64,000 bases of DNA from a virus. Numbering within the stretch: the first letter of the stretch is position 1; each line of letters starts with the position of its first letter. The notes below the pieces were generated by a model, which was given only the letters and a program-made list of their open reading frames with translations, searched no databases and was not told the DNA's origin. This document shows, piece after piece, positions 1-64,000 of the stretch. A program made the translations under genes and the position numbers. The stretch covers positions 37,211-101,210 of IMG/VR virus record IMGVR_UViG_3300043539_001475; one strand, given 5' to 3'.

Positions 1-409
1 GGCTAATGAAGTAGGAGACAAGATTGCAGGTAGTATGGTAGCAAAAGAGAAAATGAAAAAAGGTGGTGATTTTCCAGATTACGGAGAAACAGTAGATGCA
101 AAAGACATTGATTACGATATGAAAAGTTATTTTAATAGGACTAATAAAAAATTAGTGATAACTACTAAAGATAACAAGAAATCGAATGGTTCAGTTACCA
201 AATTCTACAATGATTTAATATTTGTGACAAAAGAAAAACACGATATTCCATTAAAAGATATTCGAAATGTAAAAATTTTGGAAGAAAAAATGGCTAAAGG
301 TGGTGTGACTAATAGAGGTGGTATTATGCTATTAGCTAAACAGATACGAAAAGAAAACGAAAGTTGGAAAGACGCATTAAAGAGAGCTGGAGAGCAATTG
401 AGAAAGTAG
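1..409 (+). CDS. Hypothetical protein, 5'-truncated by window edge
   Basis: The frame is open from position 2 to the stop at 409, and the first ATG (35) is internal to it, so the true start probably lies outside the window. The product is lysine-rich and soluble. Its C-terminal stretch (MLLAKQIRKENESWKDALKRAG) is a short basic W-x-DA-type helix that I have seen at the ends of Bacteroidota phage proteins, but I cannot name a family. A hairpin terminator follows at 437, so this is the last gene of its transcript. Confidence 0.6.
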   Translation, partial: ANEVGDKIAGSMVAKEKMKKGGDFPDYGETVDAKDIDYDMKSYFNRTNKKLVITTKDNKKSNGSVTKFYNDLIFVTKEKHDIPLKDIRNVKILEEKMAKGGVTNRGGIMLLAKQIRKENESWKDALKRAGEQLRK

Positions 410-436
410 TTTTCACGATGTAATCTCAATAAAAAA

Positions 437-466
437 AGGGCGGTATTAATTTACCACCCTTTTTTT
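437..466 (+). terminator. Rho-independent terminator
   Basis: The arms AGGGCGGTA (437-445) and TACCACCCT (452-460) form a 9-bp stem with one mismatch and a 6-nt loop, followed by a T run at 460-466. It closes the transcript of the truncated first gene. Confidence 0.8.
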
Positions 467-507
467 ATACATATAAAATAAAATAATAAAAACCTAATCT
501 AAATGCC

Positions 508-534
508 TTGATATTTAATAAATTATTATATTTG
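508..534 (+). promoter_or_regulatory. Bacteroidota-type promoter
   Basis: TTG (508-510), 16-nt spacer, TATATTTG (527-534). This matches the flavobacterial -33 TTG / -7 TAnnTTTG consensus with a spacer one base short of the usual 17-23. It follows a terminator and lies 32 nt upstream of the gene at 567, the start of the long rightward late region. Confidence 0.55.
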
Positions 535-566
535 CTAATTATATAAACTTTAAAAATAAAATTACT

Positions 567-1091
567 ATGGAAAAAATTAATGAATTACTAGGAAAATTAG
601 AAAACAGAGTTACTCCTGCAATTGCAAAAAGATTGAAAGGATATGAGGGGTTGAATCAAAAGGTTGCTTTAGCCGAAGCAGAACATTTAGAAAATCCAAC
701 TGACGAGTCAGAGGAATCATTAAACGATATTAAAGAATACGTTTCTGAAGTGTTAGATGATTTGATTGAAGATTTGGAAAATTTAGTAGAGGTTAAAAAT
801 AAAAAATCAGAGGAAAAAGCTGAACAACAAAAAGCTGAACAACAAAAAGCTGAACAACAAAAAGCTGAACAACAAAAAGCTGAAGCAGAAAAAGCTGAAG
901 CAGAAAAAGCTAAAGAGGAAAAAGCTCCCGTATCAGTAGAGCCGATAAAAGTAGTAGAAAAAGCAGAAGAGACCAAAACAGAAATTGTTAAGGAAAAGAA
1001 AAGTGGTCTTGGCGTGGTTGGACTAGTAATAGGTGTCGCTTTACTTATTGGTTCTGTCGGAGCATTTAATATAATGAAAACTAATAGATAG
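567..1091 (+). CDS. Coiled-coil protein with KAEQQ repeats and C-terminal membrane anchor
   Basis: 174 aa. Acidic helical N-terminal half, then perfect KAEQQ repeats grading into KAEAE (about residues 84-115), a charged linker, and one hydrophobic span at about 148-167 (GLGVVGLVIGVALLIGSVGA). The layout is a tail-anchored rod. It opens the late operon and its TAG stop overlaps the GTG of the next gene by one base. Function not recognised. Confidence 0.75.
   Translation: MEKINELLGKLENRVTPAIAKRLKGYEGLNQKVALAEAEHLENPTDESEESLNDIKEYVSEVLDDLIEDLENLVEVKNKKSEEKAEQQKAEQQKAEQQKAEQQKAEAEKAEAEKAKEEKAPVSVEPIKVVEKAEETKTEIVKEKKSGLGVVGLVIGVALLIGSVGAFNIMKTNR
832..891 (+). repeat. 15-bp coding tandem repeat (KAEQQ)
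   Basis: Identical 15-bp units (aaagctgaacaacaa) repeat head to tail inside the gene at 567 and grade into aaagctgaagcagaa units. They keep the reading frame and lengthen a charged helix. Confidence 0.85.
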
Positions 1092-1258
1092 TGGATACTA
1101 AAAAGAAAATAATTTTAGGTGTTGTTTTTGTCGTAGTCGCAATAGGCGGATTTGCGCTTACTAAATACCTTACAAGGAATACAAAGCGTTATAAATATAA
1201 TACAATAATACTACCAAAGGAAGACATTAAACCAATGTCATCCGAAGATGTACAATAA
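1091..1258 (+). CDS. Small single-span membrane protein (GTG start)
   Basis: 55 aa. GTG at 1091 overlaps the preceding stop codon, a translational coupling arrangement. Residues 1-6 are VDTKKK, followed by a membrane span of about 20 residues (IILGVVFVVVAIGGFALTKY) and a polar tail ending SSEDVQ. No family recognised. It is an N-anchored protein like dozens of others here. Confidence 0.65.
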   Translation: MDTKKKIILGVVFVVVAIGGFALTKYLTRNTKRYKYNTIILPKEDIKPMSSEDVQ

Positions 1259-1263
1259 AAAAT

Positions 1264-1977
1264 ATGGAAAAATTTACAAAATTAGACGATTTTAATATTT
1301 CTGATTTACCGTATAGATTTGTATTTGGTAAAGAAGACTACTCTTTACCTAATGTTAAACAAGCTAACGTAAAAACTCTTATTGATATAAAGACTAATTA
1401 TGGAAAATCCATAGAAAAGTGGTCTAATGTATTTGAGTTAGGTATTCCGATGTTATCTTCTTTTATAGCAGTGGAAAGCTCTGGTAAAATGGTAGGCAAA
1501 AATCAAGCAGGTGCAATAGGATTAACACAAGTTACTTCGGTATTAATTAGGGAATCTATTTCTAAATTTAAAATAATTACAAACGTAAATCTACCTCAGA
1601 TAGCGGAGTCGTCAATAAAACTAAAAGCACCTTTTTTATTATCCCTTACCCCAAATAACCAAAGTCTGTCTGCCTCAGAAACTTCTAAATTAGAGGCTCT
1701 ATTAAAATCAGATAGTGATTTTAATATTCTCATGGGTGCGTTAGGTTTAAGATGGGGGTTAGAAATTACAAAAGCATTAGGGAAGACTTATTTGCAAAAA
1801 GGAATAATTGCTTATAACCAAAGCGCTTATGGTGATATTTCTAGGTATAAAAATAAATATGTAAAAACAATAACCTTGTTTAAAGATAGAGGAATACCTA
1901 AAGAAACTAGAAATTATCTAGTTAAAATTTTAGGCATAGACGGATTCTTAGAGCTATATGCAAAGGAAAATATATAA
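1264..1977 (+). CDS. Lytic transglycosylase (SLT-like)
   Basis: 237 aa. The goose-lysozyme/SLT signature is clear: catalytic Glu71 in AVESSGKMVGKNQAGAIGLT, where the ES.. / N.AGA.GL pattern is typical, and a later AYNQSAYG motif. The enzyme cleaves the MurNAc-GlcNAc bond with 1,6-anhydro product formation. No signal peptide is visible, so it is likely virion-associated (entry) or released at lysis. It sits just upstream of the first fibre gene, which favours an entry role. Confidence 0.8.
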   Translation: MEKFTKLDDFNISDLPYRFVFGKEDYSLPNVKQANVKTLIDIKTNYGKSIEKWSNVFELGIPMLSSFIAVESSGKMVGKNQAGAIGLTQVTSVLIRESISKFKIITNVNLPQIAESSIKLKAPFLLSLTPNNQSLSASETSKLEALLKSDSDFNILMGALGLRWGLEITKALGKTYLQKGIIAYNQSAYGDISRYKNKYVKTITLFKDRGIPKETRNYLVKILGIDGFLELYAKENI

Positions 1978-1983
1978 AAAAAA

Positions 1984-4323
1984 ATGGTTCAATTTCTGAT
2001 TGTAAGTGGAAGCTTAAAAATAATTGACGGTACTAAAACTGTTGTTTTTATCGCCAAAAAGGATGTGTTTGCTATTAGCCAATCTCTTTATCAAGAAGTT
2101 CCAATTGCTGAAATTTACAACTTAAATATAGGCTATTTAGGATTAGTTTTCACTAGAAAGCTATCTGAATGTTTAGACCCAAATGGAGATGTTTTTACGG
2201 TAGATTCTTTTATAGTATTCGTAGAGACTTATCTGGGTTTTAATTCGGGCGGAATCCCTCAAACTATAAATCTTCAAGAAGTAACGGATAACGGTAATAC
2301 TACTACTAATTCAATAGAAGCAAACTCATTTATAAAAACTGGCGGTACTTCTTCTGAGATATTAATGGCAGACGGCTCTATTGTTACTGCTGGTGCAAAT
2401 ATTAGTATAAGTGGAGGTTTAATATCATCAAGTGGTGGAGGAGGTGCAGGAGGTAGTTCAGTTAATTTTTACTTGAACGGAAGTGTACCAAGTAGCGTAG
2501 CTACTTATTACCAAATAAGCACAACTCCAATTTTGGGAGCAGGAACAAATTTCACTAAAACGGGTAATGGGCTAATTGCCCAATTTTTAACGGATATTGG
2601 GAGTCCAAATAGATTAGATATTCCATCAGGAGCTTGGAACTTTGAAATGTTTTTCAATATGTCATCAAATGGAGGTACTCCTAAATTTTATATAGATTTG
2701 TTGACGTATGACGGAAGTACATTTACAACAATATCTAGTGGTATTTTAAATCCAGAATTTATAAGTGGAGGAACGACAGTTGATTTATATTTAACTTCAT
2801 TAGCAGTGCCACAAACAACTATATCAGCAACCGATAGATTTGCAGTTAGGGTATATATAGTTAATAATTCAGGCGAAAGAACAGCTACACTGCATACTGA
2901 GAACGGCAATCTTTGTGAAATCATTACTACTTTATCTTATGGGATAACTTCTTTAAATGGTCTAACTGTCAATTCGCAGAATTTTGTCACTAGTACAAGC
3001 GGAACTGATTTTAATATAGTTTCAAGTGGAAATACGCATAAATTTGATATGCCTAGTGCAAGCACATCAGCAAGAGGACTTGTTACGGTAAATAACCAAT
3101 CATTTTCAGGACTAAAAACCTTTACGGATAATATTATAGTAAATACAATTAGAGTATGGAGAGGTGATAATAATTCTGCCACTAATATAGGAATTGGTTT
3201 AGATACATTAATTGGTAGTACGGGAAATCAAAATACAGCTATTGGTTATCAAGCATCATCTTCTTTACTATCAGCTAGTAGTTTTGCTACAGCACTTGGC
3301 TATCAAGCCCTAAAAAACATTTTAGGAAATAACAATACTGGAATTGGACATAGCGCAGGCTCATTAATTACTAATGGTTTTCAGAATACATTTATTGGGG
3401 CGCTATCAGGCGCTGTTATTGGGCAATTAATATCTGCTCAAAATAGTACTGCCATAGGTTATAATGCGTTTACAACTAAAAATAATCAAGTTGTTTTAGG
3501 TAATGCACTTGTCACTGAAACTGTATTGCGTGGAAAAATTGATTTAGATAGTGTACCAACAACAAGTGCAGGAACGTATGATATTTTAACAAGAAATATA
3601 TCTACTGGAATTATTGAAAAAATACTGTCAAGTAGTTTACAAATAACATTATCTGCTATTGGTTCAAATCCTAATGAAAATGGGTCTACAATAACTGGTA
3701 CGGTATTAAATTTACAACCCGCAAATGCTTCATTTGGAGGTGTAATCACAACGGGTACACAAACTATTGCAGGAGCAAAAACATTATCTACTGCACCGAA
3801 GCTAAGTTCATTGACTGCTTCTGAAATATTGGCTTTGGACGCTAGTAATAACATTCAATCTTTGGCAGTAGCTACATATCCAAATTTAACTGAATTAAGT
3901 TATGTGAAAGGAGTTACAAGTGCTGTTCAGACACAAATTGATGGGAAATTAACATCTCCAACTTTCATAGATTATTCTGCAACATCTACAGTAGTAGGTT
4001 GGACAACATTCACACAAAAAACAATAAGATATTCGGTAATTGGAAAATTATTGATTGTAGAATACTTTATTAGTGGTATATCTAATGCTACAACAACATC
4101 TTTCACATTACCACTAGCTTCTGCTACTGTAAGTGGTATGATTTGGGCAAATAACAATCAAACACAAAATAATGCAGTCAGTTATATGGGTTATTCAAAT
4201 GTTCTTTCAAATAGTTCAACTGCTACATTTGGTTATTATCCAACTGGCTCAACTATTACTGCAACTTGGACTGCAGGTGGAACAAAGACTATAAGGGGCT
4301 TATTAACAATAGAAATAGCATAA
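1984..4323 (+). CDS. Receptor-binding fibre with shared N-terminal anchor domain
   Basis: 779 aa. Residues 1-86 (IVSGSLKI... to VETYLGF) match in pattern the N-terminal domains of the genes at 37436, 37706 and 40009, so this is probably a virion attachment module. Next come a Gly/Ser hinge (GGGGAGG), a beta-rich region (about 160-320), a YadA-head-like stretch with NTAIGYQA / NTGIGHSAG / NSTAIGYNA turns (about 415-505), and a C-terminal beta domain with an IPTTSAG-like motif also found in the giant fibres. No signal peptide or outer-membrane barrel, so a viral fibre rather than a host autotransporter. Confidence 0.75.
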   Translation: MVQFLIVSGSLKIIDGTKTVVFIAKKDVFAISQSLYQEVPIAEIYNLNIGYLGLVFTRKLSECLDPNGDVFTVDSFIVFVETYLGFNSGGIPQTINLQEVTDNGNTTTNSIEANSFIKTGGTSSEILMADGSIVTAGANISISGGLISSSGGGGAGGSSVNFYLNGSVPSSVATYYQISTTPILGAGTNFTKTGNGLIAQFLTDIGSPNRLDIPSGAWNFEMFFNMSSNGGTPKFYIDLLTYDGSTFTTISSGILNPEFISGGTTVDLYLTSLAVPQTTISATDRFAVRVYIVNNSGERTATLHTENGNLCEIITTLSYGITSLNGLTVNSQNFVTSTSGTDFNIVSSGNTHKFDMPSASTSARGLVTVNNQSFSGLKTFTDNIIVNTIRVWRGDNNSATNIGIGLDTLIGSTGNQNTAIGYQASSSLLSASSFATALGYQALKNILGNNNTGIGHSAGSLITNGFQNTFIGALSGAVIGQLISAQNSTAIGYNAFTTKNNQVVLGNALVTETVLRGKIDLDSVPTTSAGTYDILTRNISTGIIEKILSSSLQITLSAIGSNPNENGSTITGTVLNLQPANASFGGVITTGTQTIAGAKTLSTAPKLSSLTASEILALDASNNIQSLAVATYPNLTELSYVKGVTSAVQTQIDGKLTSPTFIDYSATSTVVGWTTFTQKTIRYSVIGKLLIVEYFISGISNATTTSFTLPLASATVSGMIWANNNQTQNNAVSYMGYSNVLSNSSTATFGYYPTGSTITATWTAGGTKTIRGLLTIEIA

Positions 4324-4325
4324 TT

Positions 4326-4646
4326 ATGAACTACTATAGATATAACGAAAATTTTGAATATATAGGGGTAACAGAAACGGAACCTACTGATTCTTTATGG
4401 ACTAATACCGACTATATTGATTCATTTATTAAACCAATGTTTATTAACGGTTCTTGGATTGAAGGGGCTTCTATTGAAGAGTTAGCAGAAGCAAAAATCG
4501 AAGAAAACAAACAAAAGGATTTTGCTTGTTACAATGAACTTTTGAAAACTGATTGGTATTTTATTAGGAAGCAAGATATTGGGGCAGAAATTCCTCAATA
4601 CATAATTGACGAGCGAAATGCAATAAGACAAAAATACGCATACTAA
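4326..4646 (+). CDS. Fibre-assembly-chaperone-like protein
   Basis: 106 aa from the ATG at 4326, two bases after the fibre stop; an upstream in-frame start would overlap the fibre. The KPMF..G.W.EGAS.EEL pattern followed by LLKTDWYFIRKQDIGAEIP..I..ERNAIR is typical of small proteins encoded right after phage tail-fibre genes and thought to help fibre folding. Its position fits. Confidence 0.65.
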   Translation: MNYYRYNENFEYIGVTETEPTDSLWTNTDYIDSFIKPMFINGSWIEGASIEELAEAKIEENKQKDFACYNELLKTDWYFIRKQDIGAEIPQYIIDERNAIRQKYAY

Positions 4647-4669
4647 TTTAGATAAAATAAATAATAAAC

Positions 4670-4682
4670 AGGTATAATACCT
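4670..4682. promoter_or_regulatory. 13-bp perfect palindrome
   Basis: AGGTAT-A-ATACCT lies in the 53-base gap between the fibre chaperone and the gene at 4700. It could be an operator or a small RNA hairpin. No T run follows, so it is not a standard terminator. Confidence 0.35.
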
Positions 4683-4699
4683 TAATGGCAGAATAAAAA

Positions 4700-4993
4700 A
4701 TGGCTTATAAAATATTACCATATTCCTTTCTACAAGCAATAAAGCTTAATGTAACAATTAAGCCTTCAACTAATATTTTTAAAAAAATTGATGTTTTCAA
4801 GAAGGGTAATAAAGTCGCTAGTATAGGTGCAAGGGGAATGAATGATTACCCTACTTACATGGAAAAAGAAAAAAAAGGATACTACGAAAAGGGGTATGCA
4901 AGTAAAAGACGAAAATTGTATAAAGAAAGACACGAGAAAGACCGACACGTTATTGGAAGTGCTGGATATTATGCAGATAAAATATTATGGTAA
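4700..4993 (+). CDS. DUF5754-like basic protein
   Basis: 97 aa. The order YKILPYS, IKPS..KKIDVFKKG, IGARGMNDYPTY, RRKLYKERHEKDR and GYYADKILW matches a small conserved basic family I know from viruses and phage-like elements (DUF5754 is my best guess). Very basic, possibly nucleic-acid binding. It is followed immediately by the GH108 gene. Confidence 0.6.
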   Translation: MAYKILPYSFLQAIKLNVTIKPSTNIFKKIDVFKKGNKVASIGARGMNDYPTYMEKEKKGYYEKGYASKRRKLYKERHEKDRHVIGSAGYYADKILW

Positions 4994-5659
4994 ATGGCAG
5001 ATTATAAAAACATCGTTAGCTTTATAAAAGCAAGAGAGGGCGGTTTAAGTTCCGCCACAACAGATACGGCAAGTAGAAATTCTTCTAACTGTGGAAATGG
5101 CAGTAATATGAAACCTTATCATACAAACAAAGGAGTTACTTGGACAACTTTTACTTCTTTAGCAAGCAAATTAGGTTACAGTGCAACTTGCTCTAATTTC
5201 ATGGCAATGCCAGATAGTATATGGTTGAAAATTTATAGAAGCTCTTATTGGAATCCAATGATGGGAGATAAAATTAAAAATCAGGCTGTTGCAAATGTTT
5301 TTGTGGAAATGGCATGGGGTTCTGGAGTGGGCGGTGCGACAAATGCTTTAAAGAAATTTTTCATTTCTAATTACAATAAAAGCTTTGTGGATGTTAGTGA
5401 AATGGTTAAGTATGTAAATGAGTTAGATTCAGAAGGCAAAAGCTCTGATTTATTTGAAAAATTAAATACTTATAGAAAATCTTTTTATAAAAGTCTTGGT
5501 CAGCCAGCAAATCTTACGGGATGGATAAATAGGTTAAACGCTTTCTATATTGTTAATAAACCTTATGCAATTAGCAAAAAAGAAAAAAAAATCGGAATTT
5601 TGGCAATATTATTAGTTATTATAGGAGGGTTATATTTATATAAAAAATTAAAGAAATAG
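4994..5659 (+). CDS. GH108-like lysozyme with C-terminal membrane anchor
   Basis: 221 aa, starting directly after the previous stop. FIKAREGGLS places the catalytic Glu at residue 15, followed by NKGVTWTTF, the WKIYRSSYWNPMMGD-type region and an AWGSG segment: the GH108 (N-acetylmuramidase) layout. The usual family ends near residue 180. Here a hydrophobic span (GILAILLVIIGGLYLY) and KKLKK tail follow, anchoring the enzyme in a membrane. A tail-anchored lysozyme suits a membrane-containing virion or an inner-membrane lysis protein. Confidence 0.8.
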   Translation: MADYKNIVSFIKAREGGLSSATTDTASRNSSNCGNGSNMKPYHTNKGVTWTTFTSLASKLGYSATCSNFMAMPDSIWLKIYRSSYWNPMMGDKIKNQAVANVFVEMAWGSGVGGATNALKKFFISNYNKSFVDVSEMVKYVNELDSEGKSSDLFEKLNTYRKSFYKSLGQPANLTGWINRLNAFYIVNKPYAISKKEKKIGILAILLVIIGGLYLYKKLKK

Positions 5660-5661
5660 TT

Positions 5662-5829
5662 ATGTTAGAAAAAAAACAACAACAGGAAAATATCAAAATA
5701 GAAGTAGAGTCACAGCTACATAAACATTTATCAACTATATTTGTAGTTGTAGGCATTATGTCATTTAGTTTAGGAATCATTGTTAATTGGTACACAATAA
5801 AGAGATTAAAATCAGGAGGTCAATCGTGA
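5662..5829 (+). CDS. Small membrane protein
   Basis: 55 aa from ATG 5662, two bases after the lysozyme gene. Polar Gln-rich N-terminus, one span at about residues 24-42 (TIFVVVGIMSFSLGIIVNW), then a basic tail. Its end overlaps the GTG of the next gene (GTGA). Confidence 0.65.
   Translation: MLEKKQQQENIKIEVESQLHKHLSTIFVVVGIMSFSLGIIVNWYTIKRLKSGGQS
5814..5828 (+). promoter_or_regulatory. Strong Shine-Dalgarno before GTG start
   Basis: AGGAGGT at 5814-5820 precedes a GTG at 5826 by 5 nt. A full SD is unusual among the A-rich leaders of this window. It fixes the start of the next gene at 5826 rather than at an upstream in-frame TTG. Confidence 0.65.
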
Positions 5830-6233
5830 AAATAGATGGCAAAATAATTGATTCTAAAGGCGAAGCATTAGCATTAGCTAGCGTTACTATTCAAGATGGT
5901 ACTCGTGCTAAAAAACTAGGAGTTTCAGCAGACTTGGACGGTAATTTCACTCTAGAAAATGAAATCATAGAGCCAGATTCTGTCTTTATGATTAGCTATA
6001 TAGGGTATGAACCAAAGTTGCTTAAAGCAAGCGAGTTAAATGGTAAAACTGTAAAGTTATTAGAATCATTAGAGGAATTACCAGAATTAACAATAATTGG
6101 CAGACCTAAACCAAATATACCAATAGTGGAAAAAGTAGATTTTAAAAAAAAATCAGTAAAAAACAATCAAGTTTACGCAGGATTAGGTGTGTTAGCAGGA
6201 ATATTGTTAATTATAAAATCAGTAAAAAAATAA
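5826..6233 (+). CDS. CarboxypepD_reg-like beta-sandwich protein, tail-anchored
   Basis: 135 aa. Residues 1-80 show the carboxypeptidase-regulatory-like pattern common in Bacteroidota envelope proteins: GKIIDSKGEALALASVTIQDG...GVSADLDGNFTL...ISYIGYEP, ending in a KTVKLLE strand. A short hydrophobic span (GVLAGILLIIKSV) and KK tail anchor it. Possibly a virion beta-sandwich displayed from a membrane. Confidence 0.65.
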   Translation: MKIDGKIIDSKGEALALASVTIQDGTRAKKLGVSADLDGNFTLENEIIEPDSVFMISYIGYEPKLLKASELNGKTVKLLESLEELPELTIIGRPKPNIPIVEKVDFKKKSVKNNQVYAGLGVLAGILLIIKSVKK

Positions 6234-6242
6234 ATAAATAAA

Positions 6243-6593
6243 ATGGAAGGACAAGCACCAGATTTAATGGTAGAAACAATAGTTGCACCATCACCAATAG
6301 CATTAGCTACAACAGTAGCACCAGTAGCACAAGTGACGACACAAGCCCCACAAAATTATGAGGATGGCGGAGTGTTTGAGGGAAGGACAAAATCAAAGTG
6401 GAAAATGGTTGATATTTTTATTATGTCGCTTTGGATTATAGCACCTATTTACATTATTATGTACAATAGAAAAGCAATCAAAAAATTAGACGAACAGCCA
6501 ACTGTCGAAGAGTTTGAAACAATGGTTGGAGATATAGAAGAAGTGAGATATAATCTCAAAAAAGAACTTGGCGATAAATATAAAAATATATAA
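6243..6593 (+). CDS. Small membrane protein
   Basis: 116 aa. Ala/Pro/Thr-rich N-terminus with repeated VAPSP / VAPVAQ / QAPQ, one span around residues 58-77 (MVDIFIMSLWIIAPIYIIMY) and an acidic helical C-terminus. No family recognised. Confidence 0.65.
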   Translation: MEGQAPDLMVETIVAPSPIALATTVAPVAQVTTQAPQNYEDGGVFEGRTKSKWKMVDIFIMSLWIIAPIYIIMYNRKAIKKLDEQPTVEEFETMVGDIEEVRYNLKKELGDKYKNI

Positions 6594-6596
6594 ATT

Positions 6597-7202
6597 GTGA
6601 GTAAAATAGCAGTAGATAACGAAAGCATATTTAGTGGAGGTATTGGCGTTCAACTGAATAAAATATTATTAGATTATAATAAAATTACAGAACAAGATTT
6701 AATACAGTTAGAAAAAATTAAAAAACAAAAAATTATTTTAACAAAGGATTTTGTAAATTATAAAGTAGGAGATATTTTGGAAGTTAAATTCTTTCCTAAT
6801 TTATTAAGGAGCGAACCGCCAAGTTTTTTAGTGATAGATGAAAAATTAGGTTCTCCTAAATATGGATTTGGAGGTAGAGGTTCTACTCCTTTTTATGAGA
6901 TTTATAAAGAAAAAGAAAAAGAAAAAATAGCAGATGTAAATTCAAGTCCACAACCAAAGGTGATGCCACAACCAAAGGTGATACCACTGATGTGGCTACC
7001 AGCACCAATAACTGAAGCAGTAAAGCAACAAAATTTAAAAATGCGAGATACTTTAACCGCAGAAGATAAGTTTTACGAAAAATTAGGTATAAAATACCAT
7101 AATACGCACATGTTTGGTCGCCCTTCAAGAAGAAAAGGCAGACTTTTGGTAGCACTAGCTTTAGTAGCAGGATATTTCGCATACAAAAAATTTAAAAAAT
7201 AA
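6597..7202 (+). CDS. Tail-anchored hypothetical protein
   Basis: 201 aa, GTG start four bases after the previous stop. The soluble N-terminal part includes a VGDILEVKFF beta segment. A QPKVMPQPKVIP mini-repeat lies near residue 120, and the C-terminus is a span ending VAGYFAYKKFKK. The next gene ends in almost the same GYFAYKKFKN anchor, so the two share a membrane-anchoring module. Confidence 0.65.
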   Translation: MSKIAVDNESIFSGGIGVQLNKILLDYNKITEQDLIQLEKIKKQKIILTKDFVNYKVGDILEVKFFPNLLRSEPPSFLVIDEKLGSPKYGFGGRGSTPFYEIYKEKEKEKIADVNSSPQPKVMPQPKVIPLMWLPAPITEAVKQQNLKMRDTLTAEDKFYEKLGIKYHNTHMFGRPSRRKGRLLVALALVAGYFAYKKFKK

Positions 7203-7224
7203 AAAAAATTTAAAAATTAAGATT

Positions 7225-7701
7225 ATGAAAATACAATTTATAAAAGATTATACATTAACGGTTGATAATCCGTCTTGCAAAAATGGAATGATAGGTTGTC
7301 AACCAAGTACAACGACAAACTTTAAATTAGGTCAAATTGTTTCGGGTGGAATTAGAGGAGGAAGTTTAGATAGTAAAAATTTCTATATTGATTATGGTAA
7401 TTATACTAATGCAATTCCTCTTGAGTATCTCAAAGTATTAAATGATGACGGAACTCCTTACGGGAATCCAAATAACATGGGCAATAACCAAACAAACCAA
7501 GTTGCACCAAAAAAATTATTTCCTACTACACAAAATACAATTAAAACAATTCAACCAATATCTGTAATAGACCCTAAACTTGCCCAACAAATTAGCGAAC
7601 AAATGGATAAAGAGGATAAAAAACGAAGACAAATAAAATTTGGAATTGTGTTATTAGCAATAGCATTAGGCTATTTCGCATACAAAAAATTTAAAAATTA
7701 A
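7225..7701 (+). CDS. Tail-anchored hypothetical protein
   Basis: 158 aa. The soluble domain contains NPSCKNGMIGCQP (two Cys), then a Pro/Gln linker, a basic helix and a C-terminal span (FGIVLLAIALGYFAY) with KKFKN tail, like the preceding gene. Function unknown. Confidence 0.65.
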   Translation: MKIQFIKDYTLTVDNPSCKNGMIGCQPSTTTNFKLGQIVSGGIRGGSLDSKNFYIDYGNYTNAIPLEYLKVLNDDGTPYGNPNNMGNNQTNQVAPKKLFPTTQNTIKTIQPISVIDPKLAQQISEQMDKEDKKRRQIKFGIVLLAIALGYFAYKKFKN

Positions 7702-7705
7702 CATT

Positions 7706-7843
7706 ATGGCAAAAGAAATAAATGGGTATTTCAAAGCAATGTTGGAAGCCAAAAAGGAAAAATCATCATCGTTTACTTATAATGGTAAAACTTATGTAGC
7801 TTCAAAAACAAAAACTGGAATGACAGTATATAAGGCTAAATAA
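7706..7843 (+). CDS. Small basic protein (FTYNGKTY motif)
   Basis: 45 aa from ATG 7706. The pattern F.KAMLEAKKEK...SFTYNGKTYV...TKTGMTVYKAK recurs in tiny basic proteins of many Bacteroidota viruses, often near structural genes. Role unknown; possibly DNA- or virion-associated. Confidence 0.6.
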   Translation: MAKEINGYFKAMLEAKKEKSSSFTYNGKTYVASKTKTGMTVYKAK

Positions 7844-7855
7844 ATTATTTATTAG

Positions 7856-8452
7856 ATGGCAACTTTAACAAAATCAGATTACGATAAGATGACTAATGAA
7901 CAATTAGTTGCTTATTTAGATAAAGTAGATAAAAGCACATTTAATGGCTATGTAGATGCTGATACAAAAGTGAGATATTTTGTAGATAAGTATGGAGAGG
8001 CTTTTATTAATGCAATAAAGGGTACTGGATTATTTTTAAGTGGAATTATGGCACAATCAATTCTTGAGAGTGGTTATGGAAGGAATTTACCCACTGATAA
8101 AAAAACGGGTGCTTTAAGCAATAATTTTGCAGGAATAAAATACAATCCTAATGTTCACGATGCTTTTGTTGTAATTGACACAAACGAATTTGTAAATGGG
8201 AAAAAAGTCCTTTTTAAAGATGTTAAATTTGCTAAATTTACAAATGCAACAGAGGGTATAAAACAGCATTTTAAAGTTTTACTTGCTGATAGGTATAAAA
8301 AAGCTAGGACTAATGCTAAAAGCCCAGAAGAGCAAGTTAAAATGATAATTGAGGCAGGGTATGCAACAGCAAATCCTACCACATACGTCAATCTTTTAAA
8401 AGGCAATATTGCAAGGATTAGAAAATTACTGCCTTTTGGTAAAATCGAATAA
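7856..8452 (+). CDS. GH73 glucosaminidase-like muralytic enzyme
   Basis: 198 aa. GIMAQSILESGYGRN puts the catalytic Glu at residue 71, followed by NNFAGIKYNP and, near the C-terminus, GYATANPTTYVNLLKGNI: the FlgJ/LytG-type endo-beta-N-acetylglucosaminidase layout. No signal peptide. It is the third glycan-cleaving enzyme in 7 kb. Confidence 0.8.
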   Translation: MATLTKSDYDKMTNEQLVAYLDKVDKSTFNGYVDADTKVRYFVDKYGEAFINAIKGTGLFLSGIMAQSILESGYGRNLPTDKKTGALSNNFAGIKYNPNVHDAFVVIDTNEFVNGKKVLFKDVKFAKFTNATEGIKQHFKVLLADRYKKARTNAKSPEEQVKMIIEAGYATANPTTYVNLLKGNIARIRKLLPFGKIE

Positions 8453-8462
8453 TAATTACAAA

Positions 8463-8618
8463 ATGAAAAAAGCATTATCCTATACATTGTTAGCACTTGG
8501 GCTAGGTTTAGTTTCATATTCTACATTCCTAATTATTAAAAAACTTAGTGATGCAAGAATAGACTCTAGAACTGTTACAGTTGAAGAAGCAATGGAAGAA
8601 TTAAAAAAATCAAGATAA
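8463..8618 (+). CDS. Small N-anchored membrane protein
   Basis: 51 aa from ATG 8463; an upstream in-frame TTG would overlap the glucosaminidase. MKK, then a span (ALSYTLLALGLGLVSYSTFLII) and a charged helical tail ending EEAMEELKKSR. Confidence 0.6.
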   Translation: MKKALSYTLLALGLGLVSYSTFLIIKKLSDARIDSRTVTVEEAMEELKKSR

Positions 8619-8640
8619 AAAAACCAAAAAAACTAACAAC

Positions 8641-8904
8641 ATGAAAAACGGAGGATTAAGAGCAATTTGCATACCTAAAAAAGATATTTCTAAAATGGGC
8701 TTTGACCCAAAGTATTTTAGCTATTATGTAAATATTACTTATACAGAAAAAAATGAGGTGATAACGCTTAAAAATTGCAAAGCAGTTGAAGACTTAGAAG
8801 ACGAAGAAGAAACTCTTTATTTTTCAGAAGGGAATAACACCATATTGCTAATTAGAGCTTCTGATAACCCAAAGGCTATAATTAAAAAAGTATTTTTAAA
8901 TTAA
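8641..8904 (+). CDS. Hypothetical soluble protein
   Basis: 87 aa, alternating beta-type segments and an acidic loop (DLEDEEETLYF). No motif recognised. Tightly spaced before the PAP2 gene. Confidence 0.55.
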   Translation: MKNGGLRAICIPKKDISKMGFDPKYFSYYVNITYTEKNEVITLKNCKAVEDLEDEEETLYFSEGNNTILLIRASDNPKAIIKKVFLN

Positions 8905-8916
8905 AAAAATCTAAAT

Positions 8917-9561
8917 ATGGAACTTAACAATGTAACCTATGGAAATCCAACAATCGAACAAAAGCAATCAATAGAAGCAAAATGTTTGGTTGATGACTTA
9001 TTTGAAAAAATAAAAGAAAATATTTGTCCTTTCAATGATTCTGAAATGGTCAAAGACGAGCTTAACGAAATAGTCGATTCTCTTAAATCTATGGAAGATG
9101 AAGAAAATACTATTTATTTAAAAAGGTATAGAGCTTATGATAGGAATTTATTACAAGTAATAATTACCTTATTTAAGCAAAAATCAATAGATGTAGAAGC
9201 TCTTTCTAAAGAAATAGTAGAAGATATAGAAAACCTTATTTTTAAGCTGAAATACCACTACAATAGACCTAGACCAAATCAATTGGCTAACTATTATAAG
9301 CTAAGGCTATTTCCATACAAAAGCTTCTCTGATGATACACCATCATTCCCATCAGGACATACAGTTCAGGCGTATGTTATTCTAAATGTAATTGCTAACA
9401 AATATCCAATCCATTATACTTACTGTAAAGAAATTATTGATGACATAGCTTACAGTAGAATATACATGGGATTACACTATCCTTCAGATAATGATTTTGG
9501 AAAATTAGTCGGAAAAGAAATTTTAAAACATAAAGCGTTTACCGAAAAATACGAGATATAA
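8917..9561 (+). CDS. PAP2-superfamily phosphatase
   Basis: 214 aa. All three acid-phosphatase signatures are intact: KX6RP (K110...R117-P118), PSGH (145-148) and SRX5HX3D (S180-R181...H187...D191). These coordinate the phospho-His intermediate in bacterial acid phosphatases and lipid-phosphate phosphatases. There is no clear membrane span, so it resembles the soluble class-A type, but no signal peptide is visible either. Substrate unknown. Its stop overlaps the next gene's ATG (ATAATG). Confidence 0.8.
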   Translation: MELNNVTYGNPTIEQKQSIEAKCLVDDLFEKIKENICPFNDSEMVKDELNEIVDSLKSMEDEENTIYLKRYRAYDRNLLQVIITLFKQKSIDVEALSKEIVEDIENLIFKLKYHYNRPRPNQLANYYKLRLFPYKSFSDDTPSFPSGHTVQAYVILNVIANKYPIHYTYCKEIIDDIAYSRIYMGLHYPSDNDFGKLVGKEILKHKAFTEKYEI

Positions 9562-9947
9562 TGAAACATCAAGAATTTGAGTTGCAAGTAGCGATTTCAA
9601 GATACTTGTCGTACCAATATCCAGAAGTTCTTTTTATTTCGGATACAATTGCAAATATGAAATTAACGCCAATGCAATCTGTTAGAAATAAAAAAATTCA
9701 AAAATCTGACTTTAAGACACCTGATTTACTTATCTTAGAGCCGAAAAATGGATTTAGTGGATTATTTATTGAATTAAAGATAGAAACTCCTTTTAAAAAG
9801 GACGGGAATATAAAAGCTAGTGCAAATGACCACCTTAAAGGACAAATGGAATCTTTATGTGAGTTGAGTAAGAAGGGTTATAAGGCTTGCTTTAGTTGGT
9901 CTTTTGAAATGACAAAAAATATAATAGATGAGTACTTAAAAAAATAA
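9561..9947 (+). CDS. VRR-NUC family nuclease
   Basis: 128 aa. E5..LQ..ISRYL..QYPEV, then the PD-(D/E)XK core TPDLLIL (D55) ... GLFIELK (E71-x-K73), Q95 in KGQMESL, and the late YKACFSWSFE strand. This is the compact virus-type VRR-NUC fold related to the FAN1 nuclease domain and Holliday-junction resolvases. Likely processes branched or replicating viral DNA. Confidence 0.8.
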   Translation: MKHQEFELQVAISRYLSYQYPEVLFISDTIANMKLTPMQSVRNKKIQKSDFKTPDLLILEPKNGFSGLFIELKIETPFKKDGNIKASANDHLKGQMESLCELSKKGYKACFSWSFEMTKNIIDEYLKK

Positions 9948-9952
9948 CGATA

Positions 9953-10405
9953 ATGAACCAAGAAAAAACAAACATTACAGATACATCCCGTATATTACAG
10001 CAGGTAGGCAAAACGCTAAATGTAATAGGTACGGAAAAATTACTTGAAATTTTAATCTATTCAAGAAAAAACAATAATCAAATTACCGAAGAACAAATTA
10101 AGTTTTCCGAACAGATAATTCAGATTACTTGCGATGAGTTTGGCATTAGCTTATTAGAATTTTACTCTTATAAAAGAAAAAATAATAGGCGAAATGCAAT
10201 AGGCGTTTGCGCTCTTTTTTTACAAGATAATTTAGGGCTAGATAATTCCAACATATCGTATATCCTAAAAAAACCACAGAATCTTACTTGCATTTACAAA
10301 AATGAAATTGTATCTTTAAATCCTAGTCATAAGATGGATATAATAATATTAGACAAAATAAAAAATATTAAAAACAAACTAAATACATTAAAAAATGAAC
10401 AATAA
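9953..10405 (+). CDS. DnaA domain-IV-like DNA-binding protein
   Basis: 150 aa. Residues about 58-125 read like the DnaA C-terminal helix-turn-helix domain: a CDEFGISLLEFYSYKRKNNRRNAIGV segment, then GLDNSNISYIL and spacing to the terminal helix like the DnaA box-binding region. The AAA+ part of DnaA is absent (a full DnaA is about 450 aa). It could bind the viral origin or recruit host factors. Lies between a nuclease and the packaging operon. Confidence 0.55.
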   Translation: MNQEKTNITDTSRILQQVGKTLNVIGTEKLLEILIYSRKNNNQITEEQIKFSEQIIQITCDEFGISLLEFYSYKRKNNRRNAIGVCALFLQDNLGLDNSNISYILKKPQNLTCIYKNEIVSLNPSHKMDIIILDKIKNIKNKLNTLKNEQ

Positions 10406-11573
10406 CCAAGAAACAGAAGAAATTTACGCAGAAGTAGTGGAAACAATTGACAACGACTTTTCTCCACTAGACGCACCAGTTAAACAGCGTAGCTACACAC
10501 AACATAAGATGGATGCGCACCAAGTTATGCCAGAACTTGAAGAGCCTACTTTTCAAGCGCCTAGCTATACTGATTTTGACGAACCTACTGAAAAAGAAAA
10601 AGAGCCAGAGAGACCTTTCAATGAAGCTTATTCTGAATTAGACGGAAAAGAAAAGACTATGGGTGCAGAAATGATGGCAGAAATGACATTAGACATATAT
10701 GAAAAAGGTTGTGGGTTATTAGGTAAAATACCAGAAATAAGCGAGGATAAATTAGACAAGCTAATTTCAGAAGGCGAAATCGATGCTGATTCTAAACTTC
10801 CAACTGAAAATGGTGAAATCCCAATTAAAGAATTTGCAGTAGATTATAACGAAAGTATTAAGGAAGCGTTCCAAGTTAGTGACGAATTTAAGGAAAAGGT
10901 AAAACCGCCATTAATTCGTGTTTTCAAAAAACGTGGAGTAGGAATGACAGATGAGCAGTTATTGGCTTACTACTTTGTAACAGATTTAGGAACAAAAGGA
11001 GTGCAGGCTTTTATGCTTAAAAAGACTGCTAACAGCATTTTGGACAGCTTGAAGGAAAATACAATTGCAATTAGAGAGGGCAATGCACAAAGAGAAAGAG
11101 CAGAAAGAGCAGAACGAACAGAAAGAACAGAAAGAGCAGAAAGGGCAGAAAGAGCAGAAAGAGCAGAAAGGGCGGAAAGAGCAGAAAGAGCAGAAAGAGC
11201 ATCTTCTACAACGCAAAAAACAAATTCAAAACCAATAAAAGTAAATACTACCGATACAGAGCAAACAGACAATGATGATTATGTTGAGGTTACAGTTATA
11301 GACAAACCAAAGACAAAGAGAAAGAATATGACCGACATGCAAAAACAAGTTATGAATTTTTCTGAACCCGAAGAAGAAGGAGTTTATTCTATTTTAACTG
11401 ATAGAGGTGGATTTTCAGATGAAATTGTAATGCCAAATAATATGCCTGTTTTTGGAGATAAAAAGATATTGTCCGAGTTAGAGAGATTGAGCCAAGAACC
11501 AGTTAAGCCAGTTCGTAAAACAAGAGCCAATTCTGTAGATAAAAAAACAACTACTCGAAAATCTAAAAAATAG
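10395..11573 (+). CDS. Acidic protein with ERA repeats
   Basis: 392 aa; the ATG overlaps the previous gene by 11 bases. Acidic disordered N-terminus, helical middle domain (about 80-225), a run of ERA triplets (about 230-268), then a basic disordered C-terminus. It lies immediately upstream of the packaging-type ATPase, so a scaffold, DNA-condensing or packaging-accessory role is possible but unproven. Confidence 0.65.
   Translation: MNNNQETEEIYAEVVETIDNDFSPLDAPVKQRSYTQHKMDAHQVMPELEEPTFQAPSYTDFDEPTEKEKEPERPFNEAYSELDGKEKTMGAEMMAEMTLDIYEKGCGLLGKIPEISEDKLDKLISEGEIDADSKLPTENGEIPIKEFAVDYNESIKEAFQVSDEFKEKVKPPLIRVFKKRGVGMTDEQLLAYYFVTDLGTKGVQAFMLKKTANSILDSLKENTIAIREGNAQRERAERAERTERTERAERAERAERAERAERAERAERASSTTQKTNSKPIKVNTTDTEQTDNDDYVEVTVIDKPKTKRKNMTDMQKQVMNFSEPEEEGVYSILTDRGGFSDEIVMPNNMPVFGDKKILSELERLSQEPVKPVRKTRANSVDKKTTTRKSKK
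11101..11199 (+). repeat. 9-bp coding tandem repeat (AER/ERA)
   Basis: Nine-base gcagaaaga units, with ggg and acg variants, repeat in frame to encode a charged ERA helix. Substitutions among units show the array is not freshly expanded. Confidence 0.8.
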
Positions 11574-12392
11574 ATGGAAGAAAGAGAACCAAGATTAGGA
11601 GTAGCAGTTGGCAGAAAGGGTTGTGGCAAAACTTATACTACCAAACAAATGATACAAAAATATGTACAAGGAAACCCCTCGAAAGGGGTTATTCCTCGTA
11701 GGGTATTAGTATTAGATGTTAACGATGAGTTTGAGGACATAAGGGCTATTAGGGTTAGTGATGTTATGCGTTTTTCCGCACACCCAAAAGTAGAAGCTAG
11801 AAGGATAAGACCATTGCATGAAAACGGAGTTAGAATGACACTTACTGAAATTCAAGAGGTGCTATTCAAAATCTTAAACGATTATAGAGGTGGGCTTTTA
11901 TTGATTGAGGATATTAACAGATACATTTCTGATTATTTGCCTAATGACCTTGTGGGGGCTATATGCACCAACAGACATACGGATACAGATATTATTTTGC
12001 ATTTTCAATCGGTAGGAAGGATTTCACCTAAAATATGGCAGAACTTGAATTGGATTAGGTTTCACAAAAATACCGATTCAGTAGATAAACACCGTACAAA
12101 GTTTGAGGACAAATACGAATTATTGAAATTAGTAGAGAACTATGTTAATGCCGAGTATCATGCAGGAGACCAAAGAATTTATATTTATGTAGATATAGAT
12201 GATGAAAAAATAAAGGGAGTTGACCGTAAAAAGTTCGATGCTGTTTTAGACCAATATTTATCTGAAAATTACAGAAAGCTAATTTCCCCAATGTTACAAT
12301 CAAAGGATTTAGGTAAGGGCGCAAAGAAATATACACCTCAAGAAGCGGTGGCAATTCAAAAAGAACGAATAACCAAATATTATTTAACATAA
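11574..12392 (+). CDS. P-loop DNA-packaging-type ATPase (A32/FtsK-HerA-like)
   Basis: 272 aa. Walker A GRKGCGKT (13-20), a VLVLDVN strand (44-50), Walker B GGLLLIED (106-113) and a downstream HFQSVGRISPK loop (143-153) of the kind carrying the arginine/sensor residues in FtsK-HerA ATPases. The compact size and absence of a terminase nuclease domain match genome-packaging ATPases of tailless jelly-roll viruses (PRD1 P9, A32) or Zot-like secretion ATPases rather than a tailed-phage terminase. It lies upstream of the lysis cassette and capsid candidate. Confidence 0.7.
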   Translation: MEEREPRLGVAVGRKGCGKTYTTKQMIQKYVQGNPSKGVIPRRVLVLDVNDEFEDIRAIRVSDVMRFSAHPKVEARRIRPLHENGVRMTLTEIQEVLFKILNDYRGGLLLIEDINRYISDYLPNDLVGAICTNRHTDTDIILHFQSVGRISPKIWQNLNWIRFHKNTDSVDKHRTKFEDKYELLKLVENYVNAEYHAGDQRIYIYVDIDDEKIKGVDRKKFDAVLDQYLSENYRKLISPMLQSKDLGKGAKKYTPQEAVAIQKERITKYYLT

Positions 12393-12510
12393 AAAAAATG
12401 AGTTAGTAGCTCATTATTTATATTTCGGCTTCCACTCCGACAACACAAATATAAAAAAAAATATTATCTTTACCATAAATAATCAATTTTTTAATTAAAA
12501 AAAAGAAAAA

Positions 12511-12774
12511 ATGGAAAAAAAATTAGAAGAAAAAAAAAGAGGGTTTATTGCAAAATTATTTTGTGAAAAAAACGAACCAAGTTCAAAAAGATTTGTTGGC
12601 ATTATAGGGTCAATAACATTATTTAGTACTTTATTTGCAAACAGCTTTACGCATATAAGCCAAGCACCAAGCGAAGCATTGGTAAACGCAGTAGCATTAT
12701 TGTCTTTTGGTGCATTAGGTATCACTGGGGCAGAAAGAATATTTGGTAAAAAAGAAAATAATAACGAACAATAA
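12511..12774 (+). CDS. Holin-like protein
   Basis: 87 aa. Charged N-terminus, two hydrophobic helices (about 27-46 and 57-76, the second ending in GALGITGAERIFGKK) and a basic C-terminus. This matches the short two-span holin pattern of Bacteroidota phages. It starts the lysis cassette, directly before the M15 endolysin. It would permeabilise the inner membrane to release the endolysin. Confidence 0.6.
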   Translation: MEKKLEEKKRGFIAKLFCEKNEPSSKRFVGIIGSITLFSTLFANSFTHISQAPSEALVNAVALLSFGALGITGAERIFGKKENNNEQ

Positions 12775-12786
12775 AAATTAAAAATT

Positions 12787-13254
12787 ATGAAATTATCAGA
12801 GCATTTGGATTTATCAGAAGTAACAAGAAGTGAAACTGCAAAAAGAAAAGGTATTAGCAACATGCCGACACCAGAGCATTTGGAAAATTTTAAAAAATTG
12901 GCTGAAAATATTTTTGAACCGATTAGAAAACATTTTGGAGTGCCAATTCACATTTCAAGTGGATATAGAAGCAAGGCTTTAAATACTGCTATTGGCGGAA
13001 GTTTAACAAGTCAACATTGCCAAGGTGAGGCTATTGATATTGATATGGATGGTAGTTCTAATGGGGTTACTAACAAAATGGTATTTGACTACATAAAAGC
13101 TAATCTAAATTTTGACCAATTAATTTTTGAGTTTGGAACAAAAGATGCACCTGATTGGGTACACGTTTCATTTGAATCAACTGGAAAACAACGTAAGCAA
13201 ATTTTAAGAGCAATTAAAAGTGGTGGTAAAACTGCATACCAACCTTATGCGTAA
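12787..13254 (+). CDS. M15A zinc endopeptidase (endolysin)
   Basis: 155 aa. ISSGYRS, then Zn ligands His77 and Asp84 in SQHCQGEAIDID, catalytic-region F.QLIFEFG and DWVHVSF (His126): the complete D-Ala-D-Ala carboxypeptidase/endopeptidase set. It cleaves peptide cross-links in peptidoglycan. No signal peptide, consistent with export through the adjacent holin. Confidence 0.85.
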   Translation: MKLSEHLDLSEVTRSETAKRKGISNMPTPEHLENFKKLAENIFEPIRKHFGVPIHISSGYRSKALNTAIGGSLTSQHCQGEAIDIDMDGSSNGVTNKMVFDYIKANLNFDQLIFEFGTKDAPDWVHVSFESTGKQRKQILRAIKSGGKTAYQPYA

Positions 13255-13278
13255 CATTTAACAGTTTAAATAGATTTA

Positions 13279-14394
13279 ATGAAAAACCTATCAAAAGAAG
13301 AGTTATTGAGCAGATTGGAAGCAATCAATAGGAGCAATGCTATTATTTACTTTGACCTGCATGGTACTATATTAGGTGTCAATGACATTTTTTTAGAAGT
13401 AATGGGTTATGGAATAGGTAATCACGAAGAACTTATTGGAAAACACCATAGCACTTTTGTGTGTCAAGAATACGCAAAATCTCTTGAATATGAGAAGTTT
13501 TGGGACATATTAAGAAGCGGTAAATATTATCAAGGAGAATTTGAACGAAGAAAAAAAGATGGAAGTCTTATCAATCTTCAAGCAACTTATAATCCTATTT
13601 TTGATGATAGTGGCAAGATTACTAAAATAATGAAAATTGCTACTGATGTTAGTGCTATCGTTAGTAGTAAAAAACAGATAGATGCTATCAATAGAAGTAC
13701 AGCTCTTATTACTTTTAATGTTGAAGGAATCATAACAGATGTTAATTCTATATTTTTAGAAGCTATGGGATATAAATCTAATGAAAAAACTAAAATAATT
13801 GGAAAGCATCATAGTATTTTTGTAACTTATCAGTATTCACAGTCTGATGAATATAACAATTTTTGGGAAAATTTAAGAAAAGGTAAGTTTTTTGATGGAA
13901 TTTTTGAAAGGGTAAAAGTAGATGGTTCTACAATTTATTTACAAGCATCTTATAATCCTATCCTTGATAGTAAAGGCAACATTACAGATGTGGTTAAAAT
14001 TGCAACTGATATTACGGAATCTATAAATAGTAAGAAAAAAATAGAGGAACTAACAAATAATTTGAAATTTGAATTGGAAAACTCACAAAAACTTAAAGAT
14101 TCAATAGAAGTCGAAAAAAATATGGCTTTGAATGATTTAGATGTAATGATAAAAAAAAGTCAAAGTGAACTGATAAAAATAATCGTTAAATGTGCTTTAG
14201 CAGTAATAATTGGTGTTGGAATTGTAACTACTATATTATATTGGGTAGCGATTGTAACAAACAAAGAAACTCAAATAATTGGCTCAACTTGGAGTAATAT
14301 GTTTAGTGTTTTATTGACAAACGCATTTTCAATAGTTGGTACAATTATGGGCATTAAATATGCCACTCAAGAAAATAATAATAAAAATAATTAA
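13279..14394 (+). CDS. Two-PAS-domain membrane protein in the lysis cassette
   Basis: 371 aa. Two tandem PAS domains (about 14-125 and 135-247), each with the Aer/BdlA-type pattern: SNAIIYFDLHGTI..VND.FLE.MGY, IGKHHS.FV, FW..LR.GK...GEFER, LQATYNPI.D..G.I....KIATD. Then a coiled coil (about 250-285) and two C-terminal spans (about 295-320 and 335-360). No histidine kinase, GGDEF or MCP output domain. Flanked by an endolysin and a spanin-like gene, it may be a sensor that tunes membrane lysis, or a holin/antiholin fused to PAS domains. Confidence 0.75.
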   Translation: MKNLSKEELLSRLEAINRSNAIIYFDLHGTILGVNDIFLEVMGYGIGNHEELIGKHHSTFVCQEYAKSLEYEKFWDILRSGKYYQGEFERRKKDGSLINLQATYNPIFDDSGKITKIMKIATDVSAIVSSKKQIDAINRSTALITFNVEGIITDVNSIFLEAMGYKSNEKTKIIGKHHSIFVTYQYSQSDEYNNFWENLRKGKFFDGIFERVKVDGSTIYLQASYNPILDSKGNITDVVKIATDITESINSKKKIEELTNNLKFELENSQKLKDSIEVEKNMALNDLDVMIKKSQSELIKIIVKCALAVIIGVGIVTTILYWVAIVTNKETQIIGSTWSNMFSVLLTNAFSIVGTIMGIKYATQENNNKNN

Positions 14395-14399
14395 AAATT

Positions 14400-15050
14400 A
14401 TGATTACAACAATTAACAAAAATAGGATATTTACATGGGTATTACTAATATCTTGCTTGGTACTAGTTTCACAACTATTTCAAAAATGCGAAAGTGAGAA
14501 ATTACAATTAGCTAACGTGGAAGCTCTAAATAGTCAATCTAAAGTTTATAAGCTTAAAAATGGACAATTAGTAACTAGCGTTGAAACTTTATCTTATAGC
14601 AATAGTCAGTTAAAAAACTCTATTGTAATGAAAGATAAAAAAGTTAAAGAGCTAACTAATAAATTTTCTAAAGTTCAATCTCTTACAAAGTATGTTACAA
14701 ACACAAAATTTGATACAATAGAGCTTCGATACAAAGATACCGTACCTTGCGTATTTGAAAGAAAAGATAGTTTATTAAAGGAATGGTATCATATAGCTTA
14801 TAAGTCAAATCAAAAGGGAATTGAAATAACCGAACTATCAATACCAGACAGTGTGATTGTAGTTACTGGAATTAAGAGAAAATGGTTTTTAGGTAAGCAA
14901 ACACAAACCACAGATATAACTCATGCAAACCCATTTGTTCAGACTAACAATGTTCAACACATTGAAGTAGTAACTCAAAAAAAATGGTACGATACTTTCC
15001 TATTTAAAGTCGGATTAGGATTTATAGGCGGAGTTTTAATAACTAAGTAA
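14400..15050 (+). CDS. Spanin-like protein (DUF6549-type)
   Basis: 216 aa. Short N-terminus, one span (about 11-26), an LKNSIVMKDKKVKEL coiled coil, then a beta domain with DTVPC, KRKWFLGKQ and a C-terminal hydrophobic segment (FKVGLGFIGGVLI). This is the layout of Bacteroidota phage proteins found just after holin and endolysin and thought to act in the final envelope-disruption step. It ends the lysis cassette; a terminator follows. Confidence 0.6.
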   Translation: MITTINKNRIFTWVLLISCLVLVSQLFQKCESEKLQLANVEALNSQSKVYKLKNGQLVTSVETLSYSNSQLKNSIVMKDKKVKELTNKFSKVQSLTKYVTNTKFDTIELRYKDTVPCVFERKDSLLKEWYHIAYKSNQKGIEITELSIPDSVIVVTGIKRKWFLGKQTQTTDITHANPFVQTNNVQHIEVVTQKKWYDTFLFKVGLGFIGGVLITK

Positions 15051-15079
15051 GTTACCAAAAAAATAATTAACTACTAAAC

Positions 15080-15105
15080 AGCTATCGGAAACGGTGGCTT
15101 TTTTT
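15080..15105 (+). terminator. Rho-independent terminator
   Basis: AGCTATCG / CGGTGGCT 8-bp stem (two G-U pairs) with a GAAA tetraloop, then seven T. It ends the lysis-cassette transcript and separates it from the capsid candidate. Confidence 0.85.
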
Positions 15106-15192
15106 GTGCTTTGTAAATTAAAAAAAATCTTTTCAAAAAAATTATTTCAGTTTATTTTTAAATAAATGCCTAGATACTTCTTTCATTTAACA

Positions 15193-15200
15193 TAATTTTG
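15193..15200 (+). promoter_or_regulatory. -7 promoter element (TAATTTTG)
   Basis: A perfect TAnnTTTG box in the 430-base gap before the capsid candidate. No TTG at -33. A weaker TTAGTTTG lies at 15417-15424, nearer the gene. The gap between two terminators implies the capsid candidate has its own promoter. Confidence 0.4.
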
Positions 15201-15262
15201 GATTGTAATTATATCTGAATATAATTATCATTTAAAATAAGTTTAGTTACAATCATTCTGAA

Positions 15263-15388
15263 ATGAGAAACGAGATTAAAAAGGTTACAAAGATTACAAA
15301 GATTACAAAGATTACAAAGATTACAAAGATTACAAAGATTACAAAAACATTAGCCATCGTAATAGATGGAGTTTTAATAGCTAATTAA
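15263..15388 (+). CDS. Possible 41-aa peptide with ITK repeats
   Basis: Opens with MRNEIKK, then VTK and six ITK triplets, then TLAIVIDGVLIAN. Its end resembles the end of the preceding spanin-like gene (GVLITK) at both DNA and protein level, so it may be a degraded duplicate. Coding is uncertain. The rest of the 15106-15483 gap is AT-rich with no other feature I can name. Confidence 0.3.
   Translation: MRNEIKKVTKITKITKITKITKITKITKTLAIVIDGVLIAN
15284..15346 (+). repeat. 9-bp tandem repeat (attacaaag), about 7 units
   Basis: One gttacaaag, five attacaaag and one attacaaaa, head to tail, between the lysis cassette and the capsid candidate. Could be iteron-like or a coding microsatellite of the small frame that overlaps it. 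Confidence 0.85.
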
Positions 15389-15483
15389 ATAGATAGAAAA
15401 TTTTTATCTTCAAGGATTAGTTTGCCGAACAAAATTTAAGAGTAAAAAAACACAAAACACAAAACAAATAAAAACATAAAAAA

Positions 15484-16185
15484 ATGTCAGTAAGAAATTA
15501 TTTAGCAAGAGCGCAAAGAAGCGCAATGGAGAATTTTTCTAATGCAGATGGATTTATAGATGATGATTTATCATTCTCTGGTGAAGACTTCTTCAATGCA
15601 CAAGGAAATTCAATGATAGGGCAACAAGCGGCTCAAACGTCTCAACCATATATTATAGATATTACATCTACTTCTGGTTCAGCAGTATCAAATTTTGAAG
15701 TATTAGGGTCTTACCAATACATCAATAACGCAGGTTTTACACCAAACGGAGAATTGACTATTGGGTCAATTACAGTTAGTTCTGGAATTTCAGACATCTC
15801 TTATAGAGAGATGCTATATCAATTTATGAACAATCCTTATTCTGTTGGTTTGACTTATATTCAATCAGCTACGGCTAACCAAGTATTAGAAACTCTTTCA
15901 GTTAACACTAAAGATGCAAATGGTAACTTGGCTCAAAAGACTTTAGTTCCGACTATTGACCCTTACCAACAACAAACTACAATCATTGCAATGAAATATG
16001 CTTATCGTATTGATGGTTTCACAAAAATCATCATCCGTCAAATTCTTGCAAATGCAACTGTAAAACTTTACTTCTACCCAGCAGACAACATAAACCTTGC
16101 TCGTGCTTTAGGAGGACAGTCAGTTAGTAAACAATTTGGTTCTCCAAAAGTTGCTAGTGGACAAACTATTAAGATTGCGCAATAA
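15484..16185 (+). CDS. Candidate major capsid protein (jelly-roll-like)
   Basis: 233 aa, no membrane span. After a helical acidic N-terminus (about 1-50) the protein is almost entirely beta strands: YIIDITSTSGSAVSNFEVLGS, a YREMLYQFMNNPYSVGLTYI segment, TIDPYQQQT and IIIRQILANATVKLYFYPAD. This order (xxITN-like first strand, NPY..GL.Y turn, IDP.Q loop, late hydrophobic strand) resembles jelly-roll capsid proteins of tailless bacterial viruses. It is alone between two strong terminators, as expected for a highly expressed gene. A shorter relative may lie at 46907. Confidence 0.55.
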   Translation: MSVRNYLARAQRSAMENFSNADGFIDDDLSFSGEDFFNAQGNSMIGQQAAQTSQPYIIDITSTSGSAVSNFEVLGSYQYINNAGFTPNGELTIGSITVSSGISDISYREMLYQFMNNPYSVGLTYIQSATANQVLETLSVNTKDANGNLAQKTLVPTIDPYQQQTTIIAMKYAYRIDGFTKIIIRQILANATVKLYFYPADNINLARALGGQSVSKQFGSPKVASGQTIKIAQ

Positions 16186-16221
16186 TTTATGTTATTGAGG
16201 TAATCAAATTAATGTATAATT

Positions 16222-16261
16222 AAAGAGAGCAAGTCTGATTTAGTCAACTTGCTCTCTTTTT
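16222..16261 (+). terminator. Strong Rho-independent terminator
   Basis: 13-bp perfect stem (AAAGAGAGCAAGT at 16222-16234 with ACTTGCTCTCTTT at 16247-16259) and a T-rich tail. It isolates the capsid candidate as a monocistronic unit. Confidence 0.9.
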
Positions 16262-16277
16262 ATTTAAAATAAAAAAT

Positions 16278-16760
16278 ATGTCAGATTATAACGATATTGC
16301 ATTAAGAAATCCACAAGGAGCTGTAAGCGTTATATCCTCTTTCGGATATGAAATACTAGACCGAAGTAATTTAGGTCAAAGCTTAAACGAGTTAATAGCT
16401 CAAGAAGGTGAGCCAGCTTTAAGAAAAGTTATGGAAATACACCCAGACAAAGATGTTATTTTAGAATTATTTTCTAATAAAACTACAGAACCAGAAAAAA
16501 ACGGGTGTGGCTGTTCGTCTTGTAATGAAAAAAAATCCGATAAAATATTTGAGCGTAACTCTGAAGGAAATTTTGAAAGATATGAAAACTTCATTAACTT
16601 CAACGGAATACTAGAAGAAGCAAAAAAAACTGCTAGCACAACTGCTAACACAAATGCTAACACAACTTCTAATACTAATATTTTAGCACATCAAACAAAC
16701 AATATATTAATAGTCGCAAGTTTATTTATAGCGACTGTTTTAATTCTAAAAATTAAATAA
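16278..16760 (+). CDS. Tail-anchored protein with CGCSSC motif
   Basis: 160 aa. The soluble N-terminal part has a GCGCSSC Cys cluster (about residue 76), which could bind metal or form disulfides. Then a Thr/Asn-rich low-complexity linker (NTNANTTSNTN) and a C-terminal span (ILIVASLFIATVLILKIK). Translation of the next gene is nearly contiguous. Unknown role; probable virion membrane protein. Confidence 0.65.
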   Translation: MSDYNDIALRNPQGAVSVISSFGYEILDRSNLGQSLNELIAQEGEPALRKVMEIHPDKDVILELFSNKTTEPEKNGCGCSSCNEKKSDKIFERNSEGNFERYENFINFNGILEEAKKTASTTANTNANTTSNTNILAHQTNNILIVASLFIATVLILKIK

Positions 16761-16761
16761 A

Positions 16762-17529
16762 ATGAACGAACTATCAAATTTAGGGGCAGATGTAATTGTA
16801 AACAGCGTTATAGAAAATAGAGGCGATGTTGTAGACTTACTTTTTAAAAACGGAGCAATAGTGCCTGACGACTTAACTAATTTAGAGTTGTCTCAAATAG
16901 TCACAGAGCTTTTAAAAAATTCAAGTAATTTCCAAAATGAATATTTGGATTTTATAACTAATCTTATAATTTCAAAAAATCAGATTGTAACGAGTAATTA
17001 TAGTAACTTAGATGGTGATTTTTACAATGAAGATGAGATGGGTAATTATAATAACGTAGAAGGAACTTTTTACGATGTAGATGAAATGAGTGATTATAAT
17101 AACTTAGAAGGAACTTTTTACGATGAAGATGAAATGAGTGATTACAGTAATGCTGTAGGTAGCTTTTCAGATACTTTTAGCGTAGCTCCAAGTCCTTTTA
17201 CTCCAAAAAATACAGCTCAGACTAGTCCAAGTACAGGTTCAACAAATACAACAACTACAACGCCAAGAACTGGATTTACGTTAGATAAAGGCTTAGATAT
17301 TATAACCAAAGGTTTAAATGCTTTTTTAACTTTAGATACTAACAAAACAAATAGAGCTTTGGCAGATGCTTCTGTAAAAACTACTCAATCTTCAACGATT
17401 ATTAGTACGCCAGATACATATACAAAAACTAAAAAATCAAATACTACAACGTATGTTATTTTAGCATTAGTGGGTGTTTTAGTAGTTGGTGGTGGAATTA
17501 TGTATGCAGTTAAACGTAAAAATTCTTAA
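16762..17529 (+). CDS. Tail-anchored protein with acidic FYDEDEM repeats
   Basis: 255 aa. Three repeats of the form YNN-EGTFYDEDEMSDYNN (about 75-130), then a Ser/Thr/Pro linker and a C-terminal span (YVILALVGVLVVGGGIMYAV) with KRKNS tail. Acidic repeats may bind cations or another virion protein. Family not recognised. Confidence 0.65.
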   Translation: MNELSNLGADVIVNSVIENRGDVVDLLFKNGAIVPDDLTNLELSQIVTELLKNSSNFQNEYLDFITNLIISKNQIVTSNYSNLDGDFYNEDEMGNYNNVEGTFYDVDEMSDYNNLEGTFYDEDEMSDYSNAVGSFSDTFSVAPSPFTPKNTAQTSPSTGSTNTTTTTPRTGFTLDKGLDIITKGLNAFLTLDTNKTNRALADASVKTTQSSTIISTPDTYTKTKKSNTTTYVILALVGVLVVGGGIMYAVKRKNS

Positions 17530-17531
17530 TT

Positions 17532-17843
17532 ATGTCTTTTTTTACAACAGACGCAGGACGAAACACTATAGGTGCAGGTATAAACAGTTTATTGAGCTTA
17601 GGAGTAACAGCAGTAGGTGCTAATCAAGACAGAAAATTATTAGCAGGTCAAGCAAATATTTCGGCTCAACAAAATCAAACCGCAATAGAAGTCGAGAGAG
17701 AAAGAACAAGACAAGCTCAATTAAACCTCGAAGCTTCAAGGGCTAAAGCTCCAGAATCTGGAAGTAAGGCTCTTTACATTGGATTAGCAATAGGAGGAGT
17801 AGTTATTTTAGGAGGTATTATTTTTGCGGTAACTAGAAAATAG
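17532..17843 (+). CDS. Tail-anchored glycine-rich/coiled-coil protein
   Basis: 103 aa. Small-residue-rich amphipathic helix (GAGINSLLSLGVTAVGANQ), Gln/Glu coiled coil (about 40-70), C-terminal span (LYIGLAIGGVVILGGIIFAV). The layout recurs in the genes at 45563 and 46113. Confidence 0.65.
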   Translation: MSFFTTDAGRNTIGAGINSLLSLGVTAVGANQDRKLLAGQANISAQQNQTAIEVERERTRQAQLNLEASRAKAPESGSKALYIGLAIGGVVILGGIIFAVTRK

Positions 17844-17849
17844 AAAAAA

Positions 17850-18074
17850 ATGGGAGCAGTAAAAGGTTACATGGCAGATGTAAAAAGCATTGTGAGTAAG
17901 GACAAAAGAGATATTCTATTGCATACATCAAAGGCTTCGGTTAACGGAGCTGTCACTGGTCTTGTGCTAGGACTAATGATAGGATATTACAAAAACAAAA
18001 ATGTTTATGTAAGTGGTCTTATAGGAGCCGTAGTTGGCGGTGTTGCCACTGCAATTATTGTATCTAAAAAATAA
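17850..18074 (+). CDS. Two-span glycine-zipper membrane protein
   Basis: 74 aa. Basic N-terminus, hydrophobic helix 1 (AVTGLVLGLMIGYY), basic turn KNKN, helix 2 (SGLIGAVVGGVATAIIV) with GxxxG spacing. Glycine zippers favour tight helix packing or pore formation. No family named. Confidence 0.65.
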   Translation: MGAVKGYMADVKSIVSKDKRDILLHTSKASVNGAVTGLVLGLMIGYYKNKNVYVSGLIGAVVGGVATAIIVSKK

Positions 18075-18079
18075 AAAAA

Positions 18080-18565
18080 ATGGAAAATAAAACCACAATT
18101 GGTATTGGAGTTGTATTGTTAGCAGGTGTTGGGTATTACTTATACACCAAAAACAAAAAAAATCAAACTCCTTTGGTTAATATGCCAAATAAACCTGCTT
18201 TACCTACTTTTGATAGGGATAAAGCTTCAAGAGAGTGGGCGGAATTGCAGTTTAAAAGAGAAGCTGAGTTTAGGGCTAAAAATAACGGCGTGGTTAAGCA
18301 AGGTGTCTCTTTGGTTACTGATGCAAAAACTGGAAAAATAACTGAGGTAGCTGTGATGAATAAAATTAAATCAGAGCTTAATCTTTACTATGACATGTTA
18401 AAAGTTTTAAATTCTATTACAGATGATTCTGATGCTGAATTTATGTTTAATCAATATAAAACAATCTTTAAATCAGGTGATGATAGGAATTATAAACCAG
18501 ACTTAAATACTCAAATTAGAACGGATTCTATTCTAAAAAAATATCCAAGCGCAAGAATCGATTAA
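18080..18565 (+). CDS. N-anchored hypothetical protein
   Basis: 161 aa. Residues 5-20 form a span (TIGIGVVLLAGVGYYLY) followed by KNKK, then a soluble helical domain. This N-anchor form (short N-terminus, 16-18 hydrophobic residues, basic stop) is used by most genes from here to 33 kb. Confidence 0.65.
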   Translation: MENKTTIGIGVVLLAGVGYYLYTKNKKNQTPLVNMPNKPALPTFDRDKASREWAELQFKREAEFRAKNNGVVKQGVSLVTDAKTGKITEVAVMNKIKSELNLYYDMLKVLNSITDDSDAEFMFNQYKTIFKSGDDRNYKPDLNTQIRTDSILKKYPSARID

Positions 18566-18584
18566 TTAAAATAAAAAACAAAAA

Positions 18585-18866
18585 ATGGATAATAAAAAAA
18601 TTATTATAGGAGTTGGTGCAGTTGTTTTATTAGGTGTAGTTTACTACATGATGACAAAAAAGAAAGCGCCATATACAATACAATGGAAAGGAGACCCTAC
18701 TGGGGCTGTTTTTGTAGTTATAAATGGTAAGAAATATGGTTTTATTAGTGGAAAAGCATTTGATGCTTATGGGCGTTCGGAGCCTAAATCAGTTACAAAA
18801 GAAGAAGTAGACGCTATTCCTAGTGGGGGAAGGGTTGACGAACTTGGAAAAGTTGTTCCGAATTAA
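18585..18866 (+). CDS. N-anchored hypothetical protein
   Basis: 93 aa. N-terminal span (IIIGVGAVVLLGVVYYMM) and TKKKAP, then a small beta domain (YTIQWKGDPTGAVFVVINGKKYGF). Unrecognised. Confidence 0.6.
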   Translation: MDNKKIIIGVGAVVLLGVVYYMMTKKKAPYTIQWKGDPTGAVFVVINGKKYGFISGKAFDAYGRSEPKSVTKEEVDAIPSGGRVDELGKVVPN

Positions 18867-18917
18867 AAACTGTATATGGAAAAGGTTTGAAAAAAAGGCA
18901 TCAATAAAAATAAAAAC

Positions 18918-19592
18918 ATGAAGAAATTAAATTTATTAGGTATATTAGCGATAGGAGGAATTGGTTATTACTTGTTAAAAAACAAAAAATCAAAGCCAAT
19001 TTCTTCATCGTCAGCTCCATATACTAAAGAAATAACTTCGGAAAATAAATTAGTTGAATATCCTGTCAATACCTATGCTAAAATTAATACAGCCCCATCG
19101 CCAATTACAAATTGGAGTGGAAATAATAACATGCCAACTCCAATAAAAGTCGATGTTAGCTCCGTTAGTACAATTAAGCCGAGTACAACTACTGTAAAAA
19201 ATAATTCAAGCGTAAAAATAGAAAATGCGTTATCGCCTCTAGGAATTGCTAATCCAAAAGCATTGCCTAAACTTAGTTTAATTGACGCTGTTAGTAAAAC
19301 AGTATTTGATTTATATCCTAAAGACGGAATTTGGAAAGCAGAACCATGGCAATTAAATAATCCTTTATGGGATAGGTATGGAATTGAAAAAGCAATGAAT
19401 GAAAATCACAGTAATTATATTGGAATGGGAACTAAATTTTTAATTTTAAATCCTTCTAAAAGAAACAAATATACTGCTTATGTAGACCAATTTGGAAATA
19501 TAATTGATGCTGGAAGGACTGCAAATGGCACGGCTATGGCTTCTGCTCTTGCAATTTCACAATATAGAATAAAAAATAACATACCTTTTTAA
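18918..19592 (+). CDS. N-anchored hypothetical protein with C-terminal globular domain
   Basis: 224 aa. N-terminal span (LLGILAIGGIGYYLL), Ser/Pro/Thr linker to about residue 100, then a globular region with two Trp-containing segments (DGIWKAEPWQLNNPLWDRYGIE). Not recognised. Confidence 0.6.
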   Translation: MKKLNLLGILAIGGIGYYLLKNKKSKPISSSSAPYTKEITSENKLVEYPVNTYAKINTAPSPITNWSGNNNMPTPIKVDVSSVSTIKPSTTTVKNNSSVKIENALSPLGIANPKALPKLSLIDAVSKTVFDLYPKDGIWKAEPWQLNNPLWDRYGIEKAMNENHSNYIGMGTKFLILNPSKRNKYTAYVDQFGNIIDAGRTANGTAMASALAISQYRIKNNIPF

Positions 19593-19606
19593 AAAAATAA
19601 AATAAA

Positions 19607-19720
19607 ATGGAAAATTTATCAAAAAATACAAAAATAATAATCGTATTAGGTCTTTTAGGATTATCTTATTATCTTTGGAATCAGCAGAAAAAAAATAAAA
19701 ACACTAATTTAAAAAAATAA
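19607..19720 (+). CDS. Mini membrane protein (37 aa)
   Basis: MENLSKN, span (IIIVLGLLGLSYYLW), then a QQKKNK tail. The A-rich leader (aataaaATG), spacing and N-anchor composition match its neighbours. Confidence 0.55.
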   Translation: MENLSKNTKIIIVLGLLGLSYYLWNQQKKNKNTNLKK

Positions 19721-19725
19721 TAATT

Positions 19726-19872
19726 ATGAGTCAGATACAAAATCAAAATATGTCAAAAAATGAAAAACAAAAATCTCTTACCAAAACTTTGGTTAGTGTG
19801 GGAGCGAGTGTATTGGTGCTGTTTGCAACCGTTTGGGTTATAGGCATTGCTTGGAAAAAAAGCCAAAACTAA
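19726..19872 (+). CDS. Mini membrane protein (48 aa)
   Basis: Polar Gln/Asn N-terminus of about 20 residues, one span (LVSVGASVLVLFATVWVIGIAW) and a KKSQN tail. Starts five bases after the previous stop. Confidence 0.55.
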   Translation: MSQIQNQNMSKNEKQKSLTKTLVSVGASVLVLFATVWVIGIAWKKSQN

Positions 19873-19884
19873 TAATTTTAGATT

Positions 19885-20013
19885 ATGGATAAAAAAACAA
19901 TCGGGAGCATTTTAGTAGTCTTAGGGATAGGTGCTTTAACTTATCTATATGTCGGCTACCTTAGACCTAAACAACAAGGAATACAAGACGCATTACGAGA
20001 AAATAAAAAATAA
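19885..20013 (+). CDS. Mini membrane protein (42 aa)
   Basis: MDKK, span (TIGSILVVLGIGALTYLYVGYL), then RPKQQGIQDALRENKK. Same operon spacing as its neighbours. Confidence 0.55.
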   Translation: MDKKTIGSILVVLGIGALTYLYVGYLRPKQQGIQDALRENKK

Positions 20014-20018
20014 CAACA

Positions 20019-20324
20019 ATGGAAGATGAATTATTGGGTAAAAGTGCAAATCAGCTATGGAAAGAAAGCGGAACTACTTTAAGTTTTAAAGATTGGATTC
20101 AAAGAGAAAAAGAAAAGGGAATGTTAATTCCTAATAAATTAATTAATGATTCCATTGCTTTAATTAAGAGTAGGGTTGGCATAAGAGATAGCGAAATTAG
20201 CAATGTTTCTTTAGAACAAGGAACTTCTAAAACAGTTTTAGGATTAAATAAATTGGCTATAATATCAAGTGTTTTAATTATTGGGGGGGCTTTGGCTTAC
20301 AACTTTTATAAAAAAAGAAAGTAA
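20019..20324 (+). CDS. Tail-anchored hypothetical protein
   Basis: 101 aa. Soluble helical N-terminus (SANQLWKESGTTLSFKDWIQREKEKG), C-terminal span (LAIISSVLIIGGALAYNF) and KKRK. The NQLWKESG..LSFKDWI..E motif occurs in other phage-related Bacteroidota proteins, role unknown. Confidence 0.6.
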   Translation: MEDELLGKSANQLWKESGTTLSFKDWIQREKEKGMLIPNKLINDSIALIKSRVGIRDSEISNVSLEQGTSKTVLGLNKLAIISSVLIIGGALAYNFYKKRK

Positions 20325-20326
20325 AT

Positions 20327-21112
20327 ATGAATTTTAGACTTCAGACAAGATACGATGAGATGTGTTTGGTTATCAATTTAGCCGTAAAAACACCAACAGT
20401 TGTAAGAATAAAAATTTATGACGAAATGAAGCCTAAAATAGTCTTTACAGATAGGTATAAAACTGTTTTTTCAGAAGAAACTTTTTATGTTAGATTGCCC
20501 CTTACATCTGATAACATAGTAATTTCTATTTATGATGATAAAATAGGTAATATGCCAAAGGAACAAGAGAATAATATAATGATTAAAGTAATTGATAAAA
20601 TTCCTTTGGAAAAAAGACTTGATGTAGTTGATGTAAAAAATAGAACCGTTGCTAATTTTATAAATTTCGCTCAGAGGTTTTGTTATAATTCAGCATATTT
20701 AGAATCTAATAAAGCGTACCAATCTGATGATGGAGAGTTTTTAATAGAACTTGAACCATATATAACTGGAAAAAACGGAAATACTTTAACAACGCCAGCA
20801 AGAATCTCTAAAGTAACTGGAAGGATTCAAGTGTCAAAAAAAGAATTTGATACCTATACAGTGCCTATGAAGTTTGCTATTTTGTGCCATGAGTTTTCGC
20901 ATTTTTATTTGAATGAAAATATGGACGATGAGAGCGAAGCAGATATAAATGGTTTGTTAATATATTTAGGATTAGGTTATCCTAGAATTGAGGGATACCA
21001 AGCTTTTTTAGAAGTTTTTAAGGACAGCCCTAACGAGCAGAATAAAAAGCGTTTCGACAGAATTGATGCTTTCATACAAAATTTTGAAAAAAATAAAATG
21101 ATTTTACAATAA
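20327..21112 (+). CDS. HExxH zinc metallopeptidase-like protein
   Basis: 261 aa. Residues 1-95 look like a beta-sandwich. The C-terminal domain carries HEFSH (188-192) inside FAILCHEFSHFYL, then ESEAD (202-206) about ten residues on, as in gluzincin-type peptidases where a Glu or Asp supplies the third ligand. No signal peptide or span. It is the only obvious enzyme within the run of small membrane proteins, so it could mature virion proteins or cut a host barrier. Confidence 0.65.
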   Translation: MNFRLQTRYDEMCLVINLAVKTPTVVRIKIYDEMKPKIVFTDRYKTVFSEETFYVRLPLTSDNIVISIYDDKIGNMPKEQENNIMIKVIDKIPLEKRLDVVDVKNRTVANFINFAQRFCYNSAYLESNKAYQSDDGEFLIELEPYITGKNGNTLTTPARISKVTGRIQVSKKEFDTYTVPMKFAILCHEFSHFYLNENMDDESEADINGLLIYLGLGYPRIEGYQAFLEVFKDSPNEQNKKRFDRIDAFIQNFEKNKMILQ

Positions 21113-21117
21113 AAATT

Positions 21118-21390
21118 ATGAAAACAAAAAATATATTGATTGGTGCGGGGGTTTTAGTGGTTGGTTACTTGCTTTTGAAAAAAAGTAAAAATAATCAGCA
21201 ACCTTTTAATATTCAGACAATAGTAAAAGACCAATCTAAAGCAGTTGTAGGCAGACCTATGACAGAAGATGAGTTGAAAAAGTTTAAATGCGAAATGGAA
21301 TATTCTAAATTAGCAAAGCCAATGGTTATGATGCCTCCAGAATATTGGAGTAAACGGAAAGAAGAATGGATGAAAGCTAATTGTAAATAA
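21118..21390 (+). CDS. N-anchored hypothetical protein
   Basis: 90 aa. N-terminal span (ILIGAGVLVVGYLLL) + KKSK. The C-terminal region has two Cys and a basic Trp-rich helix (PPEYWSKRKEEWMKANCK). The span is nearly the same as in the genes at 21399 and 21971 (LLIGAGIL/LLIGAGVL), which suggests duplication. Confidence 0.6.
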   Translation: MKTKNILIGAGVLVVGYLLLKKSKNNQQPFNIQTIVKDQSKAVVGRPMTEDELKKFKCEMEYSKLAKPMVMMPPEYWSKRKEEWMKANCK

Positions 21391-21398
21391 ATAAAAAC

Positions 21399-21968
21399 AT
21401 GAAAATAGATAACAAAAAATTATTGATTGGTGCAGGTATATTAGCCGTTGGAACTGCAATATACCTATTCTTAAAAAATAAACGCAATAAAAGTCAGGTT
21501 GGAATATTAGATGACGAATCGATAGAAATTGACTATAATAACGCAAGTGGTAAACCCTCTTCTACTGCTAGTGGAATAGCAAGCGGAGTAGAAAAACCTT
21601 TGTCGGTTAACGATTATAATACTAGTATAGAAAAGGCATTAAATGATAAAAAATATCAAAATTACATAGGACAAAAAATATATACTCTAGTTGATAATGT
21701 GAATGTAAGAATGGGTGCAAATGTAAATAATGGTATATTTCATAACAAAGCTGGCACAATACCAAAGAAAAAAACATTTATAGGAAAGGTAGTTACTGCA
21801 AAATTAGGAAATGATAAAAAAATATGGTTTGCGGTAAATGAAGAAAACTCAAATATATTATATAATGTTAAAAAGCATTTTAATTGGAGCATTTATTTAG
21901 AAAGAGACCCTTCTCTACGTTGGTTTAGGTCGGATGTAGTAATTGTTAAATTAGATAAAAATAAATAA
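21399..21968 (+). CDS. N-anchored protein with SH3b-like domain
   Basis: 189 aa. N-terminal span (LLIGAGILAVGTAIYLFL), linker, then a C-terminal region with YTLVDNVNVRMGANVNNG, close to the VNVRSGPS pattern of bacterial SH3 domains that bind cell walls. Weak but suggestive, given the PG-binding domain at 22352. Confidence 0.5.
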   Translation: MKIDNKKLLIGAGILAVGTAIYLFLKNKRNKSQVGILDDESIEIDYNNASGKPSSTASGIASGVEKPLSVNDYNTSIEKALNDKKYQNYIGQKIYTLVDNVNVRMGANVNNGIFHNKAGTIPKKKTFIGKVVTAKLGNDKKIWFAVNEENSNILYNVKKHFNWSIYLERDPSLRWFRSDVVIVKLDKNK

Positions 21969-21970
21969 AA

Positions 21971-22339
21971 ATGGAAATAGATAAAAAAAAATTATTGATT
22001 GGTGCAGGGGTTTTAGTAATTGGGTACTTAGCTTATAAAAGTATGAAAAATAAGTCTACTATATCTAAAACAGTAGTTGCTCCTACTGTTGATACTATTG
22101 TTAAACCTACTGTTCGTACTGCTGTCGCTTTAACACCAGAGCAAGAAAAAATACAATTATTTGAAAGAGGTGTTTTAAGTTATGAAGGGGGCGTTGCTCC
22201 AAATAAAATGGTTTTAGACAATATTGCAAAAACAAGAAATGATGCGCTTGCTAAAATTAAGAATTTAATGCTAGATGCAGAATTTGCTACTTGGAAAAGC
22301 AAACGTACAATAGATAAAAAAGCTCCTCCAAGACAATAA
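21971..22339 (+). CDS. N-anchored hypothetical protein
   Basis: 122 aa. KKKLLIGAGVLVIGYLAY span, TVDTIVKPTV linker, helical C-terminus. Related at the anchor to the two preceding small proteins. Confidence 0.6.
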   Translation: MEIDKKKLLIGAGVLVIGYLAYKSMKNKSTISKTVVAPTVDTIVKPTVRTAVALTPEQEKIQLFERGVLSYEGGVAPNKMVLDNIAKTRNDALAKIKNLMLDAEFATWKSKRTIDKKAPPRQ

Positions 22340-22351
22340 AAAATAAAAAAT

Positions 22352-22648
22352 ATGAACTCAAAAACATTAAAATACGGACTTATTGGTGGGGCGGTTTTAG
22401 TAGCTATATACATCTTTAATAAAAAAAGTTTTAAAGGCACATCACAAGACCCTAATATAGACGAGCCTAGCGCAGTTGCAGACAAGGACAAATATTTGTC
22501 ATTAGGTTCAACTGGTTTGGAAGTTATGTTGCTACAAAAAGCTCTTGGAAATCTTGCAGTAGATGGTATTTTTGGAGTTAAAACACAAGCTAGATTAAAA
22601 GAGGTAAAAGGGCTTAGTTTAATCACACTTAATCAATTAAATAAATAA
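22352..22648 (+). CDS. N-anchored peptidoglycan-binding-domain protein
   Basis: 98 aa. N-terminal span (YGLIGGAVLVAIYIF), then residues about 50-95 with LSLGSTGLEVMLLQKAL..LAVDGIFGVKTQARLKEV, the PG_binding_1 three-helix pattern (usually G..G..V..LQ..L...DG.FG..T). It has no catalytic domain, so it may tether a virion or membrane to the cell wall during entry. Confidence 0.75.
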   Translation: MNSKTLKYGLIGGAVLVAIYIFNKKSFKGTSQDPNIDEPSAVADKDKYLSLGSTGLEVMLLQKALGNLAVDGIFGVKTQARLKEVKGLSLITLNQLNK

Positions 22649-22651
22649 AAA

Positions 22652-22870
22652 ATGAATCGCAAATCATTTTATATATTAGGAGGTTCGTTAGCCGTTATTA
22701 TTGCCGTTTTGTATTTCACAAAAAACAAGGCTATAATAGTTAAAAAAGAAGAGCGAGTTGTCACTGGGGGTCAATCAGCGACTATACCACCAATGGAAGC
22801 TCCGACTTTAAGAACTCCTCCTTTAGTTGGAGATGTTTGGCTTACTCTCAAAGGAATATTTAATAAATAA
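22652..22870 (+). CDS. N-anchored hypothetical protein
   Basis: 72 aa. N-terminal span (FYILGGSLAVIIAVLYFT) + KNK, then a Pro-rich tail. Three bases after the previous stop. Confidence 0.6.
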   Translation: MNRKSFYILGGSLAVIIAVLYFTKNKAIIVKKEERVVTGGQSATIPPMEAPTLRTPPLVGDVWLTLKGIFNK

Positions 22871-22887
22871 CAATTAAAACAATAAAA

Positions 22888-23151
22888 ATGGATGACAAAA
22901 AATTTAAAATAGCAGGATTGTTGATTTTAGCTGTTGGGGCTTATTTCTTATATTCAAGGGTAAAGCTTAATCAAAAAGTTGGAGATGTGGACGCTATTAT
23001 TTCTTCTGGAAATTCTTCTAACAAGCCAGTTTTACTTACGTTCCAAAAAGAATTTCTTTCTGCATGGGCTAGTGCTATAAAACAAAGTATCCCTACGTTT
23101 GTATTTGAGAATAAAACATACAACACTAAAGGCGGAAAAGCAATTAAATAA
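22888..23151 (+). CDS. N-anchored hypothetical protein
   Basis: 87 aa. Span (IAGLLILAVGAYFLYS), short linker, small C-terminal domain with LLTFQKEFLSAWASAIKQ and FENKTYNTKGGKAIK. Confidence 0.6.
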   Translation: MDDKKFKIAGLLILAVGAYFLYSRVKLNQKVGDVDAIISSGNSSNKPVLLTFQKEFLSAWASAIKQSIPTFVFENKTYNTKGGKAIK

Positions 23152-23162
23152 AAAATATAAAA

Positions 23163-23672
23163 ATGGAATCTAAATTTATATCAAAAGCAGGTGATTTTAT
23201 TGCTAATAATAAAAAGCCATTAATATATGTGGGAGGTGCTATTGCAATTGTTGTAATAGGGTATTCCATTATTAGAAAATTGCAAGGTGGTATTGGCTCA
23301 TTTCTAAAAGACAAAAGTGTCGGAGCAAAAGACTTTGTGCCAGTTCAGGTAGATGTTGCAAAATCTACAATTTCAGATGCCATTGCTAATAACTATGCAA
23401 ATCAATTGTTTAACGCTATGGATGGTTTTGGAACTAATTCAAGTGCAATTTACGAGATTATAAATAAGCTACAGCAAAAGGAAGATTTTAGAAAAGTGTA
23501 CAACTCTTTTGGAAGAAAAAGTTACTACATAGACGGAAGTCCTACTGCAAGCGCTTATATTTTTGGTTACAAAAACCTAGATTTAATCGAATGGTTGGAT
23601 AAAGAAGTTGGGTACTCGAATCCATTAACATACAACTTAGTTAAAAAAACAATTAAAAACGCAAATTTATAA
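23163..23672 (+). CDS. Membrane protein with annexin-like repeat pattern
   Basis: 169 aa. Span at about 19-39 (PLIYVGGAIAIVVIGYSII), then ANQLFNAMDGFGTNSSAIYEIINKLQQKEDFRKVYNSFGRKSY. The A..L..AM.G.GT....I..I...L pattern is that of one annexin repeat, also seen in isolated form in Bacteroidota phage and conjugative-element proteins. Whether the fold is annexin is unproven. Confidence 0.55.
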   Translation: MESKFISKAGDFIANNKKPLIYVGGAIAIVVIGYSIIRKLQGGIGSFLKDKSVGAKDFVPVQVDVAKSTISDAIANNYANQLFNAMDGFGTNSSAIYEIINKLQQKEDFRKVYNSFGRKSYYIDGSPTASAYIFGYKNLDLIEWLDKEVGYSNPLTYNLVKKTIKNANL

Positions 23673-23676
23673 AAAA

Positions 23677-24570
23677 ATGAGAAAAACATTAGCAAAAAAA
23701 ATGCCTTCTAAAGCATCTTCACCAACTAGCGGTGTTTTATTTAAACCATCAAAAGTTTTAGGTGTAAAAGTTCCAAGACCAGAAAAAAATAAAATTCAGC
23801 CAAGAATTTTAGGCGGAAAAATTGCACGACCATCCTCAAAATTAGTTGCGGATATTTCTTTAGGGCTAACACCTAAAAAGTCAAATGCAAATTTACCTAG
23901 CACAAGTTTAGCATCTTTATCTGATTGCGAACAAAAAGCAAGGCAAAAAATGTCGAATATGAGATTCATATCAGCTAAAGCTATGAGTGATTACAAAACA
24001 GACTTTATAGCTAAATGTATGGGCGTAAAAACAGTACTGCCAGTACCGCAAAGTATTCCACAAAAAGAACAAGAAAATAAATATTCGCAGATGTTAAGTA
24101 TGATACCTAATGAGTTTGTAATTAAGTCAAGTGGCTATAATACATCTTACTATAAAGGCAAATCTAATATTCATACAAAATTAAGCGCTACAACGGTTGG
24201 GATTGGTACTGGTTCTCCAATACAAATTTCTAATGAAGAATTTATAGATGCTTACAGTCAATTTTTGAAACAACCAAAAGTAATGATGCCGATAATGCCA
24301 TCAGCGCCATCAGCGCTATCAGCGCCATCAGCGCCATCAGCGCCATCAGAAATAACATCAGATTCAGAGTTAGAGCAAGAGCAAGAGTTAGAAACTATTA
24401 CTCCTAGTAATTCTGCTGATACTGTTGCTCCTATTAATCCTACTAATAATGGCACATCCAACATTCAAGTTAATAGTGCGCCTAAAACAAAAAAAACTAA
24501 TTACTTATTGTATTTTGTTTTGGCTATTTCTAGCGTAATAGTTTTAAAAAAATTTTTAAAAAAAAAATAA
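23677..24570 (+). CDS. Tail-anchored Pro/Ser-rich protein with SLGL motif
   Basis: 297 aa. Basic N-terminus with repeated RILGGKIARP-type segments, a [10 protein letters not shown] motif (about 66-75) shared with the array that follows, a globular middle, SAPSA repeats (about 208-228), an acidic linker and a C-terminal span. The shared motif links it to the 24.7-32.4 kb family, but its anchor is at the opposite end. Confidence 0.65.
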   Translation: MRKTLAKKMPSKASSPTSGVLFKPSKVLGVKVPRPEKNKIQPRILGGKIARPSSKLVADISLGLTPKKSNANLPSTSLASLSDCEQKARQKMSNMRFISAKAMSDYKTDFIAKCMGVKTVLPVPQSIPQKEQENKYSQMLSMIPNEFVIKSSGYNTSYYKGKSNIHTKLSATTVGIGTGSPIQISNEEFIDAYSQFLKQPKVMMPIMPSAPSALSAPSAPSAPSEITSDSELEQEQELETITPSNSADTVAPINPTNNGTSNIQVNSAPKTKKTNYLLYFVLAISSVIVLKKFLKKK

Positions 24571-24571
24571 T

Positions 24572-24703
24572 ATGAAAAGCTCAACAATTTTATTAGTCGT
24601 TGGTGGATTAGCAATAGGTTATTTATATTTAGAAAATAAAAAACCACAATCTACCGTATCAAAAAAAGTCAAGCAAATCAATCAAAAGCTAAAACAACTT
24701 TAA
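24572..24703 (+). CDS. Mini N-anchored protein, truncated array member
   Basis: 43 aa. [26 protein letters not shown], then a short tail. Nearly the same leader as the next gene ([25 protein letters not shown]), so probably a shortened copy at the upstream edge of the paralogue array. Confidence 0.6.
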
Positions 24704-24713
24704 AAAAAATAAG

Positions 24714-25895
24714 ATGAAAAATTCAACAATTTTATTAGGCGTAGGTGGATTAGCAATAGCGTATTTTTATTTAAAAAATAAAAAACCACTATCTACTACA
24801 TCGACAACTCAAACAAATGAACCAACAGGTTCAACAGGTTCAACAGGTTCAACAGGTTCAACAGGTTCAACAGGTTCAACAGGTTCAACAGGTTCAACAA
24901 GTTCAACAGGGTCAACAGGGTCAACAGGGTCAACAGGGTCAACAGGGTCAACAGGGTCAACAGGGTCAACAGGGTCAACAGGGTCAACAGGGTCAACAGG
25001 GTCAACAGGGTCAACAGCATTAGTGGAAGAAATGGAAGAAATGGAACCAACGGTACAAACATCACCAACGGTACAAATACCTCCAACGGTACAAATACCT
25101 CCAACGGTACAAACATCACCAACGGTACAAATACCTCCAACGGTACAAATATCTCCAACGGTACAAACATTACCAACGGTACAAACATCACCAACGGTAC
25201 AAACATTACCAACGGTACAAATACCTCCAATAATTATACCTTCTGTGGCTGATATTTCTTTAGGATTACAACCTATAACTACAACTACAAAACCTACAGT
25301 AGACACGGTTGTATCGGCATTTGCAGAAACGCAAACTGAAAACTATAAAAAAGCAAGAGAATTGTCAAGAAATATTAGCGCTCTTTTAATTAAAGTTGAT
25401 TTATACAAAACTAAGAAAACTAAAAATAAAATCAGAAACGAAATATCAGATAAAACAAAGCAAGCAAATGCTTTGGGGTACAAAATATTGCCTTACGGTG
25501 AAATTGTAGCATTGAACGCTGTTGCAGATATTTCTTTAGGATTAAAACCAACAACCGCTAACACACCAAGTTTTTTGACAAGAATTTTAGGAGGAACACT
25601 TACACCAAGTGCTTTAACTCAAGCAAGTAGTATGTCAACTCCAGCAAGTAGTGTGAAAACTCTACCAAGTTTTTTAGGAGGAGGACGAAGTATTACACCA
25701 AGTGTTTTAACTCAAGCAAGTAGTATGTCAACTCCAGCAAGTAGTGTATCAACTCCAATAAATAGTATAAAAATTTTCGGAGGAAGAGTAATTCCAGTAA
25801 GCCCAACAAGTAGTGTAAAAACTCCGCCAATTTTTTTAGGGGGGCGAACAAGCGCAACAACAAATAGTTTTCTGTCAAAATTAAAAAGAAGATAA
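24714..25895 (+). CDS. Array paralogue 1: N-anchored repeat protein
   Basis: 393 aa. N-terminal span + KNKKP, 21 GST/SST triplets (about 39-101), ten 6-residue TVQ(T/I)xP units, a [10 protein letters not shown] motif, a coiled helical domain ([16 protein letters not shown]...), the [13 protein letters not shown] motif, a second [10 protein letters not shown], and Ser-rich [10 protein letters not shown] repeats to a basic end. Downstream of the repeats it is almost identical to the next gene, so the duplication is recent. Confidence 0.7.
24828..25016 (+). repeat. 9-bp microsatellite, 21 units (GST)
   Basis: Eight ggttcaaca units, one agttcaaca (SST), then twelve gggtcaaca units. The blockwise T-to-G change shows stepwise expansion of a variant unit. 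It encodes a flexible GST stalk just after the membrane anchor. Confidence 0.95.
25050..25229 (+). repeat. 18-bp tandem repeat, 10 units (TVQxxP)
   Basis: Ten in-frame acggtacaaayaycwcca-type units encode TVQTSP / TVQIPP / TVQTLP variants directly after the GST stalk. Shorter versions occur in the paralogues at 25897 and 27641. Confidence 0.9.
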
Positions 25896-25896
25896 T

Positions 25897-26823
25897 ATGA
25901 AAAGTTCAACAATATTAGGGGTTGGGATAATATCAGTAGTTGGTGTGGGTGCGTATTTTTATTTAAAAAATAAAAAACCACTATCGACAACATCGACAAC
26001 AGGGTCAACAGGGTCAACAGGGTCAACAGGGTCAACAGGGTCAACAGGGTCAACAGGGTCAACAGGGTCAACAGCATTAGTGGAAGAAATGGAAGAAATG
26101 GAACCAACGGTACAAACATCACCAACGGTACAAACATCGCCAACGGTACAAACATCGCCAACGGTACAAACATCGCCAACAATTACACCTTCTGTGGCTG
26201 ATATTTCTTTAGGATTACAACCTATAACTACAACTACAAAACCTACAGTAGACACGGTTGTATCGGCATTTGCAGAAACGCAAACTGAAAACTATAAAAA
26301 AGCAAGAGAATTGTCAAGAAATATTAGCGCTCTTTTAATTAAAGTTGATTTATACAAAACTAAGAAAACTAAAAATAAAATCAGAAACGAAATATCAGAT
26401 AAAACAAAGCAAGCAAATGCTTTGGGGTACAAAATATTGCCTTACGGTGAAATTGTAGCATTGAACGCTGTTGCAGATATTTCTTTAGGATTAAAACCAA
26501 CAACCGCTAACACACCAAGTTTTTTGACAAAAATTCTTGGACGAACACTTACACCAAGTGTTTTAACTCAAGCAAGTAGTATGTCAACTCCAGCAAGTAG
26601 TGTGAAAACTCTACCAAGTTTTTTAGGAGGAGGACGAAGTATTACACCAAGTGTTTTAACTCAAGCAAGTAGTGTATCAACTCCAATAAATAGTATAAAA
26701 ATTTTCGGAGGAAGAGTAATTCCAGTAAGCCCAACAAGTAGTGTAAAAACTCCGCCAATTTTTTTAGGAGGACGAACAAGCGCAACAACAAATACTTTTC
26801 TGTCAAAAGTAAAAAGAAGATAA
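25897..26823 (+). CDS. Array paralogue 2
   Basis: 308 aa. Same architecture as paralogue 1 but with 8 GST units and 4 TVQTSP units; the conserved helical and C-terminal parts are nearly identical at DNA level. The copy-number difference between otherwise matching genes is direct evidence of repeat slippage or recombination. Confidence 0.7.
   Translation: MKSSTILGVGIISVVGVGAYFYLKNKKPLSTTSTTGSTGSTGSTGSTGSTGSTGSTGSTALVEEMEEMEPTVQTSPTVQTSPTVQTSPTVQTSPTITPSVADISLGLQPITTTTKPTVDTVVSAFAETQTENYKKARELSRNISALLIKVDLYKTKKTKNKIRNEISDKTKQANALGYKILPYGEIVALNAVADISLGLKPTTANTPSFLTKILGRTLTPSVLTQASSMSTPASSVKTLPSFLGGGRSITPSVLTQASSVSTPINSIKIFGGRVIPVSPTSSVKTPPIFLGGRTSATTNTFLSKVKRR
26002..26073 (+). repeat. 9-bp microsatellite, 8 units (GST)
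   Basis: Eight identical gggtcaaca units, the second version of the array seen at 24828-25016. Confidence 0.95.
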
Positions 26824-26824
26824 T

Positions 26825-27157
26825 ATGAAAAGTTCAACAGTATTAGGAATTGGCTTATTAGCAGTACTCGGAGTAGGGGCTTATATTTATTTAAAAAATA
26901 AAAAAGCAACCAAATCAAGTGTAACTTTACCTAGCACAAAAAACACATCAAATACAACAGGCGTTAAAACTTCTTTGTCGGATGATTCTTTAGGATTAAA
27001 ACCAACTCCAACAAATATTGCAAAAACTTCTGTGTCGGATGCTTCTTTAGGATTAGAACCAACCCCAACAAGTAGTGTAAAAACTCGACCAATTTTTTTA
27101 GGGGGGCAAACAAATCCAGCAATAAGTATGATAATGTCAAAAGTAAAAAGAAGATAA
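26825..27157 (+). CDS. Array paralogue 3 (short)
   Basis: 110 aa. Leader MKSSTVLGIGLLAVLGVGAY + IYLKNKK, two SLGL motifs (DDSLGLKP, DASLGLEP), then the basic C-terminus shared with paralogues 1 and 2 (SKVKRR). It lacks the helical domain and the ILPYG motif. Confidence 0.65.
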   Translation: MKSSTVLGIGLLAVLGVGAYIYLKNKKATKSSVTLPSTKNTSNTTGVKTSLSDDSLGLKPTPTNIAKTSVSDASLGLEPTPTSSVKTRPIFLGGQTNPAISMIMSKVKRR

Positions 27158-27158
27158 T

Positions 27159-27629
27159 ATGAAAAGCTCAACAATATTAGGTCTTGGGATAATATCAGTA
27201 ATTGGGGTGGGTACTTATATTTACTTAAAAAGTGGTAAAATACCATTTTTAGATAAATTTTTAGGAGAACTTTCTCCAACAAGCGGTAAAGTAAATAACA
27301 CGGGAAGTACAACAGCTACAACAGGCAGTACAACAACTCCAACAAGCAATAAACCAACAAATACAGCTTCTGTAGCTGATATTTCTTTAGGATTACAGCC
27401 TAAACCTACAGTAGATACAGTTGTTTCAGCATTTTCAGAAACACAAACTGAAAACTATAAAAAAGCAAGAGAATTGTCAAGAAATATTAGCGCTCTTTTA
27501 ATTAAAGTTGATTTATACAAAACTAAGAAAACTAAAAATAAAATCAGAAACGAAATATCAGATAAAACAAAGCAAGCAAATGCTTTGGGTTACAAAATAT
27601 TGCCTTACGGTGAAATCGAAAAAATGTAA
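27159..27629 (+). CDS. Array paralogue 4
   Basis: 156 aa. N-terminal span, SGKIPFLDKF segment, Thr/Gly linker, [10 protein letters not shown], the same helical domain as paralogues 1-2, ending at [15 protein letters not shown]. This is the basic form of the family without the extra C-terminal region. Confidence 0.65.
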   Translation: MKSSTILGLGIISVIGVGTYIYLKSGKIPFLDKFLGELSPTSGKVNNTGSTTATTGSTTTPTSNKPTNTASVADISLGLQPKPTVDTVVSAFSETQTENYKKARELSRNISALLIKVDLYKTKKTKNKIRNEISDKTKQANALGYKILPYGEIEKM

Positions 27630-27640
27630 ATTAAAATAAT

Positions 27641-28168
27641 ATGAAAAGTTCAACAGTATTAGGAATTGGCTTATTAGCAGTACTCGGAGTAGGGGCTTAT
27701 ATTTATTTAAAACGTAAAAAAGAAACCACATCAAGTGTAACTGCACCTAGCACAAAAAAAACATCACCAACGGTACAAACATCGCCAACGGTACAAACAT
27801 CGCCAACAATTACACCTTCTGTGGCGGATGCTTCTTTGGGTTTACAACCTAAAGCAACAATAGATACTGTTGTTTCAGCATTTTCAGAAACACAAACTGA
27901 AAACTATAAAAAAGCTAAAGTAATATCTAAAGAAATTGAAGTTTTGACTAATACTTTAAGAAATTTAGAAATTGATAAGAAAAAAGAAAGTTCTAAGCCT
28001 TTTACAACGGGAAATTATATGGCTGGCGTGAGGGCTAATGCTGGTAAAAATGTGGCTAGTATTATATTTGCAATTAGAAGTGTTCAAAAACAAATGTCAG
28101 AAAAAACAGCTCAAGCAAATGCTTTAGGTTACAAAATATTACCTTATGGCGAAATCGAAAAAATGTAA
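27641..28168 (+). CDS. Array paralogue 5
   Basis: 175 aa. Span + KRKKE, short TVQTSP stretch, VADASLGLQP, a helical domain with a different central insertion (VISKEIEVLTNTLRN...), ILPYGEIEKM end. The first and last thirds match neighbours while the middle varies. Confidence 0.65.
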   Translation: MKSSTVLGIGLLAVLGVGAYIYLKRKKETTSSVTAPSTKKTSPTVQTSPTVQTSPTITPSVADASLGLQPKATIDTVVSAFSETQTENYKKAKVISKEIEVLTNTLRNLEIDKKKESSKPFTTGNYMAGVRANAGKNVASIIFAIRSVQKQMSEKTAQANALGYKILPYGEIEKM

Positions 28169-28179
28169 ATTAAAATAAT

Positions 28180-28671
28180 ATGAAAAGTTCAACAGTATTA
28201 GGAATTGGATTATTAGCAGTACTCGGAGTAGGGGCTTATATTTATTTAAAAAATAAAAAAGCAACCACATCAAGTGTAACTGTACCTAGCACAAAAAAAA
28301 CATCAAATACAACAAGCGTTACACCTTCTGTGGCGGATGCTTCTTTGGGTTTACAACCTAAAGCAACAATAGATACTGTTGTTTCAGCATTTTCAGAAAC
28401 ACAAACTGAAAACTATAAAAAAGCTAAAGTAATATCCAAAGAGGTTGAAGTTTTGAATAATAGATTAAGAACTTTAAACAGTGATTATGCAAGAGAGAGA
28501 AGTAAACCTTTTATAATAGGAAATAGCATGACTGGTTTTAGACCTGATAACAAATCAGCTCAAATTAAATTACAAATTAATTCTGTTGAAAAACAAATGT
28601 CAGAAAAAACAGCTCAAGCAAATGCTTTAGGTTACAAAATATTACCTTATGGCGAAATCGAAAAAATGTAA
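28180..28671 (+). CDS. Array paralogue 6
   Basis: 163 aa. Identical leader to paralogue 5 at protein level up to the basic stop, no TVQ repeats, VADASLGLQP, variable central helices, ILPYGEIEKM end. Confidence 0.65.
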   Translation: MKSSTVLGIGLLAVLGVGAYIYLKNKKATTSSVTVPSTKKTSNTTSVTPSVADASLGLQPKATIDTVVSAFSETQTENYKKAKVISKEVEVLNNRLRTLNSDYARERSKPFIIGNSMTGFRPDNKSAQIKLQINSVEKQMSEKTAQANALGYKILPYGEIEKM

Positions 28672-28712
28672 ATTAAAATAATGTAAATTAAAATAATGTA
28701 AATTAAAATAAT
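28668..28712 (+). repeat. 15-bp tandem repeat at array junction
   Basis: Three copies of atgtaaattaaaata cover the stop codon and leader between paralogues 6 and 7. The same unit occurs about twice at 29267-29296 and once at other junctions, the pattern left by unequal recombination between gene borders. Confidence 0.85.
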
Positions 28713-29270
28713 ATGAAAAGTTCAACAGTATTAGGAATTGGCTTATTAGCAGTACTCGGAGTAGGGACTTATATTTACTTAAAAAGTGGTAAAATACCAT
28801 TTTTAGATAAATTTTCAGGAGAACTTTCTCCAACAAGCGGTAAAGTAAATAACACGGGAAGTACAACAGCCCCAACAAATGGTACAAAAAATCCAAGAAA
28901 AGGTTTTTTGACAAAAATTCTTGGACGAACACGTCCAAAAGCAAGCACACCATCCATAGCTGATACTTCTTTAGGGTTACAGCCTAAAGCTACAATAGAT
29001 ACTGTTATATCTATTGTTTCAGAAACACAAACTGAAAACTATAAAAAAGCTAAAGTGCTATCTAAAGATATTGAAGTTTTGATGGTAGAATTGAAAAATG
29101 CAGAAAATGAATTAAAAAGTTTTGATTACAAACCTATGACTACTTTTGAAACAAAAGCTCGTAAAAGGGAAGACATTGCGATAATTAAAAAACGAATGTC
29201 AGAAAAAACATCTCAAGCAAATGCTTTAGGTTACAAAATATTACCTTATGGCGAAATCGAAAAAATGTAA
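28713..29270 (+). CDS. Array paralogue 7
   Basis: 185 aa. Leader as in the others, SGKIPFLDKF segment as in paralogue 4, a FLTKILGRTRP segment shared with paralogue 2, IADTSLGLQP, helical domain, ILPYGEIEKM. A visible mosaic of pieces from other members. Confidence 0.65.
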   Translation: MKSSTVLGIGLLAVLGVGTYIYLKSGKIPFLDKFSGELSPTSGKVNNTGSTTAPTNGTKNPRKGFLTKILGRTRPKASTPSIADTSLGLQPKATIDTVISIVSETQTENYKKAKVLSKDIEVLMVELKNAENELKSFDYKPMTTFETKARKREDIAIIKKRMSEKTSQANALGYKILPYGEIEKM

Positions 29271-29296
29271 ATTAAAATAATGTAAATTAAAATAAT

Positions 29297-29716
29297 ATGA
29301 AAAGTTCAACAGTATTAGGAATTGGCTTATTAGCAGTACTCGGAGTAGGGGCTTATATTTATTTAAAACGTAAAAAAGCAACCGAATCAAGTGTAACTGT
29401 ACCTAGCACAAAAAACACATCAAATACAACAAGCGTTACACCTTCTGTGGCTGATGCTTCTTTAGGTTTGCCTACAAAAGTAACTGCTAGTGCAGAAGAG
29501 CAAAAAAACTATTTGGAAGCAAAAGACTTGGCTAGGATTTTATTACTAGATAATGCGAAGGTATTTGATAATGAGTTTAAATTATTAATTACAAAATATG
29601 GAATTAAATGGAATCCTATGTTGAGGCTTACGAGTATTTGGAGTAAAGCTCAAACTAAAAGAATAAACGCATTAGGCTACAAAGTGTTGCCTAACTACGA
29701 TATTGAAAAAATGTAA
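29297..29716 (+). CDS. Array paralogue 8
   Basis: 139 aa. Leader and linker as in paralogue 6, VADASLGLP, a shorter divergent helical domain, and the variant ending NALGYKVLPNYDIEKM that is shared with paralogue 9. Confidence 0.65.
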   Translation: MKSSTVLGIGLLAVLGVGAYIYLKRKKATESSVTVPSTKNTSNTTSVTPSVADASLGLPTKVTASAEEQKNYLEAKDLARILLLDNAKVFDNEFKLLITKYGIKWNPMLRLTSIWSKAQTKRINALGYKVLPNYDIEKM

Positions 29717-29723
29717 ATAAAAT

Positions 29724-30095
29724 ATGGCTCTTAATAAATATACACAACAAGAATTTTCAGATTGTATATTACTCGATGCAAAATTGCGTAAGAGTATAAT
29801 TATTGTTGCTGATTTGCAAAAAAAGAAACTTTCAGGAGGATTTAGTGCAATGGACAATCTTTTATTGAATCAAGAAATTGAGTTAAAAAATAAAAGGGAA
29901 ATGGAATTTTCTAAATCATCTTGTGCAAATAAAATTGAGTACAAAAGATTATTAGAAACTGGTCAAATTACTACTGAAATGGCTAAAAAGCAAGAAGATG
30001 ACATTTTGCCTAAAAATAACAATGAGCAGTACATTTACATTGGAATAGGAGTAGTTGTATTAATAACAAGTTTATATTTAATATTAAAGAAATAA
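29724..30095 (+). CDS. Tail-anchored hypothetical protein inside the array
   Basis: 123 aa. Helical soluble part with two Cys (SDCILLD, KSSCANK) and a C-terminal span (YIYIGIGVVVLITSLYLIL) + KK. The final codon overlaps the next ATG. The protein at 63368 has the same plan. Confidence 0.6.
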   Translation: MALNKYTQQEFSDCILLDAKLRKSIIIVADLQKKKLSGGFSAMDNLLLNQEIELKNKREMEFSKSSCANKIEYKRLLETGQITTEMAKKQEDDILPKNNNEQYIYIGIGVVVLITSLYLILKK

Positions 30096-30472
30096 TGGCA
30101 GTATCATCAAAAGATTTAGCTAAAGAATTTCCATACACCGAAGATTGTGAGTTATTGGCAAAACAAATTGATTTGCTTGTAATAAACAAAGAATATTGGA
30201 GTAGGCAATCTAATAATTCAGAAGCAGACGCTACAAATAATTATTTATCAGCTAAAAGAAAGTGGTATAATGTCTACGGGTGTCTTTCTAAAGTAAACGC
30301 TATAAAAATGAAAGATGTTAGCGGTGTTTTTAATGCTTTTGGCGAAGAAGACAAATTAAGAATAGAAAAACAAATAGCTTCAGAAGTAAAAAAAAGGAAC
30401 ATTATCGGATTATCAGTGTTAATGGTATCTTTGCTTATGATAATTATTTTAAGTGAGATTAGAAAAAAATAA
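30095..30472 (+). CDS. Tail-anchored hypothetical protein inside the array
   Basis: 125 aa. N-terminal helical domain with Cys pair (EDCELL, YGCLSK), C-terminal span (IIGLSVLMVSLLMIIILSEI) + RKK. Same plan as the preceding gene. Confidence 0.6.
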   Translation: MAVSSKDLAKEFPYTEDCELLAKQIDLLVINKEYWSRQSNNSEADATNNYLSAKRKWYNVYGCLSKVNAIKMKDVSGVFNAFGEEDKLRIEKQIASEVKKRNIIGLSVLMVSLLMIIILSEIRKK

Positions 30473-30476
30473 TAAT

Positions 30477-31091
30477 ATGAAAAATTCAACAATATTAGGA
30501 ATTGGCTTATTATCAGTAGTTGGAGTAGGTGCTTATATTTATCTAAAAGGTAAAAAAACAACAAATATAACAAGCGGTGCATCCTCTGTAGTAAATAGTT
30601 CTTTAGGATTGTCTACTGCATCAACAAATCCTACAACTGAAAATACAAAATTATTGCAGGATTTGGGTGTAATAATAACACCCACAACTGTAACTTTAAA
30701 TATTAAGCCAAACGAAGGTGTTCCTTTGCTTACAACCGAAAAGATACAAAACGCCTTGTCGGCTTTAGGTATAGACCCAACAAAGTCTATTTCTAAAGAA
30801 TTGACTCTTCCTAACTATGTTGAAGCTAAAAAAATAGCTAGTGACATGAAGATAATTAATGATGGAGCAGGTGCAATTGACCCATATAGAAATCCTACAA
30901 AATGGATTTACCCAAAAGAAATATTAAACAAATTTTCTAGTTTAGCAGGACAAACGGTAACTTCAACCGCATCATATCGTAATCCCCCTGAGCTTAAACC
31001 TAGTCGTTCAGAGTTATTAGCAAATATGACCAAAAAAGTAAACGCATTAGGCTACAAAGTGTTGCCTAACTACGATATTGAAAAAATGTAA
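30477..31091 (+). CDS. Array paralogue 9
   Basis: 204 aa from the ATG at 30477; an upstream in-frame start overlaps the previous gene. Leader MKNSTILGIGLLSVVGVGAY, VVNSSLGLST motif, a larger unique middle (about 55-175) and the NALGYKVLPNYDIEKM end. Confidence 0.65.
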   Translation: MKNSTILGIGLLSVVGVGAYIYLKGKKTTNITSGASSVVNSSLGLSTASTNPTTENTKLLQDLGVIITPTTVTLNIKPNEGVPLLTTEKIQNALSALGIDPTKSISKELTLPNYVEAKKIASDMKIINDGAGAIDPYRNPTKWIYPKEILNKFSSLAGQTVTSTASYRNPPELKPSRSELLANMTKKVNALGYKVLPNYDIEKM

Positions 31092-31094
31092 ATT

Positions 31095-31289
31095 ATGCCA
31101 GCAGGAAAAATATACGATACAGACGAAACAACTAGAATAAAAGATTTTCTAAATATTCAGACTAAAGAATTGAAAGCTTTAGAATCAGAAAAATCGGTTA
31201 CAGATAAAACTGTAATTCGTTATGCTATAGTCATCTCTGGTGCTGTAATTGTTTTGTTAGCAGTAAAGTTTTTAACAAGAAAAAAATAA
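31095..31289 (+). CDS. Small tail-anchored protein
   Basis: 64 aa. Charged helical N-terminus, C-terminal span (YAIVISGAVIVLLAVKFL) + TRKK. Two bases before the next array gene. Confidence 0.6.
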   Translation: MPAGKIYDTDETTRIKDFLNIQTKELKALESEKSVTDKTVIRYAIVISGAVIVLLAVKFLTRKK

Positions 31290-31290
31290 A

Positions 31291-31827
31291 ATGGGAAAAT
31301 CGACAACATTAGGAATTGGATTATTAGCAGTACTCGGAGCAGGTGCTTATATTTATCTAAAAAATAAAAAAGCAACCACGCCAAGTGGAATTATTGATAA
31401 CACAACAAATAAAACTGGAATTGTAACGCCTCCAAAAAAAGGTTTATTACCAAGTTTTTTAGGAGGAACACCTCCAAAAGCAAGCACACCATCAATAGCT
31501 GATACGTCTTTAGGATTACAGCCTACAACTACAACAGCTACAATAGACGAAACTAAAACAAATAATTATATTATTGCTAAAAATCTTTCATTAGAAATAA
31601 TGGATTTGCAAAAAAAGATTAACAATTTATCTATTGATTTTCAAAAAATATTTCCTAAAAGTCGAATGGAAATGGACATGTATCAAAATATGGAAGTTGA
31701 CAGAGAGAGAAAAACAAAAGTTGATTTGCCAAAGATGGTAATGACTAGAGATATGCAGAAAAAATCATCAGAAGCAAACGCTTTGGGTTACAAAATATTG
31801 CCTTACGGTTTAATTGAAAAAATGTAA
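31291..31827 (+). CDS. Array paralogue 10
   Basis: 178 aa. Span + KNKKAT, a PSFLGGTPPKASTPSIADTS segment shared in part with paralogues 1 and 7, SLGLQP, helical domain with MEMDMYQNMEV insertion, [17 protein letters not shown] end. Confidence 0.65.
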   Translation: MGKSTTLGIGLLAVLGAGAYIYLKNKKATTPSGIIDNTTNKTGIVTPPKKGLLPSFLGGTPPKASTPSIADTSLGLQPTTTTATIDETKTNNYIIAKNLSLEIMDLQKKINNLSIDFQKIFPKSRMEMDMYQNMEVDRERKTKVDLPKMVMTRDMQKKSSEANALGYKILPYGLIEKM

Positions 31828-31832
31828 ATAAA

Positions 31833-32366
31833 ATGGAAAAATCAACAGCATTGGGAATTGGCTTATTAGCAGTAGTGGGAGTAGGCGCTTATGTTTATTT
31901 AAAAAGAAAAAAATCAACTACAACTACAACTACAACCACCTCATCTTCTGCGGTAGATAGCTCTTTAGGACTACCTGCCGTAACTACAACTACTTCGGTA
32001 GTAGATACTGCAACTGGTGCGACTAAAACAACTAAAACAGATACAACAAGCGGAACTGCTGTAACTACTGTAACAAATGTAATAGACGAGACTAAAACTA
32101 ATAATTACATCATGGCAAAAAAGATTTCAGAGGAAATAGCAAGTTTGCAAGATGAAATCAATAAATTAGAATTAGAATTTACTAAATGGTCTAAAGATTT
32201 TAGATTTCGTGGGGTAGGAAGTCGAACAGCTTATATAAATTCACAACGGGTTGATATGGTTACTAAACCTATTTATGGTATAAAAATAAAAATGCAAAAC
32301 CTAACACCTCAAGCAAACGCTTTGGGTTACAAAATATTGCCTTACGGTTTAATTGAAAAAATGTAA
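31833..32366 (+). CDS. Array paralogue 11
   Basis: 177 aa. Span + KRKK, Thr-rich stalk (TTTTTTTTSSS), VDSSLGLPA, Thr/Ala stalk, helical domain, [17 protein letters not shown] end as in paralogue 10. Last member of the tandem array. Confidence 0.65.
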   Translation: MEKSTALGIGLLAVVGVGAYVYLKRKKSTTTTTTTTSSSAVDSSLGLPAVTTTTSVVDTATGATKTTKTDTTSGTAVTTVTNVIDETKTNNYIMAKKISEEIASLQDEINKLELEFTKWSKDFRFRGVGSRTAYINSQRVDMVTKPIYGIKIKMQNLTPQANALGYKILPYGLIEKM

Positions 32367-32377
32367 ATTAAAATAAC

Positions 32378-32941
32378 ATGAAAAAATCTTTGTTAATAAT
32401 AGGTGGATTTGGTGTAATTGGTTTTGCACTATATCGTTATTTTAAGTATCAGGTAGAGTTAGCTTTGCAATATGACTACAATGTTAAAAACCTTAATGTT
32501 GTAAGTGTAGATGAAAACAAAGTTAACGTAACGGTTGATTTTGATATTACTAACAAATCTAGCTTTGAGATAATATTAAATAGCTATGATTTAGAATTTT
32601 ACTTTAAAGATGTACCGTTTGGAACCTCTTTTTCTGCAAATCCTATAAAAATCATGCCTAACAGTAAGTTTACAGTAAAAGCTAATGGGATTATTGATGC
32701 AAATGCAGTAAAGTCTTCTGCGTTAGCCTTAGCTTCTGATATATGGGCTAGGAAGCCAATAAATATACAACTTAAAGGAAAAATGAAAATTAAATTTTTA
32801 GGTATTAACACTACCCTTAATTTTGACAAAGAAAGTTTCGAATATTCAGCAGACTTGTTGAAAGATTACGGACTAGATAAGCCTTTGCATAATTTAGCAG
32901 TAAAATATCCAAAATTAGGTAGCGTATTAAGAATAAAATAA
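32378..32941 (+). CDS. LEA14/WHy-like beta-sandwich protein with N-terminal anchor
   Basis: 187 aa. N-terminal span (LLIIGGFGVIGFALY), then NVVSVDENKVNVTVDFDITNKSSFEIILNSYDLEFYFKDVP...IKIMPNSKFTVKANG, the LEA_2/WHy pattern (paired polar/hydrophobic strands with N-x-S loops). In phages this is a likely virion or periplasm-spanning sandwich domain. Confidence 0.6.
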   Translation: MKKSLLIIGGFGVIGFALYRYFKYQVELALQYDYNVKNLNVVSVDENKVNVTVDFDITNKSSFEIILNSYDLEFYFKDVPFGTSFSANPIKIMPNSKFTVKANGIIDANAVKSSALALASDIWARKPINIQLKGKMKIKFLGINTTLNFDKESFEYSADLLKDYGLDKPLHNLAVKYPKLGSVLRIK

Positions 32942-32976
32942 TTATTTTTACCGATAAAAACTTAAACAAACAAACT

Positions 32977-33387
32977 ATGGTAGTTGGAATGGTAAAAAAA
33001 ATTATGTTAACTGGCATAGACAAGTATGCGAAAATATACGATGCTACATCAGTACAAGTTCAGATAAAAGTTACAAATCAGGTTGAAGGAACAGTCAACT
33101 ATGAAATGTGCAAAGAATTTAAGTCAATTGATAAAATTAGATTTTTAGATATATTGGATAAAAAAATAGACATATTTCAATATGAAAGTTTGGCAAATCC
33201 TTTTTTAAAAAAATCTTTGATTCAGTTTTCGATAGAGGTAGATGACGATATTGACAATGTGAGCTGTTATATAGTTCAGTATTTAGATAAGGAGGGAGGT
33301 AAACAAATTGGTCTTAAATTTTTTAATGGAAGTAAAAATATTAAAAACATATCCTTAGTTAAGCATTTAGAGCAATTAGGGCTTTAA
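32977..33387 (+). CDS. Hypothetical soluble protein
   Basis: 136 aa, alternating strands and helices, no span, no motif I recognise. Preceded by 35 non-coding bases. Confidence 0.55.
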   Translation: MVVGMVKKIMLTGIDKYAKIYDATSVQVQIKVTNQVEGTVNYEMCKEFKSIDKIRFLDILDKKIDIFQYESLANPFLKKSLIQFSIEVDDDIDNVSCYIVQYLDKEGGKQIGLKFFNGSKNIKNISLVKHLEQLGL

Positions 33388-33400
33388 AAAAATTTTAAGA

Positions 33401-33706
33401 ATGGCATTAGAAAAAACTGAAAAAAATAAAAGCAAAGAAATAAATGTTAGTTCATCAGATATAGAATGGATTAAAAGTACTCTAACACAAATGAGTTCTA
33501 AAATGCAAGAAGTTGATGCTTCTTTAATAAAGCTTAATCAAACAGTAATAGGCGATAAACTTTATGGTCAAACTGGTTTAGTTGAAAAAGTAGAACAACA
33601 TGAAAATTATATAGAAAAAGACAAAGAGTTTAAATCAAAAATTATCGGTGGAGGAATAGCTGTTGCTTTTTTATGGGGTCTACTGCTAAAATTATTAAAA
33701 ATATAA
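33401..33706 (+). CDS. Coiled-coil tail-anchored protein (XhlA-like layout)
   Basis: 101 aa. Amphipathic helices with heptads (IEWIKSTLTQMSSKMQEVDASLIKL), VEQHENYIEKDKEFKSKIIGGG and a C-terminal span (GIAVAFLWGLLLKLLKI). It resembles haemolysin XhlA / phage membrane-anchor proteins. Placed directly before the giant fibres, it may belong to their attachment site. Confidence 0.55.
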   Translation: MALEKTEKNKSKEINVSSSDIEWIKSTLTQMSSKMQEVDASLIKLNQTVIGDKLYGQTGLVEKVEQHENYIEKDKEFKSKIIGGGIAVAFLWGLLLKLLKI

Positions 33707-33718
33707 AATAAAAAAAAA

Positions 33719-36700
33719 ATGGGAAATGTAACTAAATCACAAGCAAATAATATAAGAACGCCAGACGGTAACAGTCTAGCTGTTTTTGTTGACGGAGTAA
33801 GCGGAATAATAAAGGTAAAAGATATAATGGGTAACATTCAACCGTTATCTGATTATATAAGTGGTGGTGGCGGAGGAGGATGTAGCCCTTTTCAATACGA
33901 TGCTAACGCAACGGGTATAGAGCCAATACTAGGCACTAATAATGCTTCGGGTTGTTTTGCTACTATTGGAGGAGGTGGCACTAATAATGCTTCTGGATGT
34001 TTTTCTGCAATTGTTGGAGGTAGTAACAATACTGCTACTGCAAATTGCTCAACAGTTGGTGGGGGGTCTCTCAATACAGCTACTGGAACCTGCTCTACTG
34101 TTAGCGGAGGTCGATGTAATAGTGCTTTAAATGCTAGTGCAACAGCTGGAGGAGGTTTTAGAAATATCGCTTGTGGTCAAGGGTCAATAATTGGAGGTGG
34201 TGTTTGTAATACTGCTTTTGGATTTTGCTCAACAATAGGAGGTGGGGAATCTAATACTGCTAATGGATATTGCTCAACAATAGGTGGTGGTATTTGTAAT
34301 GTTACTAACGGATATGGTTCAACTGTGGCTGGGGGTAGTTTTAATAAGGCTTTTAGTCAAGACGTAACAGTTGGAGGGGGGCAATCTAATATTGCTTGCG
34401 CTAGTAAATCAACAATTGCGGGAGGTTATACCAATACTATTTGCCTTGGAGCTGATAATTCAGCAATAGGCGGAGGTTCAACTAATATTGTTTCTGCAAC
34501 TGCTTCTTCTTCGACAATTGGTGGTGGTTGTGGTAATACTGCTTCTAATGTTTGGTCAACACTAGGTGGTGGTTATAGTAATACTGCTTCTAACATTAAA
34601 TCAACAGTTGGTGGGGGTGGAAATAATACTGCTTCTGGTTATAGTTCAACAGTTGTTGGAGGTTGTCAAAATACAGCTTCTGGCTGTAATTCAGCTGTTG
34701 CAGGTGGACAATATAACCTTTCTTCTGGTATTAAATCAACAGTTGGTGGAGGTAGCAATAATACTGCTTCTGCAAATTGCTCAATAGTTGCAGGTGGTTG
34801 TACTAATACTGCTTCTGGATGTTGGTCAGGAATAGTTGGAGGTCGTAGAAACACTTCTTGTGGAAATTATTCGATTGTTTCAGGTGGTTATTGCAACACA
34901 GCTAACGGAGTACTCTCTTTTATAGGTAGTGGAAAATGTAACAGAATATTCCCTTCTGCAAATCTTGGCGGTAGTGCAAGATATGGAGATGTAATAGCAG
35001 GGGGTTGTAAAAATACCATTAATACTAATACTTATGCTACTACTTACTCGCCTGTTGGAGGAAGTACAATTTCTGGAGGGGTTTGTAATGTCATAACGCC
35101 TTACCAAGGAAGTGTGACAATTAGTGGCGGTACTAATAATATAGCGCAATGTGATTTAACAACAGTTGGAGGTGGTGTGCAGAATACTGCTTCTGGATGT
35201 TATTCTGTAATTGGTGGCGGTTCTGGCAATACTACATCTCAAAAAGGTTCAGTCATTTCTGGAGGTCAAGGTAATACTGCATCAAATTATTTTGCATCTT
35301 CACTTGGAGGTAAGTCAAATATTGTTAGTGGTACATACTCTTCAATTGTAGGAGGTAAGATAAATGTTAATTCAGGCTATCAGTCGTCAATTTTAGGAGG
35401 AACTTACAATGTTATGTGCGGTACTCAATCAGTAATAGGTGGTGGTTTTTGCAACATTAATTCAGGTACAACCTCAACAATTGGTGGTGGTAATACTAAC
35501 AATGCTTCTAATACAGACACAACAATTGGCGGAGGTTCAAATAATACTGCTTCTGCTTGCCGTTCAACAATTGGCGGAGGTGCTTTTAATACTGCTTCTG
35601 CAACTGTTTCAACCGTAGGAGCTGGTTGTTGCAACATAACAAATTCAAGGTTTTCATTTATTGGAGGAGGACAAAGAAATATAATTCAATCGCCAACAAA
35701 CGAATGTTGTTCTCTTGGAGTTACAATAGGCGGTGGTATTGGTCATAATACAAATGGCGGAACTTTTAACGCTACTACTGGGATTTTAAGTGGCGCAATT
35801 ACTTGTTGTAATGCTGGTAAATTATCTACAATTGGAGGTGGTTTTAGAAATAAAGCTATTGGTTCTTGTTCAACAGTTGGAGGAGGCTTAAGCAATGTTG
35901 CTTCTACTGACTCAACCATTGGAGGTGGTTTTTGTAACAATGCTTCTAATAGTAGTTCAACAATTGGAGGAGGTGGTACTAACACTGCATCGGGAGTTTC
36001 TTCAACAGTTGGTGGTGGTGGTCAATGCTACAATAATGGGGGTTTTTATGGCACTGGAAATATTGCTTCTGGTACGTCATCAACAGTTAGTGGTGGTCAG
36101 GGAAATACTGCATCGGGAATTGCTTCAAAAGTTGGTGGGGGTTGTTATAATACTGCTTCTGGATGTTATTCTGTAATCGGGGGTGGTTGTTTAAATACTG
36201 CTTCTGTTTCTCTATCAACGGTTGGAGGAGGCTCAAGCAATATTGCTTGTAGTACAGCAACAGTTGGGGGTGGTTTTAGTAATACTGCGTGTGGCGATGT
36301 TTCAACAATTAGTGGGGGTTGTTATAACAATGCTTCTGCTTCTTATTCAACAATTGGTGGAGGTCGGCAAAATACTGCTTGTGGAAATGCTTCGTCAATT
36401 GGAGGGGGTTGTTATAATACTGCTTCTGCTTGCCGTTCAACAATTGGTGGAGGTGCTTTTAATACTGCTTCTGCAACTGTTTCAACCGTAGGAGCTGGTT
36501 GTTGCAACATAACAAATTCAAGGTTTTCATTTATTGGAGGAGGACAAAGAAATATAATTCAATCGCCAACAAACGAATGTTGTTCTCTTGGAGTTACAAT
36601 AGGCGGTGGTGTTGGTCATAATACTACTGGAGGAACTTTTAATGCCTCTACGGGAGATTTAACTGGCGCAATTACTTGTTGTAATGCTGGTAAATTATCT

Positions 36701-37420
36701 ACAATTGCAGGTGGTTTTAGAAATAAAGCTACTGGTTGTTTGTCAACAGTTGGAGGTGGTGCATCTAATACTTCCTCTAATTATCACTCAACCGTTGGAG
36801 GTGGTTTTAGTAACAATGCTTCTAATAATAGTTCAACAATTGGAGGAGGTGGTATTAACACTGCATCGGGAGTTTCTTCAACAGTTGGTGGTGGTGGTCA
36901 ATTCTACAGTAGTGGGGGTACTTATGGCGCTCCAAATATTGCTTCTGGTACGTCATCAACAGTTAGTGGTGGTCAGGGAAATACTGCATCGGGAATTGCT
37001 TCAAAAGTTGGTGGTGGTTATAGTAATACTGCTTCTGGATGTTATTCTGTAATCGGGGGTGGTTGTACAAATACTGCTTCTGTTTCTCTATCAACGGTTG
37101 GAGGAGGCTCAAGCAATACTGCTTCTGGTTTAGCAACAATTGGGGGTGGTTTTGGAAATCTTGCGTCTGGCTGTATTTCAACAATTAGTGGGGGTTGTTA
37201 TAATACTGCTTCTGGAATTAGTTCTAGTATCTTAGGAGGTGAATCAAATAGCACAAACACTTGTGCTTGTGCAATGATTGTAGGCTCTAATATTACAGCA
37301 AACAGAGCTTGTGCTACATTTGTAAATAATCTTTCTATTACAAACATCCCAACATCATCAGCAGGTTTACCTACTGGTTCTGTATGGAGTAATTCAGGAA
37401 TTTTGACAATAGTTCCGTAA
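33719..37420 (+). CDS. Giant fibre 1: GGG-NTASG-STV repeat protein
   Basis: 1233 aa. Short N-terminus (NIRTPDGNSLAVFVDGVSGII) different from fibres 2 and 3, Gly hinge, SPFQYDANATGIEPILGTNNASG entry shared by all three, then some 65 units of the form xxNTASGxxSTVGGG. These resemble the head repeats of trimeric autotransporter adhesins (left-handed beta-roll). Two copies of a longer module (NITNSRFSFIGGG...CCNAG) and one SFIGSG...ITPY module interrupt the repeats. The C-terminus (CACAMIVGSNI ... IPTSSAGLPTGSVW) is shared. No signal peptide or barrel. Very rich in Cys for an extracellular fibre. Confidence 0.75.
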   Translation: MGNVTKSQANNIRTPDGNSLAVFVDGVSGIIKVKDIMGNIQPLSDYISGGGGGGCSPFQYDANATGIEPILGTNNASGCFATIGGGGTNNASGCFSAIVGGSNNTATANCSTVGGGSLNTATGTCSTVSGGRCNSALNASATAGGGFRNIACGQGSIIGGGVCNTAFGFCSTIGGGESNTANGYCSTIGGGICNVTNGYGSTVAGGSFNKAFSQDVTVGGGQSNIACASKSTIAGGYTNTICLGADNSAIGGGSTNIVSATASSSTIGGGCGNTASNVWSTLGGGYSNTASNIKSTVGGGGNNTASGYSSTVVGGCQNTASGCNSAVAGGQYNLSSGIKSTVGGGSNNTASANCSIVAGGCTNTASGCWSGIVGGRRNTSCGNYSIVSGGYCNTANGVLSFIGSGKCNRIFPSANLGGSARYGDVIAGGCKNTINTNTYATTYSPVGGSTISGGVCNVITPYQGSVTISGGTNNIAQCDLTTVGGGVQNTASGCYSVIGGGSGNTTSQKGSVISGGQGNTASNYFASSLGGKSNIVSGTYSSIVGGKINVNSGYQSSILGGTYNVMCGTQSVIGGGFCNINSGTTSTIGGGNTNNASNTDTTIGGGSNNTASACRSTIGGGAFNTASATVSTVGAGCCNITNSRFSFIGGGQRNIIQSPTNECCSLGVTIGGGIGHNTNGGTFNATTGILSGAITCCNAGKLSTIGGGFRNKAIGSCSTVGGGLSNVASTDSTIGGGFCNNASNSSSTIGGGGTNTASGVSSTVGGGGQCYNNGGFYGTGNIASGTSSTVSGGQGNTASGIASKVGGGCYNTASGCYSVIGGGCLNTASVSLSTVGGGSSNIACSTATVGGGFSNTACGDVSTISGGCYNNASASYSTIGGGRQNTACGNASSIGGGCYNTASACRSTIGGGAFNTASATVSTVGAGCCNITNSRFSFIGGGQRNIIQSPTNECCSLGVTIGGGVGHNTTGGTFNASTGDLTGAITCCNAGKLSTIAGGFRNKATGCLSTVGGGASNTSSNYHSTVGGGFSNNASNNSSTIGGGGINTASGVSSTVGGGGQFYSSGGTYGAPNIASGTSSTVSGGQGNTASGIASKVGGGYSNTASGCYSVIGGGCTNTASVSLSTVGGGSSNTASGLATIGGGFGNLASGCISTISGGCYNTASGISSSILGGESNSTNTCACAMIVGSNITANRACATFVNNLSITNIPTSSAGLPTGSVWSNSGILTIVP
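35546..35737 (+). repeat. Fibre module A, copy 1
   Basis: A 192-bp block encoding ACRSTIGGGAF...TNECCSLGVTIGGG. It matches 36419-36610 at all but one base that I can see (ggc/ggt), and resembles two further copies in fibre 3. Confidence 0.9.
36419..36610 (+). repeat. Fibre module A, copy 2
   Basis: Second copy of the 192-bp block in the same gene, 873 bases downstream. The sequences after it diverge gradually (GTFNASTGDLTGAITCC versus GTFNATTGILSGAITCC). Confidence 0.9.
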
Positions 37421-37435
37421 ATAAAAACATAAAAA

Positions 37436-37696
37436 ATGAATAAACTAGAAATAGTAGTTGGAAGTTTGCAAATATCAAATGGAGGTGTAATAATACTTGT
37501 TATTCCAAAAGATGCGTGTGCTATTGATACGTTAGCTTTACAAAATACAATTCCTATTGCTTCAATTTTTAATAAATATTTAGCGAACTTTACATCAGTA
37601 TTTAATCAGCCTTTATCAAATTGTGTTGATTCAACTAATACTGTATTTACACAAAGTACTTTTATTGCTTTTGCCGAAGCTAATTTAGGGTTTTAA
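37436..37696 (+). CDS. Orphan fibre anchor domain
   Basis: 86 aa. IVVGSLQISNGGVIILVIPKDACAIDTLALQNTIPIASIFNKYL...NQPLSNCVDS...FIAFAEANLGF. It matches the first 86 residues of fibres 2 and 3 and stops exactly where their Gly hinge would begin. Either a free copy of the attachment domain (cap, spacer or competitor) or a fibre that lost its shaft. Confidence 0.75.
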   Translation: MNKLEIVVGSLQISNGGVIILVIPKDACAIDTLALQNTIPIASIFNKYLANFTSVFNQPLSNCVDSTNTVFTQSTFIAFAEANLGF

Positions 37697-37705
37697 AAAA
37701 AAATA

Positions 37706-39997
37706 ATGATAAAATTACAAATAGTAGATGGTAGTTTACAAATATCAATAAATGGCTCTATAATATTAGTTGCCCCGAAAAACTCTTGTGCAATAGACGT
37801 TTTGACTCTATATGAATCAATACCTTATGTTTCTATTTACAATAAATATTTAGGAACGTCAACAAGTGTTTTTAATCAGCCTTTATCCAACTGCGAAGAT
37901 TCGTTAGGAACTCCTTTTGACGTAAATAGCTTTATTGCATTTGCAGAAGCAAACTTAGGTTTCGATACTTCAGGAGGTGGAGGTGGGGGCAGTCCTTTTC
38001 AATACGATGCTAACGCAACGGGTATAGAGCCAATACTAGGCACTAATAATGCTTCGGGGTCTTACGCTACTATTGGAGGGGGTCAATGTAATATTGCTTC
38101 GGGTGATGGTGCAAAAATAGGAGGTGGTTGTTGTAATACTGCTTCAGCAGAATATTCAACAGTTGGAGGTGGTCGTTTTATCATTTCTTCTGGAGAATAT
38201 TCAACAGTTGGAGGTGGTTGTTATAATACTGCTTTAGGAAATTGTTCAACAGTTGGGGGTGGTTTTTGTAATACTGCTTCTGCACAATCTTCAACAGTTG
38301 GTGGGGGTTATCGCAATACTGCTTCTTGTTATGAATCAACAATTGGTGGTGGTTGTTGTAACACTGCCTCTGCTTGTAATTCAACAGTTAGTGGAGGTTT
38401 TTGTAATACTGCTTCTGGTCTTAAAGCAGTGATTTCTGGAGGAGATTATAATACTGCTTCTGGAGATAGGTCAACAGTTGGAGGTGGGTGTGGAAATACT
38501 GCTTCGGGATATTCATCAGTAATTGGTGGTGGTGGAAGTAACAATACCGCTTCGGGTGTTCAGTCAGTAATTGGTGGGGGTGGAAATAATATTGCTTCTG
38601 ATTGTTTCGCAACAGTTGGTGGGGGTCGTCAAAATACTGCTTCGGGCGGAGAATCAACAGTTGGAGGAGGTAATTCAAATACTGCTTCTGGAATTTTATC
38701 AACAATTGGTGGAGGCATACGAAACACTGCTTCTTATTATTATTCAACAGTTGGAGGTGGATTATGCAACAATGCTTCTTGTATCGTTTCAACAATTGGA
38801 GGTGGTAAATATAATATTTCTTCTGCACAGTATTCAACAGTTGGAGGAGGTAATTCAAATACTGCTTCTGGAGATAGGTCAACAGTTGGAGGTGGGTGTG
38901 GAAATACTGCTTCGGGATATTCATCAGTAATTGGTGGTGGTAGATGTAACACTGCTAGTGGTGGATGTTCAATAATTGGCGGAGGTTGTTTAAATACTAC
39001 TTCGGGATGCCTTGCTACTATTGGAGGCGGTCAATCTAACACTGCTAGTGGTGGATGTTCAACAATTGCAGGTGGTATTTCAAACACTGCTTGTGGTATA
39101 TATTCTTTTATAGGTAGTGGTAAATCCAACCAAATATTTCCTTCTGCAAACTATTGCAGTTTTGCGCCACTGGTAAGTGATGTAATTAGCGGAGGATGTA
39201 ATAACATAATTAACACTAATACTAATATTGGCACTTATTCCGCTACTGGCGGAAATACAATTGGTGGCGGTATGAATAATACTGTAACTCCTTATAATGG
39301 ATTTGTAACAATTTCAGGTGGTCAGTCAAATACTGCTTCTGGAGCTTCTTCAACAGTTGGAGGAGGGCAAGGTAATAATCTTTCTGGAAGTGCATCAGTA
39401 ATTGGAGGCGGATATACTAATTGTGTTTCTGGAAGTTGTTCATTTCTTGGAGGAGGGCAAGGTAATAATCTTTCTGGAAGTTTTTCAGTAATTGGAGGGG
39501 GTTTCGTTAATGTTGCTTCTTATGGTTTTACAACAGTTGGAGGTGGTTATGCTAACACTTCTTCTGGCGGTAAGTCAACAGTTGGTGGAGGCGGTACTAA
39601 TATTGTTTCTGGCTATATTTCAACTATTGGAGGAGGGTGTGTTAATGTTGCTTCTGGAAATTGTGCTACAATTGGAGGTGGTAGATACAATACTGCTTCT
39701 GGTTATTGTTCAACCATTGGAGGTGGAGGTACTAATACTGCTTCGGGATGCAATTCAACAGTTGGAGGTGGTTATTTTAATACTGCTAGTGGAACTTCTT
39801 CTAGTATTTTAGGAGGTCAAGCAAATTCTACAAACGCTTGTGCTTGCGCAATGATTGTAGGTTCTAATATTACAGCAGATAGAGTTTGTGCAACATTTGT
39901 AAATAACTTATCAATTAAAAATATACCAACATCATCTGCTGGATTGCCAAGTGGTTCCGTTTGGAGAAGTGGCACTTCGCTTTGCATAGTGATTTAA
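37706..39997 (+). CDS. Giant fibre 2: GGG-NTASG-STV repeat protein
   Basis: 763 aa. Residues 1-90 are the anchor domain (KLQIVDGSLQISINGSIILV...AFAEANLGFD), then GGGGGGSPFQYDANATG, about 40 repeat units, one SFIGSGKSNQIFPSAN...VTPYNG module shared with fibre 1, and the common C-terminus ending SSAGLPSGSVWRSGTSLCIVI. The 5' 270 bases match fibre 3 with about three differences. Virion fibre that probably forms trimers. Confidence 0.75.
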   Translation: MIKLQIVDGSLQISINGSIILVAPKNSCAIDVLTLYESIPYVSIYNKYLGTSTSVFNQPLSNCEDSLGTPFDVNSFIAFAEANLGFDTSGGGGGGSPFQYDANATGIEPILGTNNASGSYATIGGGQCNIASGDGAKIGGGCCNTASAEYSTVGGGRFIISSGEYSTVGGGCYNTALGNCSTVGGGFCNTASAQSSTVGGGYRNTASCYESTIGGGCCNTASACNSTVSGGFCNTASGLKAVISGGDYNTASGDRSTVGGGCGNTASGYSSVIGGGGSNNTASGVQSVIGGGGNNIASDCFATVGGGRQNTASGGESTVGGGNSNTASGILSTIGGGIRNTASYYYSTVGGGLCNNASCIVSTIGGGKYNISSAQYSTVGGGNSNTASGDRSTVGGGCGNTASGYSSVIGGGRCNTASGGCSIIGGGCLNTTSGCLATIGGGQSNTASGGCSTIAGGISNTACGIYSFIGSGKSNQIFPSANYCSFAPLVSDVISGGCNNIINTNTNIGTYSATGGNTIGGGMNNTVTPYNGFVTISGGQSNTASGASSTVGGGQGNNLSGSASVIGGGYTNCVSGSCSFLGGGQGNNLSGSFSVIGGGFVNVASYGFTTVGGGYANTSSGGKSTVGGGGTNIVSGYISTIGGGCVNVASGNCATIGGGRYNTASGYCSTIGGGGTNTASGCNSTVGGGYFNTASGTSSSILGGQANSTNACACAMIVGSNITADRVCATFVNNLSIKNIPTSSAGLPSGSVWRSGTSLCIVI

Positions 39998-40008
39998 AAA
40001 AAATAATA

Positions 40009-42843
40009 ATGATAAAATTACAAATAGTAGATGGTAGTTTACAAATATCAATAAATGGTTCTATAATATTAGTTGCCCCGAAAAACTCTTGTGCAATAGA
40101 CGTTTTGACTCTATATGAATCAATACCTTATGTTTCTATTTACAATAAATATTTAGGAACGTCAACAAGTGTTTTTAATCAGCCTTTATCCAACTGCGAA
40201 GATTCGTTAGGAACTCCTTTTGATGTAAATAGCTTTATTGCATTTGCAGAAGCAAATTTAGGTTTCGATACTTCTGGAGGTGGAGGAAGTAGTCCTTTTG
40301 AATATAATGCTAACGCAACGGGTATAGAGCCAATACTAGGCACTAATAATGCTTCGGGAACTTACGCTACAATTGGGGGTGGTATAAATAATACTTCCTC
40401 TGGTTGTTGTTCAACAGTTGGAGGTGGTTTTTTAAATACTGCTTCTGGTTATTGTTCAACCATTGGAGGTGGAGCTATTAATAATGCTTCGGGATGCAAT
40501 TCAACAGTTGCAGGCGGAACTTCAAACCAAGTCATTACTAATTATTCTGCAATTGGTGGTGGTAAATATAATACTATCACTTGTAGTAGCTTTTCTGTAA
40601 TTGGAGGTGGTTGTGGAAATAGCGCTCGTGGTCAATATTCTTTTATAGGTGGAGGTATTGGAAATGTTGCAAGTGCTGGTTATGGAAGTCTTGTAAGTGG
40701 TGGTTATTTTAATACTGCATCAAATGTTGCTTCGGTTGTAAGTGGTGGTTATTGCAACATTGCATCTGGAAATACATCAACAGTAAGTGGAGGATATTGT
40801 AATCAAGCAACTGGTTATTTTAGTTCAATAGGTGGTGGACATACAAATACTTCAAGTGGATGCCATTCTTTTATAGGAGCTGGAGATTTTAATATTGCAA
40901 GTGCTGATAAATCTTTTATTGGTGGAGGTTATTTAAACACGGCTTCTGGTTGTATTTCAACAATTGGTGGTGGGCGTGAAAATACTGCTTCTGCAAGTTC
41001 GTCAACAGTTGGAGCTGGTTATTGCAACATAACAAATTCAAGGTTTTCATTTATTGGAGGAGGTCAAAGAAATATAATTCAATCGCCTACAAACGAATGT
41101 TGCTCTCTTGGAGTAACAATAGGAGGTGGTATTGGTCATAATACAACTGGCGGAACTTTTAACGCTACTACTGGATATTTAAGTGGTGCAATTACTTGTT
41201 GTAATGCTGGTAGATTATCTACAATAGGTGGTGGGTATAGAAATAAAGCTTCTTGCGCTTTTTCAACAGTTGGGGGGGGGTGTTTTAATACTGCTTCTGG
41301 TAGTGCTTCAAAAATTGGGGGCGGTTGTGCAAATACTGCTTGTGGCATAAGGGCTACAATTGGTGGAGGATTTTGCAATACTGCTTGTGGACTTAGTTCA
41401 ACAGTTGGAGGAGGACAATGTAATACTGCTACTGATTATGCGACAGTTGGAGGGGGTCATTTTAATCGTGCTTGTGCTTCTTTATCAACAGTTGGAGGTG
41501 GTTGTTTAAATACTGCTTCTGGCGGTAATTCAGTTGTTGCAGGTGGACAATGCAATACTGCTTCTGGTCAATGTTCAACAGTTGGAGGTGGTTATAGAAG
41601 TCGTGCTTCTGGTGGTTGTTCAGCAGTTGTTGGGGGATATTATAATATAGCTTCTGGAAGTTGTTCATTTGCTGGAGGTGGTAGAAATAATACGGCTTCT
41701 GGTAGCCTTTCAACAGCAGGAGGAGGTTGTTGCAACATAACAAATTCAAGATTTTCAGTTATATCTGGAGGGCAAAGAAACATAATTCAATCGCCTACAA
41801 ACGAATGTTGTTCTCTTGGAGTAACAATAGGAGGTGGTATTGGTCATAATACAACTGGCGGAACTTTTAACGCTACTACTGGGGATTTAACTGGCGCAAT
41901 TACTTGTTGTAACGCTGGTAGATTATCAACTATTGGGGGTGGTTTTAGAAATAGAGTTGCTGGAAATTTTTCAACCGTTGGGGGTGGTTGTTGTAATACC
42001 GTTTCAGGATATAGTTCAACAGTTGGAGGAGGTATTGTAAATACTACTTCTGGATATTTTTCAACAGTTGGAGGAGGACAAAGTAATAGTGCTTCTGGTG
42101 CTATATCAACAATTGGAGGTGGTTTTGCAAATATTGCTTCTAATTGCTATTCAACGATTGGTGGAGGTCAAATTAATTTAGCTTCTGGTTCTTATTCAAC
42201 AGTTGGAGGAGGTCGTCAGAACACTGCTTCTAATTGCTATTCAACAGTTGGAGGTGGTCAATTAAATACTGCTTGTGGCATAAGGTCAACAGTTGGAGGT
42301 GGTCGTTCCAATATTGCTTCTGAAAGTTCTTCAACAATTGCTGGAGGTATTAGTAATACTGCTTCTGGAGGTTCATCAACAGTTGGAGGTGGAGATGCAA
42401 ATACTGCTTCTGCAACTTTTTCAACAATTGGAGGAGGTCGTTGTAATACTGCTTCTGGTGCTTATTCAACAGTTGGGGGTGGTCAAAGTAATATTGCTTC
42501 TGCAACAAGGTCAACAATTAGTGGCGGTTGTAGAAATTGTTCCTCTGCTTTATATTCAACAGTGGGAGGTGGTTTTACAAACTGTGCTTCTGGACTTAAT
42601 TCAACAGTTGGAGGAGGTCTTTGTAATACCGCTTCTGGAGATAGTTCGGGTATTTTAGCTGGTATGTCAAATTCCACAAACACTTGTGCTTGTGCTATGA
42701 TTGTAGGTTCTAATATTACGGCAGACAGAGCTTGTGCAACATTTGTAAATAACTTGTCAATAAAATCTATCCCAACATCATCAGCAGGTTTGCCTAGTGG
42801 TTCTGTGTGGAATAATAGTGGTGTATTAAATATTGTGACATAA
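40009..42843 (+). CDS. Giant fibre 3: GGG-NTASG-STV repeat protein
   Basis: 944 aa from the ATG at 40009. An earlier in-frame ATG at 39961 would overlap fibre 2 by 37 bases and add residues absent from its paralogues. Anchor domain (1-88), GGGGSSPFEYNANATG, about 50 repeat units, two copies of module A, and the common C-terminus ending GVLNIVT. Confidence 0.75.
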   Translation: MIKLQIVDGSLQISINGSIILVAPKNSCAIDVLTLYESIPYVSIYNKYLGTSTSVFNQPLSNCEDSLGTPFDVNSFIAFAEANLGFDTSGGGGSSPFEYNANATGIEPILGTNNASGTYATIGGGINNTSSGCCSTVGGGFLNTASGYCSTIGGGAINNASGCNSTVAGGTSNQVITNYSAIGGGKYNTITCSSFSVIGGGCGNSARGQYSFIGGGIGNVASAGYGSLVSGGYFNTASNVASVVSGGYCNIASGNTSTVSGGYCNQATGYFSSIGGGHTNTSSGCHSFIGAGDFNIASADKSFIGGGYLNTASGCISTIGGGRENTASASSSTVGAGYCNITNSRFSFIGGGQRNIIQSPTNECCSLGVTIGGGIGHNTTGGTFNATTGYLSGAITCCNAGRLSTIGGGYRNKASCAFSTVGGGCFNTASGSASKIGGGCANTACGIRATIGGGFCNTACGLSSTVGGGQCNTATDYATVGGGHFNRACASLSTVGGGCLNTASGGNSVVAGGQCNTASGQCSTVGGGYRSRASGGCSAVVGGYYNIASGSCSFAGGGRNNTASGSLSTAGGGCCNITNSRFSVISGGQRNIIQSPTNECCSLGVTIGGGIGHNTTGGTFNATTGDLTGAITCCNAGRLSTIGGGFRNRVAGNFSTVGGGCCNTVSGYSSTVGGGIVNTTSGYFSTVGGGQSNSASGAISTIGGGFANIASNCYSTIGGGQINLASGSYSTVGGGRQNTASNCYSTVGGGQLNTACGIRSTVGGGRSNIASESSSTIAGGISNTASGGSSTVGGGDANTASATFSTIGGGRCNTASGAYSTVGGGQSNIASATRSTISGGCRNCSSALYSTVGGGFTNCASGLNSTVGGGLCNTASGDSSGILAGMSNSTNTCACAMIVGSNITADRACATFVNNLSIKSIPTSSAGLPSGSVWNNSGVLNIVT
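41007..41230 (+). repeat. Fibre module A, copy 3
   Basis: Encodes GAGYCNITNSRFSFIGGG...CCNAGRLSTIGGG. Nearly the same DNA as in fibre 1 copies but with scattered synonymous changes (gga/ggt, cca/cct). Confidence 0.85.
41720..41940 (+). repeat. Fibre module A, copy 4
   Basis: Encodes GGGCCNITNSRFSVISGG...CCNAGRLSTIGGG, closest to copy 3 in the same gene, with an altered SVISGG turn. Confidence 0.85.
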
Positions 42844-42879
42844 AATAAAAATAAATAAAAATAAATAAAAAAATATATA

Positions 42880-42887
42880 TATATTTG
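42880..42887 (+). promoter_or_regulatory. -7 promoter element (TATATTTG)
   Basis: Perfect TAnnTTTG box in the 97-base AT-rich gap after fibre 3. No TTG at -33. It could start the 42941-45493 transcript with the sulfation module. Confidence 0.45.
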
Positions 42888-42940
42888 TATTCTGATTGAT
42901 TTAATTAAAAATTAAAAACTAAAAACTAAAAATAAAAAAA

Positions 42941-43246
42941 ATGGAAAATTTCACAATTCACATCTTCGGTTACGGAGAAACACAAATAAATTCAAAAGAT
43001 TTATCTGTAAAAACAGCAACTGCTGACTTAACTAATGTAACTCCATTAGTAGATGCTATATGGGCTAAAAAGCCAGCAGACAGCACAATAGAGAAAAAAT
43101 TTCATGCAATCAACATATTTGGATATGATGATGTGAGATGGTTGCAAAAAGACGGATTTGATGTAAAGGAAGATGCAGATTTAAAACCTTTAATCGATGC
43201 TTTGATTGCAGAACTTCAAATTGTAAAAGACAATCTTCCTGCATAA
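42941..43246 (+). CDS. Hypothetical small soluble protein
   Basis: 101 aa. Two similar halves (FTIHIFGYGETQ...TPLVDAIWAKKPAD and FHAINIFGYDDVR...LKPLIDALIAEL) suggest an internal duplication of about 45 residues. No family recognised. Lies between the fibres and the sulfotransferase. Confidence 0.6.
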   Translation: MENFTIHIFGYGETQINSKDLSVKTATADLTNVTPLVDAIWAKKPADSTIEKKFHAINIFGYDDVRWLQKDGFDVKEDADLKPLIDALIAELQIVKDNLPA

Positions 43247-43305
43247 GGAAGATGTGTCTTTAGGGCTATAAAAAAAAACCAAGAAAACTAAACAAATTAT
43301 AAAAT

Positions 43306-44124
43306 ATGGAAAAGCGTTTTTTCTTTAATTCATCATTGCCTAGAGCTGGCTCAACACTTCTTCAGTCAATAATTGGAGACAATCCTGATTTTTATGTAAC
43401 TCCTACTTCGGGGTTTTTAGAATTAATCTATGGAGCAAAGGGGAATTATAATGCTTCTCCAGAATTTAAAGCTCAAGACCCTAAACAAATGGACGATGCT
43501 TTTTTGTCTTTTTGTCGTTCGGGAATGGAGGGTTATTTCTCTAGCTTAACTAACAAGCCTTACATTTTAGATAAAAATAGAGGTTGGGGTATAAGTTATG
43601 GATTAGCGAATAAATTCTATCCAAACCCAAAAATAGTATGTATGGTTCGGGATTTACGAGCTGTATTTGCTTCTATGGAAAAAAACTTCAGAAAAAATCC
43701 AACAAAGGAAAATCACGTTCAAAATCCTAGTCAATTGGTAGGTACTACTTTGAAAAAAAGAGTAGATATATGGGCTGATGGTATGCCAGTAGGCATATCT
43801 CTAGACCGACTGAGAGATATGATTGACCAAGGAATCCACAACAATATTTTATTCATTCGATACGAGGATTTAATGGAAAATCCAGAAAACGAAATAAGAC
43901 GATTTTATGAGTTTGTAGGACTTCCTTACTACGAGCATCAATTTGTAAATATAACTCAACACACACACGAAAACGATGCTATTCATGGCATATACGGAGA
44001 CCATAAGATTAGACCAAAATTTGAAAAGCTTCCAAATGATTACGAAGATATTTTAGGTTTTGAGATTTGTCAATCAATAAAAAATTCATATCCGTGGTTT
44101 TATAGATATTTTAATTATCTTTAG
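43306..44124 (+). CDS. Sulfotransferase (PAPS-dependent)
   Basis: 272 aa, full length for the family. 5'-PSB loop SLPRAGSTLLQ (10-20), 3'-phosphate site VRDLRAVFASMEKNF (114-128) and the late ILFIRYEDLMENPENEIRRFYEFVGLPY segment. It transfers sulfate from PAPS to a hydroxyl or amine of a sugar, lipid or Tyr. An APS-kinase-like gene follows, so donor supply and transfer are encoded together. Confidence 0.8.
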   Translation: MEKRFFFNSSLPRAGSTLLQSIIGDNPDFYVTPTSGFLELIYGAKGNYNASPEFKAQDPKQMDDAFLSFCRSGMEGYFSSLTNKPYILDKNRGWGISYGLANKFYPNPKIVCMVRDLRAVFASMEKNFRKNPTKENHVQNPSQLVGTTLKKRVDIWADGMPVGISLDRLRDMIDQGIHNNILFIRYEDLMENPENEIRRFYEFVGLPYYEHQFVNITQHTHENDAIHGIYGDHKIRPKFEKLPNDYEDILGFEICQSIKNSYPWFYRYFNYL

Positions 44125-44157
44125 AAATAATTTCAAGAAAACTAACAACGACAAAAG

Positions 44158-44622
44158 ATGATTTACAATATTTGTGGACAACCACATTCAGGCAAAACAA
44201 CCCTAGCCAATTATCTTAAAAAAGTATTAGAAGTAAACAACCCTAAAAAAAAGGTGTTCATTGTAGATGGTGATGTGTTACGAAAAATACTCAACAACAA
44301 GGATTATTCTGAAAAGGGAAGAATGGATAATATTCAACAAGCATATTCTATTGCCAAATACCTAAATGAAACCGATAATTTTGATGTTATTTTAGCTCTA
44401 GTATCGCCTTTCAAAGACCAAAGAGACCAATTTAGATTTGTTACCGATTGTATTGAGATATTTGTACACACAACAAACATAAGGGGGAGAGAAAATTTTC
44501 ACGTTGAAAACTATGAAAAGCCTAACTTTGACTACATAGATATTGACACAACCGATGTAGATGAACTAACATCCGTAAATGAATTAATGGAAAAAATAAC
44601 ACAACATAACAAAAAAAAATAA
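44158..44622 (+). CDS. Adenylylsulfate (APS) kinase-like protein
   Basis: 154 aa. Walker A GQPHSGKTT (7-15), VDGDVLRKILNNKDYSEKGRMDNI (36-59) with the Asp-Gly-Asp and Arg positions typical of CysC (DGD.LR..L..D.gfs..dR..N), and a late VHTT..... region. Slightly shorter than CysC (about 200 aa). It makes PAPS from APS and ATP; its pairing with a sulfotransferase supports this over another P-loop kinase. Confidence 0.7.
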   Translation: MIYNICGQPHSGKTTLANYLKKVLEVNNPKKKVFIVDGDVLRKILNNKDYSEKGRMDNIQQAYSIAKYLNETDNFDVILALVSPFKDQRDQFRFVTDCIEIFVHTTNIRGRENFHVENYEKPNFDYIDIDTTDVDELTSVNELMEKITQHNKKK

Positions 44623-44623
44623 G

Positions 44624-45493
44624 ATGAACGTAATATTTCAAATTCAAGGTGGGCTTGGTAAAAGTGTAGCAGGAACAGCAGTTTTAAAAGCAATTAAGAA
44701 AAAATACTCAAAGGCAAATATAATAGTGGTTACAGAATATCCGCAAGTTTTTATAAACAACCCAAATGCTAATAGGGTTTTGAACTCAAATCAAACGAAT
44801 GGGCTATATAAAAGCTACATTGAAAAAAAAGACGTAAAAGTATTTTTTGCAGACCCTTATCATCAAAATGATTTCATTACCGAAAATAAACACCTTATTC
44901 AAATATGGTGTGAAATGTATGGACTTGAGTACAAAGGCGAAATGCCTGAAATATTTTTATCAAAAGGAGAAAAAGAATATTTTGCACCATTCTACAAATT
45001 AGATAAACCAATAATGGCTATCCAACCAAATGGAGGAGGCTTTGGACAGCCTTTGAAGTACAGTTGGACTAGAGATATTCCTTCTTACGTTGTAAATGAG
45101 GTTGTAAGCTATTTTAAAAATGATTATTCTATTTTACACATTAAGAGAGAAGACCAATTGATATATGAAAATACCATTGGAGCAATGGATGACTGGAGAA
45201 GTATTGCCATAATGCTAACGATGTCCGCAAAAAGATTGCTTATTGATAGTAGCTCTATGCACATAGCCACAGCCCTTAACCTACCTAGCGTAGTAACTTG
45301 GGTTGGAACTAATCCAAAAGTTTTTGGATATGGGATGCACACAAATATAGTTGCTAACGATTTTACAAAAGAAATAAACATAGAGCATAATGCTTATTCT
45401 AAAAATTTATTATTCGAAGATATTTCTACATTTCCTTATAACTCATTTGAAGAAGTTTTTAATGTTGACGAAATAATAACTAATTTAAGATAA
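44624..45493 (+). CDS. GT9-like glycosyltransferase
   Basis: 289 aa; ATG two bases after the kinase stop. N-terminal Rossmann start VIFQIQGGLGKSVAGTAVLKAIKKKY, middle MAIQPNGGG, C-terminal LLIDSSSMHIATALNLPSVVTWVGTNPKVFGY: the ADP-heptosyltransferase (GT9) pattern D(S)SS.HIA.AL..P.V..WG. Could glycosylate fibres or alter host surface sugars alongside the sulfotransferase. Confidence 0.7.
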   Translation: MNVIFQIQGGLGKSVAGTAVLKAIKKKYSKANIIVVTEYPQVFINNPNANRVLNSNQTNGLYKSYIEKKDVKVFFADPYHQNDFITENKHLIQIWCEMYGLEYKGEMPEIFLSKGEKEYFAPFYKLDKPIMAIQPNGGGFGQPLKYSWTRDIPSYVVNEVVSYFKNDYSILHIKREDQLIYENTIGAMDDWRSIAIMLTMSAKRLLIDSSSMHIATALNLPSVVTWVGTNPKVFGYGMHTNIVANDFTKEINIEHNAYSKNLLFEDISTFPYNSFEEVFNVDEIITNLR

Positions 45494-45529
45494 AATACTT
45501 AAAAAAAAATTATTAATAATATTTTTTTG

Positions 45530-45537
45530 TAAGTTTG
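45530..45537 (+). promoter_or_regulatory. -7 promoter element (TAAGTTTG)
   Basis: Perfect TAnnTTTG box 26 nt upstream of the gene at 45563, in the 69-base gap after the glycosyltransferase. No TTG at -33. Confidence 0.45.
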
Positions 45538-45562
45538 TTGTTAATTATAAAAGTTTTCTTAA

Positions 45563-46111
45563 ATGGAAAAATTAACAGAATCCGAACAAAAAATAGCAGA
45601 GTTCATATACTATTACCCAGATGTTGTGGTTAAAATTCTAAATGACCATGGATATAACATCGACATGGATACTGCGACACTTCATAAAATAAACGAATTA
45701 ACTTACAAAGCGCTTATTATTGATAATAATGTTGAATTTGCATTATCTTTTGATAATGCAATGGCTAACGATGGATACTTAAATATAGCGCCATTGGTAA
45801 TAGCTGGTGTTTTTTCATTAGCGACTAGTTTGTTAGGCGGTTCTATGGCATCAAAGGAAGCTGAAAGAAACAGACAACTTCAAAAAAATATTGCATTAGC
45901 TGGTTTTGCTCAAAATGAGTTATTATCCATGGAGAAGATTAGGTCTGAATCCGAAACGGCAAGAACAAGAATATTAGTCAATAGTTTAGAATCATACCGT
46001 ACAACTCTTCAAAAAGAAGGAACCGCTAGAATAAATGATACTTGGCTTTATGTAACTGGTTTGGGTATAGGCATTGGAATTATTTATGGAATTTATTTAT
46101 TAGCTGATTAA
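45563..46111 (+). CDS. Two-span membrane protein with coiled coil
   Basis: 182 aa. Helical N-terminal domain (about 1-65), hydrophobic Gly-rich segment (LVIAGVFSLATSLLGGSMA, about 77-95), coiled coil (KEAERNRQLQKN...) and C-terminal span (YVTGLGIGIGIIYGIYLL). Same plan as the genes at 17532 and 46113; possibly a membrane-penetrating virion protein. Confidence 0.6.
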   Translation: MEKLTESEQKIAEFIYYYPDVVVKILNDHGYNIDMDTATLHKINELTYKALIIDNNVEFALSFDNAMANDGYLNIAPLVIAGVFSLATSLLGGSMASKEAERNRQLQKNIALAGFAQNELLSMEKIRSESETARTRILVNSLESYRTTLQKEGTARINDTWLYVTGLGIGIGIIYGIYLLAD

Positions 46112-46112
46112 T

Positions 46113-46496
46113 ATGGGAACGATACCAACAGGAGGCGCAAGTACGGCAGGAGGATTAAGTACTGGTGCGCAATTAGGAGGCGCTTTTATAAGCGCAGGAA
46201 TACAAGCTATTGTTGGAGGAGCTTTTGCAAAGGCTGATGCTAAAAAGCAAAGAGCAATGGAAGCCGAGTTAGGTAGATTGTCTTTGTCTCAACAGAAAGA
46301 TTTAGAAGAAAGATTGCAAAATATTCAAGGAGAGTTAGCGAAGCAAGAAATAATTTATAAATATTTAGCAGTTCAGAATAATGACGAAATGCTATCTAAA
46401 CAACAAGGTAGAAGATACCTTTCCTATTCTATTTTAGGAGGTGGAATATTGGCATTGGCTGTAGTAGTATTACTTATAAAAAATAAAAAAAAGTAA
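46113..46496 (+). CDS. Gly-rich/coiled-coil membrane protein
   Basis: 127 aa. Small-residue amphipathic helix (GGAFISAGIQAIVGGAFAKADA), coiled coil (EAELGRLSLSQQKDLEERLQNI), C-terminal span (LSYSILGGGILALAVVVLLI) + KNKKK. Confidence 0.6.
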   Translation: MGTIPTGGASTAGGLSTGAQLGGAFISAGIQAIVGGAFAKADAKKQRAMEAELGRLSLSQQKDLEERLQNIQGELAKQEIIYKYLAVQNNDEMLSKQQGRRYLSYSILGGGILALAVVVLLIKNKKK

Positions 46497-46499
46497 AAA

Positions 46500-46904
46500 A
46501 TGGATAACGAGACAAAAACTCTATTTTTATCAATAGCAGTAGCATTAGGATTGTTATGGTTGCTAAAGCCAAAAGGAACAAATATAATAGGAAAAGAAAA
46601 ACATAAGGATGCTGACAGAAACGACAGTAATAACAGTAATAACAGTAATAACAGTAATAAAAGTAATGATAAGTATGCAGAGCCTAAAATCGCATCTGAA
46701 TCAACTAAAAAGGAAAAGGACAATGCAGTAATTGCATTACAAGCTATGAGAGAAGCTATTAAAAATAAAGAGCCAAAAAGAGAACTTGATAAACTTAATG
46801 CTATGATTTCACAAGACTATGGAGTTAAAGTTTTATTAAATAAAAAAACACTTAAATTAAGAGCTATGTCTAAACAAGGCAAAGTTCTAGCAGAAGAAAA
46901 TTAA
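46500..46904 (+). CDS. N-anchored protein with NNS repeats
   Basis: 134 aa. N-terminal span (TLFLSIAVALGLLWLL), NSNNSNNSN low-complexity stalk (about 42-55; 9-bp DNA units aataacagt), then a charged helical and beta C-terminal domain. Confidence 0.6.
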   Translation: MDNETKTLFLSIAVALGLLWLLKPKGTNIIGKEKHKDADRNDSNNSNNSNNSNKSNDKYAEPKIASESTKKEKDNAVIALQAMREAIKNKEPKRELDKLNAMISQDYGVKVLLNKKTLKLRAMSKQGKVLAEEN

Positions 46905-46906
46905 TT

Positions 46907-47350
46907 ATGGCAGGAATATATTCACCAATAGTCACGATATTTCCTGATGGAGTGGTTACAGTAGCAAGCACAGATGATACTAGTTATAGTCAGATAACTC
47001 AATCTGCGGGTAGTTTTATTTATGCAATCGATAAAATTTATATGAGCGCAAACAGTGGCTCTCAATTAATAGAGCCTTTGGTATTTACACAGTACGATGT
47101 TAATGGAAATATTGAGAGTCGTAATCAAATTCAAACAATTGACCCATATCAATATCAGAACTCTATTTTTTTAAATTTTAATCAAAAAAATATATATTTG
47201 AACGGTAGAAATAACTTTACTTTTAATATTTTACCTAATGAAAATATTTTATTGGTTTTTTCAAGTGAAGAACTTTCTAATAAAGATTTCTTAGAACCAA
47301 CCAATTTCTTTAATGATGACTTTTTTAGTGATTATACAGAAATAGTTTAA
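46907..47350 (+). CDS. Possible paralogue of the capsid candidate (short jelly-roll-like)
   Basis: 147 aa, all beta, no span. GSFIYAIDKIYMSANSGSQLIEPLVFTQYDVNGNIESRNQIQTIDPYQYQNSIFLNF...NGRNNFTFNILPNENILLVFSS parallels residues about 118-210 of the capsid candidate (ANQVLETLSVNTKDANGN...TIDPYQQQT...IDGFTKIIIRQILANATVKLYFYPAD). The shared TIDPYQ loop and strand order suggest a minor capsid, vertex or second capsid protein. Confidence 0.5.
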   Translation: MAGIYSPIVTIFPDGVVTVASTDDTSYSQITQSAGSFIYAIDKIYMSANSGSQLIEPLVFTQYDVNGNIESRNQIQTIDPYQYQNSIFLNFNQKNIYLNGRNNFTFNILPNENILLVFSSEELSNKDFLEPTNFFNDDFFSDYTEIV

Positions 47351-47392
47351 CTATACGATTTTCAATTTAAAAATAAAGTAAAATTAAAAAAT

Positions 47393-48586
47393 ATGTCAAC
47401 TCAAATAAGTTTAAGTGTTACAAATAATACTTCCCTTGCTCAGCCTGTTAACATTATGGGAACACTAGTTCCTCAAGGGTTTTCCAACGATTCTAATAAA
47501 TTATACGAATACAATTTGGCTACAGAATCTTTTTCAAGCCTTACATCAATATCTATACTTATCGCAACGAGTCCAAACCCTACATTTATTGCTTACAATG
47601 CAATAGTAAAATCCAATGATGTTGCTGGTGTGGTAAGCGCTTTAAATAGTTTAAATAAAGGCGTTTTTCTAAACAATGGAACTACGGTTTATGTTTCTGG
47701 TAACGATTATTATAGTTATGGTAGTTTAGTAATTAACTCGTCAATTTCAACTTCTACAATTTTAGGAACTACTGGAAATAACCCTTCGGGAATAACAATT
47801 GACCCATTAGGAAATATTTATACAGCAAATGGAATAAGTAACAATGTAACTAAAATTACACCTCTTGGGGTATCTACAATTTTAGGAACGACTGGCGCAC
47901 AGCCCGTTGGAATAACAATAGATAGCTCAGGAAATATTTATACGAGTAATGGTTCTGATAATGTGAGTAAAATAACACCTTTGGGAGTATCAACTATACT
48001 AGGGGTATCAGCAGGCTCTCCTACGGGAATAACTATTGATTCTTTAGGAAATATTTATACATCAAATGGAGGGAGTAACAGAGTAATTAAAATTACGCCA
48101 CTAGGAGTATCTACAACCTTAGCAATCCTAACTGGTCAAGCCCCAGTTGCAATAACAATTGATTCATCTGGAAATATATATACTGCAAACTACTTTACTA
48201 ATATAGTAAGCAAAATAACACCACTTGGAGTAGCTACAACATTAGGAACGACTGGCATAACCCCAGTTGCAATAACAATTGATTCGTCTGGAAATATATA
48301 TACTGCAAATCAATCGAGTGATAATGTAAGCAAAATTACGCCACTTGGGGTATCTACAATATTAGGAACTACTGGCTCTGCTCCAAGCGGAATAACTATT
48401 GATTCTTTAGGAAATATTTATACTGCAAATCAAGGGAGTAATAATGTAAGCAAAATCACACCGCTTGGGGTATCTACAATTTTAAATGTAACTGGTTCGC
48501 AACCACAAGGAATAACTATTGACGTATATGGTAATATTTATACTTCAAATCAAGGGAGTGATAATGTAAGCAAAATAACTCCATAA
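47393..48586 (+). CDS. NHL-type beta-propeller virion-like protein
   Basis: 397 aa. Residues 1-120 are a beta-rich N-terminal domain. Then seven repeats of about 38-40 residues: VSTILGTTG..P.GITID..GNIYT.N..S.NVSKITPLG. This is the NHL/SMP-30-like blade pattern, and seven units suit a closed propeller. No signal peptide. Likely a binding or enzymatic surface protein, last gene of the late region. Confidence 0.7.
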   Translation: MSTQISLSVTNNTSLAQPVNIMGTLVPQGFSNDSNKLYEYNLATESFSSLTSISILIATSPNPTFIAYNAIVKSNDVAGVVSALNSLNKGVFLNNGTTVYVSGNDYYSYGSLVINSSISTSTILGTTGNNPSGITIDPLGNIYTANGISNNVTKITPLGVSTILGTTGAQPVGITIDSSGNIYTSNGSDNVSKITPLGVSTILGVSAGSPTGITIDSLGNIYTSNGGSNRVIKITPLGVSTTLAILTGQAPVAITIDSSGNIYTANYFTNIVSKITPLGVATTLGTTGITPVAITIDSSGNIYTANQSSDNVSKITPLGVSTILGTTGSAPSGITIDSLGNIYTANQGSNNVSKITPLGVSTILNVTGSQPQGITIDVYGNIYTSNQGSDNVSKITP

Positions 48587-48602
48587 TACTACCCTACTAA
48601 AA

Positions 48603-48642
48603 ATAAAAAAGCGACTACACATAATGCAGTCGCTTTTTTTTA
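48603..48642. terminator. Bidirectional terminator between convergent regions
   Basis: GCGACT (48611-48616) pairs with AGTCGC (48628-48633), flanked by an A run on the left and T run on the right, so it works in both directions. It separates the rightward late genes from the leftward early genes. Confidence 0.85.
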
Positions 48643-48718
48643 CTAGAAAAATTAAAATTATCAATCCCCATTGACTAATTACAAATCTAAAAAAATATTT
48701 TCAGTTGTGCAAATTTTT

Positions 48719-49588
48719 TTATGTAAAATTTGTAGTAACATTTGGCAAAGAATGTATGCCATTGTGTGCAGTTACGCCAGTAAGTGTCGAAATACTAGTA
48801 CCGTTGTTTTGCAGTAGCTTTTGATATATGCTACTCTTATCCTTTATAACAGTACCTTGAACAAATCTTACCGTGTCATTCTCGTCCATTATAAGATAAC
48901 CTCCGCCCTCAATATTATCGTCCATTGATACTGCTTTCTTTAACCTATCGTCCTCTTTAGGCATTAGCTTAGCCAACTGCTTCAAAACTGTCTTTTTAGC
49001 CATCCATTGCTCTGAATCCTTCTTGTCGTTGAAGTATAAATCGTTTTTGTATTTTGACATATTAGCAATCTGTTGAATCTCTAGTTTAGACATAACTTTA
49101 AAGACAACATCATCGTTTACTTTGGCACAAGCGTAGATATATTTCAGCGTAGAAGAGTTTCTAACAGCAGAATGATTAGGAGTATGGTATAGCTTTGGCT
49201 CAAGACCTAGTTCGTATTCGAAGTCGTCTTCTTCATAGACTATTTCACACCATATTTTCTTTACTTTGTCAGAACGCAATAATAACGTCAATAAGCCCTT
49301 ATAACCTAAAACGGCAGTTATGCTATCGTTATAAGGAATAAAGTAAAATTCGCCTATCATTTGGCTTGGATTAAGACCAATTTCAGCACAATGCAATATA
49401 CTAGCAAATAGCGAAGCAGGATTTTTCAAAAACACATCTTGAAGCTTAGGAGAGCGTTTTAGTTCGCTAATTACAATTTGTTTAAATTTAGCAGGACTTA
49501 ACGAACTACCTTCTAGTAATTCTACAAGGTTTTTTTGTTCGTACTTTTCGATTGTAGTTGTGAAGCTACTGATTAATTCTTTGCTCAT
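48719..49588 (-). CDS. recT: RecT-family single-strand annealing protein
   Basis: 289 aa, near full length for RecT. LKQIVISELKRSP.L...NPASLFASILHCAEIGLNPSQMIGEFYFIPYNDSITAVLGYKGLLTLLLRSDKVKKIWCEIVYE is the RecT core; LAKLMPKEDDRLKKAVSMD follows near residue 235. It anneals ssDNA to complementary strands in phage recombination and replication. Its exonuclease partner is two genes upstream. Confidence 0.85.
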   Translation of the reverse strand: MSKELISSFTTTIEKYEQKNLVELLEGSSLSPAKFKQIVISELKRSPKLQDVFLKNPASLFASILHCAEIGLNPSQMIGEFYFIPYNDSITAVLGYKGLLTLLLRSDKVKKIWCEIVYEEDDFEYELGLEPKLYHTPNHSAVRNSSTLKYIYACAKVNDDVVFKVMSKLEIQQIANMSKYKNDLYFNDKKDSEQWMAKKTVLKQLAKLMPKEDDRLKKAVSMDDNIEGGGYLIMDENDTVRFVQGTVIKDKSSIYQKLLQNNGTSISTLTGVTAHNGIHSLPNVTTNFT

Positions 49589-49589
49589 C

Positions 49590-49811
49590 TTATAAGTTGT
49601 TTAAGTTTAGGTATTCGGATTTTTTATTTTCAAGTTCGTTTATTTCAATTGCAATCCTTTCTAACTCATCTAAGATATTTTGGAATTTTCTTGAGTTTAT
49701 AGTGTAATTTTTAGCTTCCTTCAGCAAAAATTTTCTCAAGTTAACTCTGTAAATATTTACTTCGTGAATTTCTAGGTTAATCTTAGTTAGCGAATACTCT
49801 TCTGGATTCAT
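49590..49811 (-). CDS. Hypothetical small helical protein
   Basis: 73 aa, mostly one long helix (RKFLLKEAKNYTINSRKFQNILDELERIAIEINELENKK). Lies between recT and the exonuclease with one-base and eleven-base gaps, so co-transcribed. Function not recognised. Confidence 0.6.
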   Translation of the reverse strand: MNPEEYSLTKINLEIHEVNIYRVNLRKFLLKEAKNYTINSRKFQNILDELERIAIEINELENKKSEYLNLNNL

Positions 49812-49822
49812 TTTGTAGTAGT

Positions 49823-50608
49823 TTAATAAACTATTTCGTCAATGTGGGGCATTTCTACTCTGCTAGAGCAATTATCTCTTATGAAGCACTCATTGCATCG
49901 TATAAGAGAAGGTTTAGCCTTGAAAACCTTTTCTATTGGCTTTTGTAATTCGCCCTTTACCCACTCAACAGTTGACAAATGCGTAGCAATAGTGTTTTCC
50001 TCAACGTGAACCTTTATTATCTTTACATCATGCGTAGCTTTGGTAGAAAATATAAAGAAGAAAAAATCAATATCATCAGGCTCACATTCTAATTCTTTAG
50101 ACAAAAGAATCTTGTATTGAACTGGCTGTAGCATTAGATTATGCTTTTCAGTCAATGAATCAAGGTTCCAACCTAATTCATTCCATTTGTCATCCATAAG
50201 CCCACTGTACTTGGTATCAATGATACAAATCCTATCGTTCCACTTGGCTACAATATCGAAAATACCAGTCATACCATCTTGCGTACACACTTTGCCTATT
50301 TCAATTATTTCAATTCCGTAATTTTTTACAATTTTCTTGAAGAACTCGGCACTGTCTATTGCTCTTTGGTACTGCTCTGAAACCATTTCTTTTTTTGTTC
50401 CTGCATATACTATCTTGGCTTGTGGAATATGACCGTCACGAGGTATAGAGCCAGTAGCCATATACTCAAAAAAATTACCGTATTCCATTGCATCGCTTGA
50501 AGGAAATCTAACACCATCAATATACTTTGCTTTAGTCTGAAGACCGCAAACTTCACCGTTCTTATATTTTGCAAATTCTTTTAGAAAGCTTTGGGAAATG
50601 TTTATCAT
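49823..50608 (-). CDS. PD-(D/E)XK exonuclease with Cas4/AddB-like Cys motif
   Basis: 261 aa. Nuclease core: GNFFEYMATG (44-53), TGIFDIVAKWNDRICIIDTKYSG with Asp118 and D131-x-K133, and Q-rich LMLQPVQYKILL helix. One N-terminal Cys (C21) plus C238-x2-C241-x5-C247 match the 4Fe-4S layout of Cas4/AddB nucleases. Likely makes 3' ssDNA for RecT. Confidence 0.75.
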   Translation of the reverse strand: MINISQSFLKEFAKYKNGEVCGLQTKAKYIDGVRFPSSDAMEYGNFFEYMATGSIPRDGHIPQAKIVYAGTKKEMVSEQYQRAIDSAEFFKKIVKNYGIEIIEIGKVCTQDGMTGIFDIVAKWNDRICIIDTKYSGLMDDKWNELGWNLDSLTEKHNLMLQPVQYKILLSKELECEPDDIDFFFFIFSTKATHDVKIIKVHVEENTIATHLSTVEWVKGELQKPIEKVFKAKPSLIRCNECFIRDNCSSRVEMPHIDEIVY

Positions 50609-50672
50609 TTTAAAATCGGATTTATTTATAAATTAATTGCTTTTGTTATAGCATCGTTTTAATGTGCTATAA

Positions 50673-50984
50673 TTATTTCCAACTATAACCGCAGTTCTTG
50701 ACTAATTTCAAATCATCTTTATTAGCAGGGAAAACTCTACAATTTGTTAGTCTTACTTTGTAAATTCCGCAACTAGTTTCGCAAAGAAAAGGACACGTAT
50801 ATCCAAGTTTACAGCAAGCTGAACCTTTTTTACCATCAAGCGTTTCACAAAGTTCTGGGGTGCATTGCCCCTTTCTTCCCTTCTGTTTTCCAATAAAACT
50901 ATTTAAAAGTCTGCCAGCTTTTGTTTTTGTCATAAATATTATTATCCGTGATAAATAATTGACATTTGATTTTTTTTCTTCCAT
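50673..50984 (-). CDS. YkgJ-like cysteine-cluster protein
   Basis: 103 aa. SACCKLGYTCPFLCETSCGIYKVRLTNCRVFP...KNCGYSW is the YkgJ (zinc- or iron-chelating) pattern with about nine Cys. Basic N-terminus. Phage versions are common but of unknown role; metal-dependent DNA or RNA modification is possible. Confidence 0.65.
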   Translation of the reverse strand: MEEKKSNVNYLSRIIIFMTKTKAGRLLNSFIGKQKGRKGQCTPELCETLDGKKGSACCKLGYTCPFLCETSCGIYKVRLTNCRVFPANKDDLKLVKNCGYSWK

Positions 50985-51293
50985 CTACTTATTTGTATTC
51001 ATCGATTCAAACTGTGTATTTTCCATCCAACCATCGGATGAATGTACTTTTCCAACCCATGTATAACCTACTTTTTTTCTAGTCTTTTTGGATATTCCTA
51101 TAATAGGAGTTTCTACTCTAATATCTTCTAGTTTCTTGAAGTCAATATCCACTTTAGGCTTCATAGCAAGCTCTCTTAACATGTCGTCAGCAGTAGCTTT
51201 ATTTTCGGCTTCCATGATGATTGGTTTGTCAACATTTTTAAAATAATATTTGTAAAACCTCGTCTTTTCCATAAAAGAAAAATATATATTCAT
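50985..51293 (-). CDS. Hypothetical phage protein
   Basis: 102 aa; the internal Met at 51272 (MEKTRFYKYYFKN) is an equally likely start and would give 95 aa. FKNVDKPIIMEAENKATADDMLRELAMKP resembles a small phage alpha/beta domain. Stop abuts the start of the YkgJ-like gene. Confidence 0.55.
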   Translation of the reverse strand: MNIYFSFMEKTRFYKYYFKNVDKPIIMEAENKATADDMLRELAMKPKVDIDFKKLEDIRVETPIIGISKKTRKKVGYTWVGKVHSSDGWMENTQFESMNTNK

Positions 51294-51345
51294 TATGATT
51301 TAGAATATTGTAGTAAAATATAATGCAATTACTAATTGAATTAGT

Positions 51346-51353
51346 TATTTTTG
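51346..51353 (+). promoter_or_regulatory. -7-like element upstream of a small-RNA candidate
   Basis: TATTTTTG matches TAnnTTTG on the plus strand inside a minus-strand operon gap. A transcript from here would run about 75-80 nt into the terminator at 51402. No TTG at a proper -33 distance. Confidence 0.35.
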
Positions 51354-51359
51354 ATGCAA

Positions 51360-51435
51360 ACATCTTATGTCCATAGTAAGTTGTATAAGTTTTCTTGGTA
51401 TGAGAGCGAGAGTTGTTACTCGCTCTCTTTTTTTT
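51360..51435 (+). ncRNA. Candidate small RNA ending in a plus-strand terminator
   Basis: Between two leftward genes there is no rightward CDS, yet a plus-strand terminator with an 8-T tail is present at 51402-51435. The stretch from the -7-like box to the terminator could encode a short RNA, or be antisense to the leader of the gene at 50985. Start position is a guess. Confidence 0.3.
51402..51435 (+). terminator. Perfect terminator hairpin, plus strand
   Basis: GAGAGCGAG (51402-51410) pairs perfectly with CTCGCTCTC (51419-51427), then eight T. The minus strand has no T run after the hairpin, so it acts rightward, against its flanking genes. Confidence 0.8.
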
Positions 51436-51439
51436 CGCC

Positions 51440-51739
51440 CTATTCGTAAGGTAGGTCGTCAAATTCATTCATATTGTTTATAAAGATTGCATCTCCACAA
51501 ACATAATCGCTCGGATATATGGATTCCGATTTGTGAGCCATTTCAGTGGCAATAGAGTTCATAGAAAGATTTTTGTTCTTGCCTTCTTCGTCTATCAATA
51601 GCATCTCACCATCTTCTAAGTAAATAACCTCTACTGGACTACTGTATCCCTCGTTGCAAATTAGGTTCCTTGCGCCAATAAAAGACGTAAATTCTACTTG
51701 TCTTTTTTCGCCTTCTGTTGTAATAATTGTTGCTCTCAT
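51440..51739 (-). CDS. DUF3846-like protein
   Basis: 99 aa. EVIYLEDGEMLLIDEEGKNKNLSMNSIATEMA...DYVCGDAIFIN follows the DUF3846 pattern (YL..G..LIDEeG....N..AT......GD.lf), common in phages and plasmids, often near anti-restriction genes. A strong promoter lies at 51763. Confidence 0.65.
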   Translation of the reverse strand: MRATIITTEGEKRQVEFTSFIGARNLICNEGYSSPVEVIYLEDGEMLLIDEEGKNKNLSMNSIATEMAHKSESIYPSDYVCGDAIFINNMNEFDDLPYE

Positions 51740-51762
51740 AGTTAATTTAAAATTTATACGAA

Positions 51763-51791
51763 CAAATGTAAGTAAAAAGTTTTCGGTACAA
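51763..51791 (-). promoter_or_regulatory. Bacteroidota promoter, minus strand
   Basis: On the minus strand: TTG (51791-51789), 18-nt spacer, TACATTTG (51770-51763). Both boxes and spacing match the flavobacterial consensus. Lies 24 bases upstream of the DUF3846 gene. Confidence 0.7.
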
Positions 51792-51811
51792 TAAAAAAAG
51801 TATGTTTTTTT

Positions 51812-52132
51812 TTAATCTTTTTTGTCTACTAGAAACCAATTCGGAAGTTTCTTTTTTCTAATCTTGTATTGAGTACCTCTTAATAATTCGTTTTCCTTTT
51901 GAATCATCTTTCTTTCTCTGGTTATGCTTTCGAAACAAGGAAGTTTATTGAATCCTAAATCTGTAAGCAGTTGTAAGGCACTCATTTCGTTTATTTTTTC
52001 TTTACCTATAAAATTAAAGCAGTAAGTGGCTATAAGACGATTGTCGTTATCTCTTAATAGAGGATTAGTCTCTAATAAAAAAGTTACCCTGTCTTTTATC
52101 GATTTAAAATCACTGAATTGTTTTGGCTTCAT
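51812..52132 (-). CDS. Phage hypothetical protein
   Basis: 106 aa. LLETNPLLRDNDNRLIATYCF...MSALQLLTDLGFNKLPCFESITRERKMIQKENELLRG is a recurrent Bacteroidota phage motif (lower-case function unknown; possibly a DNA-binding homologue). Two bases from the next gene. Confidence 0.6.
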   Translation of the reverse strand: MKPKQFSDFKSIKDRVTFLLETNPLLRDNDNRLIATYCFNFIGKEKINEMSALQLLTDLGFNKLPCFESITRERKMIQKENELLRGTQYKIRKKKLPNWFLVDKKD

Positions 52133-52134
52133 CT

Positions 52135-52578
52135 TTAAATAATTTTTACGATTTTAGGATATTTTTCTTCAAATTGTTCATAGGCAACAAAGGCTGATAC
52201 AAATTGGTCAAATGCAAACTGTAACTTTGGGTTATCCCAATCATCTGAAACATATTCAGAAAAACTCTTTGTTAGGTTAATTGGAATTGCGTTATTGACA
52301 GAACATCTCTTTAGTTGCTTATCAGTACAGCCGAGAACCATAGCGTTTGTTATATTGGTCATAAATAAGCGCATATATTTTTCATCGTTTAATCGTTTGT
52401 CGTCTATAGAATCCTTTATTTTGATAATTAAAGTTCCTAATAGCACCTGCTTGAAGTTTCTATCGTTCAAAATGTCCATTGATTCCATTGCAAATTCACT
52501 AGAGCCGTCAATTTTTGAACCGTTTATTAAAAACTCTTCCATTAGCTTTTCTGCGTCATCTTTTGAAATACCTACCAT
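52135..52578 (-). CDS. Hypothetical protein
   Basis: 147 aa, helical and acidic: DDAEKLMEEFLINGSKIDGSSEFAMESMD, two Cys (LGCTDKQLKRCSVNN). Its start overlaps the stop of the next upstream gene by a few bases. Unrecognised. Confidence 0.6.
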   Translation of the reverse strand: MVGISKDDAEKLMEEFLINGSKIDGSSEFAMESMDILNDRNFKQVLLGTLIIKIKDSIDDKRLNDEKYMRLFMTNITNAMVLGCTDKQLKRCSVNNAIPINLTKSFSEYVSDDWDNPKLQFAFDQFVSAFVAYEQFEEKYPKIVKII

Positions 52579-52874
52579 ATTTTTTTTACTTTATAAATGA
52601 ATGGAGTTGTAGTTGAAAAATCTGTTATGTTGATTATTGCGCCAAAAATTTCACGCATCTTTTCCCTATCATTAGCAACTGGAGTACCCTTGAAATACCA
52701 AAAATATTGACCACCTATAATGGCTCCAAACTTGTAGAAATTACCGCTTGGTATTTTATTGTATTTCTTTGAATCATTCAGTATATTAATTACTATACCG
52801 TCCTCTTTAAAGGTAAATAAATTGTATTTTTTTTTGTTTTCTAATTCTGAAAAAGGGGTTGTTGTTAAGTTCAT
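52572..52874 (-). CDS. Hypothetical protein, first gene of an early operon
   Basis: 100 aa, beta-rich: LENKKKYNLFTFKEDGIVINILND...FYKFGAIIGGQYFWYFKGTPVAND. The gene begins 20 bases after a consensus promoter, so it probably heads the operon to its left. Function unknown. Confidence 0.6.
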   Translation of the reverse strand: MNLTTTPFSELENKKKYNLFTFKEDGIVINILNDSKKYNKIPSGNFYKFGAIIGGQYFWYFKGTPVANDREKMREIFGAIINITDFSTTTPFIYKVKKIW

Positions 52875-52893
52875 CTTGATTTTTTTATTTGAA

Positions 52894-52921
52894 CAAATAT
52901 AGTAAAAAAATATTAAAACAA
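52894..52921 (-). promoter_or_regulatory. Bacteroidota promoter, minus strand
   Basis: TTG (52921-52919), 17-nt spacer, TATATTTG (52901-52894) on the minus strand: a full consensus match. Located in the 89-base gap upstream of the gene at 52874. Confidence 0.75.
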
Positions 52922-52963
52922 AATAAAAGTATTATATAAAATATAATAATTTATATTGAATAA

Positions 52964-53707
52964 CTATTCTTTAATCGTGAAGCTATCCATACTACTGTAA
53001 ACCAACTGTTTAAATAGCATCTCTCTTTCTTCAAAATAGTCGTGTACTATTTTTCTATTGGCTTCTGTATCTCGGTAGTATATGCAATCTGTTTTATAGC
53101 AGTCAAATTCATCGCCTAACATAATCGATATTTCGTGCATCATGTAGTAGCAGGAATACCTAATATCGTGATATATAGATTGAAGCTGTGGGTCATTTTT
53201 TCTTGTAACAACCGTTTCGTAATATTCCCCTTGAACAAACCTTTGAAAAGATTTTTCGCTACCCAAAACAGATAGTGAAGCAAGCCTAATAGCCTTTGCT
53301 TTTTCATCTAATGCTCTATCGTATGTTTTCTTGGATATATAGCCTTTAACATAAGCAATTCTCCAAAAAGCATGGTCTAAATCAGTTCCAGTCAATATTC
53401 CTTTTTCGTGGTCGTATTCGAAATTCCAAACGGTAACTTTCTTTTTTGGGGAAACATCGATAATTGGATTTTTATTTAGGTATTTTTTAGCATCAGTTTG
53501 CACCAAATTAAATAGGTACATAAACTTGCTTGGAAAATTTTTGTTTTCTGTTTGGTATAGGGTATGCTTTCCGTCAAAAACTAATTCATTGCACTCGCTA
53601 CCAATTCTAATTAGAAAATCGCTCTTGCAATTTTTAAGCATTTTTAACTTTCGGTCAATCCGTACCCTTTTGTATTGTCGGGGAAAATCTTTTAAATTTA
53701 GTTCCAT
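52964..53707 (-). CDS. B-family DNA polymerase palm-like protein (tentative)
   Basis: 247 aa. Three segments recall family-B polymerase palm motifs in order: TDLDHAFWRIA (108-118, compare DxxSLYP), KAIRLASLSVLG (138-149, compare KxxxNSLYG) and CYKTDCIYYRD (203-213, compare YGDTDS). No exonuclease domain and the first catalytic Asp context is altered. It may be an inactive or specialised replication protein. I hold the similarity loosely. Confidence 0.4.
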   Translation of the reverse strand: MELNLKDFPRQYKRVRIDRKLKMLKNCKSDFLIRIGSECNELVFDGKHTLYQTENKNFPSKFMYLFNLVQTDAKKYLNKNPIIDVSPKKKVTVWNFEYDHEKGILTGTDLDHAFWRIAYVKGYISKKTYDRALDEKAKAIRLASLSVLGSEKSFQRFVQGEYYETVVTRKNDPQLQSIYHDIRYSCYYMMHEISIMLGDEFDCYKTDCIYYRDTEANRKIVHDYFEEREMLFKQLVYSSMDSFTIKE

Positions 53708-53718
53708 AGCAGTTGTTG

Positions 53719-54651
53719 TTAAATTTTACCACCTTTTTCAAATTTGTTTAATATTTGTTGTTGTCTTTCTTGGTATTGTTTTTTGGTAATTAAGCCATCT
53801 TTAAAGTCTTCTCTTAAAATTTCAAGAGTTCGGTTGAGAGCTTTATATCTTTCAGCATCTAATTCAGTTTTGCCTAATGGTTGTTCAGCCCCCTTTTTAG
53901 GTTCCACTTGCTTTGGTCTTTCCATACCTACAACCTTCTTCTTCCTGCTCATAGCTTGCTTTGATGCTTCATCAAGCTTTCTAGCTTCATCTATTTTTGC
54001 TTGTAACTCAGGCGACAAGTCTTTTTCCTTTACATCCATGTCAACCTCTACGCTTCCCAAGTCGGCACTTGAACCTAACCTTGTTATAAGAATATAAGCA
54101 TTACACGGGTTGTTTATCTCGGATATTTCATTAGAAATTATAATCCTTTTAAAGATTATGGAATCATCTCCAGAAGGTAAATTTAGCTTGCGCATATCAG
54201 AAATAAGTTTCTTAATATCAGATTCGGCTAATTGATATTTTTTAATCAGCCCCGTTGAAATTAAACCATCTACTTCTACTGCTATTTTAAGATTACCGTC
54301 AAATCCAATCTCACCATTACCTCCAAATATTCTATCGTGTAGATAGTAAAATCCAACATCGTCTGTTTGGTCATTGGTTACTTGATTTATGTTGAAGCAT
54401 ACTTCAGCTTTTTTAGATGTTGTAACAGTAGAGATAGGCATTGCTTTACTCTCAATTATAGCTATAACATCTTTATCTACATCGGTAACTTTAATTTTTC
54501 TAAAAGCTTTTCCCTTGTACTTTTTAAACAGATTAGCGGAAGTCCACTTCTGACATTCATTCCACGTCCATCCAAGTTTACGCTTTTTAGATAACTTATA
54601 AACACGTTTGGCTATTAAGTTAAATATCTTTAGGGAAAAGTTTTTCTTCAT
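53719..54651 (-). CDS. Hypothetical protein with SHOCT-like C-terminus
   Basis: 310 aa. Basic N-terminus, central alpha/beta region (about 60-215), a charged linker, and LEILREDFKDGLITKKQYQERQQQIL at the C-terminus, the SHOCT pattern (LK.L.d.GlIteeEy...K..lL) often used as an oligomerisation tail. Role unknown. Confidence 0.6.
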   Translation of the reverse strand: MKKNFSLKIFNLIAKRVYKLSKKRKLGWTWNECQKWTSANLFKKYKGKAFRKIKVTDVDKDVIAIIESKAMPISTVTTSKKAEVCFNINQVTNDQTDDVGFYYLHDRIFGGNGEIGFDGNLKIAVEVDGLISTGLIKKYQLAESDIKKLISDMRKLNLPSGDDSIIFKRIIISNEISEINNPCNAYILITRLGSSADLGSVEVDMDVKEKDLSPELQAKIDEARKLDEASKQAMSRKKKVVGMERPKQVEPKKGAEQPLGKTELDAERYKALNRTLEILREDFKDGLITKKQYQERQQQILNKFEKGGKI

Positions 54652-54663
54652 TTTAGATTTCTC

Positions 54664-54951
54664 TTAAATAGTTTTAGGTGCTTTTTTGTATTTCTTTATT
54701 GAGGATAAGGAAACATTGAAGTGCTTAACTGCTTCTGATATAGAGTGGTCTTTGCAAAATTCAAAAATTTGAGATTTTAATTCGATTGATAGTGGGTAAA
54801 GTTTCTTTCCAATATCTACCAACTCGTTTTTTTTGCAAATGTAGTTTATACTACCCCTTGAGCAATTTAGTCTTCTTTGTATTTCTCTATAAGACAATCC
54901 CTCGTGTCTCATCTGCAATACTTTCGGTTTTAAGTTTCTACTGCTAGCCAT
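54664..54951 (-). CDS. HTH DNA-binding protein (two HTH units)
   Basis: 95 aa. First HTH: VLQMRHEGLSYREIQRRLNCSRGSINYICKK (about 12-42), resolvase/transposase-type. Second HTH-like: IFEFCKDHSISEAVKHFNVSLSSIKKYKK (about 62-90). A small transcription regulator or DNA-binding adaptor, first in its transcript. Confidence 0.7.
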   Translation of the reverse strand: MASSRNLKPKVLQMRHEGLSYREIQRRLNCSRGSINYICKKNELVDIGKKLYPLSIELKSQIFEFCKDHSISEAVKHFNVSLSSIKKYKKAPKTI

Positions 54952-54974
54952 AATTAGTGTTTAAGTTATTGGTA

Positions 54975-54982
54975 CAAATATA
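54975..54982 (-). promoter_or_regulatory. -7 promoter element (TATATTTG), minus strand
   Basis: Perfect TAnnTTTG box 24 bases upstream of the HTH gene. The nearest TTG is only 12 nt away, too close for the usual spacing. Confidence 0.5.
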
Positions 54983-55069
54983 AATAATAAAAGTCAAAAA
55001 AAAGTGCGACTAGGCACTTGATTTTGTGTTGTGATTTTTTAATAGTAATATAATTAATTACTAAATTTC

Positions 55070-55366
55070 CTAAGACCTAAATGAAGTTGGCATCGGATTA
55101 TCTTTTAGCCAACCACTAAAGCTTGGAACATTAGCAGTAGCTTGTTGAGCTAACATTTCCTTAAAAAAATTACTAGGTTCTGTAGCAGGCGTTATGGTAG
55201 GTTTGGTAATGTTTTTATTGGCTGTATCTTCTTCATTGCCCAATACTACACTTGTATTTCCAATGACAATTGGTTTTTTGAAGAAAGAGTAAACGAAAAA
55301 TCCAACTGCTCCTATTGCAATTGCTCCTCCCAAATACATTGCTATTTTTTTATTTTCTGGTGTCAT
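55070..55366 (-). CDS. N-anchored membrane protein, minus strand
   Basis: 98 aa. MTPENKKIAMYLGGAIAIGAVGFFVYSFFKK span, Thr-rich linker (NITKPTITPATEP), short C-terminus. The composition is that of the late N-anchored proteins, but it lies in the early region. The 118-base gap to its left holds the -7 box at 54975. Confidence 0.6.
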   Translation of the reverse strand: MTPENKKIAMYLGGAIAIGAVGFFVYSFFKKPIVIGNTSVVLGNEEDTANKNITKPTITPATEPSNFFKEMLAQQATANVPSFSGWLKDNPMPTSFRS

Positions 55367-55499
55367 AACGATTTATCTTAAATTAAGACGTAAAAATAAA
55401 AGATTAATATGATAAAATCTAAATAATTTATCGAAATAAAAGAAATCAAACCTAAAATAAAAGTATAAAGATTGTTTTTCGTGATAAATATTAATCTTT

Positions 55500-55760
55500 T
55501 TACCGTTTAAATTCGGTTATTGAAATTCCATCTAAACTATTAAAAAAGTCGTTCACATCGGTTTTGGTTTCTTCGGGATTAAGAACTCTTTTTGGTAAGC
55601 AAACCGAAGCTACTTTAATACCGTTATTTTTTTGCTGTTTTACAAAAATTTGCTCCTTTGTCTGCGCAAGAGGTAAAATTTCTTCAAAAGTTGGGTGAGT
55701 GTAATCTTTAGGGTTTGGTATAAAACCTAATTCGTAAGCTTTTGTTATTTCGTTTTCCAT
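55500..55760 (-). CDS. Hypothetical protein
   Basis: 86 aa, soluble: AYELGFIPNPKDYTHPTFEEIL... The 133-base gap to its left (55367-55499) is AT-rich with an AAAGATT/AATCTTT inverted repeat around 55468-55499. Confidence 0.55.
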   Translation of the reverse strand: MENEITKAYELGFIPNPKDYTHPTFEEILPLAQTKEQIFVKQQKNNGIKVASVCLPKRVLNPEETKTDVNDFFNSLDGISITEFKR

Positions 55761-55763
55761 AAT

Positions 55764-55973
55764 TTATTTTGATTTAATAATTATTTCGTCATCATCGTCA
55801 TATTCATAACAATCGGTGCAATAGTGTTTATCTTGTATTTCTTCCCAACCACTTTCATCAGCCAAATCGTTTAAAGCGCATACTTCACTCCAAGCAGAAT
55901 ATTCAGTACCTTCATTAACATCTTTACCACAACAATCACAAACCATTGTGTACATTTTTACTTCTTTTATCAT
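55764..55973 (-). CDS. Small zinc-binding protein
   Basis: 69 aa. MVCDCCGKDVNEG and HYCTDCYEYDDDDE give two CxxC pairs: a zinc-ribbon-like fold with acidic tail. Role unknown. Three bases from the next gene. Confidence 0.6.
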   Translation of the reverse strand: MIKEVKMYTMVCDCCGKDVNEGTEYSAWSEVCALNDLADESGWEEIQDKHYCTDCYEYDDDDEIIIKSK

Positions 55974-55976
55974 AGC

Positions 55977-56219
55977 TTACTTGTTTTTAAATTTTTCAAA
56001 CCACTCTATCAAATACTGTTTTTGACTTAACTCTCCTTTGTAATTGTAATTCCAATCAAAGCAAAAATCATTTATAATTTTAAATAATTCATCCTCTGTA
56101 TAGCCTTGTTGTTGCTTTTCAATTTCTCTAGCTTTTTTGACTATTTCTATCTGATTTAAAGTCGGGTTTCTTAATTCAAATAATTGGTCAATTATCCATC
56201 CTACTGCTGACTGTTTCAT
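55977..56219 (-). CDS. Phage hypothetical protein
   Basis: 80 aa. SAVGWIIDQLFELRNPTLNQIEIVKKAREIEKQQ is a widespread motif of small Bacteroidota phage proteins (W..EQL......L....I..AK.ME..Q). Function unknown. Confidence 0.6.
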   Translation of the reverse strand: MKQSAVGWIIDQLFELRNPTLNQIEIVKKAREIEKQQQGYTEDELFKIINDFCFDWNYNYKGELSQKQYLIEWFEKFKNK

Positions 56220-56225
56220 AATTGT

Positions 56226-56609
56226 TTAATTAAAAAATTCTATTGAATCCGTGTAGGTTTCGTTTGTAAATAATCTAAGTACAGTTGCGAATAATTGTAA
56301 TCCTACGGACTTGCCAGTATCCTTAACTATACACTTAACAAGTTGATATGAAGAACCACCCGTGGTCTTTCCCGTTTCTATTTTACCTGAACTGTAAAGT
56401 AACATCTTGCTATCGGGCAAGTATATCCCAATATCGTTAGTACCGTTTTCATTATACACTACTGTTACATTCGAATACTGAAGCTCTCCAACAACATCGT
56501 TAGTTGTTATTATAAACTTCGTATATTTTTCAGTAAAAACTCCCTTTTCTTCTTGGGCTGACATTGATAAGCTCAATGACAATAAAGCTCCTAATAGTAA
56601 TTTTTTCAT
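56226..56609 (-). CDS. Secreted hypothetical protein
   Basis: 127 aa. Clear signal peptide MKKLLLGALLSLSLSMSAQ (cleavage near residue 19), then a mainly beta periplasmic domain. Like a host-derived Bacteroidota small exported protein; perhaps superinfection exclusion. No family identified. Confidence 0.65.
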   Translation of the reverse strand: MKKLLLGALLSLSLSMSAQEEKGVFTEKYTKFIITTNDVVGELQYSNVTVVYNENGTNDIGIYLPDSKMLLYSSGKIETGKTTGGSSYQLVKCIVKDTGKSVGLQLFATVLRLFTNETYTDSIEFFN

Positions 56610-56624
56610 GGTTTTTTTAAGTTT

Positions 56625-57236
56625 TTAAAATAACGTTAGTGGTTTTGTTTTTGGTTTAGCATTTTTTAATCTTCCGTTTATTATTGGAATGTAATCATCT
56701 TCACGCTCTATTAATATATAATCTCTGTTGGTGTTTTTACAAGCAACTCCAGTACTACCGCTACCCGCAAATGGGTCAAGAATAACAGCCCCTTCTCTAC
56801 TAACTAGCTTTACTAAATATTCCATAAGAGCAATCGGCTTTACTGTTGGATGGTTGTTTTTATTTGGATTTCTATTTTCTGGATTTCTGCCATTATTCAA
56901 TAATCCTTCTTCGCTATGAAAACCACCATAATTAACTCTTTCTTTATCTAGCAAACCATCACAACCCGCATTACGTTCTGACTTGCTCGCTTTGGCACAA
57001 TAAAAAAATCGACTTGCATTTCCTTCGCTTGAATCGTGAATTTGCTTTGTACTTCCTGAAGGTGCGCCTAAACTATTACCGTTATTTTGATATTTATAGG
57101 CTTTTTTCATTGCACCACTTTTCGTATTGGGAAACATCGATACTACTTCTTCTGAACCGTAATTAGGAAGTTTATTAAATAATCCTTGTAAATCAATCGG
57201 CATTTTATTATATAATGTTTGTTCAATTGTTATCAT
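56625..57236 (-). CDS. DNA methyltransferase, C-terminal half
   Basis: 203 aa from the ATG at 57236; an in-frame TTG at 57254 would add six residues. SRFFYCAKASKSER (75-88), HPTVKP (129-134) and AdoMet motif I DPFAGSGSTG (154-163): the second half of a beta-class N4/N6 methyltransferase. The N-terminal half, with DPPY, is encoded just upstream in another frame. Confidence 0.75.
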   Translation of the reverse strand: MITIEQTLYNKMPIDLQGLFNKLPNYGSEEVVSMFPNTKSGAMKKAYKYQNNGNSLGAPSGSTKQIHDSSEGNASRFFYCAKASKSERNAGCDGLLDKERVNYGGFHSEEGLLNNGRNPENRNPNKNNHPTVKPIALMEYLVKLVSREGAVILDPFAGSGSTGVACKNTNRDYILIEREDDYIPIINGRLKNAKPKTKPLTLF

Positions 57237-57271
57237 TGTATTTTCTATTTTCAAGTTTATAATGGCATTTT

Positions 57272-58150
57272 CTAGGTGTTCTCATTTAGCCATTTATATA
57301 ATTTATATATCTGTTCTTTAGTTAAATTATCTTTGCAGGTGTATTCATTTTCGGGATAAGATAAAATTAAATTTGCAGGGAAACGACCTATAGGATTTGA
57401 TGGGGTTGCCTTGTCTTCTGCAAATGCTGAATATATCTTATCAGGACTATCAGAATAGTTAGTTGTTGGATTTTTAGATGCTTTATTATCCATAATTTCC
57501 TTATCTTCTTGAGAGCTTTCAACTCGACTACCATCAATATCAATTCCTCCAGTTCCCCATTTCAAGACATTTAAAGCAACTGTTTTTTCGGATAAAGGCT
57601 TTCTTGCCATAGTTATTGGCTCTAATGCTGGTTTTAAAGCTGTACCCCAACCTTCCCATTCAGAGTTTCCTTTGGTTAATTTTTCTACTCCATATCCAAA
57701 TTGTTTTTCATTATTTCTATTTGCTTCATCTGCTAAATAACCACTACCATTTAGTTTCGCTTTCTGAACATCGCCACGTTTTATTTCCCCAACAACTTCC
57801 CTTTCATTTCCTTGCAAGGCATCAACAGCTTTTCCAATATTCAAACTTTTAGGGAAGCCCGAACCGTAAACCCAAGCTATCATATCCCTAATTTCAAATC
57901 CCGCATCTTCTATTCTTACAGCCATACGATGTTGCGTTCTAGTTCCTGCAAAAGCTAATAAGTAACCTCCATGCTTTAAAACTCTCAAACACTCTTTCCA
58001 TATCTCTTCACTAGGAACGTCATAATCCCATTTCTTACCCATAAATGATAGTCCATAAGGAGGGTCTGTTACAATTGCATCTACTGAATTATCTTCGAGC
58101 TTTTTAAGCTCTTCTAAACAATCCCCGTGCATGATTTTTTCTAACTTCAT
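57272..58150 (-). CDS. DNA methyltransferase, N-terminal half
   Basis: 292 aa. MHGDCLEELKKLEDNSVDAIVTDPPYGL with motif IV DPPY (29-32), then the ..KHGGYLLAFAGTRTQHRMAVRIEDAGFEIRDMIAWVYGSGFPKS segment and GRFPANLIL near residue 255. It ends before motif I, which is in the next gene. The two frames overlap by about 12 nt at the junction, so either a frameshift broke one gene or the enzyme works as a split pair. Confidence 0.75.
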   Translation of the reverse strand: MKLEKIMHGDCLEELKKLEDNSVDAIVTDPPYGLSFMGKKWDYDVPSEEIWKECLRVLKHGGYLLAFAGTRTQHRMAVRIEDAGFEIRDMIAWVYGSGFPKSLNIGKAVDALQGNEREVVGEIKRGDVQKAKLNGSGYLADEANRNNEKQFGYGVEKLTKGNSEWEGWGTALKPALEPITMARKPLSEKTVALNVLKWGTGGIDIDGSRVESSQEDKEIMDNKASKNPTTNYSDSPDKIYSAFAEDKATPSNPIGRFPANLILSYPENEYTCKDNLTKEQIYKLYKWLNENT

Positions 58151-58362
58151 TTTTTATAGTTTTTTAAAAATATTAATTCTCCGTTAATTCCTTTTCTTAT
58201 GATGATGTAGTTGTCTTTGTAGAGCTGATTAAGTATTGGTTTTAGTTGTACAATAGTTATATCTAGGCATTTACTTATATGGTTTAGGCTAGTACCGCTA
58301 CTGTTGTTACTTAAAGATTGTCTATTTAATATTAACTCCTTGGCTTGGTCGTACAGCTCCAT
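58147..58362 (-). CDS. Small winged-helix-like protein
   Basis: 71 aa. GTSLNHISKCLDITIVQLKPILNQLYKDNYIIIRKGINGELIFL resembles a winged-helix DNA-binding domain (helix-turn-helix plus beta wing). The stop overlaps the methyltransferase start by four bases. Confidence 0.55.
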   Translation of the reverse strand: MELYDQAKELILNRQSLSNNSSGTSLNHISKCLDITIVQLKPILNQLYKDNYIIIRKGINGELIFLKNYKK

Positions 58363-58809
58363 TTATTTAAGTAGTTCTTGATTTTGATAAATATTTCCGA
58401 TAACTTCGTATTCATATCCCCAATGTTTTCTAATTTTTTGAATGTTTGACTTATAGGCTAACGCAAACCGACTACATTCACTATCCCATATTATTTCACA
58501 AACATCAGTAACATATTTATGAGAGCTTGGTATTTGCCAATTTCCTTGAGAACGAGTAAAATTCACTATGTCTCCTTCATAAACATCAACCCCATTTTTA
58601 TCTTTTAGTCCTATGAACTGCATAATTTTTAAATCATCCCATTTTTTATCATCTTTATTAAATAAAAAAGACTCAAAAACACCTACCCATTCCCCAAATA
58701 ATACACATTCTCCCGTTAGGCTAAATCCACCTAAATTTTTATACTCATAACGTAATAGCCATTTTTTATTTAAGTCATCCCATGCCCTAAATTTTATTTC
58801 TCTCACCAT
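58363..58809 (-). CDS. YopX-family protein
   Basis: 148 aa. REIKFRAWDDLNKKWL start, IMQFIGLKDKNGVDVYEGDIV in the middle and YEVIGNIYQNQELL at the end are the diagnostic YopX segments. Found widely in Gram-positive and Bacteroidota phages; biochemical role not established. Confidence 0.85.
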   Translation of the reverse strand: MVREIKFRAWDDLNKKWLLRYEYKNLGGFSLTGECVLFGEWVGVFESFLFNKDDKKWDDLKIMQFIGLKDKNGVDVYEGDIVNFTRSQGNWQIPSSHKYVTDVCEIIWDSECSRFALAYKSNIQKIRKHWGYEYEVIGNIYQNQELLK

Positions 58810-58815
58810 TTTATT

Positions 58816-58938
58816 TTAAACGCTTAAATGACTAATTACTATCCACCAAAATATTAAAGCAAACAAAACCTGCGCAATCAAAATCCAACCGTACATTGGA
58901 TAGTCTTTTTCGATTAATTTATACTCTTTCTTGGTCAT
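58816..58938 (-). CDS. Mini membrane protein (40 aa)
   Basis: MTKKEYKLIEKDYPMYG, then one span (WILIAQVLFALIFWWIVIS). ATGA overlap with the stop of the zinc-ribbon gene at 58935. Short but well placed in the operon. Confidence 0.55.
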   Translation of the reverse strand: MTKKEYKLIEKDYPMYGWILIAQVLFALIFWWIVISHLSV

Positions 58939-59138
58939 GGCGTGTTTATATTTCTGTAATCTGTGTATGGGTACATTTTACCGCTAAATGATTCTGCGTA
59001 ATCGCAATCTGTGCATTGATGTGGGTATATTGGAGGGTATGATGCAAGAACACTGCCAACTGGTCTTAGATAACCGTCCTTGCATTTAGGACACTTGTAG
59101 TCAATCCTTACGGTTTTAACTTCTTTAATTTCTTCCAT
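58935..59138 (-). CDS. Zinc-ribbon protein
   Basis: 67 aa. DYKCPKCKDGYLRP and HQCTDCDYAESF give two CxxC knuckles of a zinc ribbon, followed by a Tyr-rich tail. Possibly a transcription or replication accessory. First CDS after the tmRNA gene. Confidence 0.65.
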   Translation of the reverse strand: MEEIKEVKTVRIDYKCPKCKDGYLRPVGSVLASYPPIYPHQCTDCDYAESFSGKMYPYTDYRNINTP

Positions 59139-59162
59139 AGTTTTTTGTTGTTAATTGGTTTG

Positions 59163-59518
59163 TGGAGGCGGGGAGATTCGAACTCCCGTCCAAACAACTT
59201 TGGTTATTACAATTTATACAGCTTTTTTTGATACGATTTTAAAGTTGTAGTATCATTCAACTAGGGTCTACTGTTAAAAGTAAACAAACCACCACCTGAT
59301 TTAATCTAATCAGGAAATCCTTTTAATGTTTAGGCTACTAATTGTAGTTCTTCAACATTAGGGTTAATCAATGAAAAAACTTTGCTCATGTTAGCGTTAA
59401 CTTGGTCAACATCTAACGAAATTACTTTGTTGTCATTTATTAAATTCACCTTAGTTTACAGTTATCTCTCTGGCTGATTGTAATAATTAGTGGTTGTCTG
59501 TCAAATCCAGTCGCCCCC
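59163..59518 (-). ncRNA. ssrA: tmRNA
   Basis: Minus strand. The 5' end GGGGGCGACTGGATTTGACAG and 3' end GACGGGAGTTCGAATCTCCC-CGCCTCC-A form the tRNA-like domain: a 7-bp acceptor stem (one G-U pair) and a T arm with TTCGAAT. CCA is not encoded (ACA). Length about 356 nt. The usual resume GGTGAA occurs, but that frame stops after GEFNK. A long frame one base shifted stays open for 41 codons and ends ELQLVA-stop (59455-59330). It frees stalled ribosomes and tags the nascent peptide for proteolysis. Confidence 0.9.
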
Positions 59519-59527
59519 TTTTTTAAA

Positions 59528-59563
59528 AATACCAAAGCGGATTTTTAAGTCCGCTAAGGTATT
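59528..59563 (-). terminator. Terminator of the DUF932 gene
   Basis: Two-part stem on the minus strand: AATACC...GGTATT outer and GCGGA...TCCGC inner, then TTTTT. It separates DUF932 from the tmRNA gene, which therefore needs its own promoter or processing. Confidence 0.65.
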
Positions 59564-59574
59564 AAATTTAATTC

Positions 59575-60483
59575 TTAAATAGAAACTGAAACGGGTTTTG
59601 GTAAAGAATCTACGATGATGTTGTAGGCATTTAAGTTCTTTCTGTAACCGCTACCAATCATCACGTTTTCAAGACTTTTCCCATCCTTTACATCTTGGTG
59701 GTTAGTCTTCCATGTAACAGCATTGAATAAGCCCCATAAGGTATGTCCGTGAGAGTTTAATTCGCTATCCAAAATCTCTTTGAACTTGGATATTTCGTTA
59801 ACCTTTCTAGTTGAAAATTCAGAAGTTTCCTTATCGAAATCAACTACGTCAAAGTCAAACAAATCAGCTATAACCCTTTTGGTAACAGCAGTACTAATTT
59901 TAACGTCAGCCATCCTTTTGTAGTTATCCATAAGACCACATTCAATTCTTAAAATATCGTTGATTTTCTTTCTTGCTAATTCTATTCTTGAAGAAGCAGA
60001 AGCAGTGTGTCTAAATCTAGTTACATCCTTCATAGCAAGGTGAAATGTGTTTTGACAAACCACAACCTTATTAGTAAAGCCAAATCCAATAGAAGAACTA
60101 CCATCGTGACTATTAAGACCAGTAACGTATCTTTCAATCGTGTCGTTAGCTACAATAGTGTCAGGCAATTGAGCTTGATAATAAACCTTTTTACCGTTAT
60201 ACAAGGAACCACCTCTAAACTTTTCAGTAATGTCCATAGAAGCTTCAATAATGTTTTCAGCTAATGCAGAATTTTGCATTGTTTGATACTGTTTTCCAAC
60301 AGTTCCTAGCCAAAGGTTATTATCATTACGATAGATACCAAAGCTTTCAGTAGGATAGCCGTCATCACATTTTAAAGGCTTTTTGGTTACGCTCCAATTG
60401 GTTTGAGTAGCATTTAATAAGTCAAATGTTTTATTAAACACTTGCTCTTTAGTTTCATTAGGGATTTCATTCATAGTTTCCAT
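59575..60483 (-). CDS. DUF932 (phage/plasmid-like) protein
   Basis: 302 aa. SVTKKPLKC..GYPTESFGIYRNDNNLWLGTVGKQYQTMQNSALAENI start, GLNSHDGSSSIGFGFTNKVVVCQNTFHLA middle and THW..FNAVTWKTNHQDV late segment are typical of DUF932/TIGR03299 proteins found on phages and plasmids. Exact role unsettled. It has its own consensus promoter. Confidence 0.8.
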   Translation of the reverse strand: METMNEIPNETKEQVFNKTFDLLNATQTNWSVTKKPLKCDDGYPTESFGIYRNDNNLWLGTVGKQYQTMQNSALAENIIEASMDITEKFRGGSLYNGKKVYYQAQLPDTIVANDTIERYVTGLNSHDGSSSIGFGFTNKVVVCQNTFHLAMKDVTRFRHTASASSRIELARKKINDILRIECGLMDNYKRMADVKISTAVTKRVIADLFDFDVVDFDKETSEFSTRKVNEISKFKEILDSELNSHGHTLWGLFNAVTWKTNHQDVKDGKSLENVMIGSGYRKNLNAYNIIVDSLPKPVSVSI

Positions 60484-60521
60484 AGTTTTAAAATTTTGTT
60501 GTTAGTTTAAATTTTCTTTAG

Positions 60522-60563
60522 CAAAGATAAAAAAGTATTTTGGTTCTACAAGTTTTTGGTTCG
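60522..60563 (-). promoter_or_regulatory. Promoter with 23-bp shared element
   Basis: Minus strand: TTG (60551-60549), 19-nt spacer, TATCTTTG (60529-60522). The -33 area and upstream (60541-60563) are identical over 23 bp to 62311-62333 and contain two GGTTC half-sites. Drives the DUF932 gene. Confidence 0.75.
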
Positions 60564-60588
60564 TTTTTTTTATTTATTTTTGATTTAA

Positions 60589-61029
60589 TTACTCTCCTTT
60601 AAATTTAAGTTTATATTTATCCATTAATTGTTGTAATTCACAAAGTGACATTACACCAATATGACGAAATTTATAAATTTCTAATCTTCTAAATTCAGAA
60701 ACTTGACCTAAATACATAATATCAGCAACTCTTAAAGAGTTTTTAAGTCGATTAGACATATCAATTTCTTCTATAGTTATTGCATTAGCATTAATAAAAT
60801 GTCTATCTATTTTTTCGTTAATCGCTTCTGCAATAAACCTACCCATTTCATCTTGAAAATCATTTGCTTCATTCACATCTTTACAAAGTTTTAGAATACT
60901 TCTATAACCACATATTGTAGCAATTAATTCAGTATTTGTATTTTTATCGTTTTTCCCCCAAATGCAATTTCCTCCCAAATGTATATTGTAATCAACTTTA
61001 CCTATAAAATTTACGACTCTATTTTCCAT
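60589..61029 (-). CDS. Hypothetical protein
   Basis: 146 aa. FIGKVDYNIHLGGNCIWGKND start, then a helical region and MSLCELQQLMDKYKLKF end. No motif recognised. Two bases from the next gene. Confidence 0.55.
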   Translation of the reverse strand: MENRVVNFIGKVDYNIHLGGNCIWGKNDKNTNTELIATICGYRSILKLCKDVNEANDFQDEMGRFIAEAINEKIDRHFINANAITIEEIDMSNRLKNSLRVADIMYLGQVSEFRRLEIYKFRHIGVMSLCELQQLMDKYKLKFKGE

Positions 61030-61031
61030 AA

Positions 61032-61655
61032 TTATTCTTGATTATAAGTTAACATATAAAATTCCGATTTAGCTATTTGCTTGTAGCCGTTTTTTTTGTA
61101 AAAATTAATTACTTTTTTCATTTTTAAGTCAAAATCTTTTGGCTTATAATCTTCCTTTGATTTTTTATTAAACTCTAAAGGGAATGGTATAACTGCAATA
61201 TAATCAACATCAAACTTGTCATGTAATTCTTTTAAGACCATTGAGCCAATACCCGAACCTTGATAGTCGTTAAATATATTTAATTTTTCTAAATAAGCAA
61301 CCTTGTCGTATAATAATCCACAATCAAATTTTTTAAGAAAAAAAGCTTTGTATAAGTCTGAATTATAATATCTATTAAATATAAATTTTGAATTGGAAAT
61401 AACTTCAAAAAGATTAAAAATTTGCCCATCACTATCTATAATATCTGAAAAGTCAAAATCTAAGTCATAGGGATAATTCGCATACTTACAAAAATCTAAA
61501 ATCTTTATATGACCTTCTCCCACTTTATATTCAACACCATCATCATCCTCATCATAAATGTTAAAAAAAATATCATCGATAAAGTCTTCTGGCATATAAT
61601 CATGGTGTTTACCAAAAAATACTGAGTGTTGATAATTAATTCTAAAATAAGCCAT
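61032..61655 (-). CDS. GNAT-like acetyltransferase
   Basis: 207 aa. LEKLNIFNDYQGSGIGSMVLKELHDKF carries the acyl-CoA loop (Q-GSGIG), and VINFYKKNGYKQI is the GNAT motif B helix. The N-terminal half (about 1-110) does not match the family well. Substrate unknown; a phage anti-defence or modification role is possible. Confidence 0.65.
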   Translation of the reverse strand: MAYFRINYQHSVFFGKHHDYMPEDFIDDIFFNIYDEDDDGVEYKVGEGHIKILDFCKYANYPYDLDFDFSDIIDSDGQIFNLFEVISNSKFIFNRYYNSDLYKAFFLKKFDCGLLYDKVAYLEKLNIFNDYQGSGIGSMVLKELHDKFDVDYIAVIPFPLEFNKKSKEDYKPKDFDLKMKKVINFYKKNGYKQIAKSEFYMLTYNQE

Positions 61656-61657
61656 AA

Positions 61658-62062
61658 TTATTCTTGATTTTTAATTGTTAGTTCTTTTCCAGTTAATGCA
61701 AAGTATAGGTTTTGAAGTTGGTGGACATTTTTGAACAAACTTAAATCTGGACAAAACCCAAAGTCGTTTTTTTTCAAGTGGATAGCTAAGCTAAAATCAT
61801 TATCATCATCATAATAATTCAATATGAAACCATTGATTTCTAAATTATATTCGACCCCATCGTAAATATCACTGTTAAATACTTTTTTTTCAAATCCAAA
61901 ATTCAACAACCATCCTTCTGTTAGTGGGATAGGGTTTAAGTCAGAAATAAATCCAATATCTCCACATTTAAAAGCAACTTCTACTTCTAATATTTGTGAT
62001 ATTTTCGCTATTTCAAAATTCCAATTAACCAAATTACCTAATCTTAATTCGTTTGCTTTCAT
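61658..62062 (-). CDS. MKANELR-type phage protein
   Basis: 134 aa from the ATG at 62062, chosen because homologues begin MKANELRLGN and because an earlier start would overlap the upstream gene. PIPLTEGWLLNFGFEKK and VHQLQNLYFALTGKEL complete the family pattern. Very common in Bacteroidota phages; role unknown. Confidence 0.75.
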   Translation of the reverse strand: MKANELRLGNLVNWNFEIAKISQILEVEVAFKCGDIGFISDLNPIPLTEGWLLNFGFEKKVFNSDIYDGVEYNLEINGFILNYYDDDNDFSLAIHLKKNDFGFCPDLSLFKNVHQLQNLYFALTGKELTIKNQE

Positions 62063-62070
62063 AGTTGTTA

Positions 62071-62253
62071 TTATTTTCGCTCTGAAGCTTTCATTATTAT
62101 TTGCATGACTAGAAATATCCAACTAAGTAATAATGAAAATATTACTATAATTGGTTGAAAACCTCCGCAAAACAAATTATCTTTGTTTTCAAATTTCCAA
62201 AAAATGTAATTTATTATAGCTCCTAAAAGCCAAAAAAGCATGAATGTACCCAT
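62071..62253 (-). CDS. Small two-span membrane protein
   Basis: 60 aa. GTFMLFWLLGAIINYIFWKF and IIVIFSLLLSWIFLVMQII spans with a charged loop. First gene of its leftward operon, right after a consensus promoter. Confidence 0.6.
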   Translation of the reverse strand: MGTFMLFWLLGAIINYIFWKFENKDNLFCGGFQPIIVIFSLLLSWIFLVMQIIMKASERK

Positions 62254-62292
62254 AGGTTTAAAATTTTATTTTTAGTTTGTTTTTTATTTCGT

Positions 62293-62333
62293 CAAAGTTA
62301 AAAAGTTTTTTGGTTCTACAAGTTTTTGGTTCG
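62293..62333 (-). promoter_or_regulatory. Promoter with 23-bp shared element
   Basis: Minus strand: TTG (62321-62319), 18-nt spacer, TAACTTTG (62300-62293). Positions 62311-62333 are identical to 60541-60563. Drives the operon headed by the gene at 62253, divergent from the 62412 gene. Confidence 0.75.
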
Positions 62334-62381
62334 CTTTTTTTTGTTAAAATTTACTTAAATCTTTTTTATAAATATTTTATT

Positions 62382-62389
62382 TATATTTG
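62382..62389 (+). promoter_or_regulatory. -7 promoter element (TATATTTG), plus strand
   Basis: Perfect TAnnTTTG box 23 bases upstream of the 62412 gene, on the other side of the divergent region. No TTG at -33. Confidence 0.5.
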
Positions 62390-62411
62390 CCTAAATAATA
62401 AACAATTAAAA

Positions 62412-62777
62412 ATGGGAAATATAAAAAAAATAGGGATATTTGTAGGTGTAGCTGGCGCTATTGCAGTCGGTTATTATTTATTAAAAAAAACAAAACCTAA
62501 AGTAGCAGAAAAACAACTTTCTCAGTTAAATGCAAATGAGAAGAGTTCAATACAAAAAGATTTATCTGTCGCAAATTCAACTAAAACTGAAGGAAGTGGT
62601 CGAACATCTGTTGCGGATACCTCTTTAGGATTACAGCCTACTGTAACAAATACAACGAGAAATTCAACCGTAAATCCAACTTACACACCAACAAGTACTA
62701 CAACTTCAACAAGAAGCACATCGAGTACAACTCCTAGGGCTACTAATTCAACGATAAGAGTAGGTGGAAGAAGATAG
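62412..62777 (+). CDS. Dispersed relative of the N-anchored array
   Basis: 121 aa from the ATG at 62412; the longer frame starting at 62277 lies over the divergent promoters. N-terminal span (IGIFVGVAGAIAVGYYLL) + KKTK, SVADTSLGLQP motif as in the 24.7-32.4 kb array, then Thr/Ser-rich stalk and a basic end (RVGGRR). It lacks the helical domain. Confidence 0.65.
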   Translation: MGNIKKIGIFVGVAGAIAVGYYLLKKTKPKVAEKQLSQLNANEKSSIQKDLSVANSTKTEGSGRTSVADTSLGLQPTVTNTTRNSTVNPTYTPTSTTTSTRSTSSTTPRATNSTIRVGGRR

Positions 62778-62813
62778 CTTCAAATATAATATTGGTAAAT
62801 AAAAAATTAAAAA

Positions 62814-63371
62814 ATGGCAACAACAAGAAGGGTAATGGCGGTTGGTACAAGAGGAGGAGTATCATCATCAACAAGAAGTCCTGCAATGGTTCTTAATATG
62901 CTTAACCCAGTAACAAACAAACCTTTTACTGATAGAGGGGCAGGAGATATAAGTGAGTGGTTTATTTATGACCAAATTACTAAACCATATTTAGACAATG
63001 ATTATAAAACTGGTGTAGTACAAGTTAGGTCTAATAATTGCATTGACCTAGATATAGATTTAAAAAGAATAACTGAAGAAATAGCAAAATACACCAAAAT
63101 CCAAGCAGGATTTCCGCAAGAAGGAACTAAAATAGAAATTGAATTTTTAGCTTATGCAAAAAATTTAATTTCAACCAAGTTTAATGGTTATAGCTGTTTG
63201 GATAAAATAGAGGAGACCAGACTTGATGAAACTGCAAAAATAGCTACCATAACGTCAATAGAATCTGAAAAAACAGTTTTAGGAAAGTCAGATTTAGAAA
63301 CTAAGATTTACATATTAATAGGGTCTGCCGTTTTAATAACCACAGTATTAATTCTAACTAATGAAAAATGA
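62814..63371 (+). CDS. Tail-anchored hypothetical protein
   Basis: 185 aa. N-terminal Ser/Arg segment, soluble middle with Cys pair (NNCIDLD, YSCLDK), C-terminal span (IYILIGSAVLITTVLIL). Overlaps the next gene by four bases (ATGA). Same plan as 29724 and 30095. Confidence 0.6.
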   Translation: MATTRRVMAVGTRGGVSSSTRSPAMVLNMLNPVTNKPFTDRGAGDISEWFIYDQITKPYLDNDYKTGVVQVRSNNCIDLDIDLKRITEEIAKYTKIQAGFPQEGTKIEIEFLAYAKNLISTKFNGYSCLDKIEETRLDETAKIATITSIESEKTVLGKSDLETKIYILIGSAVLITTVLILTNEK

Positions 63372-63829
63372 TAAAATTATCTGAATGTCAATCATCGAGA
63401 AATGAGTGGGAAAGACATGGAACTAATCCACCAAAAGAATTACAAATATATGTGCAGAATATTAAAAAAAAATATCAAGATGCGGGTTGCGGTAAAGATG
63501 TTTTATTAGAAAAATGTAAGTGGCAGGAAGCATATATTCAAAATATAAGAAACTCAATAGAAGAGTTTACATATCAAAATAACCCATCTCGTGTACAAGC
63601 CTCTTCCAAAAGTTTAGCAGAAGCAGAAGCAGAACTTAAAAAATTAGATTGTGCTAAAAAAATAGAAGAAAATAAACAAGTAGCTGTTAAAAGCACAATA
63701 AATAAATACTCGGCTCTTGATGAAGAAAGAATACAAGCTGAAATTAAATATCAGACTAATGTTAGAATATTTATAGGTGCTAGTGTTTTAGTTTTAGCCT
63801 TAACAATAATATTAGTTAATAGGAAATAA
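63368..63829 (+). CDS. Tail-anchored Cys-containing protein
   Basis: 153 aa. Helical soluble part with four Cys (SECQSS, AGCGKD, EKCKW, LDCAKK), then a C-terminal span (NVRIFIGASVLVLALTIILV) + NRK. Similar to 29724. Confidence 0.6.
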   Translation: MIKLSECQSSRNEWERHGTNPPKELQIYVQNIKKKYQDAGCGKDVLLEKCKWQEAYIQNIRNSIEEFTYQNNPSRVQASSKSLAEAEAELKKLDCAKKIEENKQVAVKSTINKYSALDEERIQAEIKYQTNVRIFIGASVLVLALTIILVNRK

Positions 63830-63900
63830 TGTTAAAAAATAAAATTAATTTCATCTTATCCCCTTAATCTCCCCCCTTCCAATACCCCAAATCCACAAAA

Positions 63901-63940
63901 AATACCTCAAAATACCTCAAAATACCTCAAAATACCTCAA
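63901..63940 (+). repeat. 10-bp tandem repeat, 4 units (aatacctcaa)
   Basis: Four perfect copies, then decayed relatives (aaaacttcaa, aaaccatcaa). Together with the C-rich tract at 63857-63895 this makes the last 170 bases non-coding and compositionally distinct; it could be an iteron-type origin, a recombination site or a junction. Confidence 0.85.
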
Positions 63941-64000
63941 AAAACTTCAAAAACCATCAAAAAAGTTTTTCCCACGAAGTTCCCAAAAATGATTGTAACG

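Follow-up and report, generated by a model that had tools for sequence, protein, structure and literature searches.

Lysis timing is a main life-history trait of phages, and it has long been asked to what input the holin clock responds. Holin/antiholin pairs are known from phages lambda (S105/S107) and T4 (T/RI), and the T4 antiholin RI is signal-responsive. We analyzed a 64,000-nucleotide stretch of DNA, hereafter the window, which comes from a 101-kb IMG/VR virus record and encodes a PAS protein within a lysis cassette. Like the window protein, which ends in a membrane hairpin, the lambda and T4 proteins are small or hairpin membrane proteins encoded beside an endolysin, but they lack the cytoplasmic PAS sensor that the window protein has. 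PAS sequence, fold and the Trp/His/Asn FAD residues are shared with MmoS, NifL, Aer and AerC, and the tandem arrangement of the PAS domains is that of MmoS. These proteins signal to kinase, NifA or methyl-accepting domains, whereas the window protein is phage-borne, lies in a lysis cassette and has the C-terminal membrane hairpin as its sole output. Its tandem PAS is 38-45% identical to those of BdlA-type PAS-PAS chemoreceptors (methyl-accepting proteins, MCPs) and other relatives on bacterial plasmids; unlike BdlA-type MCPs it carries no methyl-accepting domain, and its coiled coil enters two transmembrane (TM) segments, TM1 and TM2. A phage PAS protein that couples a small-molecule signal to the lysis decision is VqmA of phage VP882 (PMC8284805, PMC12802170). 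VqmA is a soluble DNA-binding transcription regulator, whereas the window protein is bound to the membrane and lacks a DNA-binding domain. Nothing on point was found in the open-access literature for PAS together with a holin, an antiholin or a lysis cassette.

The PAS protein and its lysis cassette

The cassette (Table 1) is flanked by genes for a HerA/FtsK-like ATPase (11574-12392) and a candidate capsid protein (15484-16185), and its genes are separated by 5-24 bases. The initial annotation had placed the PAS gene between an M15 endolysin gene and a spanin-like gene, and the M15 endolysin was confirmed. It had not mentioned the small two-TM protein encoded upstream of the endolysin, which found no database name in Pfam, PHROGs or NCBIfam and is the likelier holin of the cassette. 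The product of the gene that follows the PAS gene combines an N-terminal TM segment with a coiled coil and by eye has no clear lipobox; 'spanin-like' is an unproven label that fits it by position and shape. Terminator-like sites in the region numbered six, compared to 0.9 in shuffled sequences. A short tandem repeat (15275-15345, unit like 'aaagattac') lies downstream of the cassette, before the candidate capsid gene.

Table 1. Features of the lysis cassette and of the PAS protein in the window
Feature	Position	Strand	Evidence
87-aa two-TM protein (TM86/TM87 family), candidate holin	12511-12774	+	two hydrophobic segments
M15 peptidase endolysin	12787-13254	+	Pfam Peptidase_M15_3, E 2e-20; PHROG endolysin, E 4e-39
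PAS-PAS-coiled coil-TM hairpin protein	13279-14394	+	ORF, 371 aa
PAS1 (residues 20-124)	13336-13650	+	FAD-type residues N35, H57, W75; MmoS/NifL alignments; model pLDDT ~85
PAS2 (residues 142-245)	13702-14013	+	FAD-type residues N156, H178, W196; AlphaFold2 model
Coiled-coil helix (residues 246-298)	14014-14172	+	runs unbroken into TM1 (AlphaFold2 helix 246-327)
TM1 (residues ~300-327)	14176-14259	+	hydrophobicity and AlphaFold2 model
Invariant TM2 block (residues 331-363, TQIIGSTWSNMFSVLLTNAFSIVGTIMGIKYAT)	14269-14367	+	alignment of 30 members
N-TM coiled-coil protein, spanin position	14400-15050	+	DUF6549, E 9e-8; phrog_14010, E 2e-8
Terminator-like hairpin and T run closing the cassette	15080-15099	+	8 pairs

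Two PAS domains were recognized in the protein by Pfam (PAS_3, E 9e-25; PAS_9, E 1e-22), and NCBIfam returned 'PAS domain S-box' (E 1e-29). No non-PAS Pfam family scored above the cut-off, and the scan thus contained neither an output domain nor the MCP signaling domain. There was also no match to the defense system components of PADLOC-DB or to the holin families in Pfam, PHROGs and NCBIfam. Two hydrophobic segments are present at the C-terminus (residues ~298-316 and ~341-359). The AlphaFold2 model, which is moderately confident (pLDDT 73, pTM 0.36), consists of PAS1, PAS2, a single helix that becomes TM1, a short turn and a TM2 helix (residues 332-365). A hairpin-only product from a conserved internal start was considered and rejected, the internal Met residues near positions 282 and 290 being variable among aligned members.

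The closest PDB sequences to the PAS domains were MmoS, NifL and Aer, and the best fold match of the model was the tandem PAS of the FAD redox sensor MmoS (E 2e-16); the heme-PAS structures DosP and FixL also fit the fold. FAD-binding PAS domains (clusters 4, 9 and 14) are marked by a Trp at F-alpha plus His and/or Asn, the FAD residues listed for Aer, NifL and MmoS (PMC10468136). We placed these residues in PAS1 by alignment to MmoS and NifL and in PAS2 through its alignment to PAS1, and the triads of both domains were invariant in an alignment of 30 diverse members. The protein therefore combines a PAS fold with the conserved Trp plus His/Asn of FAD-binding domains. These sequence data support assignment of both domains to the Aer/NifL/MmoS redox type, and they probably hold FAD. 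The Aer/BdlA-type PAS domains, the two C-terminal membrane spans and the missing signaling output domain of the initial annotation were all borne out.

The TM2 block was invariant in 30 of 30 diverse aligned members and is more constrained than the PAS domains. Synonymous sites vary freely within it (four-fold degenerate sites differ by 0.50 compared to 0.42 overall), which rules out a DNA element as the cause of the invariance and indicates that selection acts on the protein. TM2 is amphipathic (moment 0.286 vs 0.127 in shuffles, P 0.010), with a small/polar face made up of S336, N340, S343, T347, S351, G354 and G358. In hhalign comparisons, the hairpin showed no relationship to the TM86 holin-like family (probability 0.3%), a second TM86 subfamily (0.2%) or the three-TM family c19 (1.8%).

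Distribution and linkage to lysis genes

Relatives of the whole PAS protein numbered 269 in viral contigs, and the C-terminal hairpin, searched with the last 80 residues of the query, was present at 582 or more loci in IMG/VR. Two forms of the family share this hairpin, one with two PAS domains (~371 aa) and one in which a single PAS domain replaces the two (~249 aa); the aligned two-PAS set is 77-94% identical to the window protein. The hairpin was not found in 50,697 GenBank phage records, nor in ~790 Bacteroidota genomes (395 of the phylum and 397 of the Winogradskyella MAG family), a scan for which the same query recovered ten of ten virus records as a control. Bacterial relatives, chemoreceptors and histidine kinases, align to the PAS part alone (residues ~4-308), and the annotated plasmid relatives of this part are chemoreceptors. 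One GenBank phage match, MT836939, was discarded as a bacterial chemoreceptor contig. This entry (MT836939.1, 'Bacteriophage sp.') carries genes for a bacterial chemoreceptor with two PAS domains and for a GGDEF/EAL-like protein, and is probably a mislabeled bacterial contig. Given that the PAS-hairpin family is common, yet unnamed in phage databases and without a match among GenBank phage records, it has probably been overlooked. Judged by terminase, 7 of 20 records come from tailed phages. Low G+C, start contexts and a 54% match of the M15 endolysin to a Flavobacterium phage point to Bacteroidota as the likely host group, and from general knowledge of IMG/VR sources we take the carriers to be mostly aquatic.

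Dereplication left 112 neighborhoods, and the 75 in which each flank of the PAS gene exceeded 2.5 kb were used for counting. ORFs close to the PAS gene served to build the endolysin models, which were then run on all ORFs of the loci; representatives were checked against Pfam and PHROGs. An endolysin was encoded within 1.5 kb of the PAS gene in 69 of the 75 neighborhoods (92%), and a TM86-type two-TM holin-like gene within 2.5 kb in 61 (81%). A Phage_holin_4 gene was nearby in 15, such that one or the other holin-like gene was present in 63 of 75 and neither was recognized in 12. At least one lysis gene (endolysin, TM86 or Phage_holin_4) was found in 72 of 75; the exceptions were loci L294, L008 and L047. 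By ORF rank, the endolysins fell within three ORFs of the PAS gene and ranks 4-10 were nearly empty (2 hits). All recognized lysis genes up to three ORFs away were on the same strand as the PAS gene. The linkage of the PAS gene to lysis genes is far above chance. The neighboring endolysins belong to four unrelated types (GH19, GH24, M15 and PG-binding). When endolysin type was mapped onto a tree of 68 two-PAS proteins, it switched about 28 times, the minimum possible being 8. This argues that the PAS gene is linked to lysis itself rather than to any single enzyme or phage lineage. The initial annotation had suggested looking for PAS genes next to endolysins in other Bacteroidota phages and had named homologs found only outside lysis cassettes as evidence against its idea. 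The association instead recurs across many unrelated phages.

At L081:3520-4140, a 206-aa N-TM protein that adjoins the PAS gene (with a relative in L072) may by eye be another sensor-like domain; it had no clear match in Pfam. In the cultured Cellulophaga phage phi19:1, gp108 (L383:4202-4924) is a 240-aa protein with an N-terminal TM segment, encoded beside a weakly holin-like gene and near a lysozyme gene. A predicted structure from phi19:1 that matched the PAS model probably belongs to this protein, which is perhaps a second, unrelated case of a sensor among lysis genes, in an isolate.

Sibling viruses with and without the PAS gene

A set of 39 IMG/VR loci encodes the capsid-like protein and ATPase of the window. 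Most of these siblings keep a small TM gene, an endolysin gene and a spanin-like gene between the ATPase and capsid-like genes without a PAS gene; apart from the window itself, only the records of L002 and L022 have the PAS gene in this cassette. In L347 the TM87, M15 and spanin-like genes are all present and the PAS gene is absent. Other PAS-less siblings either retain the TM87 family at its position or have unrelated small TM proteins there. L348 and L352 display an empty site, in which the M15 stop is followed by AATTAAAAATTATGATTACAA; in the window this sequence covers the PAS gene's end together with the following start, as in a clean one-gene insertion. Since siblings keep the cassette without the PAS gene and the empty site is clean, the gene is an optional addition to a cassette that occurs without it as well. 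The PAS gene of L008 is located elsewhere in the genome, at a distance of more than 10 kb from the lysis cassette of this virus. Within the window lineage, the four PAS proteins form a clade (95/82) nested in a larger set dominated by phages with GH19 endolysins, which fits a single acquisition by transfer.

The spanin slot of the siblings holds two overlapping ORFs, and spanin pairs often overlap. A multi-TM gene of 109-113 aa lies between TM87 and M15 in PAS-less siblings (L355:3125-3454 and L360:3098-3439), and its family also adjoins the PAS gene in L010 and L070. The window virus has a HerA/FtsK-like ATPase and no Terminase_6N, and its candidate capsid protein (233 aa) gave weak jelly-roll-like matches (Z up to 6.1; model pLDDT 55). 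The lineage of 39 related loci possibly consists of large (~100 kb) tailless, membrane-containing phages. Elsewhere, the window encodes numerous small proteins that share an N-terminal TM segment ('MKSSTVLGIGLLAVLGVGAYIYLK', ~17500-33000), adjacent sulfotransferase-like and APS-kinase-like genes (43306-44622), and a tmRNA on the - strand (59162-59518) with the tag VDQVNANMSKVFSLINPNVEELQLVA.

A candidate role in lysis timing

We lean toward a model in which the PAS protein is a membrane-anchored redox sensor that sets phage lysis time through the cassette's own small two-TM holin. One or two cytoplasmic PAS domains, probably with FAD, would monitor redox state in the infected cell, and a redox change would travel down the continuous coiled-coil helix to TM1 and the invariant TM2. 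The small/polar face of TM2 might then act within the membrane on the small two-TM holin, as an antiholin or as a trigger, and hole formation and release of the neighboring endolysin would thereby depend on the host energy state. We infer all of flavin binding, signal direction, holin partner and effect on timing. Several observations run against this model. Three of 75 neighborhoods have no recognized lysis gene and the L008 gene is distant from its cassette, 12 of 75 have no recognized holin-like gene nearby, and the hairpin showed no sequence similarity to TM86 or to nearby small TM families that would have indicated a partner. In addition, tandem PAS proteins can bind heme or no cofactor, and the structural model is of moderate confidence.

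The main alternative, which we consider unlikely, is a moron unrelated to lysis, namely a membrane-bound energy sensor that alters host behavior or signaling and is tolerated in late operons that accept insertions. Such a passenger would be expected often at other late-gene sites, yet nearly all PAS genes counted are close to endolysins of several families. Likewise, the constraint on TM2 exceeds that on the PAS domains, which is more readily explained by a specific partner in the membrane than by simple anchoring. Points that agree with a moron are the clean insertion of one gene at the endolysin/spanin-like boundary, the chemoreceptors and histidine kinases among its bacterial relatives, and the PAS gene that L008 carries outside its lysis cassette.

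It is also improbable that the PAS protein itself forms the hole, as a sensor-gated holin with two TM segments in an N-in/C-in topology and with TM86 as antiholin or second holin. As in holins, there are TM spans (two) and a location in lysis cassettes, the hairpin has an amphipathic, invariant TM2, and TM86 and Phage_holin_4 are missing nearby in a minority of neighborhoods. However, the siblings retain the cassette without the PAS gene (these viruses are unisolated and their lysis is assumed to be normal), another holin-like gene is encoded in most neighborhoods, 371 aa is large for a holin, and there is no conserved internal start for a short hairpin-only form. Its optional presence and the other holin-like gene in most phages favor a regulator, and the PAS protein is more likely a modulator of a separate holin, whether antiholin or trigger, than the holin itself. 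The initial annotation had interpreted the spans as a holin/antiholin; the antiholin part may hold, and the holin part is less likely because a separate two-TM gene persists in PAS-less siblings. Its outline of a sensor among lysis genes is supported, and lysis timing may, as it suggested, be set by host metabolic state. Finally, binding of heme or a small ligand in place of FAD, which would report oxygen or a host metabolite with the membrane action unchanged, is improbable as well, since neither PAS domain shows variation in its FAD triad and an FAD sensor gave the best structural match, even though tandem PAS proteins with other cofactors exist in the literature and heme-PAS structures match the fold.

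Extending the model of a redox sensor that acts on a separate holin, we tentatively propose that the family may be a mobile, self-contained, redox-gated switch in which an FAD-PAS unit, working through the hairpin, times lysis post-translationally according to host respiratory state. It would have spread across tailed phages and a lineage without a recognized terminase (possibly tailless), re-pairing with unrelated endolysins. Pairs with and without the PAS gene within one virus lineage provide a ready natural comparison. If the model is true, a widespread redox sensor in lysis cassettes would directly couple lysis in aquatic phages to the energy state of the host.
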